From a virus, in IMG/VR virus record IMGVR_UViG_3300003886_000001, positions 55,666 to 119,665 of that record: DNA of 64,000 nucleotides. One strand, 5' to 3'. The notes beneath the pieces are model-generated. The model worked only from the letters and a program-made list of their open reading frames with translations, was not told where the DNA came from and did not search any database. Every line of letters starts with the position of its first letter. Position 1 is the stretch's first letter. Both the position numbers and the translations under genes were made by a program. This document shows positions 1-64,000 of this stretch, piece by piece.

Positions 1-41
1 ATAAGGAACGTCTCTACGACCCTCTCAGAGTTTGGTACATA

Positions 42-70
42 AAAGAAGCACCTTTTTAGGTGCTTTTCTT
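42..70 (-). terminator. Rho-independent terminator, probably bidirectional
   Basis: Perfect 8-bp stem AAGCACCT/AGGTGCTT around a T4 loop, flanked by A-rich and T-rich runs on both sides. It ends the minus-strand membrane-protein operon, whose last stop codon lies inside the hairpin, and it could also stop plus-strand transcripts arriving from the left. Confidence 0.8.
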
Positions 71-223
71 TACTATAATTAAGCCGATAATTGCTAATGT
101 TACGATTATTAACAGGGCCGGAAAATGGCCGGCCGTCCAAAGAGTAATGAGGACAAATCCTCCTAGAAATGTAAGTAATATCACTATTACAACCAGTGTG
201 GCAACCCATCCAAAGACATACAT
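56..223 (-). CDS. Small two-helix membrane protein (55 aa)
   Basis: Last gene of a four-gene minus-strand membrane cluster. A GGAGGA ribosome site lies just before the ATG, which directly follows the stop of the preceding gene. The protein is almost entirely hydrophobic. A first transmembrane segment covers about residues 5-27 (WVATLVVIVILLTFLGGFVL), a second about 32-50, and there is a lysine pair near the C terminus (VKKST). Such tiny phage proteins can be holin-like or membrane-modifying; no family was recognised. Its stop codon sits inside the terminator hairpin. Confidence 0.65.
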   Translation of the reverse strand: MYVFGWVATLVVIVILLTFLGGFVLITLWTAGHFPALLIIVTLAIIGLIIVKKST

Positions 224-295
224 TTATTCCTCCAAAACTATGAAAATTAGAAGAATGAAGAAGGAACCAAAGGCTACCACAAAGTCAATAATCAT
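224..295 (-). CDS. Micro membrane protein (23 aa)
   Basis: ATG overlaps the TGA of the upstream gene (ATGA), and the stop abuts the next ATG. The predicted peptide MIIDFVVAFGSFFILLIFIV plus three residues is a single membrane helix with an acidic tail. Tight coupling on both sides supports translation, but the gene is extremely short and the call rests on context only. Confidence 0.45.
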   Translation of the reverse strand: MIIDFVVAFGSFFILLIFIVLEE

Positions 296-450
296 TTCCA
301 CCTCTCTTCAACCATGACACCTATGATGATAAGTCCGAGCCCTACCACAAGCCCTCCAAGCATGGCTAACACGGAGCCTGTCAGGGCGGTAGCTATACCT
401 ATGAACACCACCACAGATACATATAGGACCGACACTATTAGTTTAACCAC
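292..450 (-). CDS. Small membrane protein, GTG start (52 aa)
   Basis: The GTG start overlaps the TAA of the upstream membrane gene (GTGGTTAA) and the stop overlaps the next ATG, so translation is probably coupled. Two hydrophobic helices (about residues 3-22 and 26-46) are joined by a short polar turn. The C-terminal tail VEERWK is charged. Function unknown; it belongs to the same membrane cluster as its neighbours. Confidence 0.6.
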   Translation of the reverse strand: MVKLIVSVLYVSVVVFIGIATALTGSVLAMLGGLVVGLGLIIIGVMVEERWK

Positions 451-709
451 TATGAGAGTCCAACACTTCTTGGATTGCTACCACTGCTGGGGGAACAAAG
501 ATTGCCAGAGAGATTCCTCCGAGGAAGAACAGGACCCAGAAGTATGAAACCCCGAAAAACAGCGGTAGGTTACCAAACCCAATGATAATTCCGGCTATAA
601 TAAGCCCTACAAACGCTATGGCTGATAGCTGTATGACATATACAGCCACTACCATTAGTTTATTTAATACGAGCTTGTTTAAGATTTCGGTCACCATTTT
701 TTCCATCAT
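443..709 (-). CDS. Membrane protein with two or three helices (88 aa)
   Basis: Good ribosome site (AAGGAG, 6 nt before ATG). An amphipathic N-terminal stretch (MMEKMVTEILNKLVLNKL) is followed by two or three transmembrane segments around residues 19-45, 48-65 and 66-82. First gene of the four-gene hydrophobic cluster that ends at the terminator near position 56. Size and topology would fit a holin, but no lysin lies beside it, so this stays unassigned. Confidence 0.7.
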   Translation of the reverse strand: MMEKMVTEILNKLVLNKLMVVAVYVIQLSAIAFVGLIIAGIIIGFGNLPLFFGVSYFWVLFFLGGISLAIFVPPAVVAIQEVLDSHSG

Positions 710-727
710 TTACTTCTCCTTATCTAA

Positions 728-1489
728 TCAGTGAGTAAACACTACTTTGGCGTCTGGTCCACGATGCAACCGCCAAGTTGAGCCATCAAATGAAGGTAAG
801 TACCCTGCAAGCCACAAGGTGCGTAGACTAGCCCATGGATTGGGTCGGCTAATCCCTTTCCAAGATGCTATACTTGGGAAGAGACTGCCTATGTAACCTG
901 TTGCGCCTATGGAATCATCTCTTATTGAATCCCCGACCGAATTCCGTACCGCACCCACCACTGAGTCACCAATTGGATACCACACCGAGTTCCATACCGA
1001 ACCCCATACCGAACTCCACATTGAGTTTCGTATTGTATGTAGCACCGATTCCCACACTGGGACCTCTGATAAATCCCACACGGTTGCCACCCAGTCTGCG
1101 AGTAGGGTGTGCAACCTGTCCTTTGGCAACTCTGGTCCATTTACAAACAGGGGATTGATAGGATGGTTAGCTTCATACAGCCAAAACTTAGCCAACCTGT
1201 TCTGCTCCTCAGCGCTGATAATGCTAACCGGTAGACACTCACTAACACGTGTTGATGTTTCATCCGCAGTAATGATGTGTTGTGGTTGTACCTCAACTTG
1301 TAGGTACTCACTTGAGCTACCCTGATACCGAACAGCATTCCAGAAGGTATGAGCTACATGTAAACCTGTTCCGCAAGTGCCTTTTTCGGGTGGGTCGGGA
1401 TTAGCGACATGTAGTGGTTTACCTATCTCCCACTGTGTTTTCTTATCGTAGTAGCTAGTCATATCAAGTGTCACAGCTTTGTAATACAC
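728..1489 (-). CDS. GLHva-type (DUF7666-like) protein with SVW repeats
   Basis: 253 aa, GTG start, with GGAG about 10 nt upstream. The N-terminal half has the layout of a phage family I know as DUF7666: YKAV near the start, then IGKPLHVANPDPPEKGTCGTG, then GLHVAHTF, an alternating strand LQVEVQP and a late PVSII strand. The family has no established function. Residues about 140-200 are a low-complexity region of 4-5-residue steps (SVW, SVG, SVR) that recalls a narrow beta-solenoid. The C terminus is Trp-rich. It overlaps the end of the upstream gene by 19 bases, so both are probably on one transcript. Confidence 0.7.
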   Translation of the reverse strand: MYYKAVTLDMTSYYDKKTQWEIGKPLHVANPDPPEKGTCGTGLHVAHTFWNAVRYQGSSSEYLQVEVQPQHIITADETSTRVSECLPVSIISAEEQNRLAKFWLYEANHPINPLFVNGPELPKDRLHTLLADWVATVWDLSEVPVWESVLHTIRNSMWSSVWGSVWNSVWYPIGDSVVGAVRNSVGDSIRDDSIGATGYIGSLFPSIASWKGISRPNPWASLRTLWLAGYLPSFDGSTWRLHRGPDAKVVFTH

Positions 1490-1815
1490 GATTTACTTCT
1501 CCTTTGTATTTCATTTTTCCATGAAAGGGCGTGAACTTCGCCGACTCCCCAAAGAACTACTACGGTATGGTTTTCAATACCATCGGTATACTCCTTCTCT
1601 ATAATCCTGTCCTCAGTAATACAGGTGGTCTCAGTTTCACCGTTTCCCCACCAGATATTGATGGGGCCTTTCCCGTATAGGTACAAACTAATACCTGTTA
1701 GTTCATTAGCGAATACCGACCATAATGAGTCCTTGTTATAGTTCTTTTCAAGCCACAATACCAACCCCTCATCCCCAGCTACTTCAAGGTCTTCCAGAGC
1801 GTCTTTAATGGTCAT
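1471..1815 (-). CDS. Hypothetical protein (114 aa), leaderless
   Basis: Soluble mixed alpha/beta protein with many Trp residues (LWSVFANEL, INIWWGNGETE). No family recognised. No ribosome site precedes the ATG. Instead a TACTATA box ends 4 bases before it and a TTCTTAG box lies 12 bp further upstream, so the mRNA probably starts at or next to the ATG. The last codons overlap the next gene. Confidence 0.65.
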   Translation of the reverse strand: MTIKDALEDLEVAGDEGLVLWLEKNYNKDSLWSVFANELTGISLYLYGKGPINIWWGNGETETTCITEDRIIEKEYTDGIENHTVVVLWGVGEVHALSWKNEIQRRSKSCITKL

Positions 1816-1819
1816 GACC

Positions 1820-1845
1820 TATAGTAACAAAGTCATATCTAAGAA
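1820..1845 (-). promoter_or_regulatory. TTCTCAT-class promoter (variant), leaderless output
   Basis: Read on the minus strand: TTCTTAG, 12-bp spacer, TACTATA, GGTC, ATG. Same geometry as about 20 other sites in the window; the upstream box differs from TTCTCAT at two positions. It drives the 114-aa gene starting at 1815. Confidence 0.65.
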
Positions 1846-2018
1846 GTATGATAGAAGAGGACAATTCCCGCTATGGCTATAAGGATGGTAAGGATAGCTG
1901 CCTCCCCCAGGATTAAGAAGGAGGAATTAATCGCCGACAAAACGAGCAACACCACAATAGCGATAAATAAAACAGCTGAAATACCAAGGGCTAGTAGCTT
2001 AATTAGGTCGACTAACAT
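1839..2018 (-). CDS. Small membrane protein (59 aa)
   Basis: ATG preceded by GTGGAGGAAC. Two hydrophobic helices, about residues 5-29 and 36-55, connected by NSSF. The stop codon overlaps the upstream box of the next promoter. Likely a separate transcript from the TTCTCAT-class promoter just upstream. Function unknown. Confidence 0.65.
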   Translation of the reverse strand: MLVDLIKLLALGISAVLFIAIVVLLVLSAINSSFLILGEAAILTILIAIAGIVLFYHTS

Positions 2019-2035
2019 ACTGTTCCTCCACTTTC

Positions 2036-2061
2036 TATTATATTACCATCATACATGAGAA
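2036..2061 (-). promoter_or_regulatory. TTCTCAT-class promoter
   Basis: Minus strand: TTCTCAT, 12-bp spacer, TATAATA, then a short leader with GGAGGA and the ATG at 2018. It lies back to back with the plus-strand promoter at 2078; the intervening sequence is a partial palindrome (GAGAAnnnGAGTTCTC) that places boxes on both strands. Confidence 0.75.
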
Positions 2062-2077
2062 ACATGAGTTCTCATAC

Positions 2078-2103
2078 TTCTCATTAAAGTATGGGGTATC
2101 CTT
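2078..2103 (+). promoter_or_regulatory. TTCTCAT-class promoter, plus strand
   Basis: ATACTTCTCAT, 12-bp spacer, TATCCTT. It would start a transcript near 2110 with a leader of about 120 nt in front of the metallopeptidase-like gene at 2232, unlike the leaderless genes served by most sister promoters. Confidence 0.65.
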
Positions 2104-2231
2104 GTTTTGTAAGTAGGGAGGTTAATGTAACGCTTCCCGGAGGTATGGGAGGCACCCCGTTAGAAGCCTCCTCCCCTGAGGTGTCTCCCTAGGATAGGGC
2201 ACCTCGGGGATTCCTTTAGGAGGAGAGATTT
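2104..2231 (+). promoter_or_regulatory. Structured 5' leader
   Basis: Two predicted hairpins: GGAGGC (2148-2153) with GCCTCC (2166-2171), and CCCC-T-GAGGTG (2173-2183) with CACCTCGGGG (2200-2209). The second is long and stable and ends about 9 nt before the ribosome site TAGGAGGAGA. An internal mini-ORF of 15 codons begins at the ATG at 2145. No riboswitch class was recognised. The arrangement could modulate access to the ribosome site. Confidence 0.5.
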
Positions 2232-2531
2232 ATGCCTTGGATAATAAAAGTACCGTTTCTTGTCCCTACGTGGGCTGCTGCCCAGACTTGGGGACCAATT
2301 ATTTTGGTAAATAATAGGTATGCACTTACCACTAAAACCTTAGCACATGAATTGAGACACTATGTCCAGAGCATGTGGTTTGGTTTTATCCTGTGGCCCG
2401 CAGCTTACCTAGTTGCCTGGGCTATCGGGGGGTTTTCTTATCGCAATAATTGGTTCGAGAAGGATGCTAGAAACCATTCTGTTGACCCCCGTTATGTTAA
2501 GTGGGCTCAAAACACCAAATATCCTGTATGA
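2232..2531 (+). CDS. Small membrane-associated HExxH metallopeptidase-like protein
   Basis: 99 aa with strong Shine-Dalgarno AGGAGGAGA. Residues about 35-45 contain AHELRHYVQ, a zinc-type HExxH motif in a helix. A hydrophobic segment follows (about 50-66, FILWPAAYLVAWAIGG), then NNWFEKDAR, whose Glu could be the third metal ligand as in gluzincin-like folds. Many phages and bacteria carry similar proteins with HELRH followed by a membrane helix, without known substrates. It is the only plus-strand gene in this part and its tail overlaps the convergent 3D-domain gene by 25 bases. Confidence 0.7.
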   Translation: MPWIIKVPFLVPTWAAAQTWGPIILVNNRYALTTKTLAHELRHYVQSMWFGFILWPAAYLVAWAIGGFSYRNNWFEKDARNHSVDPRYVKWAQNTKYPV

Positions 2532-2953
2532 ACACCAAACTTAAATGCCTTTGTAGTGCCTTTGAGTAGGATGTCCACTGCCTTTGTGTAGCGTGGGTTC
2601 ATGGTGTCCCATACAATACCCTTCATCAGGAGCTTGCCGTTGTTATCATATACGGCAACTTTTATTCCGCATAGTTTCTTCCCGTTTCTAAAGAACAAGT
2701 CCTGGCTTAATGCTACTTGATGGGGAAGATTCGGCCCGCAACTAGCGATACTGGGGCTGGAGTCAGTCTGGTTTTCCACGGGATTATATGCCGTGATACG
2801 CCTAAGCCTGATAATAGGGGGTAATTGTGCGGTAGGGTGGACGATGAGGCTTTTGGCTAAGGTAACATCAACTCCCATGGGGGGTATTTGTCTAGACCAT
2901 AGCAGAGTAGTAAGGCCTAGCATGATTACCAGTAGTGCAGCCATTCTAAGCAT
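2507..2953 (-). CDS. 3D-domain (RlpA/MltA-like) cell-wall protein
   Basis: 148 aa. An N-terminal membrane anchor or signal (residues 3-20, MAALLVIMLGLTTLLW) is followed by an exported domain. It has the marks of the 3D double-psi beta-barrel: ITAYNPVENQT, SIASCG, a GKKLCGIKVAVYD strand and WDTMNPRYTKAVDIL with spaced aspartates. Two Cys could form a disulphide. Related domains (MltA, YabE, RlpA) cut or bind peptidoglycan glycan strands, so this may help in host lysis or entry. Start chosen at the ATG that opens the anchor. Confidence 0.75.
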   Translation of the reverse strand: MLRMAALLVIMLGLTTLLWSRQIPPMGVDVTLAKSLIVHPTAQLPPIIRLRRITAYNPVENQTDSSPSIASCGPNLPHQVALSQDLFFRNGKKLCGIKVAVYDNNGKLLMKGIVWDTMNPRYTKAVDILLKGTTKAFKFGVHTGYLVF

Positions 2954-3158
2954 GCCTAATCATCTCCGGAGAGTAACTGAGCCCGGCTAATTTGACTCCC
3001 TCTTGCTCAATCTCTTTTGTGGGGCCATGATGTTCCTGTAGGAATCCCATAACATTGTTAGGACGACACGCGGCTAGTGCCTCTTCAACCGTTTCGAAGT
3101 CCCCTAAGAATGTAGCATGAGTACCAGCTATTACCCTAACCTTGATGCTGGTACCCAT
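2946..3158 (-). CDS. Hypothetical protein (70 aa)
   Basis: Start placed at MGTSIKV because AAGGAG lies 5 nt before it; an in-frame GTG upstream (3212) lacks a ribosome site. Compact alpha/beta protein: strand IKVRVIAGTHATFLGDF, helix TVEEALAACR, second half with GLSYSPEMIRHA. Overlaps the start of the 3D-domain gene. Function unknown. Confidence 0.6.
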   Translation of the reverse strand: MGTSIKVRVIAGTHATFLGDFETVEEALAACRPNNVMGFLQEHHGPTKEIEQEGVKLAGLSYSPEMIRHA

Positions 3159-3204
3159 GACTTCTCCTTCAAGACTCAGTTCCTGCAAGAGGAAGGGGGA
3201 AACC

Positions 3205-3567
3205 TCAACCACTCCACCCTACCTTTACGAGGTTAGCTACGGGCTGCGGAAGAATTTCTCCGAAGTAGTTCACGTGAGCCTTTTCTCCTTCAACGTCGAC
3301 CACCTGTACGGGAGTAGCGTACTGGATGGCATGTGCCCGGTTCTTGTAGACGTCAAGCGGGCGAACTACCGTGTCACCGGCGACAATAGGGCCATCAACT
3401 GCGACCAGCACCTTTTCCTTTTCCTTCCGGGGACGACCTACCGGACGCTTGGGGGCGTTTCGGCAAGTTGGGCACTTCAGCGGAGGCCGGCCACGACCAA
3501 GCTGTACATGCTCAAATTCGGAACCACATTCGGTACAAACCTTGGTAACTGCCTTAGTGTTTTCCAT
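3205..3567 (-). CDS. Zinc-ribbon plus AT-hook DNA-binding protein
   Basis: 120 aa. N-terminal CxxC pairs (CTECGS at about 11-16 and CPTC at about 33-36) form a zinc ribbon and are followed by an AT-hook-like RPVGRPRKEK. The C-terminal half (about 55-120) looks like a small beta-barrel. Typical of phage DNA-binding or transcription-modulating proteins. Leaderless: a TAATATA box sits just upstream of the ATG, with TTCTCAT 12 bp behind it. Candidate regulator, but no specific role can be shown. Confidence 0.7.
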   Translation of the reverse strand: MENTKAVTKVCTECGSEFEHVQLGRGRPPLKCPTCRNAPKRPVGRPRKEKEKVLVAVDGPIVAGDTVVRPLDVYKNRAHAIQYATPVQVVDVEGEKAHVNYFGEILPQPVANLVKVGWSG

Positions 3568-3572
3568 GTCTT

Positions 3573-3598
3573 TATATTACCTCGTCTCTTTATGAGAA
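3573..3598 (-). promoter_or_regulatory. TTCTCAT-class promoter, leaderless output
   Basis: Minus strand: CCTTCTCAT, 12-bp spacer, TAATATA, then 5 bases to the ATG of the zinc-ribbon gene. It lies over the 3' end of the neighbouring 68-aa gene. Confidence 0.8.
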
Positions 3599-3783
3599 GG
3601 ATGACCAAATATGGTCAAAACCTTGTCAAACTGGCAATGCTCCTCCATTTCCTTTACCTCTAGTCTAGTAGGGCTTTCATAGATGGCTAATTGCTTGCCC
3701 GGCCGGGAAGGGACCAGGTAAATCACAAAGTCCCATTCTGGGTCAGATACTTTAGTAACAAGTTGTGGTTGTCCGTATGTCAT
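3577..3783 (-). CDS. Hypothetical protein (68 aa)
   Basis: ATG overlaps the stop of the SNF2 helicase gene (ATGA), so it is probably co-translated with it. It contains a central strand DFVIYLVPSRPGKQLAIYES. The IYLV core loosely resembles the YLV strand of the small protein family at 19.8-23 kb, but the match is too short to call homology. Function unknown. Confidence 0.6.
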   Translation of the reverse strand: MTYGQPQLVTKVSDPEWDFVIYLVPSRPGKQLAIYESPTRLEVKEMEEHCQFDKVLTIFGHPSHKETR

Positions 3784-5687
3784 TCTTCCAACTGCCTTCG
3801 GTATTTGTGGACAAGGTGCTGTCCTATGATTGCCTGCTTAGAAGTCAAAAACGGGGCTTCGGCCAAAGAATGTCCAATGTTAGAGTCTACCATACTAAAT
3901 CCCATCCCATTCCTTTCGGTAGCCCTGTCAGAATCTAACAGCGCTAGCTGCTGTAGCTTAGCGTGAATGATGCTAATTTCGTCCTCCTCCATGTACTCTG
4001 CGGTTTCTTCTATCTCTCGATAGGTGGGGTAATCGTCGTCATTAAGCTGATATTCGGCATCAAGCGCCTTATCAATAACCCTTTGTTTCCCGATAACGGT
4101 CTGGGCCATAAGGGCATCGAGACTGCCTTCCAATACCAAGTGCTGTACCAAGACGGCATCATCTTGTCCAATACGGTGGCACCTGTCTTCTGCCTGGCTA
4201 ATGTTTCCAGGCACCCAGTCTAACTCTGCAAACACTACGTGGGAGGCTGCCGTTAGCGTAATTCCTACCCCGGCCGCCTGTATGTTCCCGAGGAAGTATT
4301 GCACGCTAGGGTCATTCTGGAACCTGCTTACGGCAATTTCCCGGTCTTCCATCTTAGTGTCTCCGGTCAAGACAACGGCTGCCTCTCCCAGGTCTTCTTT
4401 AAGGGCGTAGATGACATCTTTATGGTGGGCGAACACAACCACCTTATGGTCGATATTGTGGAGATGTTCCAACACGTACGGTATTTTAGCTACCGCCGTA
4501 TCATGACGAAGCGCGGATAACTCACTAAAGTATACCGCAAAGTCGTGCCGGAGTTCAGAAACCGCATGGGCATATTCCTCAGGACTGCCCGCTTTAGCCA
4601 ACTCCACGTTAGCCTTCAAGGTCTCTTGCTTTTCCCACGCCTCTGCTTCTGCCTTTACCAGATAGCGTGCATCACCTTCGGGTGGAATTTCAATAATCTG
4701 TCGCCGCTTTGCTGGCAATTCTGTTAGTACGTCTTCCTTTAAACGCCTAATCATTAAACTACTCCGCAGCCGGTCCTGCAATTCTTCAAGGTTGCTTGAC
4801 CCATTAAAGTCCCAACCGTAACCATTATTTGTAGCGCCGCAGTAGCGCTGGGCGTAGGTCCAGTAGGAAGGCCATTCCTTGGAGTCCAGGGAATGGAGTA
4901 CCGGATATAGTTCAATAGGGCGATTAGTAATTGGCGTCCCTGTCAGGTAAATGCGTTTGTTGGCTTGAATGCCATTAATGGCAGCTTTACCTGTCTTTGT
5001 TTTTTTGGCCCCAAAGATGTACTTTGTCCGTTGGGCAGTCTGGTGCTTGAGGTAATGCACCTCATCAATAATGAGGATATCCCACACCTGACTAGTTAGG
5101 ACCTCGTGGTGTTTTCTAACCACGTCGTAGTTAATAATGACTATGTCCACATTCTCGGGATACTTACTGCGGTTGACAACACCGATTGTGTAAGGGAGAA
5201 CGAGCCACTTTTCTAGTTCTTTACGCCAATTGAGACGCAAAGAGGCTGGACAGATAATCAGAACTTTCTGCTTTTCAGAGGAATTAATAACCCCTATAGT
5301 TTCAATGGTTTTGCCCAGCCCCATTTCATCGCCCAACAAGGTACCGGTCTTATTTAATGCAAATGCAATCCCGGCCTTTTGGTAAGGTAGGTATTCCAGG
5401 CCTTTCGGAGAGTCTACCGAAAGGTTAGCATCAGTAGCGCGAGAAAGCTCTCGATTAGCCTCTCGTTGCTCTAAAACTTCCGTCGGAACCTTCCCCCAGT
5501 GGCAGATGGTCCATTCCCCGTCATTCTCGCGAACAACAGAATAGCCATCCTTTTTCAGATTAGCCTTGTCTTTCTTCCACAAGGCCCAGAACTCTTGCGT
5601 TGTATGGGCTTTGCGAAGAATACGTTCCCCATATTTAGTGCGGACAGTTCTGGGCTCGGTCCAGTTAAGTTGGTCTAGAACTTCCAT
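3780..5687 (-). CDS. SNF2-family DNA helicase/translocase
   Basis: 635 aa. ATPase core: Walker A GDEMGLGKT at about 119-127, motif Ia ICPASLRLNW, DEVH box at 208-211, motif III YLTGTPITNRP. The second RecA-like domain has VVFAHHKDV, motif V GITLTAASHVVF and motif VI with EDRCHRIGQ at about 505-515. N-terminal 95 residues and C-terminal 80 residues are extra. Overall like SMARCAL1/HARP-type phage helicases, which remodel forks or branched DNA using ATP; a role in replication or recombination is likely. The upstream region has only a degenerate CTCTCAT box (5710-5716), and a ribosome site is not evident. Confidence 0.9.
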   Translation of the reverse strand: MEVLDQLNWTEPRTVRTKYGERILRKAHTTQEFWALWKKDKANLKKDGYSVVRENDGEWTICHWGKVPTEVLEQREANRELSRATDANLSVDSPKGLEYLPYQKAGIAFALNKTGTLLGDEMGLGKTIETIGVINSSEKQKVLIICPASLRLNWRKELEKWLVLPYTIGVVNRSKYPENVDIVIINYDVVRKHHEVLTSQVWDILIIDEVHYLKHQTAQRTKYIFGAKKTKTGKAAINGIQANKRIYLTGTPITNRPIELYPVLHSLDSKEWPSYWTYAQRYCGATNNGYGWDFNGSSNLEELQDRLRSSLMIRRLKEDVLTELPAKRRQIIEIPPEGDARYLVKAEAEAWEKQETLKANVELAKAGSPEEYAHAVSELRHDFAVYFSELSALRHDTAVAKIPYVLEHLHNIDHKVVVFAHHKDVIYALKEDLGEAAVVLTGDTKMEDREIAVSRFQNDPSVQYFLGNIQAAGVGITLTAASHVVFAELDWVPGNISQAEDRCHRIGQDDAVLVQHLVLEGSLDALMAQTVIGKQRVIDKALDAEYQLNDDDYPTYREIEETAEYMEEDEISIIHAKLQQLALLDSDRATERNGMGFSMVDSNIGHSLAEAPFLTSKQAIIGQHLVHKYRRQLEE

Positions 5688-5727
5688 ATCTAAATCCTAG
5701 CATAACTACATGAGAGCCTCCTGAGGA

Positions 5728-5997
5728 TTAATCTTTAACCTTCTCTAGGGTAACCATATTAAAACTTACTGCAAATCTTTCTAGGTATACCTCGGTCCTC
5801 AGAGGGTACACTTCTACCCTTCGTACCAGGTACCGTTTCTCCTTAACCAGTAACGTCCTTACCTGGTTGCGGTCAGAATCCGAGCCAGCTTCAAAAAATG
5901 GAATAACAATGTCCCCAGGTTGTAAAGGATAGGTAGGGTCATCAAAGACGACCTTACCATTTGGTAAAACATCAGGCTTAGTAAAGTTTTGTGTCAT
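5728..5997 (-). CDS. Hypothetical protein (89 aa)
   Basis: ATG preceded by GGGGGGAAAG. Start overlaps the end of the upstream PFAQ-family gene. N-terminal part QPGDIVIPFFEAG suggests a small beta-barrel (SH3- or KOW-like), followed by two charged strands. No family recognised. Confidence 0.6.
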   Translation of the reverse strand: MTQNFTKPDVLPNGKVVFDDPTYPLQPGDIVIPFFEAGSDSDRNQVRTLLVKEKRYLVRRVEVYPLRTEVYLERFAVSFNMVTLEKVKD

Positions 5998-6467
5998 CTT
6001 TCCCCCCGTATATAGCGGACTTCAAAGGGATATTCCAGATAGTTAGCCAAAGACATTTCATGCTCGGGCTGAGAGTCCTCAAGATGTAGTTGTACAACTT
6101 CCTCCATTTCCGTATATAGCTCCTCTAAGGTTGCAGCGGTGACAGCTGCCTGCCAACGCAACGCTCCTGCCGACCAATTATGCTCTAGTTGTACTGTTGC
6201 AAAAGGATAGTAACCTAGGCACAGGTCGTGGATATTATTGTATGCTAGTGCCGCGCCTGTATCTTCGACGTCGTCGTGATGGAAGTGGTTAATAAGTATT
6301 TGAGCTGGGCGTTGTATCTCGTTGAGGATTGTCTCCATAGACACGCCCTCTGCAATATCCCACCACAAAACAAGTCTAGCATGGGGAGAGTCTTCGTCTC
6401 CGCTAACTAGATAACTATCTTTTACGTGGAGGCCGATTCTCTTAGGACCGCCCATTATCAATTCCAT
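5994..6467 (-). CDS. PFAQ-family protein fused to a HicB-like domain
   Basis: 157 aa. Residues 1-90 are a divergent PFAQ-family unit: LVLWWDIAEG, then ILNEIQRPAQILIN and a terminal NNIHDLCLG. Residues about 95-140 (ATVQLEHNW ... TAATLEELYTEMEEVVQLH) have the strand-strand-helix pattern of HicB/UPF0150 domains, seen again as a separate gene at 12632. Ribosome site AAAGGAC. Role unknown; it may be a regulator or inhibitor of a partner protein. Alternative reading: the C-terminal part is simply an elaborated helix pair. Confidence 0.6.
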   Translation of the reverse strand: MELIMGGPKRIGLHVKDSYLVSGDEDSPHARLVLWWDIAEGVSMETILNEIQRPAQILINHFHHDDVEDTGAALAYNNIHDLCLGYYPFATVQLEHNWSAGALRWQAAVTAATLEELYTEMEEVVQLHLEDSQPEHEMSLANYLEYPFEVRYIRGER

Positions 6468-6469
6468 TT

Positions 6470-6802
6470 TTAAGTCCTTTCTACATAATTTGAGATACGC
6501 TTTTCAGCGCCGGCGGCATTACCAACTAATGCTCTAATAAACCCCCATCTACTTCCACGTGGATAAGGTGGTGCCATAATGTACTCATTAAGAATTATTT
6601 GAGCATCCACTACCAGCTTTGGGAGTAGTGACTCAGCGTATTCCGGGGTACGTGAGGGAATAAACCACCACCTAAACACAGCACCATAAAATACTTCTAC
6701 ATCAGATACTTTAGAGTTAATAGCTAATACTCCAGTATCAAGATGCAAGGCAATATAGGATGCCTTAAGTATAGGGTGATATTCTACTTTAACAGTCTTC
6801 AT
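6470..6802 (-). CDS. PFAQ-family protein
   Basis: 110 aa, divergent member: N-terminal MKTVKVEY, strand YIALHLDTGVLAIN, Trp pair FRWWFIP, helix LLPKLVVDAQIILNEY (PFAQ position changed to VDAQ) and a C-terminal helix ending RISNYVE instead of I-x-x-LC. The start codon overlaps the last codons of the upstream paralog. Confidence 0.65.
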   Translation of the reverse strand: MKTVKVEYHPILKASYIALHLDTGVLAINSKVSDVEVFYGAVFRWWFIPSRTPEYAESLLPKLVVDAQIILNEYIMAPPYPRGSRWGFIRALVGNAAGAEKRISNYVERT

Positions 6803-7358
6803 GGTCTGGTTTTTCTCGGGCTAGATTCCGGCAATCAAATAAATATTCCTTTAGGTCTAAAAGGACCGTTATTAAATCATCCTCTTCATAGGATGCATTC
6901 AATATAGGAGCCCTAGGGTTATCCTCTAAATAATGACTCATGTCTTCCAATTGTCCGTCTGTTGTATAACTATACACAGAGTCAATAATTCTCCCATCAT
7001 CCCAATCGGCGGCCTCTACATAACGTACTGGTTTATGTTCCTCTGTACGCGTCTTGCAGGCTGTAGCTATTCTTGCGTGGGCTTCTAATGCAGAACCACC
7101 CGAATCCAAGGCAATCTGAGCATCTCCCGCAATATTTCCCAGCAAACTATCAGCGGCAATCGGGGTTAATACCCCTATAGGCCAGACTAGTGACTTCGTT
7201 CGTAGTCCCTCCGACCTCTGTATTGATAAGCTACCGGCACCCCAATCTAACACTACCTCGCAAGGATGGGGCTTATTAGTAGGAAAGTCATACCATAATG
7301 AGTTCTTGAGTCGTGCGGAATCAAGAGCAGTGGGGATGATGTTAATAATTCTCCTCAT
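6789..7358 (-). CDS. PFAQ-family protein with C-terminal extension
   Basis: 189 aa from the ATG at 7358, chosen because it overlaps the upstream stop (ATGA). PFAQ-family core at about 20-105: EVVLDWGAGSLSI, LVWPIGVL, LLGNIAGDAQIALDSG, and HARIATACKT. An extra 85 residues (VRYVEAADWDDGRIIDSVYS, then YEEDDLITVLLDLKEYLFD) resemble the extensions of the 12.1 and 12.8 kb paralogs in position and helical character. Function unknown. Confidence 0.65.
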   Translation of the reverse strand: MRRIINIIPTALDSARLKNSLWYDFPTNKPHPCEVVLDWGAGSLSIQRSEGLRTKSLVWPIGVLTPIAADSLLGNIAGDAQIALDSGGSALEAHARIATACKTRTEEHKPVRYVEAADWDDGRIIDSVYSYTTDGQLEDMSHYLEDNPRAPILNASYEEDDLITVLLDLKEYLFDCRNLAREKPDHEDC

Positions 7359-7747
7359 GCTCGTACAGCCCCGCATGCTTCCGCAATACGATTATAGGAT
7401 GTTCTAGCGGATTCTGATACAACACTTCCCGCTAAGTCGTCCCAGATACTATCGGTTGGCGTTGCCGTTACCTCGCTGCCGTCAAGGACCCGTTGAGCAA
7501 ACGGTTTAACGGTGTTCATAAGTGCATCCGCCGCAGGTCCTGATAGCGGGGCGATAGGCCATTCCAACGTAATTCCTACTAACACCCCTTCCGGGATTCT
7601 TCCGACGTCCCGGGTAAGGACATATAGACGCCCCGTTTCAAGGTCAAGACGCAAGAAACACGCCTCGGCCTCGCTATTCTGTTGAAGGGCTAAGTCTAGT
7701 TGCAGGATAGTATTAACCCTAACGTCCTTGACGGTTACAAGACGCAC
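7355..7747 (-). CDS. PFAQ-family protein, probable GTG start
   Basis: 130 aa from GTG at 7747, which has GGGGAG 6 nt upstream and starts just after the previous stop; in-frame ATGs further up lie inside the upstream gene. Core: FLRLDLETGRLYVLT, ITLEWPIAPL, LMNTVKPFAQRVLDGSE and C-terminal RIAEACGA. One of the clearest members of the family. Confidence 0.7.
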   Translation of the reverse strand: MRLVTVKDVRVNTILQLDLALQQNSEAEACFLRLDLETGRLYVLTRDVGRIPEGVLVGITLEWPIAPLSGPAADALMNTVKPFAQRVLDGSEVTATPTDSIWDDLAGSVVSESARTSYNRIAEACGAVRA

Positions 7748-7748
7748 C

Positions 7749-7946
7749 TCAGTCTCCCCACCCCTCTGCTCGGTCCGCGCATTCATCACACTGGTAGTGG
7801 GCGCGGACATCGAGTTGTGTCAGCCGATTAGGTTCCCCGCAGGTGGGGCAAGGGAGGTTACGTGGGTTACGCCGAGTAGAGCGACGCAAGGCGCTACCAC
7901 TATTCTCGAATCCAACACCATCAATCGGTTCATCGTAGTAATCCAT
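7749..7946 (-). CDS. Zinc-ribbon protein (65 aa), leaderless
   Basis: Contains CPTC (about residue 33) and CDEC (about 53) spaced as a treble-clef or ribbon, after an Arg/Asn-rich linker (RRSTRRNPRNL). Small phage zinc proteins of this kind often bind DNA, RNA polymerase or toxins. The ATG lies 5 nt after a consensus sigma70 -10, so the transcript is probably leaderless. Confidence 0.65.
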   Translation of the reverse strand: MDYYDEPIDGVGFENSGSALRRSTRRNPRNLPCPTCGEPNRLTQLDVRAHYQCDECADRAEGWGD

Positions 7947-7951
7947 GTCTT

Positions 7952-7980
7952 ACTATAGCACCTGGTCATCTAGGTGTCAA
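7952..7980 (-). promoter_or_regulatory. Consensus sigma70 promoter, leaderless output
   Basis: Minus strand: TTGACA, 17-bp spacer, TATAGT, 5 bases, ATG. The -35 lies inside a palindrome (7975-7993), which suggests repression by a dimeric protein. Confidence 0.85.
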
Positions 7981-8302
7981 CAGTTTGTTGACACAGTTTT
8001 GTGATTTGACGCTTCGCAGTGATAAACGGAGGGCCAAAACGCAGCACGTCTCCCGAGGCTGTATCAACAAACTGGCAGTTGTCAATCATTTGTTGAGCAA
8101 ACGGGGTAATACTCTCTAGCAGGTCGTTGACATCTTCTGGTGCAACAATAACACGCCAATGTCTGACGGGGTTAGTGCGTGCGGCAGAATCTGTTTTTGG
8201 GGCGTCGTACCCCACTAGTGTAAGCTCTTCGCTAGCAATGTTGAAACGTACGTAAACAAACTTCCTGTCAGTAGCATTAACAATCTTTAAAGTTGTGGAC
8301 AT
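7970..8302 (-). CDS. PFAQ-family protein
   Basis: 110 aa, ribosome site AGGGGAG. Clear core: KIVNATDRKFVYVRFN, RHWRVIVAPEDVNDLL, ESITPFAQQMIDN and a C-terminal ITKLCQ. The start lies inside the end of the papain-like gene. Its final codons reach into the operator-like palindrome of the next promoter. Confidence 0.7.
   Translation of the reverse strand: MSTTLKIVNATDRKFVYVRFNIASEELTLVGYDAPKTDSAARTNPVRHWRVIVAPEDVNDLLESITPFAQQMIDNCQFVDTASGDVLRFGPPFITAKRQITKLCQQTVDT
7975..7993. repeat. Perfect inverted repeat over a -35 box
   Basis: TGTCAACA-GTT-TGTTGACA, 8-bp arms with a 3-bp centre. It carries a TTGACA on each strand and covers the -35 of the promoter for the zinc-ribbon gene. Looks like an operator. 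Confidence 0.7.
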
Positions 8303-8681
8303 TTATCTCCCCTTCTGCTAAGACTCCGATTATATCCCATACCTCATCTTCTTTGATAAGGTTTGACATCCGGTTAGAATCGCCGGGGTCAAAAACCCTT
8401 CTACCATCCCATACCATAGCATGCCACTCTGTGAATATGATGTGAACAGGAGCAAACGACTTAGGAGGCCAGGGTTTTCTTTCCACACCCAGAATGTGAC
8501 CCTTTGGCCATGTCATGCGGTGAAGGTGTTTGATACCATAGCCCGCTTCGAGCAGTAGATGCTTTACACCTGTCACGGTAGTTGCCGACCAACAGGTAGG
8601 AATGGTGTTAAGAGGCAGTCCTGTCACCATCGCGATGCTCGCGGCGACGCATTGATTAGGCTGTTGTGAGACGTATTGGAT
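8277..8681 (-). CDS. Papain-like (C39/NlpC-type) protein, start codon unclear
   Basis: The frame holds PNQCVAASIAMVTGLP followed about 70 residues later by TEWHAMVWDGRRVFDPGD: the Cys and His-Asp layout of papain-fold peptidases common in phages. The only ATG (8630) falls after the Cys, so starting there would remove the catalytic residue. In-frame sequence is open up to a TAA at 8688-8690, but contains no ATG, GTG or TTG. ATC at 8681 (nine bases after GCGGAG) is used here as a placeholder. A rare start codon, a sequence error, or decay of the gene would each explain it. Confidence 0.5.
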   Translation of the reverse strand: MQYVSQQPNQCVAASIAMVTGLPLNTIPTCWSATTVTGVKHLLLEAGYGIKHLHRMTWPKGHILGVERKPWPPKSFAPVHIIFTEWHAMVWDGRRVFDPGDSNRMSNLIKEDEVWDIIGVLAEGEINVHNFKDC

Positions 8682-8683
8682 TA

Positions 8684-8709
8684 GTTTTTACTCCGCTCGC
8701 GTATGAGAC
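8684..8709 (-). promoter_or_regulatory. TTCTCAT-class promoter (GTCTCAT)
   Basis: Minus strand: GTCTCAT, 12-bp spacer, TAAAAAC, directly in front of the papain-like gene. The spacer contains GCGGAG, which could double as a ribosome site only if transcription starts further upstream. Confidence 0.6.
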
Positions 8710-8710
8710 A

Positions 8711-8746
8711 AACTGTCACCACTTGTTGATAAGTGGTGACGTTTTG
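8711..8746 (-). terminator. Terminator hairpin
   Basis: Perfect 10-bp stem GTCACCACTT/AAGTGGTGAC with a 6-nt loop and T-rich flanks on both strands (GTTTTG and AGTTTGT). It separates the 8.75-10.5 kb operon from the papain-like gene. Confidence 0.75.
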
Positions 8747-8751
8747 TCTGA

Positions 8752-9051
8752 CTAGATTTGCTCATTTATTGAGATGGACGGTAAAGCCTGCTCTTCTAGC
8801 TCACCCATGTCTTGATAATTCAGGACCTCCAAGTTGTACAAAATGTTAACATTAAAACCTGCAACATCTTGTACTACCCATTCGGGGAATGCCGCGCTTC
8901 TTCCATCCTTAAGGTTGATTATCAATCCCCGAGGCACCTTAAAGGCTCGGACAGGGGGCGCCCCTTTATGTACTAAAACATGAATAGTGGCTGGCGAGGA
9001 GATTCTTGAGTATACTTCCTTAAGTTCGCTTTTTAATTCAGGCAGCGTCAT
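8752..9051 (-). CDS. Hypothetical protein (99 aa)
   Basis: ATG overlaps the stop of the upstream gene (ATGA). N-terminal amphipathic helix LPELKSELKEVYSRI, then beta-strands (IHVLVHKGAPPVRAF, GLIINLKDG) and a C-terminal acidic tail. No family recognised. Confidence 0.6.
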   Translation of the reverse strand: MTLPELKSELKEVYSRISSPATIHVLVHKGAPPVRAFKVPRGLIINLKDGRSAAFPEWVVQDVAGFNVNILYNLEVLNYQDMGELEEQALPSISINEQI

Positions 9052-9449
9052 GGGCGCAACACCTTCTCTTCGCCTGCCGTGACCGTAGCCTTCCGGCTAC
9101 CATTAAGAAACTCTACTTTATCAACTGCAACTGTGACCGTAGGGCGGCGGTTGTCCTTATGGGACTTCACCGTATAAGCATACTCTCCGGTCATACTGGT
9201 AGACTTTACGACCCCGACGCTAAGAAAGTCCAGCGGACGACTAGGGTCCTGGGCATATTCCCCGGCCAGGTATACAACGAACTTGGCGGCAAGGTAAGGG
9301 GCATCATGGAATCGCGTATCTTTGGTTTCTGCCTCCACTTTGTCAAAGAAACCCTTGAATACATGAACCATTTCTTCGGGGTAGCCGTCCCAGTGCTTGT
9401 AGATAGTACCACCATTAGGTGCGAATGTTACTCGACAAGGGGTAGACAT
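9048..9449 (-). CDS. Hypothetical phage protein (133 aa)
   Basis: Start at MSTPCRV with AAAGGAAAC upstream. The N terminus GGTIYKHWDGYPEEMVHVFKG (Tyr-Lys-His-x-Asp-Gly-Tyr-Pro) is a motif I associate with small uncharacterised phage and bacterial proteins. Then LAAKFVVYLAGEYA and strand pairs VTVAVDKVEF and KATVTAG. Function unknown. Confidence 0.65.
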   Translation of the reverse strand: MSTPCRVTFAPNGGTIYKHWDGYPEEMVHVFKGFFDKVEAETKDTRFHDAPYLAAKFVVYLAGEYAQDPSRPLDFLSVGVVKSTSMTGEYAYTVKSHKDNRRPTVTVAVDKVEFLNGSRKATVTAGEEKVLRP

Positions 9450-9473
9450 TTTAAGTTTCCTTTCCAAAGAAAG

Positions 9474-9662
9474 TCACTTGGCTTCAATTGTTACGCTGTA
9501 GTCTCCACTTTCGATGATGTTGTCTAAAAGGTCGTCCATGTTTGACGTATCTATTGCAATCATCTCATCTAGTACCCCTTGAGTCACTTTTTCCGGGGCT
9601 TTTGTAAAGTAGCCAGAGGGGTTGGCCTCGTATTCGTGAGTAAGGGTAAGCTTAAACACCAT
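9474..9662 (-). CDS. Hypothetical protein (62 aa)
   Basis: Start overlaps the preceding stop (ATGGTGTTTAA). Strand FKLTLTHEY, a helical middle (VTQGVLDEMIAID) and a terminal strand DYSVTIEAK. Similar in size to domain-swapped regulatory proteins, but no family recognised. Confidence 0.55.
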   Translation of the reverse strand: MVFKLTLTHEYEANPSGYFTKAPEKVTQGVLDEMIAIDTSNMDDLLDNIIESGDYSVTIEAK

Positions 9663-9798
9663 CTTTATCTATCAACCTCTCTAGTCTCAAGCCTTCTTTA
9701 AGCACCTGTCGAGCCTTTCCTCGGACCTCTTGCAAAAGGGCCATGACCCGCTTTTTTCCGTAGTCTTGTCCAAACTTCCTTTTATGTGTCTTTCCCAT
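9652..9798 (-). CDS. Small basic protein (48 aa)
   Basis: ATG preceded by GATAAGGAC. Very basic N terminus (MGKTHKRKFGQDYGKKR) and a helix VMALLQEVRGKARQVLKEGL. Possibly nucleic-acid binding. Its end overlaps the next gene start. Confidence 0.6.
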   Translation of the reverse strand: MGKTHKRKFGQDYGKKRVMALLQEVRGKARQVLKEGLRLERLIDKDGV

Positions 9799-9807
9799 GT
9801 CCTTATC

Positions 9808-10482
9808 CTACTTGTCCTGACGATGAGAAAGATGTGAAGTTACACGTAGTCTCCCGCGACCGTGGGCCTTGAACCCAACCGTTAGGGAACGATTTGGCTT
9901 GAAGCAGAGGCGGCATTTATCGCAGGTCATGCCAACGGTCTGGTTCGGACATACTACCACGTCACCGAAACGCTTCCCTTTAATATCATATGGCAACACT
10001 ATGACGGTATCCCAACCTGCTGCACGAGCTTCCTTTACCTCTTCCGGTTGCTCGCAGGAAGCGCTTAATGTCAAGTTTTCGGGGAACACAAACCGCTTAC
10101 GGTCAATGACCCGCCATGCATGAGTGTACCCATACATCTTTACGTCGGGGCGCTCTTTGGCCCCGAGGATGATAGCGTCAAGGTAGTCTACGTCTAGGTC
10201 GCCATCCGCCATAACATCGCCGGATACATGTAGCCGAAGGGCGGCCCCGTGGGGAATCCTCTTCAATTCCCGGAGAAAGACTTTACCGTCTTCCGTAGAG
10301 TAAGTGCCTATACTCTGTAGTCTTACATTGCCAAATTGCGCATAGCAGCCATTGTTCAACAGGCTACAATTAGTGGGGCAAGACGTACCAACTTCACGAT
10401 AGGTAGCGTAGAATGGGAGATGCTTGTTGTTGCCTACAAGTTTTCTGTTAGCTGTAGGCTTGAGTGTTACTCGGAGTGCCAT
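9808..10482 (-). CDS. Cys-rich SAM-like barrel protein (DUF7227/DUF5131-like)
   Basis: 224 aa. Key stretches: VGTSCPTNCSLLNNGCYAQ (three Cys near residue 35-46), LRLHVSGDVMADGD, then strand-helix repeats (VKMYGYTHAWRVID, LTLSASCEQPEEV) and a C-terminal Cys cluster CPNQTVGMTCDKCRLC. This matches phage proteins with a TIM-barrel-like core resembling radical-SAM enzymes but with non-canonical Cys spacing; their reaction is not established. Leaderless, from a promoter divergent to the SprT-like gene. Confidence 0.65.
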   Translation of the reverse strand: MALRVTLKPTANRKLVGNNKHLPFYATYREVGTSCPTNCSLLNNGCYAQFGNVRLQSIGTYSTEDGKVFLRELKRIPHGAALRLHVSGDVMADGDLDVDYLDAIILGAKERPDVKMYGYTHAWRVIDRKRFVFPENLTLSASCEQPEEVKEARAAGWDTVIVLPYDIKGKRFGDVVVCPNQTVGMTCDKCRLCFKPNRSLTVGFKAHGRGRLRVTSHLSHRQDK

Positions 10483-10487
10483 GGATA

Positions 10488-10513
10488 AATAATAGCGTTA
10501 AATAGTCTGAGAA
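10488..10513 (-). promoter_or_regulatory. TTCTCAT-class promoter (TTCTCAG), leaderless output
   Basis: Minus strand: TTCTCAG, 12-bp spacer, TATTATT, 5 bases, ATG at 10482. Divergent partner of the plus-strand promoter at 10529. Confidence 0.75.
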
Positions 10514-10528
10514 GCATGAGACTAATCT

Positions 10529-10554
10529 TTCTCATTAACTATCAGACTAAAATA
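10529..10554 (+). promoter_or_regulatory. TTCTCAT-class promoter, leaderless output
   Basis: TTCTCAT, 12-bp spacer, TAAAATA, GAGC, ATG at 10559. With the divergent copy it makes a 76-bp bidirectional control region in which neither gene has room for an untranslated leader. Confidence 0.8.
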
Positions 10555-10558
10555 GAGC

Positions 10559-11050
10559 ATGGAGCAGAAAAAGGCCGTCACCCTTGCCCGGAAGTTAATG
10601 AACCAACATGGTCTAGATACATTAACGCTCAAGATAAGTAGTAGTAAACGAACCTTGGGAACCTATCAGTACAGAACAAGCGCACGTGGCGTTCACGAAC
10701 CCGTGCAGATTAAGCTGTCAAAATATTGGTTAAAAATATTGGATGAGGACCAAGTACGGGACACAGTGTTGCATGAGATTGCCCATGCGCTGACCCCTGA
10801 CCATGGCCATGACCATGTCTGGCAACAGATGGCCCGGAAACTAGGAGTTTCTCCATCTCGTACGGCCCACGATGTTCCGGTAGAAGTACAGAAACGCCTT
10901 CGCCAGAGCGTGGCAAAATACGTCGCCATCTGTGAGACCGACCCATCCCATCGGTATTATTTTAATCGTATGGGGAAATTATGGTCCGCCGGAGCATACC
11001 GCTGTCACTGCGGAGGCCGTTATCATGTTTCTCATAATTCTTCGGGATAA
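10559..11050 (+). CDS. SprT-like zinc metallopeptidase
   Basis: 163 aa. HEIAHALTPDHGHDHVWQQMARKLG (HExxH at about residue 76-80 with the later His) is the SprT/Spartan signature. A C-terminal zinc-ribbon-like part has CETDPSHRYYFNRMG and YRCHCGG. SprT proteases cleave DNA-protein crosslinks in characterised homologues. Paralogous to the gene at 16578-17048, and the two N termini align from the first Met, which supports this leaderless start. Confidence 0.85.
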   Translation: MEQKKAVTLARKLMNQHGLDTLTLKISSSKRTLGTYQYRTSARGVHEPVQIKLSKYWLKILDEDQVRDTVLHEIAHALTPDHGHDHVWQQMARKLGVSPSRTAHDVPVEVQKRLRQSVAKYVAICETDPSHRYYFNRMGKLWSAGAYRCHCGGRYHVSHNSSG

Positions 11051-11059
11051 GATAAAGAC

Positions 11060-11179
11060 ATGGAACAGACACTCAAGCGCTTGGCTCGTGACTATTATAG
11101 GCACAATTGCCCCCTCCCTGATTACCTACTGGCTGTAATCACCCGTTCTCCTCTTCCTTACGGTTTTTCCTCCCCATGA
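11060..11179 (+). CDS. Small protein (39 aa)
   Basis: Begins 9 nt after the SprT-like stop and overlaps the next gene by ATGA. Arg-rich amphipathic N terminus (LKRLARDYYRHNC), then PLPDYLLAVI. Context (operon position and coupling) is the main support; it may serve to couple translation into the PFAQ gene that follows. Confidence 0.5.
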   Translation: MEQTLKRLARDYYRHNCPLPDYLLAVITRSPLPYGFSSP

Positions 11180-11547
11180 CTTCTATAACGTTTCTTGGAG
11201 AGGTACCTAAACCTGCTCGTCAAATTGGATTAGATGTGTTATCCGGAGAGTTATGGGTAACCTGGAACCAGAGGAAGACATCGACTCAAAAGGAATGCTT
11301 ACGTAAGGCCGGGATAGAGCCGCATAAGTTTGACTGGGCAATCCTGTGGTGGGGAATTGAAGAAGTATTACCCCCAAAGGAATTGAAGACTTTACTCCGG
11401 TCGATTAAGCCACACATACAGATTCTGTTGGATAATTATAAGCTTGTAAAAGATGCGGCTGGAAACAATAAAGTTGACCTTCCAGACGGCCCCGCGAGCG
11501 CCGCTTACTACGCCATCTGTGACCTATGCGATAGCACCTACTTATAA
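11176..11547 (+). CDS. PFAQ-family protein
   Basis: 123 aa. Core: IGLDVLSGELWVTWN, FDWAILWWGIEEV, LLRSIKPHIQILLDNY (PFAQ replaced by PHIQ) and C-terminal AICDLCDS. No ribosome site of its own; the start overlaps the stop of the 39-aa gene, so translation is probably coupled. First plus-strand member of the block. Confidence 0.7.
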   Translation: MTSITFLGEVPKPARQIGLDVLSGELWVTWNQRKTSTQKECLRKAGIEPHKFDWAILWWGIEEVLPPKELKTLLRSIKPHIQILLDNYKLVKDAAGNNKVDLPDGPASAAYYAICDLCDSTYL

Positions 11548-11573
11548 TTCTCATCTTTAACGGTGCTATTGTA
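11548..11573 (+). promoter_or_regulatory. TTCTCAT-class promoter
   Basis: ATAATTCTCAT, 12-bp spacer, TATTGTA, immediately after the stop of the preceding gene. Followed by AGGAGG and the ATG at 11593, so here the transcript has a very short leader with a Shine-Dalgarno. Confidence 0.8.
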
Positions 11574-11592
11574 TGGGTAGGAGGAAAATACC

Positions 11593-11901
11593 ATGAAGTC
11601 GGTGAATGTGATTGCGCCTTCTGAGCTGGAAGACCATTATGTTATACTGGACTACGAGACTGGAAACTTGTCTGTAGGGTCTGGTAAAAATACCGGTATT
11701 GCTACGATTTGGAAGATTCATAAGGACTTGTCAACGCCTGCTTTGAAGATGCTTTTGCAGGATATTAAACCCTATGCACAGCAGGTGCTTGATGGTTCAC
11801 ACCCGGAGCCCGTCCTGGTTGTAATGACCAAAGAAGCGGTTCGGGCAGAAGCTGATATCTCCATCCTATGCGCGGAAGTGAGCGGCTATGAGGATTGTTA
11901 A
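11593..11901 (+). CDS. PFAQ-family protein
   Basis: 102 aa, strong AGGAGG site. Core: YVILDYETGNLSVGSG, ATIWKIHKDL, LLQDIKPYAQQVLDGSH, and C-terminal ISILCAEVSGYEDC. The last 25 residues are repeated exactly at the end of the next small gene because of a 78-bp DNA duplication. Confidence 0.75.
   Translation: MKSVNVIAPSELEDHYVILDYETGNLSVGSGKNTGIATIWKIHKDLSTPALKMLLQDIKPYAQQVLDGSHPEPVLVVMTKEAVRAEADISILCAEVSGYEDC
11823..11900 (+). repeat. 78-bp direct repeat, copy 1
   Basis: Matches 11993-12070 with a single mismatch (G at 11844, A at 12014). It covers the 3' end of the 102-aa gene, including most of its stop codon. Confidence 0.95.
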
Positions 11902-11903
11902 AC

Positions 11904-12071
11904 ATGGTAGAGAGTAAACCCGTGACAGGACCATACTTGCCTAGCGGTCCTGTTGCCGCCGCTTTGGAGATTTGTATTCCCTTGATGAAGAAAATGACCA
12001 AAGAAGCGGTTCGAGCAGAAGCTGATATCTCCATCCTATGCGCGGAAGTGAGCGGCTATGAGGATTGTTAG
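11904..12071 (+). CDS. Chimeric small protein ending in a duplicated PFAQ-family tail
   Basis: 55 aa. Residues 1-29 are unrelated to the family (VESKPVTGPYLPSGPVAAAL ...), and the remaining 25 are identical to the tail of the preceding protein. The frame is intact across the duplication. It lacks the PFAQ helix, so it may be a non-functional remnant or the C-terminal scar of a lost paralog. No clear ribosome site. Confidence 0.5.
   Translation: MVESKPVTGPYLPSGPVAAALEICIPLMKKMTKEAVRAEADISILCAEVSGYEDC
11993..12070 (+). repeat. 78-bp direct repeat, copy 2
   Basis: Second copy of 11823-11900. It supplies the end of the 55-aa chimeric gene and also the ATG of the next PFAQ gene (12058). Confidence 0.95.
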
Positions 12072-12642
12072 ACGTACAGCCCCAATAGAAGGTAAACCCT
12101 TTATAGGGTTATATTTGCCTGGTAGCATTCTTTCGTGTTATAGCCTTTGTTCTGACCCAGCTAGTTTGTCCTACGACTTATTTGCTGATTCAGCTATATG
12201 GGACCGTTTTCAGCTGAATTGGGAAGTCGGGCCTCTAACCCTAAGTGGTATTAACCAGTTAATGGAGGATATTTCCGACCTGGCACAGATAATTGTGGAT
12301 GGCTCCGTGTTGGACTTTGACAACGAGACGGTTATAAGTACGGCGCCGGCTACCACTGCCATAAAAGAGATTAAAAAGGTTTGTAGGGATACTTTTCCTT
12401 CCCCTTATCCCTTGATAAAAAAAATGACGACAAAGTCATGGATAACCAGTATCCTACCTTGTCTTGATGATATTAAGGCATACACAGTTGTAGAGAAGTT
12501 GAAAGAGTGTAATAGAGACTATCACTTCCTCTTGGAATTGGAGACTGATATTGAGTCGCTATTAGGGGAGGGTATAGTGTTACTGGACCTTCCTGACTAC
12601 CTACAAGGAATGCACGATAGGATGGTGTGTAATGCAATATAG
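12058..12642 (+). CDS. PFAQ-family protein with C-terminal helical extension
   Basis: 194 aa. Core: FIGLYLPGSILSCY, FQLNWEVGPLTLSGI, LMEDISDLAQIIVDGS, AIKEIKKVCRD. The extension (about 115-194: KSWITSILPCLDDIKAYTVV, then YHFLLELETDIESLL and LLDLPDYLQGMHDRM) is shared with the next paralog. The start codon lies inside the duplicated 78-bp segment. Its stop overlaps the HicB-like gene. Confidence 0.7.
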   Translation: MRIVRRTAPIEGKPFIGLYLPGSILSCYSLCSDPASLSYDLFADSAIWDRFQLNWEVGPLTLSGINQLMEDISDLAQIIVDGSVLDFDNETVISTAPATTAIKEIKKVCRDTFPSPYPLIKKMTTKSWITSILPCLDDIKAYTVVEKLKECNRDYHFLLELETDIESLLGEGIVLLDLPDYLQGMHDRMVCNAI

Positions 12643-12793
12643 TATTATCCCTCAAGACCATGGGTTTATCGCGGTTTGCGAGGAATACCCTTCTCTATCG
12701 GCATTTGGAGCTACGGAAGCGGAGGCCCTTACCGAGCTTGAAGGGCTAGTAGAAACCGCTATTGAAATTTATGAGGAAGAAGGCTGGGAGTAA
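12632..12793 (+). CDS. HicB-like antitoxin-fold protein (53 aa)
   Basis: MQYSIIPQDHGFIAVCEEYP, then SLSAFGATEAEALTELEG and a helix VETAIEIYEEEG: the standard strand-strand-strand-helix pattern of HicB/UPF0150 domains. HicB proteins neutralise HicA RNase toxins, but no HicA-like gene is adjacent, so it may work alone or against a host toxin. Start and stop both overlap neighbouring PFAQ genes (TAATG at the end). Confidence 0.7.
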   Translation: MQYSIIPQDHGFIAVCEEYPSLSAFGATEAEALTELEGLVETAIEIYEEEGWE

Positions 12794-13386
12794 TGGTTAC
12801 TGCTATACCAAAGAAAAGGTCACTATTGAGCTTTGACGGTAATATCCCACGAAAATGTCATGTACTCCTCGATACCCTCGCGCAGGAATTGTGGGCTACT
12901 GACGCAGTTGTTAGTGACCTTTTACTTCCTAATCTTAAATGGGAAATTGCTCCATTAACTGCGGATGGAACAAACGCACTGTTGAGGGATATTACCGAGG
13001 CGGCCCAGGAAATAGTAGACGGGGCTACCATAGATAAAAATGAATTACATCTTACAACCTCCGCTCTTATGGCGCAAGGAGATATCCTTAATCTCTGTAT
13101 TCGCACATTTGACTCCCCCTATGAAAGGGCAAAATGGGTAACCGCCGAAAAATGGATGGCTACGACGCTAGTGGGAATGTCCAAGTATGACCGTAACGCT
13201 CTTTTACTAATTGAGGACCTTCATAACCTAAAGGGCCATACCTACAACTACCTGGTAAGCCTAGAGGAAGCTGTCTACGAGCTTGTAGCGGAGGATACCA
13301 CGTTGGTAGGACTAGAAGACTATCTACAGGCACAGTATCGCAAAGCGTTGTTTTCGGACGTAGAGAGATGTCTACATGAAGCTTGA
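12793..13386 (+). CDS. PFAQ-family protein with C-terminal helical extension
   Basis: 197 aa, coupled by TAATG. Core: CHVLLDTLAQELWA, LKWEIAPLTADGTNALL, DITEAAQEIVDGA, DILNLCIRT. Extension from about 115 (KWVTAEKWMATTLVGMSKYD, YLVSLEEAVYELV, LVGLEDYLQAQYRK) aligns with that of the 12058 protein, so the two arose by duplication of the two-part form. Confidence 0.7.
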   Translation: MVTAIPKKRSLLSFDGNIPRKCHVLLDTLAQELWATDAVVSDLLLPNLKWEIAPLTADGTNALLRDITEAAQEIVDGATIDKNELHLTTSALMAQGDILNLCIRTFDSPYERAKWVTAEKWMATTLVGMSKYDRNALLLIEDLHNLKGHTYNYLVSLEEAVYELVAEDTTLVGLEDYLQAQYRKALFSDVERCLHEA

Positions 13387-14032
13387 ATTGCTACCTGAGA
13401 CATATCATTTACCGAAGAGCTATGATGACCCAGCACAACCATATGTTCAACTGGACCTAAATTTGGGAAGATTAACAATTGTACTAAAGGACCGGCCGGA
13501 TGAAAAAAGAGTGCTTCTCGGGAGTAACGCAACGGTACGTGAATGGCAAATTGCAGTGTTTTCGGTTGCGGCCGCTAATGCATTATTGAGGAAGATACAG
13601 CCATTTGCACAAGAGCTATTAAATAACATTGAGCCCAGCTACACGTTTAACGGGGCTGGGGAAAGGGCCTGGAAGAATATTGACCACCATTGCAAACTCA
13701 CCTTTACGACGATGGAGGGATATGGTGTTCACCTCAACTTTCGAGTGGAAGAAGTCGGGGACTATTATCGCTACGTTATCTTGAAGAACACTGGGATTTT
13801 TACCGCTTTGGCAATTCTTGATGATGAGACTAAAACTGACATAGTAGAGCATCATACTTTAATGTGGACGACAAGGGGGTTAAACACGGCAGAAACTAAT
13901 GACCTGCTCAAGGAGTTATCAGTCTTTGCTATGAAGCTATTGACAATCGGACTTGTAGATGATACATTTGCAGAGTGGAGTTCCGAATACGCCGAGGTTA
14001 TCGAAGCTGTATGTTCCGCCGCTGGACTTTAA
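13376..14032 (+). CDS. Tandem two-domain PFAQ-family protein
   Basis: 218 aa made of two family units. Unit 1: YVQLDLNLGRLTIVLK, REWQIAVFSVAAANALL, RKIQPFAQELLNN, KNIDHHCKL. Unit 2: YRYVILKNTGIFTALAI, HTLMWTTRGLNTAETNDLL, KELSVFAMKLLT and EVIEAVCSA. A natural fusion of this kind suggests that the single-domain members act as dimers or mixed dimers (inference). Confidence 0.7.
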   Translation: MKLELLPETYHLPKSYDDPAQPYVQLDLNLGRLTIVLKDRPDEKRVLLGSNATVREWQIAVFSVAAANALLRKIQPFAQELLNNIEPSYTFNGAGERAWKNIDHHCKLTFTTMEGYGVHLNFRVEEVGDYYRYVILKNTGIFTALAILDDETKTDIVEHHTLMWTTRGLNTAETNDLLKELSVFAMKLLTIGLVDDTFAEWSSEYAEVIEAVCSAAGL

Positions 14033-14050
14033 CATCCCCTATGTTATAGT
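14022..14050 (+). promoter_or_regulatory. Possible sigma70 promoter
   Basis: TGGACT, 16-bp spacer, TATAGT in front of the AAAGGAGGAG site of the 90-aa PFAQ gene. The -35 is weak. Confidence 0.35.
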
Positions 14051-14076
14051 CCACCCATCATGTTAAAGGAGGAGAT

Positions 14077-14349
14077 ATGAAGGTTAAGGTGTTGCACGAA
14101 AGTGGCCGCGTTCTTCAACTTGACATGAGCACTGCGGAGCTTTCCATTCAAACGGGTTCCACCTTTGAGAAAAACTATACGCTCCTAGCCCGTTTGCGTT
14201 GGCCCATCACTACTACTAAGCATAGCGAATCTCTTCTCATGGAGGCTGCTGGTTTCGCACAAGTGCTCATTGATTGTCACGAGGCTGGGGATATCACACG
14301 CCAAGTGGCCTCTGACGCACGAAAAGCAATTCATGGACTTTGTAAATAA
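14077..14349 (+). CDS. PFAQ-family protein, minimal form
   Basis: 90 aa, strong AAAGGAGGAG site. Almost only the core: VLQLDMSTAELSIQTG, ARLRWPITTTKHSESLL, EAAGFAQVLIDCHE, AIHGLCK at the C terminus. The WPITTTK stretch is shared with the next two genes, so the three form a recent subgroup. Confidence 0.75.
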   Translation: MKVKVLHESGRVLQLDMSTAELSIQTGSTFEKNYTLLARLRWPITTTKHSESLLMEAAGFAQVLIDCHEAGDITRQVASDARKAIHGLCK

Positions 14350-14377
14350 GCATATCAAGAGATTTAAAGGAGGAAAG

Positions 14378-14440
14378 ATGAAGGTTAAAGAAGAAGAGAT
14401 GAAGGTTAAAGAAGAAGAGATGAAGGTTAAAGAAGAAGAG
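14378..14440 (+). repeat. Three 21-bp tandem repeats over a start region
   Basis: Unit ATGAAGGTTAAAGAAGAAGAG three times, then a fourth partial copy. Each unit contains an ATG with an upstream AAGAAGAG purine run and keeps the frame, adding MKVKEEE to the protein each time. Confidence 0.95.
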
Positions 14441-14701
14441 ATGAAGGTTAAAGTGGAACATGTCACATATATTTCCCTCTCACACGAAACCGGTATCCTT
14501 TGTGGGACGGATGGGTACCAGGCAACGATGTGGGGATGGGCTACGAATACAAAGAACAGCGAGGCCTTACTTAATGCTATCTCAGGGTTTGCCCAGATTC
14601 TCTTAGATACATACAAATACGAGACGAACCCAATAATGTTACGAGCCTATAATTTGGCGGATTCGGCGATAGAGGCACTATGTCTGGAAAAAAACACATG
14701 A
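14378..14701 (+). CDS. PFAQ-family protein with repeated MKVKEEE head
   Basis: 107 aa. Starts at the first of four in-frame ATGs, which follows AAAGGAGG. After three MKVKEEE copies the normal protein begins (MKVKVEHVTYISLSHETG), with GWATNTKNSEALLNAISGFAQILLDTY (shown here in part) and AIEALCLEKNT. Any of the four ATGs could serve. Ends with ATGA overlap into the next paralog. Confidence 0.75.
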   Translation: MKVKEEEMKVKEEEMKVKEEEMKVKVEHVTYISLSHETGILCGTDGYQATMWGWATNTKNSEALLNAISGFAQILLDTYKYETNPIMLRAYNLADSAIEALCLEKNT

Positions 14702-14967
14702 AGGTCAAAGTAGAAAATGAGGTTAACTTTATCTCCCTTTCGTCGGAGGATGGTCTTCTCCGTGGCGGGATGGAGTCACAGGCAAATCACTTTACGTGGG
14801 AGTGGCCTACAACTACAAAGGACGCCTACACCCTGTTTACTGTTATTAAGGGGTTTGCACAGAGTCTCTTGGACCTGGACGAGCTTGAAGATAGTGCCCT
14901 TGCAACGCTGGCTCTTGACCTGGCAGACCAGGCGATAGAAAGACTATGTCTGGAACACAATGATTAA
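14698..14967 (+). CDS. PFAQ-family protein
   Basis: 89 aa, start at the ATGA overlap. MKVKVENEVNFISLSSEDGL, WEWPTTTKDAYTLF, VIKGFAQSLLDLDE, AIERLCLEHND. Close relative of the preceding gene; the pair is a recent tandem duplication. Confidence 0.75.
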   Translation: MKVKVENEVNFISLSSEDGLLRGGMESQANHFTWEWPTTTKDAYTLFTVIKGFAQSLLDLDELEDSALATLALDLADQAIERLCLEHND

Positions 14968-15469
14968 CGACACTTCAGCCTTCAGCGCGGCATCCTATCT
15001 AGCCTACAAAGGAGCGTACCCGCTCCTTATTGAACCCACTGGGCGCGTGACAGCAACGGATGGCTATATGTTCTTTACCCACGAGGGGTGCCTAAGTGAC
15101 TGGGATACCACGCTCCTACTAGCACCTATCAAGAGACCCAAGATTCTCCGCTCGCAACGTGGCGTTAACCTGGAATTCCTGACGAACGGGTTTGGGTGGT
15201 CATTGACACAAAGTGGGACGATATTAAACAGTTTTAAGGTCAAGGAAAGACTACAGTTTCCAGATTATCACGTTCCCGAGCTTGATGCTACCTCTCCATT
15301 GAAGGGGGACTTCGTCCCTCTTAACGCCCGGCTAGTTGCTCCGGTACTTAACATCCTCATGTCGCCAAATGATAAAAGAGCGTTCGGGTGGTATAATGTA
15401 GACGAACTAGTGTTAAAGTGGGGTCACCCAAACTATGACTTGTACGTAAGAAAGCTTGTCTCCGCATAA
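14960..15469 (+). CDS. Possible sliding-clamp-like protein
   Basis: 169 aa. LLIEPTGRVTATDGYMFFTH resembles the strand with ATDG found in the first domain of DnaN-type beta clamps. LLAPIKRPKIL, SFKVKERLQFPDYHVPEL and VLNILMSPNDKRAFGWY continue in a similar beta-rich style. At 169 aa it is much shorter than a bacterial clamp (about 370), but reduced clamp-like proteins occur in phages. Alternatively an unrelated beta-sheet protein. Overlaps the upstream PFAQ gene. Confidence 0.45.
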   Translation: MINDTSAFSAASYLAYKGAYPLLIEPTGRVTATDGYMFFTHEGCLSDWDTTLLLAPIKRPKILRSQRGVNLEFLTNGFGWSLTQSGTILNSFKVKERLQFPDYHVPELDATSPLKGDFVPLNARLVAPVLNILMSPNDKRAFGWYNVDELVLKWGHPNYDLYVRKLVSA

Positions 15470-15733
15470 TGAATCTAGAGGACATAGACACTTTGTATAT
15501 GCTGTCCGGACTCAGCGGGGGTAACAATATTTCATATCGAGGACGGTCAAGGGTTACGCCTACAAGAGCACCTGTGGTCTGTATTAGGCGTTGTCCGCTT
15601 TATTGATAGGGGAACCGGTCGAGAGAATGCGACGGCCTTACAGCGGCATCTGGGGGCTCTCTGGGGCCGTCGATACGAACAAGTAAAGTCAGTTTTGGGT
15701 GAAGGTGATATCCGATTACACCTGAGACCATAA
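15469..15733 (+). CDS. Small protein interrupted by a +1 frame change at a G5 run
   Basis: ATG coupled to the previous stop (TAATG). The first frame gives MNLEDIDTLYMLSGLSG and then soon ends at 15606. The +1 frame is open from just after that point to TAA at 15733, with a sensible protein (HIEDGQGLRLQEHLWSVLG ... ALWGRRYEQVKSVLG) but no start codon. Joining them at GGGGG (15517-15521) gives about 87 aa. Either an extra G in a homopolymer (mutation or sequencing error) or true frameshifting. Confidence 0.5.
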
Positions 15734-15805
15734 AAAGGGGCTTTCTTCCGTTTCCGCGTCCCGTCACCGCGTACTCTGGTTTACTCGCCCGGTTAAACTA
15801 AGCCT

Positions 15806-15834
15806 AGTATAGACCATTTCCTCTATTTTGTCAA
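15806..15834 (-). promoter_or_regulatory. Consensus sigma70 promoter pointing into a convergent gap
   Basis: Minus strand: TTGACA, exactly 17 bp, TATACT. It lies at the 3' end of the 101-aa minus-strand gene and points left towards the end of the frameshifted plus-strand gene, where no minus-strand gene is seen. A transcript would run through 15735-15800 and become antisense to the frameshifted gene. Stretch 15734-15822 holds no other feature. Confidence 0.6.
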
Positions 15835-16128
15835 GTTTGGACTCCAAAGCTTCTGAGGGCCATCATAGACCTTTGCGTCACTGTCCTTCCGTGCTTCCTC
15901 TAGCCAGAGAGACGCCTTTATCTCGTCGGCAAACGGGATGATATAATTCTCCCCACGTACAAACTTCCCGTTTACTAACTTGGCGTATTTACTGTCGGGT
16001 CCACCAACGGCATCCAAAAATGCCTCATTCTCTACCTGGTCAAAGTACAGCACCTCGATAGAGTAGGCGTCACTATCAGTCGACCTATACACCTCCGCTA
16101 CAATGTTTTCTTCTTTAATCCCCCTCAT
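15823..16128 (-). CDS. Hypothetical protein (101 aa)
   Basis: ATG overlaps the preceding stop (ATGA). IVAEVYRSTDSDAYSIEVLY strand pair, then FVRGENYIIPFADEIKASLW and a helix WLEEARKDSDAK. No family recognised. Shares an operon with the KOW-like gene upstream. Confidence 0.6.
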   Translation of the reverse strand: MRGIKEENIVAEVYRSTDSDAYSIEVLYFDQVENEAFLDAVGGPDSKYAKLVNGKFVRGENYIIPFADEIKASLWLEEARKDSDAKVYDGPQKLWSPNLTK

Positions 16129-16412
16129 CTCTTATGCCCTCTTTCTACGCTAGCTAGCAGCGCGTCCATGGACTGTCCGGTCTTTCCCAGGCAGTCTTTT
16201 ACTACCCGGCCGTTAGCAGGGTAGACCGCAAACTCATCGTAGGCGTGGATGATGTCCTTGGCGTATACGTCGCCCATCTCATGTTCCCACCCGAAAACAT
16301 CTACGAGGACCAACTCGTCCTTGGCGCTCTTCATGGCCTTTCGTACCACGCCGGGCCAGCCGGTTATCAGGATAACAACATCGCCCTTCTGGAGCTTCTC
16401 TTTGGTATCCAT
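16125..16412 (-). CDS. KOW/SH3-like small protein (95 aa), leaderless
   Basis: LQKGDVVILITGWPGVVRKA, then ELVLVDVFGWEHEMGDVYAKDI, has the pattern of KOW-type barrels (a GD-V-I-I start and a glycine turn followed by paired strands). Helical C terminus. Leaderless from the TTCTCAT-class promoter whose -10 ends 4 bases before ATG. Confidence 0.6.
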   Translation of the reverse strand: MDTKEKLQKGDVVILITGWPGVVRKAMKSAKDELVLVDVFGWEHEMGDVYAKDIIHAYDEFAVYPANGRVVKDCLGKTGQSMDALLASVERGHKR

Positions 16413-16416
16413 ACGT

Positions 16417-16442
16417 TATTTTACGTCCCTTCTGTATGAGAA
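16417..16442 (-). promoter_or_regulatory. TTCTCAT-class promoter, leaderless output
   Basis: Minus strand: ATACTTCTCAT, 12-bp spacer, TAAAATA, ACGT, ATG at 16412. It lies inside the 3' end of the upstream 56-aa gene, whose stop TAA is the first three bases of the -10 box. Confidence 0.85.
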
Positions 16443-16591
16443 GTATTATCCTTTTCAAGGCATAAGTAAATCTGTAGATGCCATGTACCAAGGATGATGC
16501 GTCTATCATGCGGGCTGGCACATAGCAGTGCTTTTCCCAGTGCTACCAGGAAGGCATCCTCAGACTTCATCATAGCCTCAGCTTCTGTCAT
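16421..16591 (-). CDS. Small helical protein (56 aa)
   Basis: ATG overlaps the end of the SprT-like gene. Two helices (TEAEAMMKSEDAFLVALGKA and RRIILGTWHLQIYLCLE). No family recognised. Operon position and codon coupling support it. Confidence 0.55.
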   Translation of the reverse strand: MTEAEAMMKSEDAFLVALGKALLCASPHDRRIILGTWHLQIYLCLEKDNTSHTEGT

Positions 16592-17048
16592 TCTCCGTTA
16601 CCTCAAAATCGCCCCCACAGACACTACAGCGATAGTAATTAGGGTTAGCCCAGTGTTTTCCCATCCGGTTGAAGTAAGTCCTATGCTCGGGGTTCTTTTG
16701 GCATACGGCTACGTACTTTGCCACCTTCTGCACTACGTCCCGTGTAATCTCCTCGGGAATACAGGAAGCGGTCCTCGTCGATGCAATACCAAGTTTTCTT
16801 GCTACCTGTTGCCATTCTTTCCCATGCTCTGCATCAGTGCTGCTTAACGCATGAGCTATCTCATGGAGTATGATGTACTTTACGTGCTCTGTGGGCAAAT
16901 TGGTTACCCACGGCTCCGACAAGCTGATTGTTCCCAAAAGGTAGTACCCCAGACAATGTTTCCCTTTGTTCCACGTTAAGGCTACGTCCTCTAGCCCGTT
17001 TTCGTCCATTAGCTTCCGGGCTAGTTTGGCGGCATGGCTCTTAAGCAT
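16578..17048 (-). CDS. SprT-like zinc metallopeptidase (second copy)
   Basis: 156 aa. HEIAHALSSTDAEHGKEWQQ (HExxH at about 91-95 plus later His), RTYFNRMGKHW and a terminal YRCSVCGGDFE ribbon. About the same architecture as the protein at 10559, from LARKLM onward. Start overlaps the upstream gene by 8 bases. Two diverged SprT-like paralogs in one phage suggest different substrates or one acting as a modulator (inference). Confidence 0.85.
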   Translation of the reverse strand: MLKSHAAKLARKLMDENGLEDVALTWNKGKHCLGYYLLGTISLSEPWVTNLPTEHVKYIILHEIAHALSSTDAEHGKEWQQVARKLGIASTRTASCIPEEITRDVVQKVAKYVAVCQKNPEHRTYFNRMGKHWANPNYYRCSVCGGDFEVTENDRS

Positions 17049-17256
17049 GGTTTAACTCTGGGAGGTTCTTGCCATGAAGGGACCACCAGTCTTGGACACA
17101 AGCGTTAACGCGGTCTTCCCATATCCGAAACACGTTAAGGATGTCCCGGTCATTATCTACCGACGCCAAAGCGTGTCCCAAGTCCCTCATGAATGTATCC
17201 TTAGAGTCGGTCATGGCAAGTAATACGTAGTAGATGGCTACGTCCTTGGATTCCAT
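17041..17256 (-). CDS. Small helical protein (71 aa), leaderless
   Basis: Mostly helical: VAIYYVLLAMTDSKDTFMRD, ASVDNDRDILNVFRIWEDRV, ending WSLHGKNLPELNHA. Precedes and overlaps the SprT-like gene. ATG 4 bases after a TATTATA box, no ribosome site. Confidence 0.6.
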   Translation of the reverse strand: MESKDVAIYYVLLAMTDSKDTFMRDLGHALASVDNDRDILNVFRIWEDRVNACVQDWWSLHGKNLPELNHA

Positions 17257-17260
17257 GCCA

Positions 17261-17286
17261 TATAATACCCTGTTTATAAATGAGAA
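17261..17286 (-). promoter_or_regulatory. TTCTCAT-class promoter, leaderless output
   Basis: Minus strand: CCTTCTCAT, 12-bp spacer, TATTATA, TGGC, ATG at 17256. Confidence 0.85.
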
Positions 17287-17546
17287 GGATGAGCTGATAG
17301 GTTAAAGTCCCGTAGCACACCGTCAAACTCAAACAGGTTGAAGTAGTCATCTTCCATTCTCAGAGCCGTCTTAGAGTCCACAACAGCCATCGCCTCTTTG
17401 AGGGTGGTTACCCCTGTCAGGTCCTTATCTTCCAAGCCTCTAGCCGCCCCTTTGTACACAAAGAATTCAGTATCGGAGTGATACTCTAGACGGGAGGACA
17501 CGCCGGGCTCCGGATAAGCTACTTCAACTTGCATGATTAAATCCAT
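17274..17546 (-). CDS. Hypothetical protein (90 aa)
   Basis: Start at MDLIMQVEVAY, one base after the preceding stop, with AAAGGTGAAGAG upstream; an in-frame GTG at 17558 is less likely. Strand MQVEVAYPEPGV, then SDTEFFVYKGAARGLED, helix TLKEAMAVVDSKTALRM, strand. No family recognised. Confidence 0.6.
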   Translation of the reverse strand: MDLIMQVEVAYPEPGVSSRLEYHSDTEFFVYKGAARGLEDKDLTGVTTLKEAMAVVDSKTALRMEDDYFNLFEFDGVLRDFNLSAHPSHL

Positions 17547-17547
17547 A

Positions 17548-17712
17548 CTACTCTTCACCTTTGTAAGAACGCTCGTTCTCCACGATTAAGGCTCCCATCC
17601 TACGCAGAACTTCTTGGGGCGTGATATAAGGCTCGGGTGCCCAGTCCAGCGTGTTCTCTTCTGTGAATTCTGGGGCGTAGACCTTTGCGTATGCTTCCAG
17701 GAGACTGTCCAT
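17548..17712 (-). CDS. Small protein (54 aa)
   Basis: Start at MDSLLEAY because GGAGGT lies 4 nt before it; an upstream in-frame ATG (17730) is possible. Helix MDSLLEAYAKVYAPEFTEEN, then ITPQEVLRRMGALIVENERS. No family recognised. Confidence 0.55.
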   Translation of the reverse strand: MDSLLEAYAKVYAPEFTEENTLDWAPEPYITPQEVLRRMGALIVENERSYKGEE

Positions 17713-17757
17713 GTTTACCTCCGTGTCCATCCGCTGTCCTATTGTATGTGCCCTTTC

Positions 17758-17783
17758 AGCTCTAGACCAACACTAAGTGAGAA
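17758..17783 (-). promoter_or_regulatory. TTCTCAT-class promoter (TTCTCAC)
   Basis: Minus strand: ATTTCTCAC, 12-bp spacer, TAGAGC. Nearest promoter to the 54-aa gene. First of three spaced about 130-160 bp apart in the gene-free stretch 17713-18057. Confidence 0.6.
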
Positions 17784-17798
17784 ATATAAGAGGCAAGT

Positions 17799-17841
17799 GG
17801 CCCCCGGTGAAGCTGTAATGGGGGCCGCTGCGGAGTAGTGC
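17799..17841 (-). repeat. Structured repeat unit A in promoter region
   Basis: Contains GGCCCCC and GGGGGCC arms around a 14-nt loop, then GCTGCGGAGTAGTGC. Nearly the same sequence recurs at 17924-17976. Each copy lies downstream of one TTCTCAT-class promoter (minus direction). No open frame is credible here. May be an attenuator or a small RNA. Confidence 0.65.
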
Positions 17842-17889
17842 CCCGGGTACCTCGGGTTGTGCCTTCCGCGTATACCTTAGGCACGTATG

Positions 17890-17915
17890 TAGTATAGGCT
17901 GATACTAAGTGAAGA
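17890..17915 (-). promoter_or_regulatory. TTCTCAT-class promoter (TCTTCAC variant)
   Basis: Minus strand: TCTTCAC, 12-bp spacer, TATACTA. Followed after about 50 nt by structured unit A. Confidence 0.55.
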
Positions 17916-17923
17916 GTATGAGG

Positions 17924-17976
17924 GCAGCGACCCCCCGGTGAAGCTATAATGGGTGGGGGCCGCTGCGGAGTAGTGC
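17924..17976 (-). repeat. Structured repeat unit B in promoter region
   Basis: Very stable hairpin: GCAGCGGCCCCC pairs with GGGGGGTCGCTGC (one wobble and one extra G) around a loop of about 18 nt. Copy of unit A (17799-17841) with a longer stem. Confidence 0.65.
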
Positions 17977-18047
17977 AAATACCCGGATATATCAATATGG
18001 TGGGTATTGCAGCATATCGTGTTGCCCAGGCTCTGCCTAGGTAGCTA

Positions 18048-18073
18048 TACTATAGGCCTAGACAGAATGAGAA
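18048..18073 (-). promoter_or_regulatory. TTCTCAT-class promoter
   Basis: Minus strand: ACTTCTCAT, 12-bp spacer, TATAGTA. The -10 region shares a 23-bp identical block (CCTAGGTAGCTATACTATAG plus GCC on the plus strand) with the promoter at 18467, so these two are duplicates. It lies across the end of the 94-aa PFAQ gene. Confidence 0.8.
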
Positions 18074-18342
18074 GTATTAAAGTCACAGAGGTTGCTAATA
18101 GCTTGGCTAGCTTCTTCCCTCATCTGGTATTCCACAGTGCCCTTTGGGTGGTAGTAGTAGTCCAGGAGAATTTGGGCAAATGGAAGAATAGCCCCCAGTA
18201 TGGCCAGGTCGTCCGTATCGCGCATAATTGCCCATCCTACGGTGTTGCCTGCTGGTATCGTGCGATTGATACACAAGTCGCCCGTTTCCAAATTAAGGCA
18301 TATACTCCGAGACTCCATGGACGGGGTTATTTTAACTTCCAT
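18058..18342 (-). CDS. PFAQ-family protein
   Basis: 94 aa, ribosome site GAAAGGAAG. Minimal form: MEVKITP, SICLNLETGDLCINRT, VGWAIMRDTDDLAIL, AILPFAQILLDYYY, QAISNLCDF. Transcribed from the promoter at 18467 through a leader of about 110 nt containing a hairpin. Confidence 0.75.
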   Translation of the reverse strand: MEVKITPSMESRSICLNLETGDLCINRTIPAGNTVGWAIMRDTDDLAILGAILPFAQILLDYYYHPKGTVEYQMREEASQAISNLCDFNTSHSV

Positions 18343-18365
18343 AGTCTTCCTTTCTCAAAATGAGA

Positions 18366-18390
18366 CACAGCACCCACGTTAGGCGCTGTG
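18366..18390 (-). promoter_or_regulatory. Leader hairpin
   Basis: CACAGCGCC and GGGTGCTGTG arms around TAACGT, 24 nt before the start of the 94-aa PFAQ gene. No T-run follows, so it is more likely a regulatory or stabilising hairpin than a terminator. Confidence 0.4.
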
Positions 18391-18466
18391 CTCTACGGCA
18401 TCCCCCCGTCGTGCTCTTATCCTATAGTGGGACCCGCACTGTCTAGGCGTACGTCCTAGGTAGCTA

Positions 18467-18492
18467 TACTATAGGCCGAGTGCGCATGAGAA
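18467..18492 (-). promoter_or_regulatory. TTCTCAT-class promoter
   Basis: Minus strand: CATTCTCAT, 12-bp spacer, TATAGTA. Located within the last codons of the 95-aa PFAQ gene and duplicated at 18048. Confidence 0.8.
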
Positions 18493-18756
18493 TGATGAGT
18501 CGCAGAGGTGGATAATTGCCCGGCTAGCGCCCATGTATGCCTGATACGCCAAGCCGTCTCTTGGAACCTCAAGGCAGTCCAGGACAATCTTGGCAAACGG
18601 GGCAACGAGGCGGAGTAGCTCGTCGGTGTCCGTAGTTGCACTGATTGACCACCCGGTGACGTGCTTGCCCCGCACCGTGTAGTCCACGTACAAGTCTCCT
18701 GTCTTATGGTCCAGGCACAGCTTGTCGCCCTTTGACGAGATTACTTTAACGTCCAC
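18469..18756 (-). CDS. PFAQ-family protein, GTG start
   Basis: 95 aa; GTG with GGGAG 6 nt upstream, right after the previous stop. MDVKVIS, KLCLDHKTGDLYVDYT, VTGWSISATTDTDELL, RLVAPFAKIVLDCLE (PFAK), RAIIHLCDS. Member of the minus-strand trio 18.1-19.1 kb. Confidence 0.75.
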   Translation of the reverse strand: MDVKVISSKGDKLCLDHKTGDLYVDYTVRGKHVTGWSISATTDTDELLRLVAPFAKIVLDCLEVPRDGLAYQAYMGASRAIIHLCDSSFSCALGL

Positions 18757-18759
18757 GCG

Positions 18760-19056
18760 TCACTCCCTTTCCGTGCAAAGATTACTAATTGCCTCAACCG
18801 CTACCTCGTAGACATTTAACTTCACGTTGTCTGGTAAGGGGTTATGGAGGTTATCGTCGTAGTCTAGTATAATTTGGGCGAAGGGCTCGGCGGCCTTCAT
18901 AGTCTCGTGAGCATCACGGTTTAACGGAAGATACCACATAATAACGTCGGCCGACTCCGGCACTTCCGGCGCTACCGGGGCCGCTTGTAGAGTGCCCGTT
19001 ATGAGGTCCAGCCAGAGAACGTGCGGCTTAGCGGGTGGCACTACTTTGAGTTTCAT
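18760..19056 (-). CDS. PFAQ-family protein, leaderless
   Basis: 98 aa. MKLKVVPPAKP, VLWLDLITGTLQAA, VIMWYLPLNRDAHETM, KAAEPFAQIILDYDD, EAISNLCTERE. First gene of the trio. Leaderless: TATACTC lies 5 bases before the ATG. Confidence 0.75.
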   Translation of the reverse strand: MKLKVVPPAKPHVLWLDLITGTLQAAPVAPEVPESADVIMWYLPLNRDAHETMKAAEPFAQIILDYDDNLHNPLPDNVKLNVYEVAVEAISNLCTERE

Positions 19057-19061
19057 AGCTA

Positions 19062-19087
19062 GAGTATAGGATAAGGACCTGTGAGAA
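19062..19087 (-). promoter_or_regulatory. TTCTCAT-class promoter (TTCTCAC), leaderless output
   Basis: Minus strand: TTTCTCAC, 12-bp spacer, TATACTC, TAGCT, ATG at 19056. Confidence 0.75.
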
Positions 19088-19098
19088 ACATTAGGACC

Positions 19099-19131
19099 AA
19101 AGACGCCCCCTCTGCTTAGAAGGGGCGCTTA
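19099..19131 (-). terminator. Terminator hairpin
   Basis: Minus strand: AGCGCCCC, loop, GGGGCGTC, then TTTGG. It would stop minus-strand transcripts that run antisense through 19245-19503. The rest of 19132-19209 shows nothing recognisable. Confidence 0.6.
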
Positions 19132-19209
19132 TGAATGAGCGTCCAGCTTGTGTGTTTATTCGGAAGCTCCCCTTATACTACATCTTCCCCAGGTTAGAAA
19201 GATGAACAC

Positions 19210-19239
19210 TTGACAGGCCGCCACTTAGTGGACTATACT
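19210..19239 (+). promoter_or_regulatory. Sigma70 promoter, leaderless output
   Basis: TTGACA, 18-bp spacer, TATACT, TGAGC, ATG at 19245. The spacer contains the palindrome CCACT-T-AGTGG, a possible operator. Confidence 0.8.
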
Positions 19240-19244
19240 TGAGC

Positions 19245-19343
19245 ATGCTTATGGTCATAGTAACCCTGATAGCCGGCGTGGCATTCATCATCGTATCATA
19301 CTTTCTAGGGAGCCAGGATGGCGAAAACGCCGAAGATAATTAG
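19245..19343 (+). CDS. Single-helix membrane protein (32 aa), leaderless
   Basis: MLMVIVTLIAGVAFIIVSYF is one transmembrane helix, followed by a polar acidic tail (GSQDGENAEDN). ATG is 5 bases after a consensus -10. Overlaps the next gene by 26 bases. Very short, but promoter, frame and composition agree. Confidence 0.6.
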   Translation: MLMVIVTLIAGVAFIIVSYFLGSQDGENAEDN

Positions 19344-19503
19344 GCGAGAATCCTACCCGTACGGTTACCTGGACCTGTGCGAGGACAGAATACTTGTCCA
19401 TCCCGCTAGCTACGCTACGATAGCCCAGAGGGACAGCCTCATGCAAGACGCTCTACTGTACGCGGCTAACGCTAGCAAGCCCGTTAAGGTGCTTCCAGGC
19501 TAA
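19318..19503 (+). CDS. Hypothetical protein (61 aa)
   Basis: YPYGYLDLCEDRILVHPAS resembles the first strand pair of the PFAQ family (LDL-x-x-x-x-I-x-V), and LMQDALLYAANASKP is a following helix, but the PFAQ motif itself is absent. Could be a very divergent member or unrelated. Plus-strand island in a minus-strand region; tail overlaps the convergent gene. Confidence 0.55.
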   Translation: MAKTPKIIRRESYPYGYLDLCEDRILVHPASYATIAQRDSLMQDALLYAANASKPVKVLPG

Positions 19504-19672
19504 CGCTAGCAAAGGCTTCCTGGGGACTCATACCTTTCAGGAAGCAGTCCTTCACTTCCTGTTCGTGCTGCTTGTACCAACTACTCCATACGGTGCGTGT
19601 AACGGTCCCTACGCGGTCTTGCAGCGTATGGACGACTGTCACAAAGCCTCTGAATTCTCGTGTAGTAAACAT
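19484..19672 (-). CDS. Hypothetical protein (62 aa)
   Basis: FRGFVTVVHTLQDRVGTVTR strands, then helix WSSWYKQHEQEVKDCFLKG and MSPQEAFASVSL. GTAGGAG lies close to the ATG. Last gene of the operon that begins at 20094. Confidence 0.55.
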   Translation of the reverse strand: MFTTREFRGFVTVVHTLQDRVGTVTRTVWSSWYKQHEQEVKDCFLKGMSPQEAFASVSLEAP

Positions 19673-19676
19673 GCTC

Positions 19677-19844
19677 CTACCTCATCTCCTGTAGCTTTGT
19701 CGACAGGAGATGGATTCTCTCCCGTCGCGCTTGGATGCTTTTCTTCAACTGAGGCGACCTTACCCTTCTCTGCTTGCCTTGCCAGTACAGGTCAGCGTCA
19801 AGCAGGAAAATTCTCAGGCTATCCGCAGTCTCTTTATCAATCAT
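19677..19844 (-). CDS. Basic helical protein (55 aa)
   Basis: ATG overlaps the stop of the upstream gene (ATGATTGA). Helix ETADSLRIFLLDADLYWQG, then Arg/Lys-rich QRRVRSPQLKKSIQARRER and a coiled-coil-like end IHLLSTKLQEMR. Possibly nucleic-acid binding. No family recognised. Confidence 0.6.
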   Translation of the reverse strand: MIDKETADSLRIFLLDADLYWQGKQRRVRSPQLKKSIQARRERIHLLSTKLQEMR

Positions 19845-20094
19845 AAACAACAGGACCCTTTCCTTCTTCTTTCCGCAGCGTGTTGTACTCCGTTATAGTG
19901 ATGAACACGTCTGGGAGATAAATTGTGGTACCAAGTCGGGGGTCCTCAGGAAGTGCATCCCAACCTCGATACCCTTCATCGTAGTAGGAGACTTCGGCAC
20001 TAGTAGTACCGAGGACTACCACTTGATAGACTGTCCGAGGGTTGCCTTGGGCGTTATGTGTTGCGCAGAACCTCTGGACTGTTCTGGTAGGCAT
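19837..20094 (-). CDS. TxxEY-family small protein
   Basis: 85 aa, ribosome site AAAAGGAG. RTVYQVVVLGTTSAEVSYYD, then TTIYLPDVFITITEYNTLRK. The late motif (strand, LPxxxITxxEY, helix) is the signature of five other small genes at 20.96-23.02 kb. Function unknown. Confidence 0.6.
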   Translation of the reverse strand: MPTRTVQRFCATHNAQGNPRTVYQVVVLGTTSAEVSYYDEGYRGWDALPEDPRLGTTIYLPDVFITITEYNTLRKEEGKGPVVYD

Positions 20095-20113
20095 TGTGAG
20101 TATCTCCTTTTCT

Positions 20114-20139
20114 TATACTAGGCTAGTTTTCCATGAGAA
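20114..20139 (-). promoter_or_regulatory. TTCTCAT-class promoter
   Basis: Minus strand: AATTCTCAT, 12-bp spacer, TAGTATA, then AAAAGGAG and the ATG at 20094. Confidence 0.85.
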
Positions 20140-20464
20140 TTATGGAAAACGGCACTCGAAACACTATGATGCCATTATCCTTGAGAAGAGTTACTAGGTT
20201 AGCAGCGCCGACGGGATTCATAGAATGCACAATGAAGACTGTATCCTGTAACAGAGAAAAGTCTACTCCTCTCAGGCTGCTATAGACGTCCTCACTTCCC
20301 AGGTCATGGTCAAGGAACACGACGTCAGCCTCACCTAGCAGTCCCGTATCAAAGACGGTAGAATGCACAACGTCGCCTCTGATACCGTGACGGCGCGCCC
20401 AAGCACGAATAGTGCCTACCCGGCAAGTATCATCGTCAATAATCAAAGCCTTTGACATACTCAT
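20123..20464 (-). CDS. Receiver-domain protein of the cyclic-phosphate-processing type
   Basis: 113 aa. KALIIDDD (acidic pocket), ADVVFLDHDLGSEDVY (phospho-acceptor-like Asp in LDHDLG) and TVFIVHSMNPVGAANLV. The LDHDLG plus HSxNPxGA pair is typical of receiver-like cPRec domains, predicted from gene-neighbourhood work to process cyclic phosphates in nucleotides or RNA ends rather than to signal. It overlaps the metallopeptidase gene by 29 bases. Stand-alone, with no kinase nearby. MSKALII at 20458 is an alternative start. Confidence 0.7.
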   Translation of the reverse strand: MSMSKALIIDDDTCRVGTIRAWARRHGIRGDVVHSTVFDTGLLGEADVVFLDHDLGSEDVYSSLRGVDFSLLQDTVFIVHSMNPVGAANLVTLLKDNGIIVFRVPFSIILMEN

Positions 20465-20888
20465 AGAAGCTTGGCGTCCCTTCGGTCACAGTCTCGTTGT
20501 GGTAGTCAAGCCGAGCCTCACACTGGAAGCCGTACAAGTCGGCGTCCCGCTCTGTTGGCAACTTACGGTAGACGGCGGCATCGTGTACAGTCTTTGCAGC
20601 GTCAAACGAGTCTCTTGCCGTTGGCATATTGAAGTGTTGCCATACGTGCCGGGCCTCGTGCGCAATGATGACAACTACGTCCCGGACGTCAGAGCATTGC
20701 AACAGGTTAAGAAACAGGTCGGCGTGTAACGTCTCGGGGGAAGGGTATGAGACTACTACCGAGGACGACACTATGGCGCCGGTTACGGACGGGTCATGGT
20801 AAGCATGGAGCGTAAACTCTACGTCCTCAAGGTGTAAGTCCGAGATGACGTCCTGGAAAATGCTGGTAGCAACTACCTTCAATTCCAT
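20436..20888 (-). CDS. HExxH metallopeptidase-like protein, leaderless
   Basis: 150 aa. VVIIAHEARHVWQHFNMP (HEARH at about 76-80) and downstream ERDADLYGFQCEAR, where Glu or Asp could be the third ligand. N-terminal half is beta-rich (VEFTLHAYHDP, VVVSYPSPETLHADLF). Resembles small phage zincins of unknown substrate. The ATG is 4 bases after TACCATG; no ribosome site. Confidence 0.7.
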   Translation of the reverse strand: MELKVVATSIFQDVISDLHLEDVEFTLHAYHDPSVTGAIVSSSVVVSYPSPETLHADLFLNLLQCSDVRDVVVIIAHEARHVWQHFNMPTARDSFDAAKTVHDAAVYRKLPTERDADLYGFQCEARLDYHNETVTEGTPSFYEYVKGFDY

Positions 20889-20892
20889 GCTT

Positions 20893-20918
20893 CATGGTAT
20901 GCCACCTTAGCATGAGAA
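20893..20918 (-). promoter_or_regulatory. TTCTCAT-class promoter, leaderless output
   Basis: Minus strand: CTTTCTCAT, 12-bp spacer, TACCATG, AAGC, ATG at 20888. Confidence 0.8.
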
Positions 20919-20923
20919 AGATT

Positions 20924-20952
20924 AGAATAACCCCGCCAATTGACGGGGTTAT
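20924..20952 (-). terminator. Terminator hairpin
   Basis: 9-bp stem ATAACCCCG/CGGGGTTAT with an 8-nt loop, then TCTAATCTTTCTC on the minus strand. Ends the 23.37-20.96 kb operon just before the next promoter. Confidence 0.8.
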
Positions 20953-20958
20953 CTGGAC

Positions 20959-21141
20959 TTACCGGGTTTCCCATGACATGGCGGAGTGTAGCATATACTC
21001 CCGTTCCGTCACTTCCAGCGGGTAGAGTGTTACTGCCTGCCGGGGAAGGTTAGGGAGGTTCCGATACACGCGGCGTTCTCCATCCTCTGTTACCACGTAG
21101 AGCGTCTTTCTTGGGGTATAAACAGCCTGGACAATTGTCAT
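20959..21141 (-). CDS. TxxEY-family small protein
   Basis: 60 aa, GGAAG site. MTIVQAVYTPRKTLYVVTED, VYRNLPNLP, VTLYPLEVTEREYMLH. Most compact member of the six-gene family; shares the MxxVQ head, the YLV-like strand and the VTxxEY end. Confidence 0.65.
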   Translation of the reverse strand: MTIVQAVYTPRKTLYVVTEDGERRVYRNLPNLPRQAVTLYPLEVTEREYMLHSAMSWETR

Positions 21142-21142
21142 G

Positions 21143-21403
21143 TTACTTCCACCTCAGTATTGGGTGTTCTCCACGGTCTTGAGCCTTCTCCAAGCGTTCC
21201 TGGAAGTCATATTCTTCTTCCGTTATGGACAGCGGGGCTAGCAAGATGATTCTTCCGCCCCTTAATGGGATATCTTCCAACCTAGTATAAACTCGGTGGT
21301 CCATGAACACACACTCCGTCCTTAGGAGTCTCCTGCGCTTCACAGTGCGGACCAGATACAGTATCCCTCTATTCTCATTGTGGACGTGCTGTACTATTAC
21401 CAT
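21143..21403 (-). CDS. TxxEY-family small protein
   Basis: 86 aa. MVIVQHVHNENRGILYLVRT, VYTRLEDIPLRGG, IILLAPLSITEEEYDFQERL. ATG overlaps the previous stop (ATGGTAA). Longer C-terminal helix than its neighbour. Confidence 0.65.
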   Translation of the reverse strand: MVIVQHVHNENRGILYLVRTVKRRRLLRTECVFMDHRVYTRLEDIPLRGGRIILLAPLSITEEEYDFQERLEKAQDRGEHPILRWK

Positions 21404-21669
21404 TTTTCCATCTTGGACAATAGACTCTTGAGGACGGGGTTGCGGTTGGACTCCAATTCGTTTTCCAAGTCGGAGTATTCATTCCACGTTACACGGTAGC
21501 TTGGAAGCTCGATGAAGTCTGTTTGGGGGAACCGATAAAACACCTCCTCAAGGGTCCGGCACAAGTAACGCTTTGCTGCCGGGATATTCTCCACAGTGTC
21601 TGCTTCTAGGACCAGGTAGAGCCGTTGGGTCTGCTCACCTTCATAGAAAAGACATTGTATCAGTCTCAT
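21397..21669 (-). CDS. TxxEY-family small protein
   Basis: 90 aa. Start at MRLIQCLFYEG (GGGGG 8 nt upstream), which aligns with the MxxVQ heads of the paralogs. QRLYLVLEADTVENI, CRTLEEVFYRFPQTDFIELP, YRVTWNEYSDLENEL. Overlaps its upstream neighbour by 29 bases. Confidence 0.65.
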   Translation of the reverse strand: MRLIQCLFYEGEQTQRLYLVLEADTVENIPAAKRYLCRTLEEVFYRFPQTDFIELPSYRVTWNEYSDLENELESNRNPVLKSLLSKMEKW

Positions 21670-21901
21670 ACCGTATCCCCCTTCCATGTTGGGCGATTAT
21701 CCGTAGGAACCGGCCCGAAGCTACCGTTAGTGGCGGCAGGGTTATTTTTTCGGCGGTCGGGTAGGCTCTTTCAACATCTTCCAGCATCTTGAACAGTCTA
21801 ACCCTCGCCTTGTCCACCCCGATAATGCCAACGCCGGGTACTGTGACATACACGGTCCGGTCGCCTCTGATTGTGTCCAGCCTCTGTACGAGACAGTACA
21901 T
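21641..21901 (-). CDS. TxxEY-family small protein (divergent)
   Basis: 86 aa, start coupled to the preceding stop (TAATG). MYCLVQRLDTIRGDRTVYVT, FKMLEDVERAYPTAEKITLP, LTVASGRFLRII. The EY motif is altered to GRF, but head, strand and spacing are kept. Confidence 0.6.
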   Translation of the reverse strand: MYCLVQRLDTIRGDRTVYVTVPGVGIIGVDKARVRLFKMLEDVERAYPTAEKITLPPLTVASGRFLRIIAQHGRGIRYETDTMSFL

Positions 21902-22071
21902 TATGACCCGAGGAAGCCGTGCCGCATGGCGATGCGCTTCTCTATCATGCGCAGTTTCGCTTGGCGGTGCGGGTCATGCTTGGGCACTCGCGCCCGCAAT
22001 TGCCACAATTCGGTTTCCGTCAAGATGGCTACCAGTTTACTCCACCGGTCAAATTCGGATTCTTTACGCAT
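21901..22071 (-). CDS. Small helical basic protein (56 aa)
   Basis: RKESEFDRWSKLVAILTETE, LWQLRARVPKHDPH and RQAKLRMIEKRIAMRHGF: two basic helices. Start overlaps the 54-aa gene; stop touches the next ATG. No family recognised. Confidence 0.6.
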   Translation of the reverse strand: MRKESEFDRWSKLVAILTETELWQLRARVPKHDPHRQAKLRMIEKRIAMRHGFLGS

Positions 22072-22228
22072 GGCGCAGGTCCTCGTAGTCCGCGTCCGTA
22101 AGGAAGACGTCCGCCGTAAGGTCATAGTAGCAGTGTTCGCCGGTTGACGGTGTCCAGCCGTACAGTACGCGGTGTCCATTGACGGTCATAATCGGTTCTC
22201 CTTGTGAGGGGCGCCAGTCTGTTTCCAT
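22064..22228 (-). CDS. Small protein (54 aa), leaderless
   Basis: METDWRPSQGEPIMTVNGHR, VLYGWTPSTGEHCYYDLTAD and FLTDADYEDLRHA. The last stretch, LTDADYEDL, recalls the TxxEY ending of neighbouring genes, but the head is different. ATG 5 bases after TATTTT of a consensus promoter. Confidence 0.6.
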   Translation of the reverse strand: METDWRPSQGEPIMTVNGHRVLYGWTPSTGEHCYYDLTADVFLTDADYEDLRHA

Positions 22229-22233
22229 ACTTC

Positions 22234-22262
22234 AAAATATCACATAAAGGGCCGGCTGTCAA
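22234..22262 (-). promoter_or_regulatory. Consensus sigma70 promoter, leaderless output
   Basis: Minus strand: TTGACA, 17-bp spacer, TATTTT, GAAGT, ATG at 22228. The -35 lies in the centre of a perfect palindrome. Confidence 0.85.
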
Positions 22263-22271
22263 GAGCCGGCC
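22250..22271. repeat. Perfect inverted repeat centred on a -35 box
   Basis: GGCCGGCT-CTTGAC-AGCCGGCC on the minus strand: 8-bp arms with most of the -35 in the loop. Could be an operator and, followed by CTTT, also a terminator for transcripts from upstream. The surrounding 22272-22393 stretch shows no credible gene. Confidence 0.7.
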
Positions 22272-22393
22272 ACTAATCGGTGTACTATCACCTATGTGCC
22301 CCCTGCTAGTGTATGCACGTCGTCCGCTACGCATAGCCTGTGATATGTCCAGCCGGTTGTGTCTCGGTGGTCAAATTCTCAGGCCAGAGAACG

Positions 22394-22642
22394 TCATTCG
22401 TACGCTAAGGCCAATTCTGGCCTAGGCGTTGTCCAGGGCCGTACCACGTCGCGTCTAGTCTCCGCGTGACAGCACTTGCACTCCCGCCAATGTACCAATT
22501 CATAGTCAATTACCCCATCGAAGTCTGGCCATTTTTCGACCTGGTTAATCGCATTTTCCGTTGTGTCTGCAATAATGGGCACGTTGGTATACCCTTCTCC
22601 GCTCATCCACAGATTCCCGATAATCGTTGCACGGTACATCAT
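22394..22642 (-). CDS. Hypothetical protein (82 aa)
   Basis: Ribosome site AAGAAAGGGCG. MMYRATIIGNLWMSGEGYTN strands, helix TTENAINQVEKWPDFDG, then Cys-rich HWRECKCCHAETRRDV, a possible half zinc site. No family recognised. Confidence 0.6.
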   Translation of the reverse strand: MMYRATIIGNLWMSGEGYTNVPIIADTTENAINQVEKWPDFDGVIDYELVHWRECKCCHAETRRDVVRPWTTPRPELALAYE

Positions 22643-22654
22643 CCACGCCCTTTC

Positions 22655-22762
22655 TTAGTCACACAACGCTTCATAGTCTGCCCAGTCTTCACACTCTGCT
22701 TCCGAGTCGTAGGTGTCCGGGATAAACTCGTCACTTTGGCGTTCCGTAAGAAAGTCATCCAT
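22655..22762 (-). CDS. Acidic small protein (35 aa), leaderless
   Basis: MDDFLTERQSDEFIPDTYDS, then EAECEDWADYEALCD: strongly acidic, with two Cys. The ATG lies 5 bases after TAGACT of a consensus promoter. Acidic DNA-mimic-like character is possible, but not shown. Confidence 0.55.
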   Translation of the reverse strand: MDDFLTERQSDEFIPDTYDSEAECEDWADYEALCD

Positions 22763-22767
22763 AAAGT

Positions 22768-22796
22768 AGTCTACCCCTTCCCGTCCACGCTGTCAA
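22768..22796 (-). promoter_or_regulatory. Consensus sigma70 promoter, leaderless output
   Basis: Minus strand: TTGACA, 17-bp spacer, TAGACT, ACTTT, ATG at 22762. Overlaps the last codons of the upstream gene. Confidence 0.85.
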
Positions 22797-23023
22797 CTAT
22801 CGTCCCATGCATGGGATAGCTGAATCAGATATTCTGGCTCTACTACATGCAACGGCTGCAATTCTACGATATCGTATCCGCCGGCTTTGGTCGGCAAGTC
22901 CGCCACGTTGTATTGTACGGTGCCCTTATCCTTCCGCAAGTCCTCGAACGAGTCTCCGGTCCTCACTAGATACAAGAATTCGGAGTCTGTCGTCCAGATA
23001 GTCTGTACAAGCGCTAGCTTCAT
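22793..23023 (-). CDS. TxxEY-family small protein
   Basis: 76 aa, GGAGGAG site. MKLALVQTIWTTDSEFLYLV, VQYNVADLPTKAGGYDIVEL, QPLHVVEPEYLIQLSHA. Clear member: ALVQ head, YLV strand, L-x-PL-x-V-x-x-x-EY end. Confidence 0.65.
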   Translation of the reverse strand: MKLALVQTIWTTDSEFLYLVRTGDSFEDLRKDKGTVQYNVADLPTKAGGYDIVELQPLHVVEPEYLIQLSHAWDDS

Positions 23024-23025
23024 TT

Positions 23026-23367
23026 TTACTCCTCCGCGTACTTGCTACGGTCAAGCGTACGGTGGGCGTCACCGTGCCGGTTAATCCATACCGTGCGGAC
23101 CAGCCTATCCTCGGGGTTAATGACAAGTACCAAGTCCTGCTTGCCCTGGTATGGCTGCCGGTAGACCGCTTTGACTACTTTCTGCCCTTCTACTTCCGCT
23201 TCGACCAGGACAGCCTTCCGGCTGTCAAACACTGCCGGCAGGTCAATATGGCCGTACTGGTCGGTAGTTGCAGCCTGTCGCGCATGGGCGCTGTAGCGCA
23301 ACAGTGCCGAAAATTGCAGGTTACGGGCCGGGGCCGGGAAGAAAACGTCTTTGTGATAAAGGGCCAT
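23026..23367 (-). CDS. Hypothetical protein (113 aa), leaderless
   Basis: Helical N terminus (RNLQFSALLRYSAHARQAAT), then VVKAVYRQPYQGKQDLVLVI and RLVRTVWINRHGDAHRTLDR. The VKAVYR ... LVLVI ... VRTVWxN ... HxTLDxSKY layout resembles small RNase-like or toxin-like folds seen in phages, but this is only a resemblance. ATG 5 bases after a consensus TATAAT. Confidence 0.6.
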   Translation of the reverse strand: MALYHKDVFFPAPARNLQFSALLRYSAHARQAATTDQYGHIDLPAVFDSRKAVLVEAEVEGQKVVKAVYRQPYQGKQDLVLVINPEDRLVRTVWINRHGDAHRTLDRSKYAEE

Positions 23368-23372
23368 AACTG

Positions 23373-23400
23373 ATTATAGCACTCTGACAGCCAGTGTCAA
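23373..23400 (-). promoter_or_regulatory. Consensus sigma70 promoter, leaderless output
   Basis: Minus strand: TTGACA, 16-bp spacer, TATAAT, CAGTT, ATG at 23367. The inverted repeat TGACA-CTGGC-TGTCA covers the -35. Confidence 0.85.
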
Positions 23401-23541
23401 GTCCGCATAATCGTGACCGGCATACCCTCCCGGTATCGCCGGCTCATTCTGTACAAGTAAGATGGAGTCCCGGAGTACGACTAAGCGTGTCTTGCCATAC
23501 CGCCCCATGATGCTCTTTGCTAGGGATTCATGGAGTATCAC
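23374..23541 (-). CDS. Small protein, GTG start (55 aa)
   Basis: VILHESLAKSIMGRYGKTRL, then VVLRDSILLVQNEPAIPGGY. Begins one base after the preceding TGA. An internal ATG (23508) would give 44 aa. The stop overlaps the -10 of the next promoter. No family recognised. Confidence 0.5.
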   Translation of the reverse strand: MILHESLAKSIMGRYGKTRLVVLRDSILLVQNEPAIPGGYAGHDYADLTLAVRVL

Positions 23542-23542
23542 G

Positions 23543-23680
23543 TCATACTCGATGCACGCTTACCACTACGTAGCCCAGGCCCTTTGCTAGTGCCGCGATG
23601 GACTCTACATTCCATTCTTTACCGCGACACATAAGCATGGCGTACTTTCCATTCTTCTCCACCTTGACAGCGTATGCCAT
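23543..23680 (-). CDS. Small protein (45 aa)
   Basis: Preceded by GGGAGGGGC. MAYAVKVEKNGKYAMLMCRG, helix EWNVESIAALAKGLGYVVVS. Strand-strand-helix-strand mini-domain. No family recognised. Confidence 0.55.
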   Translation of the reverse strand: MAYAVKVEKNGKYAMLMCRGKEWNVESIAALAKGLGYVVVSVHRV

Positions 23681-23708
23681 GCCCCTCCCGACCGGAATTG
23701 TGAAAACT

Positions 23709-24026
23709 TTATCGAGCGTATCCCCACAGGGTAAGATGTTCTTTCAGCACAGGCCCTACTCTGGACGACAGGGTAGAGTCGTCGGGCAAGGTAGAAAACT
23801 CCCAGTCTGTGCCACCTACAGCTTCTAAGGCTTTGGCCAAGGCTCGCGCCTTCTTTTCACTTGGGATGTTGTCTATGATGCGGCGACCGGACGCGCAGTG
23901 ACTAATTTCCCATCCACGAATACCGCTTAAATTGTGATGGACTGCTAGGTGTTCGGTCAACACGGCTTCTATTTCTTCCGGTTTCCTCTTGCCACCGTAC
24001 ATCGGCCGGAAAGTCCCGGTTACCAT
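23709..24026 (-). CDS. Hypothetical protein (105 aa)
   Basis: Start overlaps the previous stop (ATGGTAA). PEEIEAVLTEHLAVHHN, WEISHCASGRRIIDNIPSEK, KARALAKALEAVGGTDWEF: alpha/beta, with a strand preceding KARALAKALE that resembles small phage DUFs with a similar loop and helix. Function unknown. Confidence 0.6.
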   Translation of the reverse strand: MVTGTFRPMYGGKRKPEEIEAVLTEHLAVHHNLSGIRGWEISHCASGRRIIDNIPSEKKARALAKALEAVGGTDWEFSTLPDDSTLSSRVGPVLKEHLTLWGYAR

Positions 24027-24196
24027 CCCGCGTCCTTGAGCGCACGCTTGGCGGCTGTCACAGGGCGAGTGTGCGACGCGTAGTCGTCCGCGTACAGGTA
24101 GTCCGGCAGGTCCTCGGCTGCGAGGCCGGCAATGCTTTCCATCGCGTCATTCACTTGTTTCATCCATTGTTTATAGGTCATTTTCTTGGAATCCAT
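24020..24196 (-). CDS. WxxxVN-type small phage protein (58 aa), leaderless
   Basis: YKQWMKQVNDAMESIAGLAA, EDLPDYLYADDYASHTRPVT, AAKRALKDAGW. Pattern W-x-x-x-V-N ... GL-x-x-x-DL-x-D ... P-x-x-AA is a small family I know from many phage genomes; function not established. Paralog at 24973-25125. ATG 4 bases after TATAGTC. Confidence 0.65.
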   Translation of the reverse strand: MDSKKMTYKQWMKQVNDAMESIAGLAAEDLPDYLYADDYASHTRPVTAAKRALKDAGW

Positions 24197-24200
24197 ACCA

Positions 24201-24226
24201 GACTATACCTGGCCCTTCTATGAGAA
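24201..24226 (-). promoter_or_regulatory. TTCTCAT-class promoter, leaderless output
   Basis: Minus strand: GATTCTCAT, 12-bp spacer, TATAGTC, TGGT, ATG at 24196. Confidence 0.85.
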
Positions 24227-24233
24227 TCATTAG

Positions 24234-24261
24234 AAAAGACGCCCCTTGTGTAAGGGGCGCC
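24234..24261 (-). terminator. Terminator
   Basis: Minus strand: GGCGCCCCTT-ACAC-AAGGGGCGTC followed by TTTTC. Ends the single-gene transcript of the 24.3-24.6 kb gene. Confidence 0.9.
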
Positions 24262-24275
24262 TGTCTTGTGTGCGG

Positions 24276-24623
24276 TTACTTGACGGTTATCCGAACGGTG
24301 GCGTCGGCCGTGAACGGAAGCGTGGCCTGTACGTCCGCCGGCAGTTTCTTGATACCGGCAGCCTTGACGGTGAAGATGTCGGACGGATTCAACTTGAGCG
24401 CCCGCTGGACGCCCAACACTTCGCGCACGCGGTACAGGCGACGTTCAACTTCGGTGAGGGTCACGGTGTGACCGTTTGCGGTGTACTTGCCGCCCACGTC
24501 CCACCGCGCCTTCGCTTCGACCTTGAGAACGTTTGCGGCAGTCTTGGCGGCCGCTTCGGCGGCGACAGACTCGGCAAGGGCGTCGATAAGCTGCTCATCC
24601 GTGAGGTTCTTGAGTGCTTCCAT
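24276..24623 (-). CDS. Hypothetical phage protein (115 aa), leaderless
   Basis: Start MEALKN at 24623, 5 bases after TATTTT. Helical Ala-rich N-terminal half (LIDALAESVAAEAAAKTAAN, VLKVEAKARW), then GGKYTANGHTVTLTEVERRL and a basic C-terminal part. No DNA-binding signature. Monocistronic unit with its own promoter and terminator. Confidence 0.65.
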   Translation of the reverse strand: MEALKNLTDEQLIDALAESVAAEAAAKTAANVLKVEAKARWDVGGKYTANGHTVTLTEVERRLYRVREVLGVQRALKLNPSDIFTVKAAGIKKLPADVQATLPFTADATVRITVK

Positions 24624-24628
24624 ATCTG

Positions 24629-24657
24629 AAAATATCATAAATCGGGCCGTGATGCAA
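24629..24657 (-). promoter_or_regulatory. Sigma70-type promoter, leaderless output
   Basis: Minus strand: TTGCAT, 17-bp spacer, TATTTT, CAGAT, ATG at 24623. The stretch GATTTATGATAnnnTCAGAT is shared with the promoter at 25131, and both have GATTAAGG and an inverted TTCTCAT box upstream. Confidence 0.75.
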
Positions 24658-24713
24658 GGGGGTAGGGCCTTAATCTGTTTCTCATGTTATTCTCATGCTA
24701 GATAGTTTTCACG

Positions 24714-24744
24714 AAAGAAAAAGACGGGCCATAACGGCCCGTCT
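24714..24744 (-). terminator. Terminator
   Basis: Minus strand: AGACGGGCC-GTTAT-GGCCCGTCT followed by TTTTCTTTC. Textbook intrinsic terminator for the 24759-25125 operon. Confidence 0.95.
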
Positions 24745-24758
24745 GCTTAGGCTTAGGC

Positions 24759-24980
24759 TTAGACTCGCCCTGCCGGGTACGCCGCCATGTACTCCACGTC
24801 TACCGCTGAGCAGAGAATCGGGCTAGTGCCACGGCGAATAGTGGCCTTGAGAAGCCGGGCCAGCCGACAGGCGACGGGCCACGCCGCGCCGGAAGCGGGG
24901 CCGTAGAAGCACACACGCGGACGAGAACCGCGCGTTATGATAGTTTCGTACCCGAGGATATAGACTCTGTAGTCACGCAT
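24759..24980 (-). CDS. Hypothetical protein (73 aa)
   Basis: MRDYRVYILGYETIITRGSR, PRVCFYGPASGAAWPVACRL, ARLLKATIRRG, then VDVEYMAAYPAGRV. Basic alpha/beta protein. Start overlaps the 50-aa gene. No family recognised. Confidence 0.6.
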   Translation of the reverse strand: MRDYRVYILGYETIITRGSRPRVCFYGPASGAAWPVACRLARLLKATIRRGTSPILCSAVDVEYMAAYPAGRV

Positions 24981-25125
24981 TCTCTGTCCTCCGCGCTGCT
25001 TCTATGGGCGTCATGCCCGCCTGGTATTCTTGCCAGTAGGGGAACGCCCCGAAGGCTTGGACCGTGAATCCCGTATGTTCGACCAGCGCTTCATTCACTT
25101 TCTGAATCCACCGTTCGAATCCCAT
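24973..25125 (-). CDS. WxxxVN-type small phage protein (50 aa), leaderless
   Basis: GFERWIQKVNEALVEHTGFT, AFPYWQEYQAGMTPIEAAR. Paralog of the 58-aa protein at 24020 (W-x-x-x-V-N start, TPxxAA end). ATG 5 bases after TACCGT. Confidence 0.65.
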   Translation of the reverse strand: MGFERWIQKVNEALVEHTGFTVQAFGAFPYWQEYQAGMTPIEAARRTENA

Positions 25126-25130
25126 ATCTG

Positions 25131-25159
25131 ACGGTATCATAAATCCGGCCGGTTAGCAA
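25131..25159 (-). promoter_or_regulatory. Sigma70-type promoter, leaderless output
   Basis: Minus strand: TTGCTA, 17-bp spacer, TACCGT, CAGAT, ATG at 25125. Sister of the promoter at 24629. Confidence 0.7.
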
Positions 25160-25188
25160 GTCCCTAACCTTAATCATATTCTCATCAT

Positions 25189-25216
25189 AGAAAAGGGCGG
25201 GTAATTAGCCCGCCCC
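25189..25216 (-). terminator. Terminator
   Basis: Minus strand: GGGCGGG-CTAATTA-CCCGCCC followed by TTTTC. Ends the DUF6011-gene transcript. Confidence 0.9.
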
Positions 25217-25222
25217 TTAGTC

Positions 25223-25720
25223 TCAGAATCGCTTCGCGCATACAGGGCCGATACCTGCTTCAATCGAAACCGGGTCGGTGAGCGTGCGGCCACAGATACC
25301 GCATACTCCTAATTCGTGGCCGTAGCGCGCGGCTGCTACCTTAGGGTCGGCCAGAACGCTTTTCAGCACGTCGCAGTAGGCGCCGGCGTAGAATCGCTTC
25401 GGAGTCTGTGCCCCAAGTTTGCGGTAGTCGTCGGAAGTCTGTGCTTTGACGAATATCCACCCGGCCCACCGTCCGCGGTCGACCTTGTCCACCTTGAGGA
25501 ACCGCATGATGCCCTGAGAATCCGGCGCGGCATAATGCCCGCTTGGAATACCTGACAGGTCAATGGTAGGGGCGGTTACCCGCAGCGTGAACAGGCGCTT
25601 AATCTCACGGGAAGCATCCGAGACACTAGGACTGTTCCCGAGGAAGGCGCGGGCGGAGCCTTGACAAGAACGCTCGCCGGCCAGCTTCATAATGAACGAT
25701 ACCTGCTTAGTCGTTGCCAT
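25223..25720 (-). CDS. DUF6011-containing phage protein
   Basis: 165 aa. N-terminal KQVSFIMKLAGER helix, middle beta-rich part (GIMRFLKVDKVDRGRWAGWI), and a C-terminal Cys4 domain LGVCGICGRTLTDPVSIEAG plus IGPVCAKRF, the DUF6011 pattern found in many phage and plasmid proteins. A zinc site for nucleic-acid binding is likely; function not established. Nearly leaderless (6 bases after the -10). Confidence 0.75.
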   Translation of the reverse strand: MATTKQVSFIMKLAGERSCQGSARAFLGNSPSVSDASREIKRLFTLRVTAPTIDLSGIPSGHYAAPDSQGIMRFLKVDKVDRGRWAGWIFVKAQTSDDYRKLGAQTPKRFYAGAYCDVLKSVLADPKVAAARYGHELGVCGICGRTLTDPVSIEAGIGPVCAKRF

Positions 25721-25726
25721 ACAGGT

Positions 25727-25755
25727 AACGTATCACGTGGGACGCCGTCCGTCAA
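25727..25755 (-). promoter_or_regulatory. Sigma70 promoter, leaderless output
   Basis: Minus strand: TTGACG, 17-bp spacer, TACGTT, 6 bases, ATG at 25720. GATTAAGG and an inverted TTCTCAT-type box lie just upstream, as at 24629 and 25131. Confidence 0.75.
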
Positions 25756-25777
25756 GAGCCTGCACCTTAATCATTCT

Positions 25778-26275
25778 CTCATGTTCTACTCACTAATCTT
25801 TCTCTCATACTAAGGCCATACATCCACATATACATAGCTTAATCCTCTCATAAAGACAGGTTATTCCACATCTACCTCTCATGTACACAGTATTTTCTCA
25901 TGATTCTTTCATGATTCTTTCATAATGTACTCATACTCGATGATTAACATGAGAAGATGAGAGCTTTTTCACATTTAGAGCTTATTTTTCTCTCATATTC
26001 TCATCTGCGGCCCGTCTTTTTCTCATGATAATTTGGTGATAATGCATATTACCTTCATGTTTCACATACTTCTGGCCCATATTATCATCAGAATCTCATG
26101 AGACTCTCATATATCCCTAGTTTCTCTAATTCTTCTCTCATACTTTCCTCATCTTAGACTCACGTACTTAGTATACTCTCATGTAAATGGTTATATTCTC
26201 ATGTTTCACATGAAATTATCATCGTTTTCTCATAACCCCTGGGGTTTGAAAGCAAATCGGAGTCCCTGTTCTCAT
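25778..26275 (+). repeat. Array of 17 CTCAT boxes, candidate origin or control locus
   Basis: Seventeen CTCAT pentamers, most as TTCTCAT or CTCTCAT, all on the plus strand, irregularly spaced within 498 bp, plus ATGAGAA/ATGAGAG on the other strand near 25950. No -10 box stands 12 bp after most of them, and no credible gene is present. The box is the same as the upstream element of the promoter class described here. Confidence 0.85.
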
Positions 26276-26339
26276 AATCGGCCGCCCTCCCCCTTTATCA
26301 CCCCTAGGGGTATTTTTCAAACAAAACGGACTAAGCCCT

Positions 26340-26432
26340 CTATAAAAACCCCAAATTTAAAAATAAATAAACTTTTAGAAAAAAGGGAGTTAATAACCAA
26401 CTATAAAAACCCCAAATTTAAAAATAAATAAA
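26340..26432 (+). repeat. Direct repeats in an AT-rich gene-free stretch
   Basis: A 32-bp sequence (begins CTATAAAAACCCCAAATTTA) occurs at 26340-26371 and 26401-26432. It is followed by degenerate AATCTGGGAAGGAAA-like units up to about 26580. Whole stretch 26280-26617 has no credible gene. AT-rich with iterated repeats, as in phage replication origins. Confidence 0.8.
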
Positions 26433-26617
26433 ATCTGGGGAAGACACCTAAAAACTCAAGTTTAAAAATCTGGGAAGGAAACCCCCAAATCTAGGAAGAT
26501 TCTGGAAAGAAAAAATAAAATCTAGGGAGGAAAATTGTCTGGGGATAGAAATTCTGTAGAGATAATCTGGGAAGGAAACCTAATAATGAAAAACATGGTG
26601 AGTAAAAAATCATAAAA

Positions 26618-26642
26618 TGAAAATCCCCCTTTCGGGGGAATT
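26618..26642 (-). terminator. Terminator
   Basis: Minus strand: TTCCCCC-GAAA-GGGGGA then TTTTC. Ends the small-protein operon 28.4-26.6 kb. Confidence 0.9.
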
Positions 26643-26643
26643 G

Positions 26644-26895
26644 TTAGAACTTGTTTTCCTCATCATCGTGGCAGCGATGCCAACGAGGTAATCTAAACCC
26701 ATGATAGGTCTTCGGATGGAGAGCATCATAATACTCATTGGCTAGTTGTCTAATATCTGTAGCATAATTTTGCAGTAGAATTAGGTCATAGGCAGTCATA
26801 TCCTCCATGTCGAACTTCGTATTTCTCAATTTAAATTCAGTTAATGTACCCCGTATACTAGATAATGCAGTTGCTAGTTCTTCAGCTTTTATCAT
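26644..26895 (-). CDS. Small helical protein, paralog pair member (83 aa)
   Basis: GGAAAG site. MIKAEELATALSSIRGTLTE, helix LILLQNYATDIRQLANEYYD, then ALHPKTYHGFRLPRW. Aligned with the next gene over its full length (MIK-x-EE, YYDxLHPxxYHxFRLP). Function unknown. Confidence 0.65.
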   Translation of the reverse strand: MIKAEELATALSSIRGTLTEFKLRNTKFDMEDMTAYDLILLQNYATDIRQLANEYYDALHPKTYHGFRLPRWHRCHDDEENKF

Positions 26896-26907
26896 TGACT
26901 TTCCTTT

Positions 26908-27135
26908 CTAATCATGAAAACTAGGTAGTCTAAAATGGTGATAATTGTCCGGATGTAGTCCATCATAATATTCGTGTATCAATCCCTTAGTCTCTGTTGA
27001 AATATTTTGTAGTACAATTAAACCTTCAGCACCAATATCCTCTAAATCAAAATGGGTATTACCTCTATTCTTTAGGTCTTGAAGTTGTGTTTTTATGTTT
27101 AGTAGAACGGTAAATATTTCTTCATATTTTATCAT
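26908..27135 (-). CDS. Small helical protein, paralog pair member (75 aa)
   Basis: AAAGGATAATCAATG start. MIKYEEIFTVLLNIKTQLQD, LIVLQNISTETKGLIHEYYD, GLHPDNYHHFRLPSFHD. Paralog of the preceding entry. Overlaps the 44-aa gene by ATGA. Confidence 0.65.
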   Translation of the reverse strand: MIKYEEIFTVLLNIKTQLQDLKNRGNTHFDLEDIGAEGLIVLQNISTETKGLIHEYYDGLHPDNYHHFRLPSFHD

Positions 27136-27266
27136 TGATTATCCTTTCTAACTTGTTGGATGAGGGCTTCAAAAAATGAAACTAAAAAGTCTACGTCGTC
27201 TTCATCCACATCTTTGAGTTTGATGTTTATGTCCTTTAGGGCGGCCAATAAATCCTCCTTTATCAT
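27132..27266 (-). CDS. Small helical protein (44 aa)
   Basis: MIKEDLLAALKDINIKLKDV, then DEDDVDFLVSFFEALIQQ. Head resembles the two MIK-starting neighbours but lacks the YYD...FRLP end: a truncated or independent member. Stop overlaps the next start (ATGA). Confidence 0.6.
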   Translation of the reverse strand: MIKEDLLAALKDINIKLKDVDEDDVDFLVSFFEALIQQVRKDNQ

Positions 27267-27268
27267 GT

Positions 27269-27490
27269 CTAAACAGCCGTTTGTTCTTCATCCACGGGGG
27301 AGAAGTTATCGGGCTGTAATAGCTCTGATTGTATTTCTTCAAGGGATGAGATTATGTAACTTACCTCTTCGCGGAGACTAGAAAATTCTTTTATAGTCAT
27401 TGCTACTTCTAGGTATTCTACTATGGATATATCAGCTATAAGCTCTGTTATAGCGTCCAATTTTGCTTCTAGAGTTTTGAAGTTATACAT
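27269..27490 (-). CDS. Acidic helical protein (73 aa)
   Basis: MYNFKTLEAKLDAITELIAD, VAMTIKEFSSLREEVSYIIS, SLEEIQSELLQPDNFSP. Coiled-coil-like, net acidic. Overlaps the upstream gene. Function unknown. Confidence 0.6.
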   Translation of the reverse strand: MYNFKTLEAKLDAITELIADISIVEYLEVAMTIKEFSSLREEVSYIISSLEEIQSELLQPDNFSPVDEEQTAV

Positions 27491-27804
27491 TTTTTAGTCA
27501 ACACCTCATGCATTTCTTGTACCTTGTCTGCTAACCTTGGGTACTGAGCCGGGGATAAATGCTTCATGGCCTTTAGTGTACTGTCCAGTTGCTGGTTTAC
27601 GGATTCTAGGTATAAAAGTTTATCTATATTACCTAGGATGTCTTTTACATAGTAGTGAACATCGTACGCCTCTGTTTGTAAAGTCACGAGGTCTGCCTCT
27701 GGCAAGTCTGGTATGACAATCTCCTGTAACACTTTTGTTGCCGACTCTAGTTTTTTCTGTATTTCAGTTTTATCGGACATGTAAGCGGACATTGTGTCAG
27801 ACAT
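27469..27804 (-). CDS. Acidic helical protein (111 aa)
   Basis: TEIQKKLESATKVLQEIVIP, LVTLQTEAYDVHYYVKDILG, LYLESVNQQLDSTLKAMKHL and RLADKVQEMHEVL: long heptad-rich helices. Start overlaps the 55-aa gene. Function unknown. Confidence 0.6.
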   Translation of the reverse strand: MSDTMSAYMSDKTEIQKKLESATKVLQEIVIPDLPEADLVTLQTEAYDVHYYVKDILGNIDKLLYLESVNQQLDSTLKAMKHLSPAQYPRLADKVQEMHEVLTKKCITSKL

Positions 27805-27964
27805 TTTCTTTAAGTCCTAAATAAAAGTTGTCTATAATTTCTTTAAGTTTTTCTACTCTTGCTAAAAGGCCCGGATTACTTTGTACCTGAGCGTTACCTA
27901 AATCCTTTAGAGCAGTTTCGGCGAATGTTAATTTTGCGCTTATCGTTGCATAATCGTAATGCAT
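27797..27964 (-). CDS. Small helical protein (55 aa)
   Basis: AGAAAGGACTAAAATG start. MHYDYATISAKLTFAETALK, LLARVEKLKEIIDNFYLGLK. Same style as the other members of the cassette. No family recognised. Confidence 0.6.
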   Translation of the reverse strand: MHYDYATISAKLTFAETALKDLGNAQVQSNPGLLARVEKLKEIIDNFYLGLKENV

Positions 27965-27965
27965 T

Positions 27966-28253
27966 TTAGTCCTTTCTAACTCTGTCGAGAAATGCAGAAT
28001 AAGCTACTTCTAAGGCTTTTCCGAGGCTAGGGGTAAGCGTAGCACTATATTCAAGTATTTCATCTAAATCCCCAATGTCTACACAATCCCTTTGAAACTC
28101 TTCCGGGCTAATAAGGATGTTGTCTTGGATTACCCACATGGGTCCTTCAACGTAGCTGCCATCCGGATTATTAGCCTTATCAATTATGCGGCGGTCACCT
28201 TCGGATAGATATTCTCCATGTAGGTAACTACTACCACATCTAATTAATCTCAT
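27966..28253 (-). CDS. Hypothetical protein (95 aa)
   Basis: GAAGGGAAAAT site. LIRCGSSYLHGEYLSEGDRR, MWVIQDNILISPEEFQRDC, DLDEILEYSATLTPSLGKAL. Less helical than its neighbours. ATG overlaps the stop of the frameshifted gene. Confidence 0.6.
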   Translation of the reverse strand: MRLIRCGSSYLHGEYLSEGDRRIIDKANNPDGSYVEGPMWVIQDNILISPEEFQRDCVDIGDLDEILEYSATLTPSLGKALEVAYSAFLDRVRKD

Positions 28254-28412
28254 ATTTTCCCTTCAGTTAATGCTTTGGTGGTGAACACTCTTATTTTACC
28301 GGTTTTTTCTCTCATTCTTACAATATCGTCAAAGTCACCCTCTAACTCCCAATCCAATATGTCTAAGAATAGCGTCTAGGGTGTTTTCTAGTTTAGTAGT
28401 GAAGTCGGACAT
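28250..28412 (-). CDS. Small protein with +1 frame change at CTT-AGA-C
   Basis: From ATG 28412 the frame gives MSDFTTKLENTLDAIL and then stops at 28335 after 25 codons. The +1 frame, entered by skipping the A of CTT-A-GAC, reads DILDWELEGDFDDIVRMREK and on to the stop at 28250, coupled to the next ATG. Joined product is 53 aa and looks like the neighbouring helical proteins. The slip site resembles the CUU-AGG-C type of +1 frameshift site. A simple 1-base insertion is the alternative. Confidence 0.5.
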
Positions 28413-28716
28413 ATCTACCCGTAAAATAATTAACGGCCTCAAAGCTACAATAGACGGTCAGGCTGGTAAACGAGTCTCCGTTGAGCATATAAAGAAATAC
28501 ATTCTTAGGGTCACGGGTTAGGTAGACTGTACCCTCTAGGTATAGATTGTTAGTGCAGGTAGCGTCTATTGTCACACGTTGCGGAATATTTACACTAACT
28601 CCATAAAGTTCAATTGCACTACTTCCTATGACATCATAAGAATTGGCAACCGGTTGAACGATAACGGTGCATCCTCCCAAAATGAAGATGCCTAATATAA
28701 AGACCAGCTTCCACAT
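28393..28716 (-). CDS. Small lipoprotein (107 aa)
   Basis: Signal peptide with lipobox: MWKLVFILGIFILGGC, Cys at 16. Mature part beta-rich: VIVQPVANSYDVIGSSAIEL, VSVNIPQRVTIDATC, LYLEGTVYLTRDP and VYCSFEAVNYFTG. Phage lipoproteins act as o-spanins or superinfection-exclusion proteins; nothing here decides. RBS AAAGGAGGGG. Confidence 0.7.
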   Translation of the reverse strand: MWKLVFILGIFILGGCTVIVQPVANSYDVIGSSAIELYGVSVNIPQRVTIDATCTNNLYLEGTVYLTRDPKNVFLYMLNGDSFTSLTVYCSFEAVNYFTGRYVRLHY

Positions 28717-28732
28717 ATCCCCTCCTTTCAGG

Positions 28733-28758
28733 TAGTATATGATATGTGGAGATTAGAA
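28733..28758 (-). promoter_or_regulatory. TTCTCAT-class promoter (TTCTAAT)
   Basis: Minus strand: TTCTAAT, 12-bp spacer, TATACTA, then AAAGGAGGGG and the lipoprotein ATG. A second perfect TTCTCAT lies directly upstream (28761-28767). Confidence 0.6.
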
Positions 28759-28767
28759 TGATGAGAA

Positions 28768-28878
28768 TTAGTCAGACTCTTTAGCGTATAATAGCTCTAC
28801 AAGCCTGTGCTCCACTATCTTTTCGAACTCTATCGCTTCTTCGTCTTCCTCAGGAATTGTATCTATTTCTTCTGACAT
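28768..28878 (-). CDS. Acidic small protein (36 aa)
   Basis: Site GTAGGAGCG. MSEEIDTIPEEDEEAIEFEK, then IVEHRLVELLYAKESD. Glu-rich single helix. First minus-strand gene left of the fibre module. Confidence 0.55.
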   Translation of the reverse strand: MSEEIDTIPEEDEEAIEFEKIVEHRLVELLYAKESD

Positions 28879-28900
28879 AGTTTTCGCTCCTACTTAGTAT
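28872..28900 (+). promoter_or_regulatory. Sigma70 promoter for the fibre module
   Basis: CTGACA, 17-bp spacer, TAGTAT, about 25 bases before the ATG at 28925. Divergent with the promoter of the 36-aa gene; the two -10 boxes overlap. Confidence 0.65.
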
Positions 28901-28924
28901 AGCACACTTAAAGAGAGACATAAA
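28896..28924 (-). promoter_or_regulatory. Possible sigma70 promoter for the 36-aa gene
   Basis: Minus strand: TTTATG, 17-bp spacer, TATACT. Strong -10, weak -35. Confidence 0.45.
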
Positions 28925-31900
28925 ATGAGAGGATACCCCCAGAAAAATTTGGAAGCTCTTTATCTGATGGAGATAGAACGTCAGAATCTTATTCCTTATA
29001 GTGAGTCTCCAATTTCGGTGGGAAGCGGTAATGGAAGTACTGCGACCGTTGTATACCAATCCAATGAAGTAGATTGGAACGGTAAGAAACGAGTATGGAA
29101 ATTAACTGCCATCTCTAATTATGCAGCCCGCTCATGGGGTTACACCGACTATAACTTAAGTGGAAATTTTACCTACAGGATAAGACTAAAAAATGTAGAT
29201 TCGCCACAAACAAAGCTTCTAGTATATAATTATTTCGGGGGGACGACAGGCACCTATACTGTAGTTATAACGTGGTCCGGAGCAATACCAACTATCACAT
29301 CAGGTACCGGAACAATAACTAACCTGGGAAACGATTGGTATGAATTTGTATTTACAGTGTCTGGAATTAATGCAGGAAATACCGGTCTTAGGTTAGACCT
29401 AGAAGTTGACCTAGTCACCGGAACTAAATCTATCTTTTTTGCAGATATACAAATGGTAGCCGGTACCACCCTACCACCATATGTCCCTACCACCCATAAA
29501 CAACTTCTATATGATTACACCGGACAGGGTAATGATGGTGTTCTGGGTACTGCTGATAAATCCGCTATTAACCCAGTAGGGGAGTATTTATGGCTATCGG
29601 GCACTACAAATAATTACATCTCTACCCCAAATAATACTGGTGGCACTGTTTATTGGGATATTACACATCTTGATGGTACGGTAACAACTGGTTCTACTAT
29701 TAATAAAACTATCTCTGTTGGAGTCGGACTACGAGCTTCAATCGTAGATATAAAGGTATATAGTGATGCCGAAAAAACAATTTTAATAGCTAATTTAAAT
29801 ATACCCAGAGATGCTCCTGGTGATGTCACACAACTATATAGTAAAGCTACTGGAGAATTATGGACTATTTCCACCACAACTAGTGGGGTTTCTTCGGCCC
29901 CAGTTTTTACCTCAGGGGGATTACTTCTCAATGGTGTAGGGCAGTTTGCTACAGCTACAATACCTGGATTAGATATTTCAGGGGTAACGGTCTCTGCACA
30001 TGCTAAGTTTGATTCAACTGCTACTGCCAATGGATACGCTGTTGGACTTGGCGGTGCCGGAGGAGACCACTCGTTACTCTCAGCTCGGGTTAACACCAAC
30101 GGATGGATGGACTTGTTTGTAAGAGACACAGCGGACACATTGTCGTCAACTAATGTGTTGAGTGCGTATACACAGGATGTAGACTCTTATATAACTCTTA
30201 GAACAAACACTACGTCAACCACCCTAGACTTAAATGGTGCGGAAATATCTACACTCACGCCACCGACGGCTCCTTTCTTGTACCAAAGAATCGTCTTGGG
30301 TGGCGCGTCCGATTCTCCGGCTTCACAGTCATTTAAAGGGACACTGGGAGTTGCTGCTGTGTATTCCAGAGAACTCTCTGCTACAGAGTCGTATCAAACG
30401 TATTCCGCTGCTAAAGATTTGTTAAATAAACGAGGCATAACTTTAGCTAATACTCCTCCAGTGAATAATATTAAAGCTGCTGCCACAGACTTAGGAGTTA
30501 CGCTAGCCAGCGGTTTTGAAGCGTGGGCCTCCAGTGTTTGGACGGCCGGAATGAGCTGGACCGTGTTAAGCCAGCCCACCACAGGCATCGAGCTGGACTT
30601 GCGAGGTAACGGCGCTTGCGCGGCGTGGTGGGGGGACGGCAATACCGACGCTTACGTCCTGCTGAACACCAGCGCTGATACGGTGTTGGCTCACACGTAC
30701 GCTTCGGCCGTCACTAGACCGGTAGTGGTGCTAGGGGACGTCACTAGGTGGAGCGGTCCGGCTTCGGTGCTCACGAGTTACGGAACCAAAACGCAGTACC
30801 TCCCAGCTTCCCTCGCACTCCTAAACGTACAGGGTAGCAATACTTTGTCTGGGGACGTGCAGTACCTCCCGGCGAACCTCACGTATCTATACGTAACGGG
30901 TAGCAATACCTTAAGCGGAGATGTAGTCGGGTTGCCTAGGGGTATGACTAGTTTTAATCTAGGTGGTAATAACACCATTACTGGCGATGTAGTTGGGTTG
31001 CCAACAACTCTTACTGTTCTCAATCTTGGGAATAATAACTTGACCGGGAGTATTATAAATCTTCCTAGGGCGTTGATAACTATAACTGTGGGTGGTAATA
31101 TTGCCTTAAGTGGAGATGTTAAGAATCTACCCACGGGTGTTCAAATAGTGGTACTTAACGGTCCTGTTGCTATAATCAGTACCACTACAATACTGCCAAC
31201 GCCCCTATCGGACATCAAAATCTCCAACATGACTACTGCCAGCGTCGATGATGTCCTGGAAGCCATGGCCGCGAATGTGCTGGACACGAAACCCCTCTCT
31301 AATCGCATCATTACCCTCAATGGTGGTACTGCTCAACCGCGCAGCACCGCTTCCGACGCCGCCGTGACCACCCTCACGACCGCAACGCCGCCGTACACGG
31401 TAACTACCATTCCCCCAACCAACCTAATTACCGGAAGTGACCTCATTTCTGACCCTGTTGGTACCGTTGGTTCTTCCACGGTTTCTCATGCAACTGAAAC
31501 TGTAACTGGATTGGGCTCAATAAATGTGGTAACATGGGTACAGGCGACTACGGCGGATATCATTTCTGTCACCAGCAACAGAACGTTTAATGTTACCCCC
31601 GGTGAAGCTTTAAATATTAGCATGTATATAAACAGTACATTGGCGTCCTCAGCCCGGCTTCAGGCAATTGTTACCGTTGATACTGTGGACTATTATTTGC
31701 AGGCAGACGGAGTAACTTGGAGCACTACGGCGTGGGAGTGGGAACCAGATGTTGGCACATTAAATACCTGGAATCGCTCTGTTACTGTAACTAATACCAT
31801 TCCAGCAGGCACGTCAGCTAGTTTGCACTTCTTATCCATGTATCGTAATACCGGTAGCTTTACCTTTAAGTTAGCAGCCTGGCAGGTAACTGAAGGCACA

Positions 31901-31930
31901 ACCCTTTACCCCTACACTACTACACCATAA
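28925..31930 (+). CDS. Large receptor-binding/tail-fibre protein with LamG-like and LRR-like parts
   Basis: 1001 aa. N-terminal beta-sandwich (NLIPYSES, ANTGLRLDLEVDLV), a concanavalin/LamG-like domain at about 330-500 (LLLNGVGQFATATIPGLDIS, VVLGGASDSPASQSFKG), a PKD-like unit at about 520-620, then five leucine-rich-like repeats at about 620-740 (step YLPASLALLNVQGSNTLSGD and relatives), and a C-terminal sandwich similar to the N-terminal one. DNA for about 520-640 and 755-825 is much more GC-rich than its flanks. Probable adhesin. First gene of a five-gene block. Confidence 0.75.
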   Translation: MRGYPQKNLEALYLMEIERQNLIPYSESPISVGSGNGSTATVVYQSNEVDWNGKKRVWKLTAISNYAARSWGYTDYNLSGNFTYRIRLKNVDSPQTKLLVYNYFGGTTGTYTVVITWSGAIPTITSGTGTITNLGNDWYEFVFTVSGINAGNTGLRLDLEVDLVTGTKSIFFADIQMVAGTTLPPYVPTTHKQLLYDYTGQGNDGVLGTADKSAINPVGEYLWLSGTTNNYISTPNNTGGTVYWDITHLDGTVTTGSTINKTISVGVGLRASIVDIKVYSDAEKTILIANLNIPRDAPGDVTQLYSKATGELWTISTTTSGVSSAPVFTSGGLLLNGVGQFATATIPGLDISGVTVSAHAKFDSTATANGYAVGLGGAGGDHSLLSARVNTNGWMDLFVRDTADTLSSTNVLSAYTQDVDSYITLRTNTTSTTLDLNGAEISTLTPPTAPFLYQRIVLGGASDSPASQSFKGTLGVAAVYSRELSATESYQTYSAAKDLLNKRGITLANTPPVNNIKAAATDLGVTLASGFEAWASSVWTAGMSWTVLSQPTTGIELDLRGNGACAAWWGDGNTDAYVLLNTSADTVLAHTYASAVTRPVVVLGDVTRWSGPASVLTSYGTKTQYLPASLALLNVQGSNTLSGDVQYLPANLTYLYVTGSNTLSGDVVGLPRGMTSFNLGGNNTITGDVVGLPTTLTVLNLGNNNLTGSIINLPRALITITVGGNIALSGDVKNLPTGVQIVVLNGPVAIISTTTILPTPLSDIKISNMTTASVDDVLEAMAANVLDTKPLSNRIITLNGGTAQPRSTASDAAVTTLTTATPPYTVTTIPPTNLITGSDLISDPVGTVGSSTVSHATETVTGLGSINVVTWVQATTADIISVTSNRTFNVTPGEALNISMYINSTLASSARLQAIVTVDTVDYYLQADGVTWSTTAWEWEPDVGTLNTWNRSVTVTNTIPAGTSASLHFLSMYRNTGSFTFKLAAWQVTEGTTLYPYTTTP

Positions 31931-32115
31931 TGGTTCAACAAAAAGTATTACACTTTAACTCAATGATAACCTATGATGCTTGGTTGTCTCTCCACAAAGA
32001 AAGGGTAGTAATTACATCAATTTCTGCCCCAGAAGAAACCTTTGCCTACATTTTGGCTTATCAGTTACCGTTGCCGGTAATGACGGTTAACTATCTGGAG
32101 TTCCCTAATGACTAA
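31930..32115 (+). CDS. Hypothetical protein (61 aa)
   Basis: Coupled to the preceding stop (TAATG). VLHFNSMITYDAWLSLHKER, VVITSISAPEETFAYILAYQ. A ferredoxin-like mini-domain is possible. Sits between fibre and glycosidase-like genes, so probably part of the same appendage module. Confidence 0.55.
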   Translation: MVQQKVLHFNSMITYDAWLSLHKERVVITSISAPEETFAYILAYQLPLPVMTVNYLEFPND

Positions 32116-32893
32116 GATATATGCGTGGATTGCAGGAGTTACAAGTCAAGAAATTCCTAAATTATTAAGTATTTTTGGAGGGAAGGTAGGTGGTGTCTTA
32201 TACTCTTATAATTATGATTTGCTTTTAACCCCGGGAAATTGGATTGCATTTGTAGGTAATTTAAATGATGCAAAAAAACTAGTGAAGACCGGTGGGAGGG
32301 TCGTTACTGCTCTAATTGAAGATGAGGTAAATATAACCGGGCTGTCCGGCCCCGCTAGAACACCAGAAAGCTATGCTACTGGGTATAATCTAATTTATGA
32401 CCTATTACACCAGAATGGGATAGCAGTTAGCACAGGAGGTTTGGCTGGGCAGCCCGGCTGGGCCTCATACATGACGTTTAATACTAAGTTTGATGCAAAA
32501 TACTTTTCAAAGATGATGCCTCTACTACATGGGGCTGACTATAACGCGTTTAATCCGGGCCAAAACAGACTACAAGAAATAGAGAGAATCTTAGGAACCT
32601 ATACCGATAGAAAATGGCTATTTAGCCCGCACCCTCTAAATCCTCAGTGGTGGCCATTAAAATGGAACAATATACCTGCATACATTTTAGAAAATTACAT
32701 CTATCATGAAAACATGGACTTCTGGATAAAGAAGAGCAAAGACCCCAGATTATTAGGAATAGCAATCTGGAGCCTTAGATACAATTGGATGAATATTGAT
32801 GGTAAACGAGTTTTACAGCGTTACTGTAATCTTTTAACTGAAAAAAATGAATTAACAGTTGTTGGACGACAACTACAGCGAGGTCTAAAATGA
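32108..32893 (+). CDS. Glycoside-hydrolase-like TIM-barrel protein
   Basis: 261 aa, overlaps its neighbours by 8 and 4 bases. Strand-helix alternation: KIYAWIAGV, GVLYSYNYDLLLTPGNW, RVVTALIEDEVN (Glu-Asp-Glu at a strand end), NGIAVSTGGLAGQPGW, YNAFNPGQNRLQEIER, KWLFSPHPLNPQWWPLKW, GIAIWSLRYNW. Aromatic clefts and acidic strand ends fit a glycosidase barrel. Next to a fibre gene it could be a capsule- or wall-degrading tail enzyme. No family was firmly recognised. Confidence 0.55.
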   Translation: MTKIYAWIAGVTSQEIPKLLSIFGGKVGGVLYSYNYDLLLTPGNWIAFVGNLNDAKKLVKTGGRVVTALIEDEVNITGLSGPARTPESYATGYNLIYDLLHQNGIAVSTGGLAGQPGWASYMTFNTKFDAKYFSKMMPLLHGADYNAFNPGQNRLQEIERILGTYTDRKWLFSPHPLNPQWWPLKWNNIPAYILENYIYHENMDFWIKKSKDPRLLGIAIWSLRYNWMNIDGKRVLQRYCNLLTEKNELTVVGRQLQRGLK

Positions 32894-33717
32894 TTGTTCC
32901 CGATTTTATTTATAAAAAGGCCGAATGGGAGGATTTACCAACCCAAGCCAACTCCAATTACCCTAAGATTGTCATCGAAGACACCGGGGCAAGAGTAGTA
33001 AATTCGGGGTCAGTCACATTAACTACTGGGGACAAGTTCTTTTTGCAGCCACCAGACAGTAATTTTGGAACTGTATACAACTATTTGACCTATTCTAATA
33101 AGGATGGTGCATATGTGATTCGATATGTAAATAGTGGAGAGCCATGGTCATCTCCAACTAGCTCAAATGGCCAACAACTATCGTTTACCTACGGTACATC
33201 AATGCCTTTTACCGGGGTTACTCAACTCGATTACTTGGCAAACGTTGTAAGTGATTTCTGGTTTAGTGCAGGTAGTACGGTAGTAACTACGGACGGAACT
33301 CATATCTTTATCTTTTCCAATCTCAACAATTCCTCTCCAGTATATGCTCTAAATTTAGATGGTACTATTGCTTGGAAAAGAACATTACCTACCTCAGTTA
33401 TCTCTGTCTTTTCTATTAAGGACGGGGTCTTTTATATTGATACCTCAGTCACCAATACCCCTAATTCTGGGGACATGGCTATGAATCTAGTTAAACTAAA
33501 TACCACGGATGGTACTGACCATTATACTATGAATGTAACTACCCTACCCTCTGGAACTACAATAGACGAGAATACAAGGTCGATGTTTTACTATTTTGCA
33601 GATGGAACTATTATTTTGTACGCAAATACTATCGGCCACTTTGCCGTCGATGTAGTAAACAAACTAGTAACTAATTTAACCTCATCATCTACTTCGGATT
33701 TACTTGCTATAGTATAG
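32890..33717 (+). CDS. Beta-propeller-like appendage protein
   Basis: 275 aa, ATGA overlap with the barrel gene. N-terminal barrel-like part (GSVTLTTGDKFFLQPPDSNF), then blades TVVTTDGTHIFIFSNLNNSS, PVYALNLDGTIAWKRTLP and VFSIKDGVFYIDTSVTN in the style of PQQ/WD-like repeats. Pairs with the next gene. Virion appendage likely. Confidence 0.55.
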   Translation: MIVPDFIYKKAEWEDLPTQANSNYPKIVIEDTGARVVNSGSVTLTTGDKFFLQPPDSNFGTVYNYLTYSNKDGAYVIRYVNSGEPWSSPTSSNGQQLSFTYGTSMPFTGVTQLDYLANVVSDFWFSAGSTVVTTDGTHIFIFSNLNNSSPVYALNLDGTIAWKRTLPTSVISVFSIKDGVFYIDTSVTNTPNSGDMAMNLVKLNTTDGTDHYTMNVTTLPSGTTIDENTRSMFYYFADGTIILYANTIGHFAVDVVNKLVTNLTSSSTSDLLAIV

Positions 33718-33727
33718 GAGTAAAGAT

Positions 33728-34480
33728 ATGGCACAAACATTTGGGATACAAATACTAACTCTTGCACCAAATTTAGTTAATATACAACATAATAAGACTA
33801 CTACCTATCTCTTAGGAGCTTGCGGAGCTGCTTCCTCAAGCTCTGGCGTAGCTCAGGGGGACCCCATGATAGAGTCTATTTCAACTAATGCCCCGTATAC
33901 CCGTAATTGGTTTAAGTCGATGCTGTCGTACAACTTTTACACACTACACAATGCTGCATATGATGGTACAAATCTATATTATGTCTATACTAACTCATCA
34001 ACCTATGCAACCATGTTCCACGCAATTGACGGGGCTACAGGTAATGATGTTTACGCCCCAGTACAGCTGTCTACTGGGGATGTAATGGGGGCGTTCTCTA
34101 CAAAGAGTGGTGTTTTTATTGTATACGATGATAGTGCGTCTACTCCCTCATTTAAATCTATTTCATTACTTACTGGGGCTATAACTACAGGTCTTTCTAT
34201 CCCTTCAGCTAATTCTAACGCTTGGTGGTGGTATGGAAATCCTATATTTACTGGAAATGATACTTTTGTACAATTATACTATGACACTACGAGTATTAGG
34301 TGCGCGATTTTAGATAAAACAGCGTCTGGAGTTACTATTCCAATTAAAGTAAATGGGACGCTCGTCCCTCCTCCTACACAACACCCTACTTTTGGGTATG
34401 CGGTATCTCCGGTAGGGACAAAATCTTTGTATGCTGTTAATACAGAGGCTTCTGAAGTAGCTAAGTTTACTATTCCGTAA
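33728..34480 (+). CDS. Beta-propeller-like appendage protein
   Basis: 250 aa, site GGAG. Repeats such as AAYDGTNLYYVYTNSSTYAT, MFHAIDGATGNDVYAP, VFIVYDDSASTPSFKSISLL and SVGTKSLYAVNTEA-like end. Same style as the preceding gene. Last of the fibre block; its tail overlaps a convergent minus-strand gene by 11 bases. Confidence 0.55.
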   Translation: MAQTFGIQILTLAPNLVNIQHNKTTTYLLGACGAASSSSGVAQGDPMIESISTNAPYTRNWFKSMLSYNFYTLHNAAYDGTNLYYVYTNSSTYATMFHAIDGATGNDVYAPVQLSTGDVMGAFSTKSGVFIVYDDSASTPSFKSISLLTGAITTGLSIPSANSNAWWWYGNPIFTGNDTFVQLYYDTTSIRCAILDKTASGVTIPIKVNGTLVPPPTQHPTFGYAVSPVGTKSLYAVNTEASEVAKFTIP

Positions 34481-34778
34481 GTTCTGATTCCTTTTCCCAT
34501 CCTGCTAGGATGTCCTCTAAAACCCATACCTCATAACCTCCATTAATAGTTACGAGATATTCATGGTCTATGACATCCCATTTAGTACCTTGTATAGGTA
34601 GTTGTCTAGTCTCTTTTACCCCATTAATACGGCAGCGATGAAAGCTGTACGCGCATACAGGAACAAGCCAACGAGTATTTCGAAATACTGCATACCCAGT
34701 ATTCTGAACACCTGTATTAACGTCTACCTCATGTACACCTATTTTAACGTTTACCATTTCTCCAAGTTTATATCTCAT
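34470..34778 (-). CDS. Hypothetical beta-rich protein (102 aa), leaderless
   Basis: MRYKLGEMVNVKIGVHEVDV, GYAVFRNTRWLVPVCAYSFH, EYLVTINGGYEVWVLEDIL. A small-barrel fold is likely. ATG 4 bases after TACGTTA; no ribosome site. Confidence 0.6.
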   Translation of the reverse strand: MRYKLGEMVNVKIGVHEVDVNTGVQNTGYAVFRNTRWLVPVCAYSFHRCRINGVKETRQLPIQGTKWDVIDHEYLVTINGGYEVWVLEDILAGWEKESELTE

Positions 34779-34782
34779 AAGC

Positions 34783-34808
34783 TAACGTACACCCAGAGAG
34801 AATGAGAG
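34783..34808 (-). promoter_or_regulatory. TTCTCAT-class promoter (CTCTCAT), leaderless output
   Basis: Minus strand: CTCTCAT, 12-bp spacer, TACGTTA, GCTT, ATG at 34778. Rightmost example of this class found. Confidence 0.8.
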
Positions 34809-35189
34809 TTATGAGACAAACGTTTTTAGGGTGTTTATTACATTTTGCAATTCCTCGTTATTATCGAGGTCTATCTTAAATACAGACGAAGTGCTCTCGG
34901 TTAAGTACCCAGCCCATATCTTACCTTCATTTTCCATCTCAAAAAGAGCGGGTTCCTCTTTGTCATTATAATACATAAATCCTACGCCACCACCCAGACC
35001 GCCGGCTGGGAAGATTCTTTGCGGGGGAAAGTCATTCTCGTATAAAATCCCTAAAAGTTTAATTGCATTATCAATGGCTGTATCATTAGGCAAGGTTGAT
35101 AGATTCCTAATCATATACCTCAACTGTAGCTGAGAGGCGGGGACTGCCTTTCGTAAAGATTGTATAAACCTAATATCTGAATCAATCAT
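34809..35189 (-). CDS. Hypothetical protein (126 aa)
   Basis: Helical N-terminal half (RFIQSLRKAVPASQLQLRYM, TAIDNAIKLLGILYENDFPP), then beta part GGVGFMYYNDKEEPALFEME and a final helix. Start overlaps the coiled-coil gene. No family recognised. Confidence 0.6.
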   Translation of the reverse strand: MIDSDIRFIQSLRKAVPASQLQLRYMIRNLSTLPNDTAIDNAIKLLGILYENDFPPQRIFPAGGLGGGVGFMYYNDKEEPALFEMENEGKIWAGYLTESTSSVFKIDLDNNEELQNVINTLKTFVS

Positions 35190-35526
35190 GGCTCTCCTCT
35201 TCTAATTTTAGGATTTGTTCATGAAGAGATACATTTTTCAGTTGTTCCCCATTAAGCTCTTCTTGGAGGCTATTATTTTCATGTTTCAAGTTCTCAATTT
35301 TGAGCATCAATTCATATTTTAAATCTCGTAGGTCTATATTTTGTTGGCGCATTTCGCTCAAAGCCCTATCCCTAGCTCCTAATTGTCGTTCAAGGGTATC
35401 TTGGTCTTGCATATCTAGCTTAGCTAATCGGTCTTTTCGGGCCACAACAAGTGCTATTATCGCACCTATGACTGCACTAAGAACTGCTCCAATAGCATAA
35501 TACATAGGATTAACAAACTCGTGCAT
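35182..35526 (-). CDS. Membrane-anchored coiled-coil protein (114 aa)
   Basis: One N-terminal transmembrane helix (about 8-29, YYAIGAVLSAVIGAIIALVV), then a continuous heptad coiled coil to the end (LERQLGARDRALSEMRQQNI, LMLKIENLKHENNSLQEELN). This is the layout of inner-membrane spanins and other phage membrane-scaffold proteins, though usual i-spanins are Pro/Lys-rich. No nearby o-spanin except the lipoprotein at 28.4 kb. Confidence 0.65.
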   Translation of the reverse strand: MHEFVNPMYYAIGAVLSAVIGAIIALVVARKDRLAKLDMQDQDTLERQLGARDRALSEMRQQNIDLRDLKYELMLKIENLKHENNSLQEELNGEQLKNVSLHEQILKLEEESHD

Positions 35527-35531
35527 GTCTT

Positions 35532-35717
35532 TTATACCCTTTGGAATGTATAGAATTCTTTAGTGTTGGCTGTCATCTCCCAGCCGTGCAACTTAAAGTC
35601 CTCGATTACATTGGCTATGGAGTTGTAGACATGGTTATAATCAAATTGAACCCTAGGTAGGATAGGCTCTACTAAGACTCCAAACCTACTATAATAGATT
35701 CGTAGGTTAATATCCAA
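35532..35717 (-). CDS. Hypothetical protein (61 aa)
   Basis: LRIYYSRFGVLVEPILPRVQ, NSIANVIEDFKLHGWEMTAN. Alpha/beta mini-protein whose start overlaps the upstream stop. No family recognised. Confidence 0.55.
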   Translation of the reverse strand: MDINLRIYYSRFGVLVEPILPRVQFDYNHVYNSIANVIEDFKLHGWEMTANTKEFYTFQRV

Positions 35718-35952
35718 GGTATTCTTCCTTAAATAGAATTGTCATAGTTCCCCCGGCAGCATCACTCAGGTAAATTTCTGGGTAGGTGCCGCCCGTTCGC
35801 TTTAATTTGAAGTGTGAGCATACATCCTCTATAATCCTGTCTGTATTAAAATCATATAGTCCATAAGACGCTTGTATAGAAAGAAACTCTTGAACTTGGG
35901 AGGCTATAAGAGGCTCAACCTTGTCCGTTTCGGTGACAATAAGTTTTTTCAT
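35707..35952 (-). CDS. Hypothetical protein (81 aa)
   Basis: MKKLIVTETDKVEPLIASQV, RIIEDVCSHFKLKRTGGTYP, EIYLSDAAGGTMTILFKEEY. Start shares a base with the preceding stop. No family recognised. Confidence 0.55.
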   Translation of the reverse strand: MKKLIVTETDKVEPLIASQVQEFLSIQASYGLYDFNTDRIIEDVCSHFKLKRTGGTYPEIYLSDAAGGTMTILFKEEYLGY

Positions 35953-36182
35953 TAATCCGTAACCTTTCGTGTGGATAAATCCGAAGAAAACGGTGCTAAG
36001 TATTTTATCATGGTAATTTCATCAAGTCCTAGGTTCCAATCAAACCCAACATATCTATCTCCTGTGTCGTTAACGTATATATGACACGCCTCGGAGATGC
36101 AATTTTCAGGACTCATCGCTCCCTCAGTAAAGGGGTTTTCATCCCATTCATCTTTAGTGGTGGGAAAACCATAAATAAACAT
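35952..36182 (-). CDS. Hypothetical protein (76 aa)
   Basis: Site GAAAGGTTGAG. MFIYGFPTTKDEWDENPFTE, ISEACHIYVNDTGDRYVGFD, WNLGLDEITMIKYLAPF. First gene of the minus-strand operon 36.2-34.8 kb. No family recognised. Confidence 0.55.
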   Translation of the reverse strand: MFIYGFPTTKDEWDENPFTEGAMSPENCISEACHIYVNDTGDRYVGFDWNLGLDEITMIKYLAPFSSDLSTRKVTD

Positions 36183-36203
36183 TAGCTCAACCTTTCATTA
36201 CTT

Positions 36204-36232
36204 AGTCTACTACATCTAGGTTACAAGTGCAA
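36204..36232 (-). promoter_or_regulatory. Sigma70 promoter
   Basis: Minus strand: TTGCAC, 17-bp spacer, TAGACT, followed by GAAAGGTTGAG and the ATG at 36182. Back to back with the plus-strand promoter at 36236; only 3 bp separate the two. Confidence 0.7.
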
Positions 36233-36235
36233 GTC

Positions 36236-36265
36236 TTGACAGCAGGGTACCAATGGGTATAGACT
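36236..36265 (+). promoter_or_regulatory. Sigma70 promoter, leaderless output
   Basis: TTGACA, 18-bp spacer, TAGACT, ACAGTA, ATG at 36272. It drives the SLOG/polymerase transcript. Confidence 0.8.
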
Positions 36266-36271
36266 ACAGTA

Positions 36272-36721
36272 ATGAACTTACTAGCGCTTGGTACTAATAA
36301 GCTGGACCATTCAGAGGACGTTTTACGGACTAAGATTCGTCAATCGTTGCAGTTTTTGGGGCCGCATCAAGTGATTAGTGATTATTCCTATGGATGGAAT
36401 TTATTAGTAGCCGAGGTTGCCCAAGAGTTCGGTATATCAGTAATAGGGGCTATTCCTTATGCTGAAGTTCCGGCAATTCTACCTCCAATCTATATACAAC
36501 GTAGGCAGATGGCGGAGAGAAAGGCACGAGCAAACACTATCTTTAATCAGACTGCCAGTAAATTTGTCATGAATGTACAAACTTATGTTGATTGGATAAC
36601 AGAGTTTAGCAACGAGGTAATAGCTTATTTTCCACCCGAAGCCTCATCCTTCTCATACTCACTTATGGTAATCTTAGAAAAGAAGGATAAGCACACATTC
36701 AACTTATATGGAGGACTATGA
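36272..36721 (+). CDS. SLOG-like (YpsA/DprA-type) Rossmann protein
   Basis: 149 aa. MNLLALGTNKL, paired with VISDYSYGWNLLVAEVAQEF and GISVIGAIPYAEVPAI: the strand-GxN, then S-x-x-x-G-W-x-x-x-x-A-E-x-A helix and the short I-x-x-I-P strand of SLOG proteins, which bind nucleotides or related ligands. First gene of the polymerase transcript. Leaderless. Confidence 0.65.
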   Translation: MNLLALGTNKLDHSEDVLRTKIRQSLQFLGPHQVISDYSYGWNLLVAEVAQEFGISVIGAIPYAEVPAILPPIYIQRRQMAERKARANTIFNQTASKFVMNVQTYVDWITEFSNEVIAYFPPEASSFSYSLMVILEKKDKHTFNLYGGL

Positions 36722-37059
36722 ACGAAGAAGGCTATCAAATTGAGGACCTTATTAAAGCACTACGAGAACTTACCCCTGACGCGTACCCAGAAGAGGAAAT
36801 GATGAACATTCAATTTGGGTCATGGTCTATTGTATTTGTAGGGAAAGAAAATAGGAAGGTGCTACCTCAGCTATTTCATCATCGTATGGACTTATTTGCT
36901 GCGGTATTAACGGCTGGGAGTTGGGCAGAAATGTTTCGTCGTATGGGTAGTCTACAAGAGTGGCTAAACCTCAGAGGTTACAGTGTGGTTATCTCCGGTG
37001 AAACCTTTTTGTCTAGACTAGTTGTTAAAAGTATGTCATTAGTTGGGATGTTACCGTGA
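36718..37059 (+). CDS. Hypothetical protein (113 aa)
   Basis: Coupled by ATGA on both sides (SLOG gene and polymerase). YQIEDLIKALRELTPDAYPE, FGSWSIVFVGKENRKVLPQL, AEMFRRMGSLQEWLNLRGYS. No family recognised; the position suggests a replication role. Confidence 0.6.
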   Translation: MNEEGYQIEDLIKALRELTPDAYPEEEMMNIQFGSWSIVFVGKENRKVLPQLFHHRMDLFAAVLTAGSWAEMFRRMGSLQEWLNLRGYSVVISGETFLSRLVVKSMSLVGMLP

Positions 37060-39164
37060 TTGAGGATGAAAAATTAGTGGCATTAGATATTGAAACGTCT
37101 GACGGACATGGCATGGGTACTCTTGAACCACGTAATCCTGACTCGGTCATTGCTCTTGTACAGTTAGCATATGAAGACGGGACGATAGAAGTACGTGACT
37201 GGAATAAAGAAACACATGATGTTATACAAACCCTAATTGATGAAGATTACCGATTTCTAATTCATCAAGCCGCATTTGAACTTGATTGGTTTAGAGTAAA
37301 AACAGACCTGCGGTTCAAAAAGGTCTGGTGTACCATGATAGCATCACAAGTTTTGAACGCTGGAAAACGGATGCCTGATGAGGCTACACGGGAATCGGGC
37401 AAAATAGTAGCCAAGAGCGAGCTATGGAAACCGCTACTAGAGGGTAAAACTGAAAATATAACATTGCAGCCCACTAAGAGCAGGCGTTTTAGTCATGCAC
37501 TGCAACCTACAGTACACAGATATGCTAATGGCGCTATCATAAAAAAAGACCAAGCTGTGTCCGATTGGCTGCACCGGCCGCTATCTGATGAGCAACTAAG
37601 ATACGCCGAAGATGACGTACGTTATATGATAGAGGTAGCTAGAAATCAATGGAAATATATACAAAAGTTTAACCTTGAAGATGTTATTGACTTAGAGATG
37701 AAGGTTGTTTTTGCTGTTGTAGATATAAAACATAGGGGGGTACAGTTAGATAAGAGAGAATGGAGTAAACTATCCAAAGAATACGGAATTAAATCAAAGC
37801 AATTAGAGAAAGAATTAAACAAAAGATTTGGAGATGAATTAGCAGAAAGAGAAGGTATAAAATCCCTATTCGGGACATACATTACCAAATCATTTAAGGT
37901 TAGTTCCCCAAAACAACTAGCGGATTTCTTTGGTGTTGAGAAAGCAACGGAACAGGTTTTGCGGGCTATTAACCACCCGTTAATTAAGAAACTATTAAGT
38001 TACAAAGAGGCGTCTAAACTTTCCTCAACCTATGGTAAAGGATATATTGATTTAATATGGCCTGATGGGAGAATTCATTCATTACTAATTCAGGCTGAAA
38101 CTACGACAGGAAGATTTAGCTCGCGCAAACCTAATCTTCAAAATATCCCGCCATGGATGCTAAAGAGCCTGTTAACTACTGATACGAATAAACTTATGAT
38201 TTTGGCTGACTACTCTTCAGTAGAATCACGTATTTTAGCATATGCCTCCAAAGATACAAACTTTATTGATTCAGTTAATTCTCAAGATGTTCACTGGGAA
38301 AACGCTAAGAAAGTGTTTAATTTACCAGATAATGCTAAAAAGACTGGGGTGTTCAGTGCCCTCGGAAAACTACTAGATGGTTTAGAATTGAGGAGAATAG
38401 CAAAAGGTGTATCATTTGGGATACCTTATGGAATTTCTGCGATAGGTCTTGTCAGTAGAGGGTTCGCAGAGGACGCAGACCAAGGACAAGACTTAATTAA
38501 CAGCTTTTTAGCACAATATCCTAGAGTTAATACTTTTCTAAAGCAAGCTGTTTTTGAGGCCTTCACCAGAGGATATACACAGGATATCTTTGGTCGTATT
38601 CGTTGGTATGAACTCCCGTCTAAACTTAATGAGGCGGAGTATCGTCGTATAAGGTCTGGTATTGCTAGGCAAGCTCAAAACCATAAGATTCAATCCATGT
38701 CTGCCAATATTACAAAGCAGGCCCTGGTGGACCTCTTAAGTTATTTTAACTCTACTGATTACGGTTATATAGTCCTGACGGTACACGACTCCATTATTTG
38801 TGAAGTATATAAAGAGTATGCTAATGAAGCTATTCCTAAGATAAAGGAAATTATGGAGTTGGCCGCTAAAAAGGTTTTCCCTGAAATAACAGCCCCTGTA
38901 GACCTTGATGTGGGGCAGAAAGAAAAGAGAGTATGTAGAGTAACTGGATTACCCTTTACCACCTACAGTCATAAATATGACTTTAAATCAATGAAACTGA
39001 AAGAGAATAACAGGATATTGGAACCACGGGTTGAAGCAATTCTACTCAAGAATAACATAGATACCACAGATTTTACCAGGTGCTCCTTGTTCTTAAAAAG
39101 CTATGTTAGTGACCAATCCGAGGATTGGAGGAAAGAACATCACGATATCGTAGAAGCAGTGTAA
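37056..39164 (+). CDS. Family A DNA polymerase with 3'-5' exonuclease
   Basis: 702 aa. DEDD exonuclease: LDIETSDG at about 9-15, FLIHQAAFELDWF, YAEDDVRYMIE. Polymerase: motif A DYSSVESRI from residue 385, motif B RRIAKGVSFGIPYG near 445, motif C LTVHDSIICE near 575. No 5' nuclease domain, as usual for phage Pol I-type replicases. The C-terminal 60 residues beyond motif C are extra. Motif A has S-V in place of Q-I in DYSQIELR. Probably the main replicative polymerase. Confidence 0.95.
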   Translation: MIEDEKLVALDIETSDGHGMGTLEPRNPDSVIALVQLAYEDGTIEVRDWNKETHDVIQTLIDEDYRFLIHQAAFELDWFRVKTDLRFKKVWCTMIASQVLNAGKRMPDEATRESGKIVAKSELWKPLLEGKTENITLQPTKSRRFSHALQPTVHRYANGAIIKKDQAVSDWLHRPLSDEQLRYAEDDVRYMIEVARNQWKYIQKFNLEDVIDLEMKVVFAVVDIKHRGVQLDKREWSKLSKEYGIKSKQLEKELNKRFGDELAEREGIKSLFGTYITKSFKVSSPKQLADFFGVEKATEQVLRAINHPLIKKLLSYKEASKLSSTYGKGYIDLIWPDGRIHSLLIQAETTTGRFSSRKPNLQNIPPWMLKSLLTTDTNKLMILADYSSVESRILAYASKDTNFIDSVNSQDVHWENAKKVFNLPDNAKKTGVFSALGKLLDGLELRRIAKGVSFGIPYGISAIGLVSRGFAEDADQGQDLINSFLAQYPRVNTFLKQAVFEAFTRGYTQDIFGRIRWYELPSKLNEAEYRRIRSGIARQAQNHKIQSMSANITKQALVDLLSYFNSTDYGYIVLTVHDSIICEVYKEYANEAIPKIKEIMELAAKKVFPEITAPVDLDVGQKEKRVCRVTGLPFTTYSHKYDFKSMKLKENNRILEPRVEAILLKNNIDTTDFTRCSLFLKSYVSDQSEDWRKEHHDIVEAV

Positions 39165-39192
39165 CCAACCTTTGATATGAATAATAGCTTTT

Positions 39193-39216
39193 ACGCCCTT
39201 ATTGGGCGTTTTTTTA
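39193..39216 (+). terminator. Intrinsic terminator
   Basis: ACGCCC-TTATT-GGGCGT followed by seven T residues; outer AATAATAG and TTATTATT-like flanks can also pair. Closes the polymerase operon. Confidence 0.9.
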
Positions 39217-39223
39217 TTATTAC

Positions 39224-39252
39224 TTGTTCTATGCACGCTGCTATGTTATACT
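39224..39252 (+). promoter_or_regulatory. Sigma70-type promoter for the portal region
   Basis: TTGTTC, 17-bp spacer, TATACT, then TTGAAGGAGATATACATG. Unlike most early genes, it has a leader with a classical Shine-Dalgarno. Confidence 0.75.
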
Positions 39253-39269
39253 ATTTGAAGGAGATATAC

Positions 39270-41549
39270 ATGGCCGAATTAGAGATTAACGGTAAAAAGA
39301 TATCAATTAAGACTGCCCTAGCTAAACGTGCTCAAACAGCCGGCCGCATTATGGTAGCCGGGGTTGGTCAAAAGGGCAGTAACACCGCTGGTAATGAGGG
39401 TGTCTATATCTCTACCGAATATTATAGGAATGATATTAGTGGTAAGCCGTATCCTGGCCGGATTAACTTTAATACACAACGGGTGTTAGCATATAACAGC
39501 ACAGTTGTTCGTGCCATTCTTACGCTTAGGGCACACCAGGTAGCTAAGTTGCCTTTTAGTTTGGTGCCTAGCGATAAAAAAGAGCCGCCACGACAGATTA
39601 GTGTGTTAGAGTATAGTGTATATGGTCTAGACGACCATCCAGCGTTTGACGAAGCAGAAAAAGTATTTCTTCGTAAAATATATGAGAAACTAGACCCGGA
39701 ATACTACATCTCTGATAAAAAAGGTTTATTTGAAGAAAAGAAGGACGAATTTACTCCAGCTGAAATATCTACCGTTGAACATCTGCAAAATAAGCACGAT
39801 GCTTTTTATAGGAAGCGTTCAAAAGATATTAAAAATATTAAACGTCTGTTAGACGACCCGGACCCGTGGTTTACCGATACTAGGTCGTGGGGACAATTAT
39901 TAAAAAGTATACTCATGGACCTCTTGATATTAGACCGTGGCATCTTTGTTATTGTCCGTGACGAAGACGACAAGATACGTGGTCTTATGCCTATTGATGG
40001 GTCAACTGTACGTCCCCTAATTAACGAATACGGAACTTATGACAATGACAAAGCCTATGTACAGGTAGTTCATGGTTCTCCTCAGGTATACTTTAAAAAG
40101 AGGGATGTCGTAGTAATGAAGATGAACCCAATGACGGATATGAAGTATTTCGGGTACGGACTATCAAATATGGAAACCCTATACACTGATTCATTGGCAG
40201 ACATCTTTATTGATAAGGGGCAGCTTGACTTTTACCGCAAGGGAGGGTCAATTCCAGAAGGATTTATCGCTATTGAGCCTATGAGTGGAGCTGGGGCTGG
40301 TAATGAAACAGCACAAGCACAGTTTAATCAAGAATCATTAGAAACCTTCCAACGTCACCTAGCAGCAATTATGATGGGAGACTATACCCAGGTCCCAATC
40401 TTTTCTGGTGGTAAGATTTCATATATAGATTTTAAAGGTCGCCGTCGAGACATGCAATATAAAGAATTGGCTGAGTATCTAACTCGGAAGATTTGTGCTG
40501 TATATCAAGTCTCTCCACAAGACGTTGGTATTACAGCCAATGTTAATCGTTCAACTTCCGAAACACAGGCAGAGATGACCCGTAGTAAAGGCCTAGAAAC
40601 GCTCATGAGGGTAATTTCTGAATATGTAACCCAACGTATTGTAAATGAGATGCGTCCAGAACGAGATTTAATGCTGTGGTTTGAGGACGATGACCTAGAT
40701 AAGAAAAAGATTGAATGGAATATTGCTCAACAAAAGCTGGTTAGTGGTGCACTCAGCATTAATCAATACCGGGCTTCTCAAGGGGAGCATCCCGTTCCGT
40801 GGGGTAATACACCATTACAGGGACGAAAGAACTGGGTTCCAGAGGACAAGGAGCAAGATGCAACTGCTGGTTTTCCTGGGGGACTACCACCATTACCGCA
40901 ATTAGGCGGTGGTTTGCCACAGAATCCGGCTGGTGGAGATAACCCTGGAGCAGGAGGTCCAAAACAGCCTCCCGGAGGACCTAGTCCACTCGGTTCACCT
41001 ACTAATTTAAAGTCTAGTAGATTCTTTACAATGAAAGCTACTACAGAGGCAGAAGCAGAAGAACTGATGATTAAAGGATTTACTGAGATGTATGAGGCAG
41101 ACTTTCCAGACCTCGTTGAGTTACATGACATAAATAATTACCCAGGAGGAAAGTGGGTTCGTAGTCCGATGGAGTCATACGAATATTTCGTTAGCTCCCA
41201 CCCGGCTCTTGGCATAACTATTAAGAAAAGTTCGGAGGAGGATGATAAAGACCCGTTTAAGTTCTCTTCCTATGACAAAGACGGTACTATTACAGTAACC
41301 GAGGACGGGGAGTCTCCACTTATCCACACTATGGCTGAGGCTGTAGTGGATAAGTTAGATGAAGATAAATTACAGAGCATCTTCCAAGTTGGCGGGGAAG
41401 ACCGGGTACTTGAAAGTGTAGAAATGGCTATTTATAAGAGTCTAGACCCAGCACTACATTCTGCTTTGTACGAATCCTTTTATAAGTTTAAGCCCACTTC
41501 TTTGACTGATGCACAGATAGACCAGACGGGGGAAATTCTTGAACTATAA
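39270..41549 (+). CDS. HK97-type portal protein
   Basis: 759 aa from the ATG after AAGGAGATATAC; the frame is open further upstream, but that would cross the terminator and promoter. Portal marks: VVRAILTLRAHQVAKLPFSL, ILMDLLILDRGIFVIVRDED, GLMPIDGSTVRPL, YGLSNMETLYTDSLADIF, YLTRKICAVYQVSPQDVGI and STSETQAEMTRSKGLE. A Gly/Pro-rich linker (about 530-580) is followed by a 180-residue acidic extension not found in the standard family. Forms the dodecameric DNA gate at the capsid vertex. Confidence 0.9.
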   Translation: MAELEINGKKISIKTALAKRAQTAGRIMVAGVGQKGSNTAGNEGVYISTEYYRNDISGKPYPGRINFNTQRVLAYNSTVVRAILTLRAHQVAKLPFSLVPSDKKEPPRQISVLEYSVYGLDDHPAFDEAEKVFLRKIYEKLDPEYYISDKKGLFEEKKDEFTPAEISTVEHLQNKHDAFYRKRSKDIKNIKRLLDDPDPWFTDTRSWGQLLKSILMDLLILDRGIFVIVRDEDDKIRGLMPIDGSTVRPLINEYGTYDNDKAYVQVVHGSPQVYFKKRDVVVMKMNPMTDMKYFGYGLSNMETLYTDSLADIFIDKGQLDFYRKGGSIPEGFIAIEPMSGAGAGNETAQAQFNQESLETFQRHLAAIMMGDYTQVPIFSGGKISYIDFKGRRRDMQYKELAEYLTRKICAVYQVSPQDVGITANVNRSTSETQAEMTRSKGLETLMRVISEYVTQRIVNEMRPERDLMLWFEDDDLDKKKIEWNIAQQKLVSGALSINQYRASQGEHPVPWGNTPLQGRKNWVPEDKEQDATAGFPGGLPPLPQLGGGLPQNPAGGDNPGAGGPKQPPGGPSPLGSPTNLKSSRFFTMKATTEAEAEELMIKGFTEMYEADFPDLVELHDINNYPGGKWVRSPMESYEYFVSSHPALGITIKKSSEEDDKDPFKFSSYDKDGTITVTEDGESPLIHTMAEAVVDKLDEDKLQSIFQVGGEDRVLESVEMAIYKSLDPALHSALYESFYKFKPTSLTDAQIDQTGEILEL

Positions 41550-44500
41550 CCTAACCAGTTTTAAGGGAATGACTGTACCTCAAGGATATGTTACGGGGGA
41601 ACTGGACCCCTTGTCTGCAAATAACTATCTTCGTAGGTTAGGATTGTCTTCTGATGCTAACTTATTACTTTACACCCTTAAAGGAGCTAGAGTCGCGGCC
41701 GGGTATAAAGTAACAAGCCCGGGTGGACATGTCTATGTAGGTGGTCAGTCTATCATTGGTGCTAATCATTTAGACTGGGAATCATTTGAAAATTATGTTA
41801 ATGACACTGGTAAAGCTAAAGGGTGGAGGATAGAGGAGAGCCTTGGTGAGGAGCCAGCACCAGAAACCCGGGTAGAAGTTAGCAGTGACGCAATACAGGC
41901 ACTAATGGGGGCGGTACAAATAGAGTTTAACCACGCGGTGGGGGCCGGTGACTATGAACTAGCGTCTCAGGTAATACAAAGTTACGGTAAAGATGCTCAA
42001 CAATATCTAAAACCAGGTGAAGCAGAACAATTTAATGACCAAATCAGCCAATTAGTTACAACTATGGAAAGTTATGCACGTGAAACATCTGTAAAAAAGG
42101 TATCTTCTACCCTTAGTCAGGCAGAGATATCTACTATATCTAAAGTTCTAGATAGCAGCCCGAATCCCTCAACTATATATTTAGAGTATAATGATGCTCG
42201 TAATGAAGTCATGTTTAATGTTAAGTTTAGCAAGAAGAGGGAAAGTCCGCATACTGTTGATGGGAGGGCACTTTATGCTGCTCTTATCAGTTTAGGAGTC
42301 CCAGAGCAGGATATCGGCGGGCTAAAAAAAGTTCTAGACGGTGACATCAAAACTCAGGCTAGGTCAGAGTTTGATAAGGCGCTCCCGTTTCTTAAGGATG
42401 TTCCTAAAGACCAACTTCCTATATTTATGGAAGGGTTAACCTTTGCACTCGGTAGAACGTTGGGTAATAAGTCATTTACCGATTCTTTTGATTTGTCATT
42501 AGCGGCTGCCACTTACCTCAAGCAATATACCGAGAAAAATGCTGATTTTGCAGAGAAGGAAGCAGCTACAACTACACTTGACGACTTTCATAAAATGGTG
42601 GAACAGCATAAGGAACAACTCACAAAAGTATTACAATCAGAAAAGAACTATTCAACAACGGTAAATAATGTTACAGAAGAGTTTCGTCGAGCACAAGTAG
42701 TTTCACACGCTACTAATGATGCGAAAAAGGGTAAATACTTTCTGGATGGATTATTTCAGCTTTTCAAAGCCGGGGGATACGGAAAACGAGAAGTACAGGC
42801 TTTTTTGGACAAACACTTTATCTTTCAAGTTGATAAGTATATTGACCCGAAATTTGGAGAACGACCAAGTGCTAAATCCTCCAATTTATCTGAAGGTGAC
42901 GTAGAATCCCTTTTTGAAAACTATGCTATGGTCCCCAGACGCGCGAGTGTCCCCGGGTTGCGAAGCATATATAAAGATTTGGTTAAGAAGATGCCTACTA
43001 AAAACACTGGATTACTATCAGACATCAGGCACTTTTTAGCCCCTCACGGTGGTAATCAACGATTTGCTACTATGATGGACGGTCTTAATATAGAACTTGC
43101 TATGGACCAAGATAAGGACGCTGTCTATGACGTGCTAGCAACAGCACTTACGTCGTCATTACCTCCTGGTAGCCGTTCTATGTCATCAACTATTGATAGT
43201 GGATTACGAAAAGGACTCAAATCCCTCGTTGCAGAAGGCAGGATACTGGGCTATGACGAAGGTAATCTTACTGAGGTAGCGGCCACCTTGCGTGAGGGGC
43301 TCAGCGGCAACCAACTGCTTGAAAAACATGCCTCCGCTCTTTCTTCTTCAGCCAGCCGAGCGTTTGTTTCATATGCTATAACTAACCTGTCTTCTCACCT
43401 AATGAGCGCATTCAGTTCGCCCGAAGACAAAAACTATGAGATTTTTAGTGATTTTAGCAGTAATTTCTTGGATGATATACGTCCCAATGCCTTTTTAGGT
43501 ACTTTGGAAAGCGGGCAATATCGAGAAAGAGTCCTGAGCATGTTGTTACCATCTGTATTTACTGGTGTTCCATACCAGATGGAAACGGGTAACTTACGCT
43601 GGGAGAATACCCAGGCCCGCGACCTTCTTATTGCAGCCGGATACGATGGTAATGACCTTGAGTCGCTGAATGATAAACAGGTGTTATCCGATGTATTATT
43701 AACCCACTCTTTAAGTGGCGGAAAGATGAGTTATACACAACAATTGCGGAACTCTTTTGTCCGTACGCTAGGACAACTCCCTAATTATGTTGTTGATAAC
43801 GGTCGTGGAGTTCCTCCTAAACTGTTTACAAAAGAAGAGGTGGCTGACGCAGACATCTCATCAGTACCATACATGACTAGTGAGAAAAATAGTTCTGATA
43901 CAGTTCGGGGATACGCTGATAAAGTGTTAGGCAGTGGGAACAACAATATAATTGCGCGGCTAGCAAACATAACCAACCAAACTCTAGATGAAGCAAAACC
44001 ACAAATTGATGAAGTAGTTTCCACATTTAAGACATCCTTGGGCAACGCGTTGAGTTCCGTTAATAGCGATGTTAAAGACGCGGTAATCAGTCATTATACG
44101 ACAATGTTACAAAACGGGGCGGAGAGCTTCACGCTGCCGCGTCCTTCCGGGGCTAGATTTGGCCAACGTTTTGAGTTTTTGGGGCAAATAGGGCCACTGT
44201 TATCACATCTAGAGACAACTCCTCCAATGGAAGGGTCGTTTAGACGTATTTCTCCCTCCGAAGGGTCATATTTTGACGACCAGGTTACTACTACGAGGAC
44301 GGGCCTTTATGGAATAGCCGGGTTCTCTTGGAAAGATAGGGCTGGAGCTACTCACGTCTTTGGTAATCCAGACTCACAAACTGGAGATGCTGTAGATTAT
44401 TCACATACCAGAATCTCTGCTGATTACGGTACCATAGAAGTAGTTCCGTATGAAGTTAAGATGGAGCAGGGCTTAGCTTATGCACATCAAGCCGGAGTAT

Positions 44501-44709
44501 CCACTTTTTTCCGGCAATTAGGAGAAACCATGGCCTTTGCCAAGGCACAACGTGGGGGTTCCTTGCCAAAAGTTATTTTAAGGGAGATGAGAAATATAAA
44601 TCATACGCAGGAGGGGGATATTGATGTGTCAACGGTGAACCAGTCCACCAATCCAGTATTAGGAAGTATATTTACCGGCGGATTTCGTACGGAAGGTAGC
44701 CGAGCATGA
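41539..44709 (+). CDS. Giant virion-associated protein of unknown function (1056 aa)
   Basis: TTG start overlapping the portal end by 11 bases; supported because the first residues (LTSFKGMTVPQGYV) match the head of the nucleotidyltransferase gene (ISSFTLKGFRVPPGYE). Long helical middle (SYARETSVKKVSSTLSQAE, MVEQHKEQLTKVLQSEKNY) and a mixed C-terminal part. Residues about 880-900 read PRPSGARFGQRFEFLGQIG and 960-1040 include SHTRISADYGTIEVVPYEVK, with the pattern of an ADP-ribosyltransferase-like or papain-like fold not decidable by eye. Next to the portal, so possibly injected or head-associated. Confidence 0.7.
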   Translation: MNYNLTSFKGMTVPQGYVTGELDPLSANNYLRRLGLSSDANLLLYTLKGARVAAGYKVTSPGGHVYVGGQSIIGANHLDWESFENYVNDTGKAKGWRIEESLGEEPAPETRVEVSSDAIQALMGAVQIEFNHAVGAGDYELASQVIQSYGKDAQQYLKPGEAEQFNDQISQLVTTMESYARETSVKKVSSTLSQAEISTISKVLDSSPNPSTIYLEYNDARNEVMFNVKFSKKRESPHTVDGRALYAALISLGVPEQDIGGLKKVLDGDIKTQARSEFDKALPFLKDVPKDQLPIFMEGLTFALGRTLGNKSFTDSFDLSLAAATYLKQYTEKNADFAEKEAATTTLDDFHKMVEQHKEQLTKVLQSEKNYSTTVNNVTEEFRRAQVVSHATNDAKKGKYFLDGLFQLFKAGGYGKREVQAFLDKHFIFQVDKYIDPKFGERPSAKSSNLSEGDVESLFENYAMVPRRASVPGLRSIYKDLVKKMPTKNTGLLSDIRHFLAPHGGNQRFATMMDGLNIELAMDQDKDAVYDVLATALTSSLPPGSRSMSSTIDSGLRKGLKSLVAEGRILGYDEGNLTEVAATLREGLSGNQLLEKHASALSSSASRAFVSYAITNLSSHLMSAFSSPEDKNYEIFSDFSSNFLDDIRPNAFLGTLESGQYRERVLSMLLPSVFTGVPYQMETGNLRWENTQARDLLIAAGYDGNDLESLNDKQVLSDVLLTHSLSGGKMSYTQQLRNSFVRTLGQLPNYVVDNGRGVPPKLFTKEEVADADISSVPYMTSEKNSSDTVRGYADKVLGSGNNNIIARLANITNQTLDEAKPQIDEVVSTFKTSLGNALSSVNSDVKDAVISHYTTMLQNGAESFTLPRPSGARFGQRFEFLGQIGPLLSHLETTPPMEGSFRRISPSEGSYFDDQVTTTRTGLYGIAGFSWKDRAGATHVFGNPDSQTGDAVDYSHTRISADYGTIEVVPYEVKMEQGLAYAHQAGVSTFFRQLGETMAFAKAQRGGSLPKVILREMRNINHTQEGDIDVSTVNQSTNPVLGSIFTGGFRTEGSRA

Positions 44710-45497
44710 ATATTAACCTTACCGCTGTAGATTATATTAAAAGTAAAGCTTTAGACACCATGAAATTGAGTTTAAATGATACTTTTATCGGTGTCAGGCT
44801 CTTTGATGAGATATATCAGGCATTTCAACTTCCTTCTTATGACTTTATACCGTTCTTAACTGAATTGAAGTCCTTAAATTATGACCATTCCTTCGATTTT
44901 ATAAATGCACTCCATACCTACGATAATATCGTCGCAGCGGGCAGTGATTATCCTAATTGGGGATTTGAGACGTACGACACTGTCAGGATTGACGTGCCAG
45001 ACTTAGAAAAAAAGGCTGATTGGGCGTTTATTCATCTATTTAGGTCTGATTCCTTTGGGGAATCTCTATTTTTATTCCAATTCCTCGCATCCGCTTTTTT
45101 AGGTGGCATTGAAAATGATGAGACCTATCAATATTTAGACCATTCTCCCATTATATCGGCATATGAGGCATTTTCCCCCAAAGCAGTAGCATATATTTTA
45201 GAAAAGGAGTATAATGGTGTAGCGATAAAGGGTATACCAGCTAATATCATGGTTAATCCAATTGATACTACTCATATTCCAGCATACCTGTTAGAGGGAA
45301 ATAGCAATATTATTACGAAACAGGATAAAGTTTATTTGAAAATTGATATTGCCAGAGCTATTTCCGCTGCTGGTGGGTTCGCCCAGGCGCTAGAACGACA
45401 AGACCTGGAAGGAAAACATGGAAAATATAACATCAAGAAGCCTAGACGACGCCATAATGACAACAATGAAAGAGTTGACGGCAAAGTTAAGGATTAA
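44706..45497 (+). CDS. Hypothetical protein (263 aa)
   Basis: ATGA overlap with the giant gene. Helical: FDEIYQAFQLPSYDFIPFLT, WAFIHLFRSDSFGESLFLFQ, YEAFSPKAVAYILEKEYNGV. Ends in a basic tail KPRRRHNDNNERVDGKVKD. No family recognised; a head or connector role is possible from position. Confidence 0.6.
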   Translation: MNINLTAVDYIKSKALDTMKLSLNDTFIGVRLFDEIYQAFQLPSYDFIPFLTELKSLNYDHSFDFINALHTYDNIVAAGSDYPNWGFETYDTVRIDVPDLEKKADWAFIHLFRSDSFGESLFLFQFLASAFLGGIENDETYQYLDHSPIISAYEAFSPKAVAYILEKEYNGVAIKGIPANIMVNPIDTTHIPAYLLEGNSNIITKQDKVYLKIDIARAISAAGGFAQALERQDLEGKHGKYNIKKPRRRHNDNNERVDGKVKD

Positions 45498-45513
45498 GTC
45501 CTATCTACAGGCG

Positions 45514-45542
45514 TTGACACCAAACCCTATGCCTAGTATACT
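45514..45542 (+). promoter_or_regulatory. Consensus sigma70 promoter
   Basis: TTGACA, 17-bp spacer, TATACT, about 24 bases before the ATG at 45566. Near-perfect, inside the structural gene run. Confidence 0.85.
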
Positions 45543-45565
45543 ACAGTCATTGATTGGACGTACCT

Positions 45566-47296
45566 ATGATGACGATATCTAGCTTTACGTTAAAAGGGTT
45601 TAGAGTTCCGCCCGGTTACGAATTAGTTATACAAACCTCAGATAGTCAAATTATCCACCATGCTGGAGACCAATCGGGGGGAGCATATACATTTGAAGAA
45701 GTTCTCAACGGGGAGATACAGAATTGGGACCTTCATAAGGTGGGCTCTGGGAAAATAGAAGTAACCCAGGAACTGCGTAACATCATACAAGCCATTAAAG
45801 ACGCTGGAGGGACATTGTTATTCGTCGGTGGTGTGGTACGAGATAAACTATATGGGACGGAAAGTAAAGATATTGATGTGGAGGTTTATGGTCTTAACGA
45901 GAGGGATTTAACTCACGTATTATCTAACTTTGGCAAAGTTGATGTAGTCGGGGCGAGCTTTGGTGTTCTTAAACTAACCACCGATGCCCAGGACTATGAT
46001 TTTGCGTTTCCTCGGCGTGAGAGTAAACAGGGGAAAGGTCATAGAGGCTTTTTAGTAGAGCCAGATTCAACTATGACGCCTAAAGAAGCCTCGTCTCGTA
46101 GGGATTTTACTATCAATGCACTAGCTATGAGCCCGGATGGTGAATTGTTTGACTTCTTTAATGGTGCAAAACATCTTAAAGAGAGAATTCTTAAACATAC
46201 CTCTGAAAACTTTGCAGACGACCCCTTAAGGGTCTTACGGGGATTTCAACTAGCTGGTAGATTTGACTTAGTAATGGACCACGACACCGCACAGCTAGCG
46301 AAGGATTTACGTCGTGAGTTCAATACAGTATCAAAAGAAAGGATTTGGGGTGAATGGTTCAAATGGGCTACAAAATCAATTAAACCAAGTGCAGGACTAA
46401 AAGTATTAGACGACACCGGGTGGTTAGAGTTGTTTCCCCAACTAAATACTCTTAAGGGAATACCACAAGACCCTATTTGGCACCCTGAGGGGGATGTCTG
46501 GACTCATACCAACTATGTTACCGACGCGGCTGTAGAAATAGCCGATAGAGAAAAGTTATCAGAAAAAGATAGAACTGTTTTAATCTTTGCATCCCTTTGC
46601 CACGACCTAGGTAAGCCGGCTACTGTAGCAGACGTAAACGGGAGATGGATTGCCCCGGGTCACCCGGAAGCAGGGGTAGAGCCAACTATAGCATTTTTAA
46701 CTTCTATAGGAGCCCCCAAGGATATTATTGCACAAGTAGTACCGTTGGTAAAAGAACACATGGCTCATCTGAATCAAATCGGCCATCGCAGCATTAAACG
46801 TCTTGCGCTCAGACTGGAGCCGGCTACCATAGAATTGCTTAGCCTGGTGATGGACGCTGACAGCTCGGGGAGGCCACCATTACCAAAAGGGATGCCAGAT
46901 AAGGCACAGGAACTAATTATGATGGCGCACCAATTACGTGTGCAAGAGTCCGTACCAACTCCTATAATAAATGGTAATGACCTCATGAGGCTGGCTGAAA
47001 GTGGAGAGTTACCTCCTGAGTATGCTCGTGGAGGACCACACTTTGGGCAATTATTGACCGTTTTGTTCAATGCACAGTTGGATGGGAAGTTTGACTCCCC
47101 TGAGGATGGTATTAGTTATTTAAAAAGTATTTTTGTGGACCCGGCTACTAGTACCATTTACGCGACAATAAACTTTTTAGCGGGGCTTTCTACGAATGAT
47201 AAAGAAAGGCTAATAATTTCAGCTAATAAAAATAGTCTAAAAGAGGCAGACCTACTAAGTAGTTCTGTTGATACACTTAAAACCCTCCTTGACTAG
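45566..47296 (+). CDS. tRNA nucleotidyltransferase/poly(A) polymerase-like protein with HD domain
   Basis: 576 aa from MMTISS (an in-frame TTG at 45554 is possible). Residues 1-65 are a phage-specific head. Nucleotidyltransferase core: LFVGGVVRDKLYGTESKDID from about 86, with catalytic DID; RRDFTINALAMS; DPLRVLRGFQLAGRF. HD domain: WTHTNYVTDA and LCHDLGKPATV near 345. The order matches bacterial Cca enzymes, which add CCA to tRNA 3' ends and carry an HD phosphohydrolase. It is longer than the roughly 410-aa E. coli protein. No tRNA gene was seen in the window, so RNA-end repair is another possible role. Confidence 0.85.
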   Translation: MMTISSFTLKGFRVPPGYELVIQTSDSQIIHHAGDQSGGAYTFEEVLNGEIQNWDLHKVGSGKIEVTQELRNIIQAIKDAGGTLLFVGGVVRDKLYGTESKDIDVEVYGLNERDLTHVLSNFGKVDVVGASFGVLKLTTDAQDYDFAFPRRESKQGKGHRGFLVEPDSTMTPKEASSRRDFTINALAMSPDGELFDFFNGAKHLKERILKHTSENFADDPLRVLRGFQLAGRFDLVMDHDTAQLAKDLRREFNTVSKERIWGEWFKWATKSIKPSAGLKVLDDTGWLELFPQLNTLKGIPQDPIWHPEGDVWTHTNYVTDAAVEIADREKLSEKDRTVLIFASLCHDLGKPATVADVNGRWIAPGHPEAGVEPTIAFLTSIGAPKDIIAQVVPLVKEHMAHLNQIGHRSIKRLALRLEPATIELLSLVMDADSSGRPPLPKGMPDKAQELIMMAHQLRVQESVPTPIINGNDLMRLAESGELPPEYARGGPHFGQLLTVLFNAQLDGKFDSPEDGISYLKSIFVDPATSTIYATINFLAGLSTNDKERLIISANKNSLKEADLLSSSVDTLKTLLD

Positions 47297-47318
47297 TTCT
47301 ACCTAACTAACGTATAAT
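47289..47318 (+). promoter_or_regulatory. Sigma70 promoter
   Basis: TTGACT, 18-bp spacer, TATAAT, followed by AGGAGCACG and ATG at 47328. The -35 overlaps the preceding stop codon. Confidence 0.75.
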
Positions 47319-47327
47319 AGGAGCACG

Positions 47328-47939
47328 ATGATTGCGGAGTTTTATCATAAAATAAATGAAAAGGTAGTAATTGTTAAAGAACAAGTTTCTACTCTAACAC
47401 TCACTATCCGACGTATCAGTGACGGGTATTATTTCAATAACTCTACATCGTTATTTGAAGCGTATAACGCTGCCAATGCATCATATTATACCTATCCTTT
47501 TGTTGCACTGTTTGATACTACTTTAGTGTCTTTAACGTTGGCTACTTTACCGGATATTGTACAAGACCTACTCTTTACTTATACTGATAATGGAATAGTA
47601 ACATGGGAACGACATATATTTGGTGGTACCGAAGTTATTAACTCACCCTCACGTTGTATCATTTACGGAACATTATTAGACGTATCAGGTGCCCCCATCT
47701 CTAATCAACCAGTTAAGGCCGACCTTAATCGGGCTGGCTACTTCGTTTCCAAATCTGGTATTATTGGAGAGGCTGCAAGTACCTTAACCGACGAAACTGG
47801 ATATTTTGAACTTCCTCTGGTGACAGGACTAGATGTGACTATCAATATTCCTATTATAGGATTTAGTGTAAAGGGATACGTACCTAGTGTGGCGTCCGTT
47901 GAGCTAACCTCACAGGCTCTCCTGAGCTATGTTCCGTAA
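47328..47939 (+). CDS. Appendage protein with carboxypeptidase-regulatory-like domain
   Basis: 203 aa. N-terminal half beta-rich (VSTLTLTIRRISDGYYFNNS). C-terminal half is an Ig-like CarboxypepD_reg type domain: IIYGTLLDVSGAPISNQPVK, then STLTDETGYFELPLVTGLD. Such domains decorate phage virions and bind host surface glycans or proteins. Structure paralleled in the next gene. Confidence 0.65.
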   Translation: MIAEFYHKINEKVVIVKEQVSTLTLTIRRISDGYYFNNSTSLFEAYNAANASYYTYPFVALFDTTLVSLTLATLPDIVQDLLFTYTDNGIVTWERHIFGGTEVINSPSRCIIYGTLLDVSGAPISNQPVKADLNRAGYFVSKSGIIGEAASTLTDETGYFELPLVTGLDVTINIPIIGFSVKGYVPSVASVELTSQALLSYVP

Positions 47940-47949
47940 GGGATAGACA

Positions 47950-48549
47950 ATGCCTATTACTACTACATTAGTACAAGGAGTTATTAGGGATGGACAAGGG
48001 GAACTCTATGAGGGAGCTTTGGTCGAGGCATACCTTAATACTCAAATGGTGTTTTCCTCTGCAACCATAGGCAATTTAGTTCATCGGGTATATACTGATT
48101 CTTATGGTTCTTTCGCACTACATCTAGTACCTAGTACAAAAGATGCTAGTAGAGACAATTGGTATACCTTCAAGTTCGTACAGGACACTACTACGTTTTA
48201 TAACAAGATTGTACCTGAGTCTGTAGCGGCTATGAACTTTGAAAATCTTGTAGATTACATCTATCCTGCCCAACGTACTCCTTTATTAGGGGGATTGAAC
48301 AACAATATCAATACCACACCAGTTATTGTTCCTAGCAACTACGCTGGAACTTTCACCTGGAAAGCGTTCACTGCCGATGGTGCTACGAGAATCTTCACTA
48401 CTCCGGGAGATATCTACCTAGTAGCACTAAACGGTGTACTTCAAAGCCCGGGAGCAGGTGGTGACTATATTCTGCTTAATGCTAACACTATTGAGTTTAG
48501 TATAGCGCCGCAATTAAACGATTTGGTATTAATTCAGTACAAGATATAG
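47950..48549 (+). CDS. Appendage protein with carboxypeptidase-regulatory-like domain
   Basis: 199 aa. N-terminal domain TLVQGVIRDGQGELYEGALV, VYTDSYGSFALHLVPSTKD (same fold as the C-terminal half of the previous gene). C-terminal domain WKAFTADGATRIFTTPGDIY, LVALNGVLQSPGAGGDYIL, a fibre-tip module common in tail proteins, ending LNDLVLIQYKI. Confidence 0.65.
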   Translation: MPITTTLVQGVIRDGQGELYEGALVEAYLNTQMVFSSATIGNLVHRVYTDSYGSFALHLVPSTKDASRDNWYTFKFVQDTTTFYNKIVPESVAAMNFENLVDYIYPAQRTPLLGGLNNNINTTPVIVPSNYAGTFTWKAFTADGATRIFTTPGDIYLVALNGVLQSPGAGGDYILLNANTIEFSIAPQLNDLVLIQYKI

Positions 48550-48560
48550 GAAAGGACACC

Positions 48561-48770
48561 ATGGACATCCAACAGGTATTAACCCAACATAACCAGTCAT
48601 TAGAAACCAAAGAGGCAGAAATTAGAGGACGGTTAGAGATTCTAAAAGAAGAATTACTTAAACTCCAGGCTAAACGGGAGCATAACAATGACCTAATAGC
48701 CTACGTAAAGCAGCAGGAAACACAAAATGGCGAAGACAATTCTTCAACAATATCAGGTAGCGAAGAGTAA
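48561..48770 (+). CDS. Coiled-coil protein (69 aa)
   Basis: Site AAAGGA. LTQHNQSLETKEAEIRGRLE, ILKEELLKLQAKREHNNDLI: continuous heptads, then an acidic Ser-rich tail. Overlaps the next gene by 44 bases. Possibly a trimeric stalk or chaperone for the fibres. Confidence 0.65.
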   Translation: MDIQQVLTQHNQSLETKEAEIRGRLEILKEELLKLQAKREHNNDLIAYVKQQETQNGEDNSSTISGSEE

Positions 48771-49251
48771 AAATATTGATGATACCCTAAGCTTATTAGG
48801 GTACGCAAATGTGACTGACCTTGAAGAGGATTTAAACTTTTTGAGGTCAGTTATTAAGGATTTAAAGGGAACTTCTACCTATGATACTCCGGTTACAAAA
48901 ACATTACTTGATTTAGCGAATACCCTGTCTGCCGCTGTATTTAATAATGCTCAATTAACAGGAACTCCAACAGCGACTACACCCGTAAGTGGGGATAGAA
49001 CTACTAGAATTGCTACGACCGAGTTTGTTCACACCCTTATTGATTCAATACGACAAGATGTAAAGTATACTTATACACAAGTTACCCCGGCCGGGCAATG
49101 GAACATCTCCCATAATCTAAATAAACACCCTTCTATTATGGTGGTAGACTCAGCTGGAACTGTGGTCTATGGAAATATTGAATATATAACTAGTAATAGT
49201 ATACAGTTAAATTTTAGTGCCCCTTTTAGTGGAGTTGCCTATCTTAACTAA
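48727..49251 (+). CDS. Short tail-fibre protein (174 aa)
   Basis: Site AGGAAAC. Helical N terminus, then the fibre motif TGTPTATTPVSGDRTTRIAT (target-sequence repeat found before fibre tips) and a C-terminal tip WNISHNLNKHPSIMVVDSAG, VVYGNIEYITSNSIQLNFSA. The tip resembles the end of the next protein. Confidence 0.7.
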   Translation: MAKTILQQYQVAKSKNIDDTLSLLGYANVTDLEEDLNFLRSVIKDLKGTSTYDTPVTKTLLDLANTLSAAVFNNAQLTGTPTATTPVSGDRTTRIATTEFVHTLIDSIRQDVKYTYTQVTPAGQWNISHNLNKHPSIMVVDSAGTVVYGNIEYITSNSIQLNFSAPFSGVAYLN

Positions 49252-49327
49252 ACGCCTTATCCATCAGGATACTGTATAATAATTATTAAGACGACTTGCA
49301 CCACTAAGCAGGTGACGAGGAGAATAA

Positions 49328-50779
49328 ATGAAATTTCTAACTCCCATAGACCTAAATAATAACGAGATTAAGAACTTTATCGTTGATAACTTAGCTACCG
49401 CCCCAACTAGTCCTGCCGCCGGTCGTGTTTATTATGATACTGCCCTGAGCGAGGCTAGGGTCTGGAATGGTACTGCATGGGTTACCGTAGCTGACACATG
49501 GGTTAGTAATGTGATTGGGACTGCTCCAATTGTGGCAAGTGTAACTAGTGGTGTTGCTACACTATCCATATCTGCTGCCTCAGGTACGGTTGCGGGCTCT
49601 ATGAGCGCCACAGATAAAGCTAAACTTGATGCGGCTACAAGTGTTAATACAGCGAGCACTTTGATTTTAAGAGATACGAGCGGTAATTTTTCGGCTGGGA
49701 CTATTACAGCCACCTTAGCAGGTAATGCTTCAAGTGCTACAAATGCTTCAAATTTGGGAGGACAAGCCCCTACATATTATCTATCTAGAGCTAATATGAC
49801 AGGTACACAGCTTTCCAGTACAATCTCTGACCTTCATACGGTTGTAGTAGCTTACCCATTAAGTGATTTTGCGGCCCCGTTAGCAAGCATCAGCATGAAC
49901 GCTAACAAAATTATCAATATCGCCGACCCTACAAATGCACAGGACGCAGCGACAAAGAATTATGTTGATTCAGTAGCACAAGGTTTGGTTGTTAAAGAGT
50001 CAGTAAAAGTCGCTACAACAGCTAACATAACTTTAACTGCCCCGGGTACAGCCATTGACGGGTTTACCTTAACACTTGGTGACAGAGTCTTGGTTAAAAA
50101 TCAAACTACTGTAGCTGATAATGGAATCTATACATTTGATACTTCTACAACCTCGATGGTACGGGCGACTGATGCCAATGTCAGTTCCGAAGTGACATCA
50201 GGCATGTTTACATTTGTTGAAAATGGTACCACACAGTCGGCTACAAGCTGGATTTTGACTACACCAGACCCGATTACGCTAGGAACTACATCTCTAACTT
50301 TTGCACAGTTCTCTGGTGCTGGTTCTTACGCAGCGGGCGCCGGTCTTACCCTTACAGGTACTACATTTGCCGTTGGGGCTGGCACAGGAATTACAGTTAA
50401 TGCCAGCACCGTACAAATTGCAGCTACCTACGCAGGTCAAACTTCTATTACTACCTTAGGTACTGTTGCTAGCGGTACCTGGAATGCAAATGCTATCGGA
50501 GTGGCCTATGGTGGTACCGGAGCAACTACAGCTTCGGGGGCTAGAGCAAACCTTGGAGCTACCACTAAATTTAGTGCTGCTCTTGGTGATGGTACTACTA
50601 CAGCATACGTACTTAATCATAATCTGAATACTCAAGACATCGTGATTATGGTTAGAGAAGCAGCTTCCCCTTATTCTCAAGTTATTGCTGACACTGCCGC
50701 TACCACGGTAAGTAGCGCTACAATTACCTTTACCACAGCGCCGGCAACAGGTCAGTATAGTGTTACCATCGTTGGATAA
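49328..50779 (+). CDS. Tail-fibre protein (483 aa)
   Basis: N terminus LTPIDLNNNEIKNFIVDNLA, typical of fibre shafts with PAAGRVYYDTALSEARVWNG. Repeats of NAQDAATKNYVDSVAQG and WNANAIGVAYGGTGATTASG (the YGGTGAT motif common in fibres), and a tip LNHNLNTQDIVIMVREAASP. GACGAGGAG site after a TATAAT box near 49276. Confidence 0.75.
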   Translation: MKFLTPIDLNNNEIKNFIVDNLATAPTSPAAGRVYYDTALSEARVWNGTAWVTVADTWVSNVIGTAPIVASVTSGVATLSISAASGTVAGSMSATDKAKLDAATSVNTASTLILRDTSGNFSAGTITATLAGNASSATNASNLGGQAPTYYLSRANMTGTQLSSTISDLHTVVVAYPLSDFAAPLASISMNANKIINIADPTNAQDAATKNYVDSVAQGLVVKESVKVATTANITLTAPGTAIDGFTLTLGDRVLVKNQTTVADNGIYTFDTSTTSMVRATDANVSSEVTSGMFTFVENGTTQSATSWILTTPDPITLGTTSLTFAQFSGAGSYAAGAGLTLTGTTFAVGAGTGITVNASTVQIAATYAGQTSITTLGTVASGTWNANAIGVAYGGTGATTASGARANLGATTKFSAALGDGTTTAYVLNHNLNTQDIVIMVREAASPYSQVIADTAATTVSSATITFTTAPATGQYSVTIVG

Positions 50780-53352
50780 TGAAACTATTAGATTCTTTGC
50801 AGGTAGACGGGGGGATAACTCCCGAAACTAATAATACCAGGGATTTAGGAAGCTCCTCGCTTTCCTGGGCGGTTTTGTATGCCGCCACGGATGTAAAAGT
50901 GGGGGGCTATTCAGTTTGGACAGCTGGAAATGATGGTCCAGGTTCGGGATTAAACGCAGATTTAGTTGACGGTGCTCACGCTTCTTCTTTTCTTCAATTA
51001 AGCGGCGGAACGATGACTGGGGAATTAACTGCTGCTCAAGTGGGGCTGCTTACTTATAAAGTCCCTACTAACATGGTTTTCTTTCCTGAGGGATATAATA
51101 ATGTTATTTCTTCATCTCCATTTAGTAATATATATTATGACGTTCTACGATGGAGTACCCCTATATATGAAACATCTTTAGATAATATAACTTGGACTTC
51201 AGCGCCGCTTCAAAAAGAATTGTTCTCAGGTAATCAAAATCAATGGTATAACGTAGCTACAAGCACTCAAATAGGGGCTAGATGGACTTGGACACTTAAC
51301 CAGTATATTGAGGGAACCTGGCTAGTAATTGACTTTGTCTATAATCCAGGTAATTCCGCTCAGGTCTTAATTGAAACATCCTCAGACGGTGTTACGTGGA
51401 TTACTTCACATAGTAGCTCTTCCTTTTATAATAATTTTTCCTATTTCTTTAGGCTAGCTAATTATTTAACTGACAAGTACCTAAGACTTACTTTAGTAAA
51501 TACCTCCACTACTACCATCGGTATCTCTACCATACAGTTTCTTACAGCCCGAGGAAACGGAATAGGATACGGCAAGGAACACGAATATCCTTATTCATGG
51601 GATGCCTATAAAAATATTACTACGGGAGCAGAACTATCATTAAATACAATAAATGACGCAACAGGTGACTTTGTTACAGTTAGTACAACCGGATTATTAA
51701 CCAAAAGGACCCCTACAGAGGCCTTAACTGATATCGGTGGACTTCCTTTATCCGGTGGAACCATCTCAGGAAGTCTTACCGTCTCTGGAAATACAACATT
51801 ATCTGGAACTCTTGCAGCAACCGGGGCGACCATCCTTGGCAACACTTTATCTGTAGCTGGTAGTTTCACTTCTATAGGAAAGGCCTATATTGAAGGTGGA
51901 AGCTCTTTCGGCGGTGGCCCCGCTATTACCCTAGCTATCGGGGATACAGACACAGGAATAAATTGGGTAGCGGATGGGCATATTGAACTTTATGCTAATA
52001 ATCAAGCGGTAGCAGATATCACGACTGCCTCTTTCGCAGTTCAAAAAGCTTTGTCGGTTGCCGGCTTTTCAAGTTTTGCTAACCCATTGTCATATACTAA
52101 CACTGCTAACAGACTATTTTTATCAATAGATGTAGACGACACTGCTTACCAAGAAATGCGGTTTGTTGGTACCACTGCACCCAGTATTTCATGGGTACGG
52201 GATGCTTCACAACAAGCTGCATTTAAGGTATATAATGAAAATACTCCTGGAACCATATTTACCATAAATGATGCTGGGGATGCCACCGTCTATGGAACAT
52301 TGCAGACTATTGGTGATACTACAATTAGTGGTAATACTACAATTAGTGGTACTCTGGATGTCACTGGCACATCTTCTACGTTTTCTGGGGGGGCTACAGT
52401 TGGAGGAAACCTATCAATTGGCGGCACTACTACAAGTACAGGAGATGTGTCAACAACCGGTAGATTTGTAGAAAAATTACTTTCATTTACCCCTACTGCT
52501 ATAGGATGGTACCGAATAGCCACGAGCGCCGCGGCATACCAAGGGGGCCAAGTTAGGATTGAAGGTGCCTATGATAATAAGGTACAGTCATTAGAATTTT
52601 TTTATACAATTCGTAGATATGCTGCCGCTACTGACCCAGCCCTCGGACAAATAAATGTAGTTAGAAGTATTAACTATAATAATGGTCCAATTACACAAAT
52701 TCGCATTGGTACAGACCCCATAGGTACAGCACTAGATATCTATATTAGCTCGGCAGGTGTCCCATCTCCGATTAATGTGTATTCATACGGACCTGGCTCA
52801 GTATTAGATGCTACAGCTACTCTCTCACCTCCTACCACAGGTGGAAAAATAATTTCCATTGTAAACATATATGGATTTCAAACCACTGACCAAATTACTT
52901 CCACAGGAATAGCATCTACAGGAAATTTAACAGTTACTGGTACTAGCACCCTTACTGGTGATGCTACTCTTTCCGGTGCACTATCTGTAACTGGTGCTAC
53001 TACCTTAGATAATACCCTATCCTTAAAAACTTCAAAACTAGACAGTGTACAGGTCACGGTTGCCTCTACATCATTGACTGCGCTTTATAGTGTTCCTATA
53101 GCTAATTTTCAAGCTATAAAAATATTTATGATTTCAACCATTACCGGGCAATATTGTACAAGGGAACTATTAGCATTACAAGATGGAACAAATGGATATA
53201 TTACCGAATATGCTGTTCTATCTTCCCCTTCTACCAGTGAGCTAGTGAATGACGTTATTTCAGCAAGTGTAAGTGGTACGGATTTTATAATTTCTATAAC
53301 AGCATACTCTTCAACTTCTCGTACCCTATCCTTAAACATTACGGCGGTATAA
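50779..53352 (+). CDS. Long tail-fibre protein (857 aa)
   Basis: Start overlaps the previous stop (TAATG). Begins MKLLDSLQVDGGITPETNNT, RDLGSSSLSWAVLYAATDVK, a shaft start typical of fibres. Discoidin-like part about 110-260 (WTLNQYIEGTWLVIDFVYNP). Then Ser/Thr/Gly beta-helix-like shaft (GGTISGSLTVSGNTTLSG) with one copy of the DTxY...SW module (about 432-510). Ends with a beta tip. Confidence 0.75.
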   Translation: MKLLDSLQVDGGITPETNNTRDLGSSSLSWAVLYAATDVKVGGYSVWTAGNDGPGSGLNADLVDGAHASSFLQLSGGTMTGELTAAQVGLLTYKVPTNMVFFPEGYNNVISSSPFSNIYYDVLRWSTPIYETSLDNITWTSAPLQKELFSGNQNQWYNVATSTQIGARWTWTLNQYIEGTWLVIDFVYNPGNSAQVLIETSSDGVTWITSHSSSSFYNNFSYFFRLANYLTDKYLRLTLVNTSTTTIGISTIQFLTARGNGIGYGKEHEYPYSWDAYKNITTGAELSLNTINDATGDFVTVSTTGLLTKRTPTEALTDIGGLPLSGGTISGSLTVSGNTTLSGTLAATGATILGNTLSVAGSFTSIGKAYIEGGSSFGGGPAITLAIGDTDTGINWVADGHIELYANNQAVADITTASFAVQKALSVAGFSSFANPLSYTNTANRLFLSIDVDDTAYQEMRFVGTTAPSISWVRDASQQAAFKVYNENTPGTIFTINDAGDATVYGTLQTIGDTTISGNTTISGTLDVTGTSSTFSGGATVGGNLSIGGTTTSTGDVSTTGRFVEKLLSFTPTAIGWYRIATSAAAYQGGQVRIEGAYDNKVQSLEFFYTIRRYAAATDPALGQINVVRSINYNNGPITQIRIGTDPIGTALDIYISSAGVPSPINVYSYGPGSVLDATATLSPPTTGGKIISIVNIYGFQTTDQITSTGIASTGNLTVTGTSTLTGDATLSGALSVTGATTLDNTLSLKTSKLDSVQVTVASTSLTALYSVPIANFQAIKIFMISTITGQYCTRELLALQDGTNGYITEYAVLSSPSTSELVNDVISASVSGTDFIISITAYSSTSRTLSLNITAV

Positions 53353-53354
53353 TT

Positions 53355-54827
53355 ATGTCTACCTTTTTAGGTCCCAATGTAACAAGAACCGGTTTAGTAG
53401 CATCCTATGATTTCCTCAATAAAAAATCATATAGTCAAAATTATCACCCATCCCCTACCGATATTTACTCATGGACTGCTAATAACGGTTCGTCTATGGG
53501 GCTATCAAGGGATGCTACGCTAACATCTCCAGTTGGTACGACTCCATTAAAAATGTCCGTAGCTGGTATAGATTCATATACTAGGACATATAACAATGCG
53601 ATTTGGAATTTAGCTCCGGCTAAATCCGGCGAGACCTGGACAGTAAGTTGTTACGTTAAATCAAACGATGATGCTTCGATGGGTATAATGATATTTGAGT
53701 CTGATGCGACTGGAACTTACTACGCACTAGCGAACTTCACATTTCCCACAACCACTACTTGGCAAAGAATAAGTTTCTCCCATACATTTACGCAAGCATC
53801 GGCAACTTCTATCCAGACTCGTCTCAATAGTGCTGTAACTATAAATAATATTACTGGGTCTTTTACCGGGACAGCTAGTTCAACCGATGAATTATTGTAT
53901 TCTTATACTCCACCATTTAATTCAACAACTAGTACAACTTATACGTTTGCCCCATCGGATGCAGCTACCACTAGTGTGGACGCAGTCACTTTATACATCA
54001 AGGTAAATGGGGTTACTAAATTTACCCATACCTTACCAATAGGTATCACCGCGTCTTCTACCTTTACGGATGCTGTAATTGTTGCACCTGGTGATACTTT
54101 AGAATTCTATTCAGATAGCGGAGCTACTTCTTTAGCATTACTTACTGGAGTCAGTATCGCGCAAAGGGTAACTCTTTGGGTAGATGGTTATCAGGTAGAG
54201 AGGAGTTCAACAGCCTCTACATTTACATCTGTGTATCGACCGGATACCATACTCGACTTATCGTCAAGCAGTACTATAGGGACTCCCGCAGGAGGCTTTG
54301 TTTATGACGGAGGAAGCTTGATTTTTGATGGTTCTACTAATTATATCTCCTTAACCATACCTTCCATTTCCACAGTAGCTACCATTGAAATGTGGATAAA
54401 GCTAGCCTCTGGTTTTGGCAGTCGGATGCTCTGTGGATGGCCTACATACGATATTTATACCGAAAATAATAACATCGGATTTAATACATATAATGCTGAT
54501 GTATATGGTGTACCATCAGCTATAGTAACTTCTCTGGGACTAGTAGGTACTTGGGCACATTATGTGTTTGAGATGCACACAGATGTATCATATATCAATA
54601 ATAGAATATATATAAATGGAGTTCAACAACAGCTTTCACAAATATTAGCCACTGAGGATGCAACAAAGAGAACCTTTAGTGGTGGAACGTTTACTTTAGG
54701 TGGAGGGTCAGCAAATGCTTATCTTATGGTAATGGAGTGCGCTGTTTGTAATGTATATAATAGGACTTTAACACTACAGGAAGTAACACAGAATTTTAAT
54801 GGTTTGAGAACGAGATTTGCAATTTAG
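53355..54827 (+). CDS. LamG-like fibre/adhesin protein (490 aa)
   Basis: Two carbohydrate-binding-like sandwiches: about 20-150 (SYSQNYHPSPTDIYSWTANN, WTVSCYVKSNDDASMGIMIF) and about 330-480, a LamG-type domain (GGSLIFDGSTNYISLTIP, VATIEMWIKLASGFGSRML, NRIYINGVQQQLSQI). A middle insertion is a beta barrel. No clear ribosome site, starts two bases after the previous stop. Confidence 0.7.
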   Translation: MSTFLGPNVTRTGLVASYDFLNKKSYSQNYHPSPTDIYSWTANNGSSMGLSRDATLTSPVGTTPLKMSVAGIDSYTRTYNNAIWNLAPAKSGETWTVSCYVKSNDDASMGIMIFESDATGTYYALANFTFPTTTTWQRISFSHTFTQASATSIQTRLNSAVTINNITGSFTGTASSTDELLYSYTPPFNSTTSTTYTFAPSDAATTSVDAVTLYIKVNGVTKFTHTLPIGITASSTFTDAVIVAPGDTLEFYSDSGATSLALLTGVSIAQRVTLWVDGYQVERSSTASTFTSVYRPDTILDLSSSSTIGTPAGGFVYDGGSLIFDGSTNYISLTIPSISTVATIEMWIKLASGFGSRMLCGWPTYDIYTENNNIGFNTYNADVYGVPSAIVTSLGLVGTWAHYVFEMHTDVSYINNRIYINGVQQQLSQILATEDATKRTFSGGTFTLGGGSANAYLMVMECAVCNVYNRTLTLQEVTQNFNGLRTRFAI

Positions 54828-54850
54828 CCATGCGGGGAGAGTGAACCATA

Positions 54851-57800
54851 ATGGCAGCAAGTAATTTTAAAGTAAAATTGGGGATAACTACTCCTAAAGT
54901 AGATTATACAAATTCATCTGGTAACGTAATTACCGTTGATTTACTCTCCTTGGCGTCGCCCACCCTTTCATTTAGTGGTACTACTGGCCCATTATTCTCT
55001 ATTACAGACGATATGACAGGTACTATTTTTTCTGTTAATGATGTGTCAGGAGTACCGTCCCTCTCTGTGGACGCAGATGGTACCGTTTTATTGGCAGAAA
55101 TTTCCGGCAATGTGGGTATAGGGACCAATTCCCCAACCACTACACTAGACGTAAATGGTACGACTAGGGTACGTACCATAGCAGATGTAGCCGGGGACTT
55201 TATTACAACAGACAGTACAGGATTATTGTCAAAAAGAACACCTGCGGAGACGCTATCAGATATTGGAGCCCTTCCGCTAACTGGGGGTACAGTTACAGGA
55301 TTATTCGGGACAAGTACCAATCTTGACCCTGGTGACATTTTCAATTTGCCTACCACTGCTGGAATATACTTTGGGTGGAACAGGAGCGCCGGCGGACGTG
55401 AGGGTGTAATAGCAGTACAACCCGGAGGTACCGGAGTAATACAAACGTTGTCAATATTAAGTATTGACCCTACTGGAGCAACAACAGACTTGGTGGACAT
55501 ATCTCCTGGAGGTAACTTAGAGGCAATCGGAAAAGCATATTTTAAGGGCGGTAGTGGACTTGGAGGGGCTCCTCTAATTACTTTAGCTACTGGAGATAAT
55601 GCCAGCGGAATAAATTGGTTAACTAATGGTCATATAGCCCTATATGCACAAAACGTTAGCACTATAGACATTACACAATCTAATGTAATTATTGAAGTAC
55701 CGCTATCCATATCGGGTACTGCAACTATTACTGGTGCTACAACATTAAACAGTACACTATCAGTAGCGGGTTCTACGTATCTTTCTAATTCCCTATCTTT
55801 TACTAATACTGCTATTACAACCTTTTTAGTAGCAGATATAAGTGATACTTCTTATGGACAAATTCAATTCCATAGTCCTACCGCTCCTCTCATTTCATGG
55901 GCTCGCTATAACCCAGCTGGTAATGCGTTTGAGGTGATGAACAATACCGCTGCTAAAGAATTATTTCATGTTAGGGACAGTGGAGATACATGGGTAGCTG
56001 GGGCATTATCTGTAACCGGTATATCCACATTTACTAATGACTTAAATATTACTGGAAATGAAACAGTATCCGGCACTTTATCAGTAGCTGGGGTTATTGA
56101 CACTATTGTAACAACTGGTCCAACAAAAATATTAGGTTCTGGTACTACTGCGTGGGTAGGAATGTATGATGCAACAGGGGCTATTAGAACCGGGTATATT
56201 GGTGATAGCGTTTCATCTTCTTCAGATTTGTGGGTAGCGGCGGAACAAGGAAACCTAGTATTAAGCTCAGCTACGGGCGCTATTGTAATACCTACGTCAA
56301 CTAGTTTATCAGTTGAAAGCAATGCTTCTATAGGAGGGTCTTTATCAGTAACTGGAACTTCTGTTTTTACGGCCAGCAGCGTGTTTAATGGGACTATAAC
56401 TTTTACCAATCCATTAACATATTCTAATACCTCAACGCCAATATTTTTAACCGTTGATGTGAGTGACACATCATATGAAGAAATAAGCTTTAGCAGCCCA
56501 ACAGCATCTGCTATCTCGTGGAGACGAGACAATTCAACATCATCCTCTTTTGAGATTTATGATAAAACCTCGTCGCTATCGCTGCTGCAAGTCACAGATT
56601 TTGGTGATACAGTAATTTACAGAAATTTAGATATCGGTGGAGAACTGACTTCAGACGGTGTCAATGTCATTGACAATACCAATCTGTTCTTGAAGGCCGC
56701 CGCCATTAATCCTACGGACCCCGGAGATATAGTTTTTACCGATGATATCGGTACCGAATTATCCAGAATATATATGACGGGAGGATACACCAACCTTAGG
56801 TATAATGGAATTGGTGGTGGCCCAATTGCTATTAGTGATAATAATCTACAAACCGGGTTAAACGCTGATATGGTGGATAGCCAGCATGGAACCTACTATC
56901 TAGCATGGTCTAATTTGACAGGTGTTCCCTCCTCATTCAATCCAAGTGCCCATGTTTTAGCTACAACCTCAGGGATAGGGGCAGAACACAGAGTAAGCGG
57001 ACTAACCACTGGACAGGTACTACGTGCCACGGGCGCAACTACCGCTGCATTTGAAAGTTTACTAGTCACGGATTTACCTACCATTACAGTTCCTTATGGT
57101 GGTACGGGATTAGTGGCGTACACGGTTGGAAATTATATTAATGCTGCTACTACTACAACTCTACAACAAAGGACACCAGCACAAGTAGTAACAGACATAG
57201 GTGCCGTGGATATTTCCTCTGCACAGACTGTGACCGGAGCCAAAACATTTACAGCGGCGACTACCTTTGCTAGCCTTCTAACCTATACTGGTACATTGGA
57301 CGGCTTCTTATCGGTGGCTGTGGATGACACCTGGTTCTCGGCAATCACTTTTAATAGTACCACTAAACCTAGAATTTTATGGTCCAGAGATAACACTAAA
57401 GGAAACGCCTTACAAGTGGATAATGGCACAACATCGACGGTCTTATTCTCGGTATCAGATATTGGTAATGTCGCGACTACTGGAACTCTTTCTGTCGGAA
57501 GCAGTCTAGCTGTGACTGGTACTACTACACTTACGGGGTCACTTACAGTTTCCGATATTTCAACAACACTTGCTTCCGGTTACAAGTTGCGTGGTGCAGG
57601 AGCATTTGATTTTAAAATGACTGGGACTTCCTGGTCCGGATTTGACTTAACTAATAATACAGCTAATAGAATTATATTTGGTACAAATAAGGCACAAGTT
57701 ACTGCTAATACTAGATTACTTGATATTGAAGTAGTTGACGATGGCTGGCGTCTAGTATGGGGAATATACGCAGGAGGAAATGAATACCTCTCAGGTACTG

Positions 57801-57889
57801 GAACATTTGGAAATGGTGTCCAAGTTACTGGTACTAGTAACTTTAACGGGACTACTACCTTTACTACATTGATATTACCTATTAAATAA
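54851..57889 (+). CDS. Long tail-fibre protein (1012 aa) with repeated modules
   Basis: Site GGGGAGAG. Head AASNFKVKLGITTPKVDYTN, then VGIGTNSPTTTLDVNGTTRV (common fibre shaft motif). It carries three copies of an about 75-residue module with signature FL-x-x-D-x-x-DTxY ... SPTA ... ISW-x-R (near 55.79, 56.41 and 57.27 kb), related to the copy in the 857-aa fibre, and a GKAY-x-x-GGSxxGGxPxITLA module shared with it. LNADMVDSQHGTYYLAWSNL is another fibre motif. Confidence 0.75.
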   Translation: MAASNFKVKLGITTPKVDYTNSSGNVITVDLLSLASPTLSFSGTTGPLFSITDDMTGTIFSVNDVSGVPSLSVDADGTVLLAEISGNVGIGTNSPTTTLDVNGTTRVRTIADVAGDFITTDSTGLLSKRTPAETLSDIGALPLTGGTVTGLFGTSTNLDPGDIFNLPTTAGIYFGWNRSAGGREGVIAVQPGGTGVIQTLSILSIDPTGATTDLVDISPGGNLEAIGKAYFKGGSGLGGAPLITLATGDNASGINWLTNGHIALYAQNVSTIDITQSNVIIEVPLSISGTATITGATTLNSTLSVAGSTYLSNSLSFTNTAITTFLVADISDTSYGQIQFHSPTAPLISWARYNPAGNAFEVMNNTAAKELFHVRDSGDTWVAGALSVTGISTFTNDLNITGNETVSGTLSVAGVIDTIVTTGPTKILGSGTTAWVGMYDATGAIRTGYIGDSVSSSSDLWVAAEQGNLVLSSATGAIVIPTSTSLSVESNASIGGSLSVTGTSVFTASSVFNGTITFTNPLTYSNTSTPIFLTVDVSDTSYEEISFSSPTASAISWRRDNSTSSSFEIYDKTSSLSLLQVTDFGDTVIYRNLDIGGELTSDGVNVIDNTNLFLKAAAINPTDPGDIVFTDDIGTELSRIYMTGGYTNLRYNGIGGGPIAISDNNLQTGLNADMVDSQHGTYYLAWSNLTGVPSSFNPSAHVLATTSGIGAEHRVSGLTTGQVLRATGATTAAFESLLVTDLPTITVPYGGTGLVAYTVGNYINAATTTTLQQRTPAQVVTDIGAVDISSAQTVTGAKTFTAATTFASLLTYTGTLDGFLSVAVDDTWFSAITFNSTTKPRILWSRDNTKGNALQVDNGTTSTVLFSVSDIGNVATTGTLSVGSSLAVTGTTTLTGSLTVSDISTTLASGYKLRGAGAFDFKMTGTSWSGFDLTNNTANRIIFGTNKAQVTANTRLLDIEVVDDGWRLVWGIYAGGNEYLSGTGTFGNGVQVTGTSNFNGTTTFTTLILPIK

Positions 57890-57898
57890 GGAGTAACT

Positions 57899-58243
57899 AT
57901 GGCTACACCTGGCGAAATATGGATTAACAGTGCGGGAAGGAGTATCTCGGTAGTTGATACTGCTGGTACAACACATGTATTTCCTACTGCTGCAATCGGT
58001 ACTCCTCCCACCGCTCTGGTAACAGGGGAAGTGTACTTACACCCACCTGCTGGACTTACATCCGCTCTATTTTGGTTTAAGGATGGTTTAGGTAATACCT
58101 GCTCTTATTCGTTTGGCTTCCCAAATAGCTTTACAACATCCCCAGACCCAAATGGAAGTTTTTATCTGGGGGTTGATGAAAATAACGCGGCTGCGTTAAT
58201 ATTTGTTTATAATGGGGATGAATACCCCTTACTACTACCGTGA
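57899..58243 (+). CDS. Fibre-tip-like small protein (114 aa)
   Basis: Site AAGGAG. GEIWINSAGRSISVVDTAGT, THVFPTAAIGTPPTALVTGE, YLHPPAGLTSALFWFKDGLG, NNAAALIFVYNGDEYPLLLP. Beta-rich, like short tip or cap proteins encoded after fibres. Confidence 0.6.
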   Translation: MATPGEIWINSAGRSISVVDTAGTTHVFPTAAIGTPPTALVTGEVYLHPPAGLTSALFWFKDGLGNTCSYSFGFPNSFTTSPDPNGSFYLGVDENNAAALIFVYNGDEYPLLLP

Positions 58244-58322
58244 TACTCAGTCTTGACGCAGTATATTAAGGAGTTGTGCAATAATCATAAAAGTTTAGTA
58301 TAATATTAAAAGGTGGCTAAGA
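58244..58322 (+). promoter_or_regulatory. Intergenic stretch with a likely promoter
   Basis: TATAAT near 58300 with TTGTGC 16-19 bases upstream, then AAAAGGTGG before the ATG at 58323. A TTGACG lies earlier (about 58252). Spacing is imperfect, so the -35 assignment is open. Confidence 0.4.
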
Positions 58323-59543
58323 ATGTATGATACCTCAAAAAATCCTTTATTAGAAACGATTACGTTGGTAGACACTCTTGCACTAACATTAGATGCGTCT
58401 GTAACACGTAACTTGACCTATCTCGCTAGAGGATTAACAATTACCAATAATATAGGGGTTCCTATCAATGTATATACTTCCTCTGATAGTGATTATTATG
58501 TAAGTATACCTGATGCCTCTATTAAAGAAATTGATGTATCAACAGACTATTATCGTATTGTAGCTGTAGGAACACCTACTTCCGCTAATGTTACAGTTGA
58601 TATACTTCGTTCCAGCATCGCAGATTCCCCAACAAACGCTCCGGACGTTGGTAGAGCACTTATTGATAAGGTTCCGATTGATGCTAGAACCGAGCCTTAT
58701 CGTGAAATCGTTCAATTTGATTTAAGTAGCTCCGATTCTTATAACTCTATAGTTGCTAAGTATCCCGATGCCTGGAATGCATATTATGAAACTGGGGCTG
58801 CCCCAGCGTATTCTCCAGATAATGCCGTAAAGCTACAGTCAGCTATTAGCTTCTGGCTATATATGAGTGCTGGAGAATATATTGATGCTTCTGGCAATCT
58901 TATCTCCCCAGAAACAGCACAACAAATTGCGGGTAAAGAAGACCACGATTTTGACCCATATAATAAGGACCCTGGTAGCGGAATCTCTACCCTTAATATC
59001 CCACAGATTTATTTTGACCCTAAAGCCTACGATAATTCGGTAGATAGTTTGTTCACCGGGTCAGGTTTGAATGATATAGCCGTTGATATTATCGGTACTT
59101 TTGATTCAACGTTAGCTACTACACGGTACGCTATTAGTATTGATAGTGTAGGAGCTACAGACACCTTCTCTTGGTCAGATGATAATGGAGTAACTTGGAC
59201 AACTGGTGTAGCAATTACCGGAGCGTCTCAAACTTTATCAAACTCCATTTCCATAACTTTCGGCTCTGTAACAGGACATACATTAAGTGATAATTGGTTG
59301 TTTAATTATCGTGTTTCTCTACTTGGCCTCTCGGCCCCATTTCCTAAAACAGTACCACGGGTACAGATTGATGGTACCCGCATCGTTAGCACAGTTCCGG
59401 GCTCTGGGAGAAATGTTCAAGATACAGCACTGTTTTCTGCGTCTTATCTAGCTCTGACCGAATACCAAACAATCCGTCAAAATGTACCAAAAGGGCCGTA
59501 CGATTGGGGCGCTCAGTACGCAACTGGCAAAAAAACTTACTAA
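58323..59543 (+). CDS. Virion protein (406 aa), probably baseplate or head decoration
   Basis: LVDTLALTLDASVTRNLTYL and ISIPDASIKEIDV-like strands at the N terminus (YYVSIPDASIKEIDVSTDYY), helix YNSIVAKYPDAWNAYYETGA in the middle, then FDSTLATTRYAISIDSVGAT, DTFSWSDDNGVTWTTGVAIT (Ig-like insertion) and GLSAPFPKTVPRVQIDG. No family firmly recognised. Confidence 0.6.
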   Translation: MYDTSKNPLLETITLVDTLALTLDASVTRNLTYLARGLTITNNIGVPINVYTSSDSDYYVSIPDASIKEIDVSTDYYRIVAVGTPTSANVTVDILRSSIADSPTNAPDVGRALIDKVPIDARTEPYREIVQFDLSSSDSYNSIVAKYPDAWNAYYETGAAPAYSPDNAVKLQSAISFWLYMSAGEYIDASGNLISPETAQQIAGKEDHDFDPYNKDPGSGISTLNIPQIYFDPKAYDNSVDSLFTGSGLNDIAVDIIGTFDSTLATTRYAISIDSVGATDTFSWSDDNGVTWTTGVAITGASQTLSNSISITFGSVTGHTLSDNWLFNYRVSLLGLSAPFPKTVPRVQIDGTRIVSTVPGSGRNVQDTALFSASYLALTEYQTIRQNVPKGPYDWGAQYATGKKTY

Positions 59544-59544
59544 T

Positions 59545-59574
59545 TTGCAGTATTCAATAGATATTTGATACACT
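59545..59574 (+). promoter_or_regulatory. Possible sigma70 promoter, near-leaderless
   Basis: TTGCAG, 18-bp spacer, TACACT, 7 bases, ATG at 59582. No ribosome site. Confidence 0.5.
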
Positions 59575-59581
59575 GATAAAT

Positions 59582-59986
59582 ATGGCTTCTTTTAAGCGTG
59601 GATTACCCACCATATATCGTAGAATACGGTATCGTTCTAAGTGGGAAGTTTACGTAGCTAAGTTGTTATTTTATAATGATATATGTTTCCAGTACGAACC
59701 TAAACGTTTTTTCTTTAATGCGTCCTTAAGCTATCTACCAGATTTCTATTTACCGAGGTTTAAGTCGTTTTTAGAGGTAAAAGGGATATTAACCCAGAAA
59801 GATAAATTACAGATTCGTCTCCTTAGGAGACAACACCGAGTTATATATATTGGGAAAGAAGAACTAAAACATATTACAGATGAATCTTTAGCTCGTATTT
59901 CCCGGATGAATGTGGTAGAATATAAACCAAATAACGCAGAACTATACCGGTTTCGGAGGTTCTTAGAGGATGCCAGGAAAAACTAA
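59582..59986 (+). CDS. PD-(D/E)XK nuclease-like protein
   Basis: 134 aa, Arg/Lys-rich. YRSKWEVYVAKLLFYNDICF (Glu in the first helix), then LSYLPDFYLPRFKSFLEVKG: Glu, PDF and EVKG spaced as in the PD-(D/E)XK superfamily (TnsA/DUF1064-like, also found among phage resolvases and terminase-linked nucleases). Then QIRLLRRQHRVIYIGKEEL. Could process or resolve DNA during packaging. Located among virion genes, which is unusual for a purely early nuclease. Confidence 0.75.
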   Translation: MASFKRGLPTIYRRIRYRSKWEVYVAKLLFYNDICFQYEPKRFFFNASLSYLPDFYLPRFKSFLEVKGILTQKDKLQIRLLRRQHRVIYIGKEELKHITDESLARISRMNVVEYKPNNAELYRFRRFLEDARKN

Positions 59987-61496
59987 ATTGGATAGGTGCG
60001 TCGAAGACGTAATGAAAAAAGGACATTCAAAGGATTCAGCGTATGCTATTTGTCAAGCATCAATCAAACAAGGAGTTATTGTGGAAAAGTTAGATGTACA
60101 AAAAGGACAAGAACAGACCATTGAAGGCGTCGATGGTACGCAATATACGGTTAAATCTGATGGAGTCTATGTTACAAAGAAGGCAAAGTTAGGTTCTGGG
60201 GCTAGATTTAAGAAGGTAGAAGAAGAAGCCAAGGAGTCCGGTGCTAAGGACCCTGCGGGAGTAGCTGCCGCTGCTGGTCGTAAAAAGTATGGTAAAAAGC
60301 GCTTTCAAGAAATGGCCGAAGCTGGGAAAAAGCATGCCAAGAAAGCGACAGTATTGAAGAGCCTTCGTACTGTTGGCGGAGCTAATGACTGGGTTAAGAT
60401 AATGAAGAGCTACTATCCTGAGGCCGTTGTTGTTGATAATGATACCTTAAAAGCTTATGGAGAAGTTGCTTGGGAAGAGCCTACCGGTCAAATAGCAGTC
60501 CCTCACCATGTCGTAATTGAAGAAGACTTGACCCCTGTTATTGAGACAATCAAGAAGGGTGATGTCATCTCAGTTATACGAGCAATGATAGACAAAGGAT
60601 TCATGGAAGTTACTGATTATGGGTCCATTAGTTTTACTACTAAGTGGAACAGCATCCTAGACAAGTTTATTCAAGATGCTATCTCCGATGCTACTAAGTC
60701 TGCTAATGACGGTGAAGTTGAACTACGACCAGAACTCATTAGTAGCATTGCCGTTGAAGTATTTGACAATTTTGCTAATATCCTTAAATCCTTGGAGGAT
60801 TCAGAGCGTTTGGCTCATGCTGCGTTACCACCAGAAGAATTTGAAACTGGTCATAAACTACGCCCTAATCAGCCCATTTCTGACGAAGAAGTAAGGCATG
60901 ACCAGCAGGTTAATTCCGGAGGCCATGTTCCGCCCGCAAATACGGAAGACAAAATGGCGATGCCCGAGCCACTTTCCCAGGAAGAAGTTCATACCCAGGT
61001 ACACGCCCACGACCATAATGCCGGTAAAGAGGTACGTGGACAACCAGGGAAGGATATAGAAGGACAAGAAATCAGTGTCGGCTCAAAAGGCAGTACCAGT
61101 ACAAAAAGTGCTGTACTAAAGGCAATCATGAGTCCTTCCGCTGCTCAAGGTACAGCGGCTCCAGAAAAAGTAGACGACCATGCTACGCAACATGCTAAAG
61201 AAGTTAGAGATGCTGAAGTTGACGCTAAAAAGACGATGACTCCTGATGACCTTAACTCAGAATTTCTAAGTCATGAAGAGGCACAGTCCCAAAAGAGCCT
61301 TATGAATACTGTGTTTAAGTCTCTAGGGGAGGCCCGAGCTTGGGAAGCTAGACTAGCGTCAGACTTACGTGAAGTTTGGCATGTAGTTCCGACTAGTTTT
61401 GAAGACAAGAAAACTCTTGGACGACGCTATGCCTATATTGTAAAGTCCCGTGCGCCAACAAAAAGAACAGGAGCTTTTGGAAATAAACTTCCATAA
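59970..61496 (+). CDS. Head-region protein with DUF-type N terminus (508 aa)
   Basis: Overlaps the nuclease gene by 17 bases. N-terminal helix-turn unit LDRCVEDVMKKGHSKDSAYA plus ICQASIK, a pattern common at the start of phage head-region proteins and of prohead-protease-like products. Then GARFKKVEEEAKESGAKDPA and AAAGRKKYGKKRFQEMAEAG, a recurrent basic phage motif. Acidic and His-rich middle (HTQVHAHDHNAGKEV). C-terminal WHVVPTSFEDKKTLGRRYAY. Function unsure. Confidence 0.6.
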   Translation: MPGKTKLDRCVEDVMKKGHSKDSAYAICQASIKQGVIVEKLDVQKGQEQTIEGVDGTQYTVKSDGVYVTKKAKLGSGARFKKVEEEAKESGAKDPAGVAAAAGRKKYGKKRFQEMAEAGKKHAKKATVLKSLRTVGGANDWVKIMKSYYPEAVVVDNDTLKAYGEVAWEEPTGQIAVPHHVVIEEDLTPVIETIKKGDVISVIRAMIDKGFMEVTDYGSISFTTKWNSILDKFIQDAISDATKSANDGEVELRPELISSIAVEVFDNFANILKSLEDSERLAHAALPPEEFETGHKLRPNQPISDEEVRHDQQVNSGGHVPPANTEDKMAMPEPLSQEEVHTQVHAHDHNAGKEVRGQPGKDIEGQEISVGSKGSTSTKSAVLKAIMSPSAAQGTAAPEKVDDHATQHAKEVRDAEVDAKKTMTPDDLNSEFLSHEEAQSQKSLMNTVFKSLGEARAWEARLASDLREVWHVVPTSFEDKKTLGRRYAYIVKSRAPTKRTGAFGNKLP

Positions 61497-61515
61497 TAGC
61501 TCACATATGACGACC

Positions 61516-61548
61516 ATAGGGCTGCGACTTTCGTGGCCCTTTCCTTTA
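61516..61548 (+). terminator. Terminator hairpin
   Basis: AGGGC ... GCCCT with an inner CGA-CTT-TCG stem, followed by TTCCTTT. Ends the 59.6-61.5 kb unit. Confidence 0.6.
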
Positions 61549-61567
61549 ACCACCAAAAACTGGTATA
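61539..61567 (+). promoter_or_regulatory. Possible promoter with perfect TATAAT
   Basis: TTCCTT, 17-bp spacer, TATAAT (61562-61567). The -10 overlaps an upstream in-frame ATG (61568), so that ATG would not be in the mRNA; the gene should start at 61580. Confidence 0.5.
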
Positions 61568-61579
61568 ATGAAAGTAGTT

Positions 61580-63082
61580 ATGTTGAAAATTGATTTTAGT
61601 AAAGCTTTTCAACCAACCATAAAGAAATCGGCAAGTGCTGTTAACAAGAGGGGTAGAAAGAAGGCTGTACAACTACTCCACCTAGGGGATGAACGACGAC
61701 TCGTAAACCTCCCAGAGACGGTTACGGTAGAATTTCTCTCAGCGTATAAAGAAAATCTTGACGATTTCCTATACCCGTATGTGACGAGTGGGTATATTAC
61801 CTTGTCTCGTGCGCACGATTATGAAGATTCTCTTATCACCACAATATTTGGTGATGAAAAACATTTAGGAATATTTGAGTTTTTACAGGATAAGAACGTC
61901 GAAGGAAAGCCGGAAAAGCAACTTGTAACCATGGCTGAACAGTTAATACTAAAAGGATGGCGTATTCAATATGAAGACAACAAGTATTGGTTATTAAATA
62001 GCGATTTTGGACGTGTTATTGACCTAACTGGTAAAGCTGGCCTATCTAAAGATGCCGCATCCATGGTTTTTGACCCTTCCAACGCTCATTTATTTCTTGA
62101 TGATGATATAGCTTCAAAAGTCCAGGTACTTGCCTCTAAACAAGGATATAATGCCGATGATTTAGCGGGGATGGGGCATTTAGACCTACTGTTGGCACAT
62201 ACTAATAACTTGGAGTTTTCGGGCTATCTAATAAACTATAATAATCTCCGCAAACTACTCCACAAGGTAAATAAATACCATACATCAACTGAAGGTGTGA
62301 CAATGAAGGACCTTCATGAGGATGGATTTAGACTGCATAGCCAGATTACTTTCCCTATAGGTAAACGAACGATACTAGAACGGGATGGCCATGAAGTCAT
62401 GTTGACCGCCGTATCAGCTAAATTGAATCCTAAGTATATAGTCAATGAAACTCTTCTTTCAGTAATTGCCTCTAAATTAAAGGTAAAACTCTTCAAGCGC
62501 CTCAGATTTGTTCAACCGGAAAAACTTACGGAAATTAAAGAATTACGACAAACATTCGCTATAATGAGGGATTTCTGGTCCTCGGATACCTCGTATATGA
62601 CTTATAGCGATATGGTGGACGCACTGCATAGACTGGATGTTGGATATAGAGAAAGGACCATTAGCGAAGGTTTTTATAAGAGAGCAAAAGAAGCCTTTTC
62701 TGCTATAGTCATTACCGAAACTATATTATTAGGTAATAATAAGTTCTCGTTGGCGTCTATCGGATTTGATTCAATATCAGGCAAATTCTTTAGTTATGCG
62801 TCTAATGACAATTTTACGGTAGATATCGAAGATATTAAGAAATTAGATGAAGTTAGTGCACCCAAGCAGGACAACGAGTTCTTTAGTTATTTTACTAGCT
62901 TTGACCTTAATAGCACGAGATTTATTGAGCATCTTCCCTTGTTATGGAAAAACTTACCAAAGTCATACCTCTCGGCTATGCAAGAAGTTACCGTAGACGA
63001 CAGCGACTACGATATCGAATTTGCGGCTATTAGGGACTATTTTGAAATTGCAAGGACACTGATACTTGAAAAGGGGAAATAA
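61580..63082 (+). CDS. Hypothetical protein (500 aa)
   Basis: Start MLKIDFSKAFQ, chosen from the promoter position. Basic N terminus (SAVNKRGRKKAVQLLHLGDE), then mixed alpha/beta: LITTIFGDEKHLGIFEFLQD, GWRIQYEDNKYWLLNSDFGR, ASKQGYNADDLAGMGHLDLL, KRTILERDGHEVMLTAVSAK, TFAIMRDFWSSDTSYMTYSD. No known family recognised; the size and position suggest a virion or packaging role. Confidence 0.6.
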   Translation: MLKIDFSKAFQPTIKKSASAVNKRGRKKAVQLLHLGDERRLVNLPETVTVEFLSAYKENLDDFLYPYVTSGYITLSRAHDYEDSLITTIFGDEKHLGIFEFLQDKNVEGKPEKQLVTMAEQLILKGWRIQYEDNKYWLLNSDFGRVIDLTGKAGLSKDAASMVFDPSNAHLFLDDDIASKVQVLASKQGYNADDLAGMGHLDLLLAHTNNLEFSGYLINYNNLRKLLHKVNKYHTSTEGVTMKDLHEDGFRLHSQITFPIGKRTILERDGHEVMLTAVSAKLNPKYIVNETLLSVIASKLKVKLFKRLRFVQPEKLTEIKELRQTFAIMRDFWSSDTSYMTYSDMVDALHRLDVGYRERTISEGFYKRAKEAFSAIVITETILLGNNKFSLASIGFDSISGKFFSYASNDNFTVDIEDIKKLDEVSAPKQDNEFFSYFTSFDLNSTRFIEHLPLLWKNLPKSYLSAMQEVTVDDSDYDIEFAAIRDYFEIARTLILEKGK

Positions 63083-63424
63083 ATGGTATATATTTCTACC
63101 AGGGCGATGTACAACGAGGATAATGAGTTTCAATTAAAGGAGATTTATGTCTCCGACGGAGATATTACCTATGTACTGCAACGTGATGAGGGCTATGTTC
63201 CCTATCCTTACCATATTTCATTACAAGCTTTAATAGAGAGCACAAGAGGTATGGCTTATCCACTTGGAGGATTTAGTGAATTACGTTCTCATCCTGATGA
63301 TGATGCTAAATCACTAGCGGCGTTTTTTAGGGATAAAATAGCCAAGATAAACTTACAGTTACCAAATGCAGAAAAAACCCTGTTTGAAGTGATGAGTAAC
63401 TTCGGGGAATCCGCTAATGGATAG
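63083..63424 (+). CDS. Hypothetical protein (113 aa)
   Basis: Site AAAAGGGGAAATAA. MVYISTRAMYNEDNEFQLKE, IYVSDGDITYVLQRDEGYVP, LIESTRGMAYPLGGFSEL, AAFFRDKIAKINLQLPNAEK. No family recognised. Confidence 0.6.
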   Translation: MVYISTRAMYNEDNEFQLKEIYVSDGDITYVLQRDEGYVPYPYHISLQALIESTRGMAYPLGGFSELRSHPDDDAKSLAAFFRDKIAKINLQLPNAEKTLFEVMSNFGESANG

Positions 63425-64000
63425 CATTCGTGTACGAGTGGGAAATCCACTTTCCCCGGTAAATCCTGGAGATGCCGTTCCTGGTGGAGGGGTCTATCGT
63501 GCCGGCCAATATTCTCCAACTATTGATGAATTAGCTAGCCTGACATTATCTGAGGCAGATAAGGCCGGCATATTACCATCTACTCTTCCTATCTACAACC
63601 CGGATGGAGTATTTGACCCTAAAAGGCTAGACGACTGGGACCCTGCCCTATCCTTATCATCTACAGCCGTTTCTATGTCGTCACAGGTACCTAAGTATTC
63701 CGCCGCGATAATCGTAGCTTCTCTAGAAAATATTGGAGATGTTGTTGATGTTATTGGACTTAATTATGTTATGCCTGGGGATACGGCCGAAGCAAAAGCC
63801 CAACGATACTTTGGAGAAACTATTATTGCAGCAAAGTTAGACGCCCGTGGAGGAAGGTTCAAGGGCTACCTAATAGTTTATCCAGAATTTTATAAGTATA
63901 TCACCACTCCCATTGTTCCAAAAATCCCTGGGCGTACTGAGGGCCTCAGTGTAGCCGCTTTGGCGGTACACCATTCAATTGGCCACCTGTTTTTTTCTAA
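63417..64000 (+). CDS. Partial gene, 5' part of a hypothetical virion protein
   Basis: Runs off the window. Starts inside the previous stop (ATGGATAG). 194 codons visible: RVRVGNPLSPVNPGDAVPGG, GVYRAGQYSPTIDELASLTL, VFDPKRLDDWDPALSLSSTA, IIVASLENIGDVVDVIGLNY, AKLDARGGRFKGYLIVYPEF, YITTPIVPKIPGRTEGLSVA. Proline-rich start. No family recognised. Confidence 0.65.
   Translation, partial: MDSIRVRVGNPLSPVNPGDAVPGGGVYRAGQYSPTIDELASLTLSEADKAGILPSTLPIYNPDGVFDPKRLDDWDPALSLSSTAVSMSSQVPKYSAAIIVASLENIGDVVDVIGLNYVMPGDTAEAKAQRYFGETIIAAKLDARGGRFKGYLIVYPEFYKYITTPIVPKIPGRTEGLSVAALAVHHSIGHLFFS

Follow-up and report, generated by a model that had tools for sequence, protein, structure and literature searches.

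In iteron origins, such as the lambda ori and the plasmid RepA origins, an array of initiator sites lies beside an AT-rich unwinding region and shows helical phasing. Centromere arrays are likewise built from phased repeats in one orientation. To our knowledge, no replication origin has been mapped in phiYS40-like phages, and a literature search for one has found none. Among proteins that act both as replication initiator and as transcription regulator, DnaA is the best known (PMC8203912). In phage T4, oriF and oriG each require a MotA middle promoter together with an unwinding element, and oriE contains conserved iterons whose role has not been shown (PMC3016281). The link between transcription factor and origin firing has remained only indirect in T4.

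Here, a gene-free locus in a 119,665-bp virus record (G000) is compared with these systems; the window, i.e., the whole stretch of DNA that was analysed, is the last 64 kb of this record. With moderate confidence, we read the locus from its sequence as the candidate origin from which a large lytic phage, a distant relative of the Thermus phage phiYS40, replicates its DNA. As in T4 oriF and oriG, the phage is large and has its own replisome, and a phage-specific activator box (in promoters placed near −30 and combined with a host-type −10) also lies beside an AT-rich unwinding element; unlike there, 15-22 boxes without a −10 and a conserved G+C-rich core are present. With oriE the locus shares clustered direct repeats that are conserved at syntenic positions in relatives, but the oriE repeats are evenly spaced 12-nt units without a link to a promoter box, whereas those described here are irregularly spaced, by varying multiples of the helix turn, and are identical to a promoter element. 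In having a phased array to one side of AT-rich DNA, the locus resembles the lambda and RepA origins, from which it differs by the irregular spacing of a 7-bp box and by the lack of a linked initiator gene, no initiator of the Rep_3 or DnaA family having been found. Short asymmetric boxes clustered beside an unwinding element are also typical of bacterial oriC with DnaA; the box, however, is another one, no DnaA domain occurs in G000 or its two relatives described below, and an exact DnaA box is found only in the array of one relative (G001). phiYS40 itself has a similar portal, family A polymerase, terminase, DnaB and DnaG, yet, unlike in G000, TTCTCAT-N12-TANNNT promoters, array and core are all missing from the 150 kb of it that were examined.

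The gene-free locus and its array of boxes

The locus fills the gap 25721-26643 between two minus-strand genes (Table 1), and the earlier description of about 900 bp without a gene holds; the 76-aa plus-strand ORF inside (26201-26431) has no counterpart in the relatives. Within 498 bp of this gap (25778-26275) the pentamer CTCAT occurs 17 times on the plus strand, against an expectation of 0.64 from its plus-strand genome rate, and three times on the minus strand (25949, 25957 and 26098); of the pentamers that cluster most strongly in the G000 genome, it reaches the highest raw count. These numbers agree with the earlier note, which had counted 17 copies on one strand where chance predicts about one, and had read most of them as TTCTCAT or CTCTCAT; by our count, 14 of the 17 are YTCTCAT. 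The distances between neighbouring boxes, both here and in the corresponding array of G001, concentrate around multiples of 10.5 bp (at 11, 20-22, 30-32 and 41-43 bp), and this helical phasing is significant for adjacent exact boxes in both arrays (p<5e-5, under a null model in which boxes fall at random but at least 6 bp apart). The phasing points to protein molecules that sit on a single face of the helix. The 32-bp direct repeat and the degenerate repeat units in AT-rich DNA, both named in the earlier note, have been found to be real; the 10.5-bp phasing, the 59-bp core, a G+C step and the recurrence of the locus in two relatives go beyond that note.

Table 1. Features of the locus and its surroundings (positions in the window).
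Feature	Position	Strand	Remarks
113-aa early protein	23026..23367	−	closest gene to the core whose synteny with it holds in all three phages (identity 68% and 43%)
Left flanking gene, 165 aa, C-terminal DUF6011	25223..25720	−	in relatives not kept beside the locus
Early-type promoter (TTGACG-17-TACGTT) serving the left neighbour, whose ATG is at 25720	25727..25784	−	left edge of the array
TCTCAT box array	25771..26275	+	15 exact TCTCAT; 25 with at most 1 mismatch; multiples of ~10.5 bp
Conserved core CCCCTGGGGTTT-N5-CAAA-N2-GGAGTCCC-N2-TTCTCATAAT-NGN-CCGCCCTCCCCCT	26236..26294	+	59 bp
AT-rich tract with direct repeats, candidate DNA unwinding element	26300..26620	.	A-rich on the plus strand; 32% G+C in core+60..+400
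32-bp direct repeat, copy 1	26340..26371	+	
32-bp direct repeat, copy 2	26401..26432	+	copies 61 bp apart
Four AATCTGGG-type / AATCTGGGAAGGAAA-type repeat units	26432..26580	+	units at 26432, 26467, 26519, 26564
Intrinsic terminator of the leftward genes on the right side	26622..26642	−	right boundary of the locus

The box as a promoter element

The box had been described as the promoter box of this phage, and the spacing to a −10 bears this out: TTCTCAT with TANNNT exactly 12 bp downstream forms a sharp peak, with 21 of 51 copies in G000 (outside the array), 30 of 87 in G001 and 19 of 66 in the second relative, G004. The corresponding count for phiYS40 is 0 of 23, all promoter statements on this phage resting on a sequence scan made here. 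In Deinococcus-Thermus, leaderless genes have been reported to carry TANNNT as their −10 motif (PMC12340547); as ATG codons, moreover, peak 23-24 bp after the box in G000, G001 and G004, many transcripts from TTCTCAT-N12-TANNNT promoters are probably leaderless. Promoter boxes often have a second, TCTCAT-like half-site upstream; of the 35 pairs counted, 33 are spaced by exactly 9 bp. The resulting promoter class, TCTMAT-N3-TTCTCAT-N12-TANNNT, often with an ATG 23-25 bp after the box, is common to the three phages and absent in phiYS40.

That the array boxes are not simply promoters, as stated before, has been confirmed: of the 20 TTCTCAT copies in the two arrays (G000 and G001), none has TANNNT at 12 bp, compared with 51 of 138 outside (Fisher p=4.6e-4). 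The array boxes, moreover, pair mainly at 11 bp instead of the 9 bp seen in promoters, and a description of the array as a row of TTCTCAT promoters fails on both counts. The box also appears in reversed form. It lies (as ATGAGAG..GATTAAGG) just upstream of the −35 of the left neighbour's promoter, and sigma-70-type early promoters of the left module carry it in the same place, most clearly in G001, where the early promoters between 35,193 and 39,278 (plus strand) have ATGAGAA-N3-GATTAAG directly upstream of −35. These reversed boxes suggest that the same protein may act on early promoters as well.

Searches for the protein that binds the box gave neither an activator nor an initiator in Pfam and PHROG scans of the conserved proteins, and no phage sigma factor was convincing above the cut-off. 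A 66-aa early protein of winged-helix appearance is present in G001 and G004; G000 lacks a homologue of it. The box-binding protein could be a host protein.

Conserved core and AT-rich tract in related phages

By portal and family A DNA polymerase, the closest cultured phages are the Thermus phages phiYS40 and TMA (46%, 36% identity). Closer relatives are the uncultured G001 (201,951 bp), whose portal is 76% identical to that of G000, and the uncultured G004 (194,021 bp; polymerase 59% and terminase 63% identical), whereas a scan of genome contigs for further ones returned remote polymerase relatives only. G000 is a fragment, since its gene order shows that the part corresponding to roughly 130-192 kb of G001 is missing. 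The polymerase (13,603-16,428) and terminase (103,941-107,060) frames of G001 are longer than those of G000 (953 and 1039 aa vs 702 and 639 aa), probably owing to inteins. Just left of the window, G000 carries 32 predicted tRNA genes for nearly all amino acids (49,005-55,543; L005:9005-15543); RNA repair genes, among them those for an RNA ligase and RtcB, lie elsewhere in the genome, and a HATPase-domain protein followed by a RIIB-like protein (L005:2171-5217) forms an rIIA/rIIB-like pair.

G001 contains a syntenic array with 22 exact TCTCAT in 630 bp, oriented as in G000, and G004 carries core and tract at the same place without a box array. The random box distribution in relatives that the earlier note had named as a refutation is not what G001 shows, with its syntenic array, but the array is missing from G004. 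Inside the G001 array lie an exact DnaA box, TTATCCACA, and a near copy; no exact DnaA box is present at the locus in G000 or G004. The gene left of the G001 array is directed towards it and ends in a terminator-like hairpin.

The core follows immediately to the right of the array and partly overlaps it. Between G000 and G001 it is conserved nearly letter for letter, with 33 of 33 specified positions retained in its 37-nt right part, and in G004 it is the best match in 194 kb, with 37 of 49 positions of the full pattern (permuted cores reach 29 at most), although proteins of the three phages are only ~43-84% identical. Across the whole viral collection, only G001 and G004 match the core patterns, and no other contig matches two of them. 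In all three phages the core is syntenic and located beside the gene for the same 113-aa early protein. Homologues of this protein occur in phages of Streptomyces and, at 46%, in the Xanthomonas jumbo phage XacN1, and it is a candidate for a widespread takeover protein; as bait for further relatives it yielded one distant contig only. Folded as single-stranded DNA, the core is no more stable than its shuffles, so that no hairpin is claimed. An Rfam search of the locus found nothing, and among cultured phages no match to it came from blast, run as a near (22-30 kb) and as a distant (25.7-26.7 kb) search.

Adjoining the core, the AT-rich tract is among the least stable DNA of each genome, as computed from nearest-neighbour energies in windows over the whole genome. 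The least stable 200-bp window within 450 bp right of the core ranks 1 of ~1008 in G001 and 1 of ~969 in G004; the G000 tract ranks 10 of ~597 for 200-bp windows and 4 of ~1195 for 100-bp windows. In G004 the tract holds another repeat, TAGGTGGGTATTA, in three copies. All three phages show a G+C step at the locus, from 0.49-0.57 on the left to 0.35-0.39 on the right, which may be due to a foreign early module or a terminal repeat. In the window of G000, the G+C content falls sharply from 0.50-0.58 (~16,000-25,700) to ~0.37 (26,000-29,000).

A probable replication origin and alternative readings

The replication-origin reading, already put forward as a candidate in the earlier note, is favoured because a non-coding core is conserved, its position is syntenic in three phages, and an extreme unwinding region adjoins it. 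A conserved core and an extreme unwinding region at a fixed place are what an origin would be expected to look like. As in iteron-type origins, multiple same-orientation repeats lie beside an AT-rich unwinding element in G000 and G001; an initiator of a known iteron-type family has not been found, searches for the two families DnaA and Rep_3 giving no domain match in G000, G001 or G004. The family encodes a replisome of family A polymerase, clamp loader, DnaB, DnaG, a clamp-like protein and SSB, where the assignments of clamp, SSB, DnaB and DnaG rest partly on homology to phiYS40 and partly on a reading of the sequences. Three active T4 origins sit at switches of transcription direction (PMC3016281), which is also counted for the origin, as are the exact DnaA box and its near copy in the G001 array. 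Counted against it are the lack of an initiator among the proteins found, the absence of the array in G004, the G000 tract not holding rank 1, and the incompleteness of G000. GC skew at the locus, which the earlier note had named as a further check, gives no consistent picture. Skew was analysed raw and coding-corrected, with a change-point scan and bootstrap: the raw skew tracks gene direction without a switch at the core, and the strand-corrected third-position skew switches near −15 kb in G001, with a polarity opposite to the bacterial convention, and at other places in G004 and G000, so that no switch is reproduced across the three phages.

Other functions of the array have to be weighed against an origin. 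The boxes could form a sink or platform that titrates or concentrates the promoter-box activator and thereby delays or buffers middle transcription, with core and tract being incidental. This we consider unlikely, even though the array consists of the promoter motif without −10, its 15 exact TCTCAT represent a large share next to the 21 TTCTCAT-N12-TANNNT promoters of G000, and G004 dispenses with the array yet keeps the promoter class; a sink requires neither helical phasing nor a fixed place where a conserved core adjoins the least stable DNA of the genome, and in cis its dose climbs along with that of the promoters. The array might instead be an enhancer or operator of the adjacent leftward early promoter (25720), as an extended form of the reversed box, given that its first box is the reversed box of this promoter and that several G001 early promoters have the same element upstream of −35. 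This appears very improbable, as no early promoter adjoins the array in G001, where the left gene points to the array and ends in its terminator-like hairpin, and the other early promoters seen are served by single reversed boxes. We attach even less weight to an R-loop origin of the T4 oriF type, primed by a box promoter reading into the AT tract. Box elements do adjoin such a tract, as the MotA promoters of oriF and oriG adjoin their unwinding elements (PMC3016281), and the phage has an RNase H-like gene; the analogy drawn in the earlier note nevertheless breaks down, because neither the core box nor any TTCTCAT box of the array (0 of 20) has a −10 at promoter spacing, and no convincing sigma-70 promoter is directed into the tract.

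The G+C step that is sharp in all three phages, with small takeover-type early genes on one side, would also fit a packaging site or the boundary of a terminal repeat, in which the left early module is the terminal redundancy and the core a terminase cut or repeat end. The 113-aa neighbour is present twice in the record of XacN1, a phage with long terminal repeats. Still, this reading is distinctly doubtful: the terminase genes lie ~58 kb away in G000, the contigs of G000, G001 and G004 pass through the locus unbroken, and phased promoter boxes and an extreme AT tract are left unexplained. Least probable of all is that the locus, bound by a DNA-binding protein of the phage, serves partition (as a centromere) or organises the genome; of these two, the earlier note had listed partition. 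The phased same-orientation repeats do resemble centromere arrays, but neither ParB_N (PF02195) nor the ParA-type AAA_31 (PF13614) has a match in G000, G001 or G004, with positive controls, and the gene set, which resembles that of phiYS40 and includes rII-like genes, speaks for a lytic phage.

For the favoured reading as a replication origin, we propose that the promoter-box protein, or a relative of it, would fill the array cooperatively as a nucleoprotein platform, that the filled array would help to open the adjoining unwinding element, and that the opened element would let the phage replisome load, so that replication would start here. Such a protein at the origin would couple replication to the early-to-middle switch, or time it. 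Since G004 keeps core and tract without the array, the latter may be a regulatory or initiator module specific to the G000/G001 clade. A bolder version, which we advance only tentatively, is that the promoter-box activator itself is the initiator or an obligatory co-initiator, which would bind as a 9-bp tandem at promoters and as a one-faced, 10.5-bp-phased array at the origin, switching on middle genes and opening the origin alike. We provisionally group the locus with the phage iteron-like origins, of which it would be a variant. If this is true, it would offer a concrete 0.9-kb origin target, and core and tract with the array, compared with core and tract without it, would constitute a natural experiment on whether a phage transcription factor sets origin firing directly.
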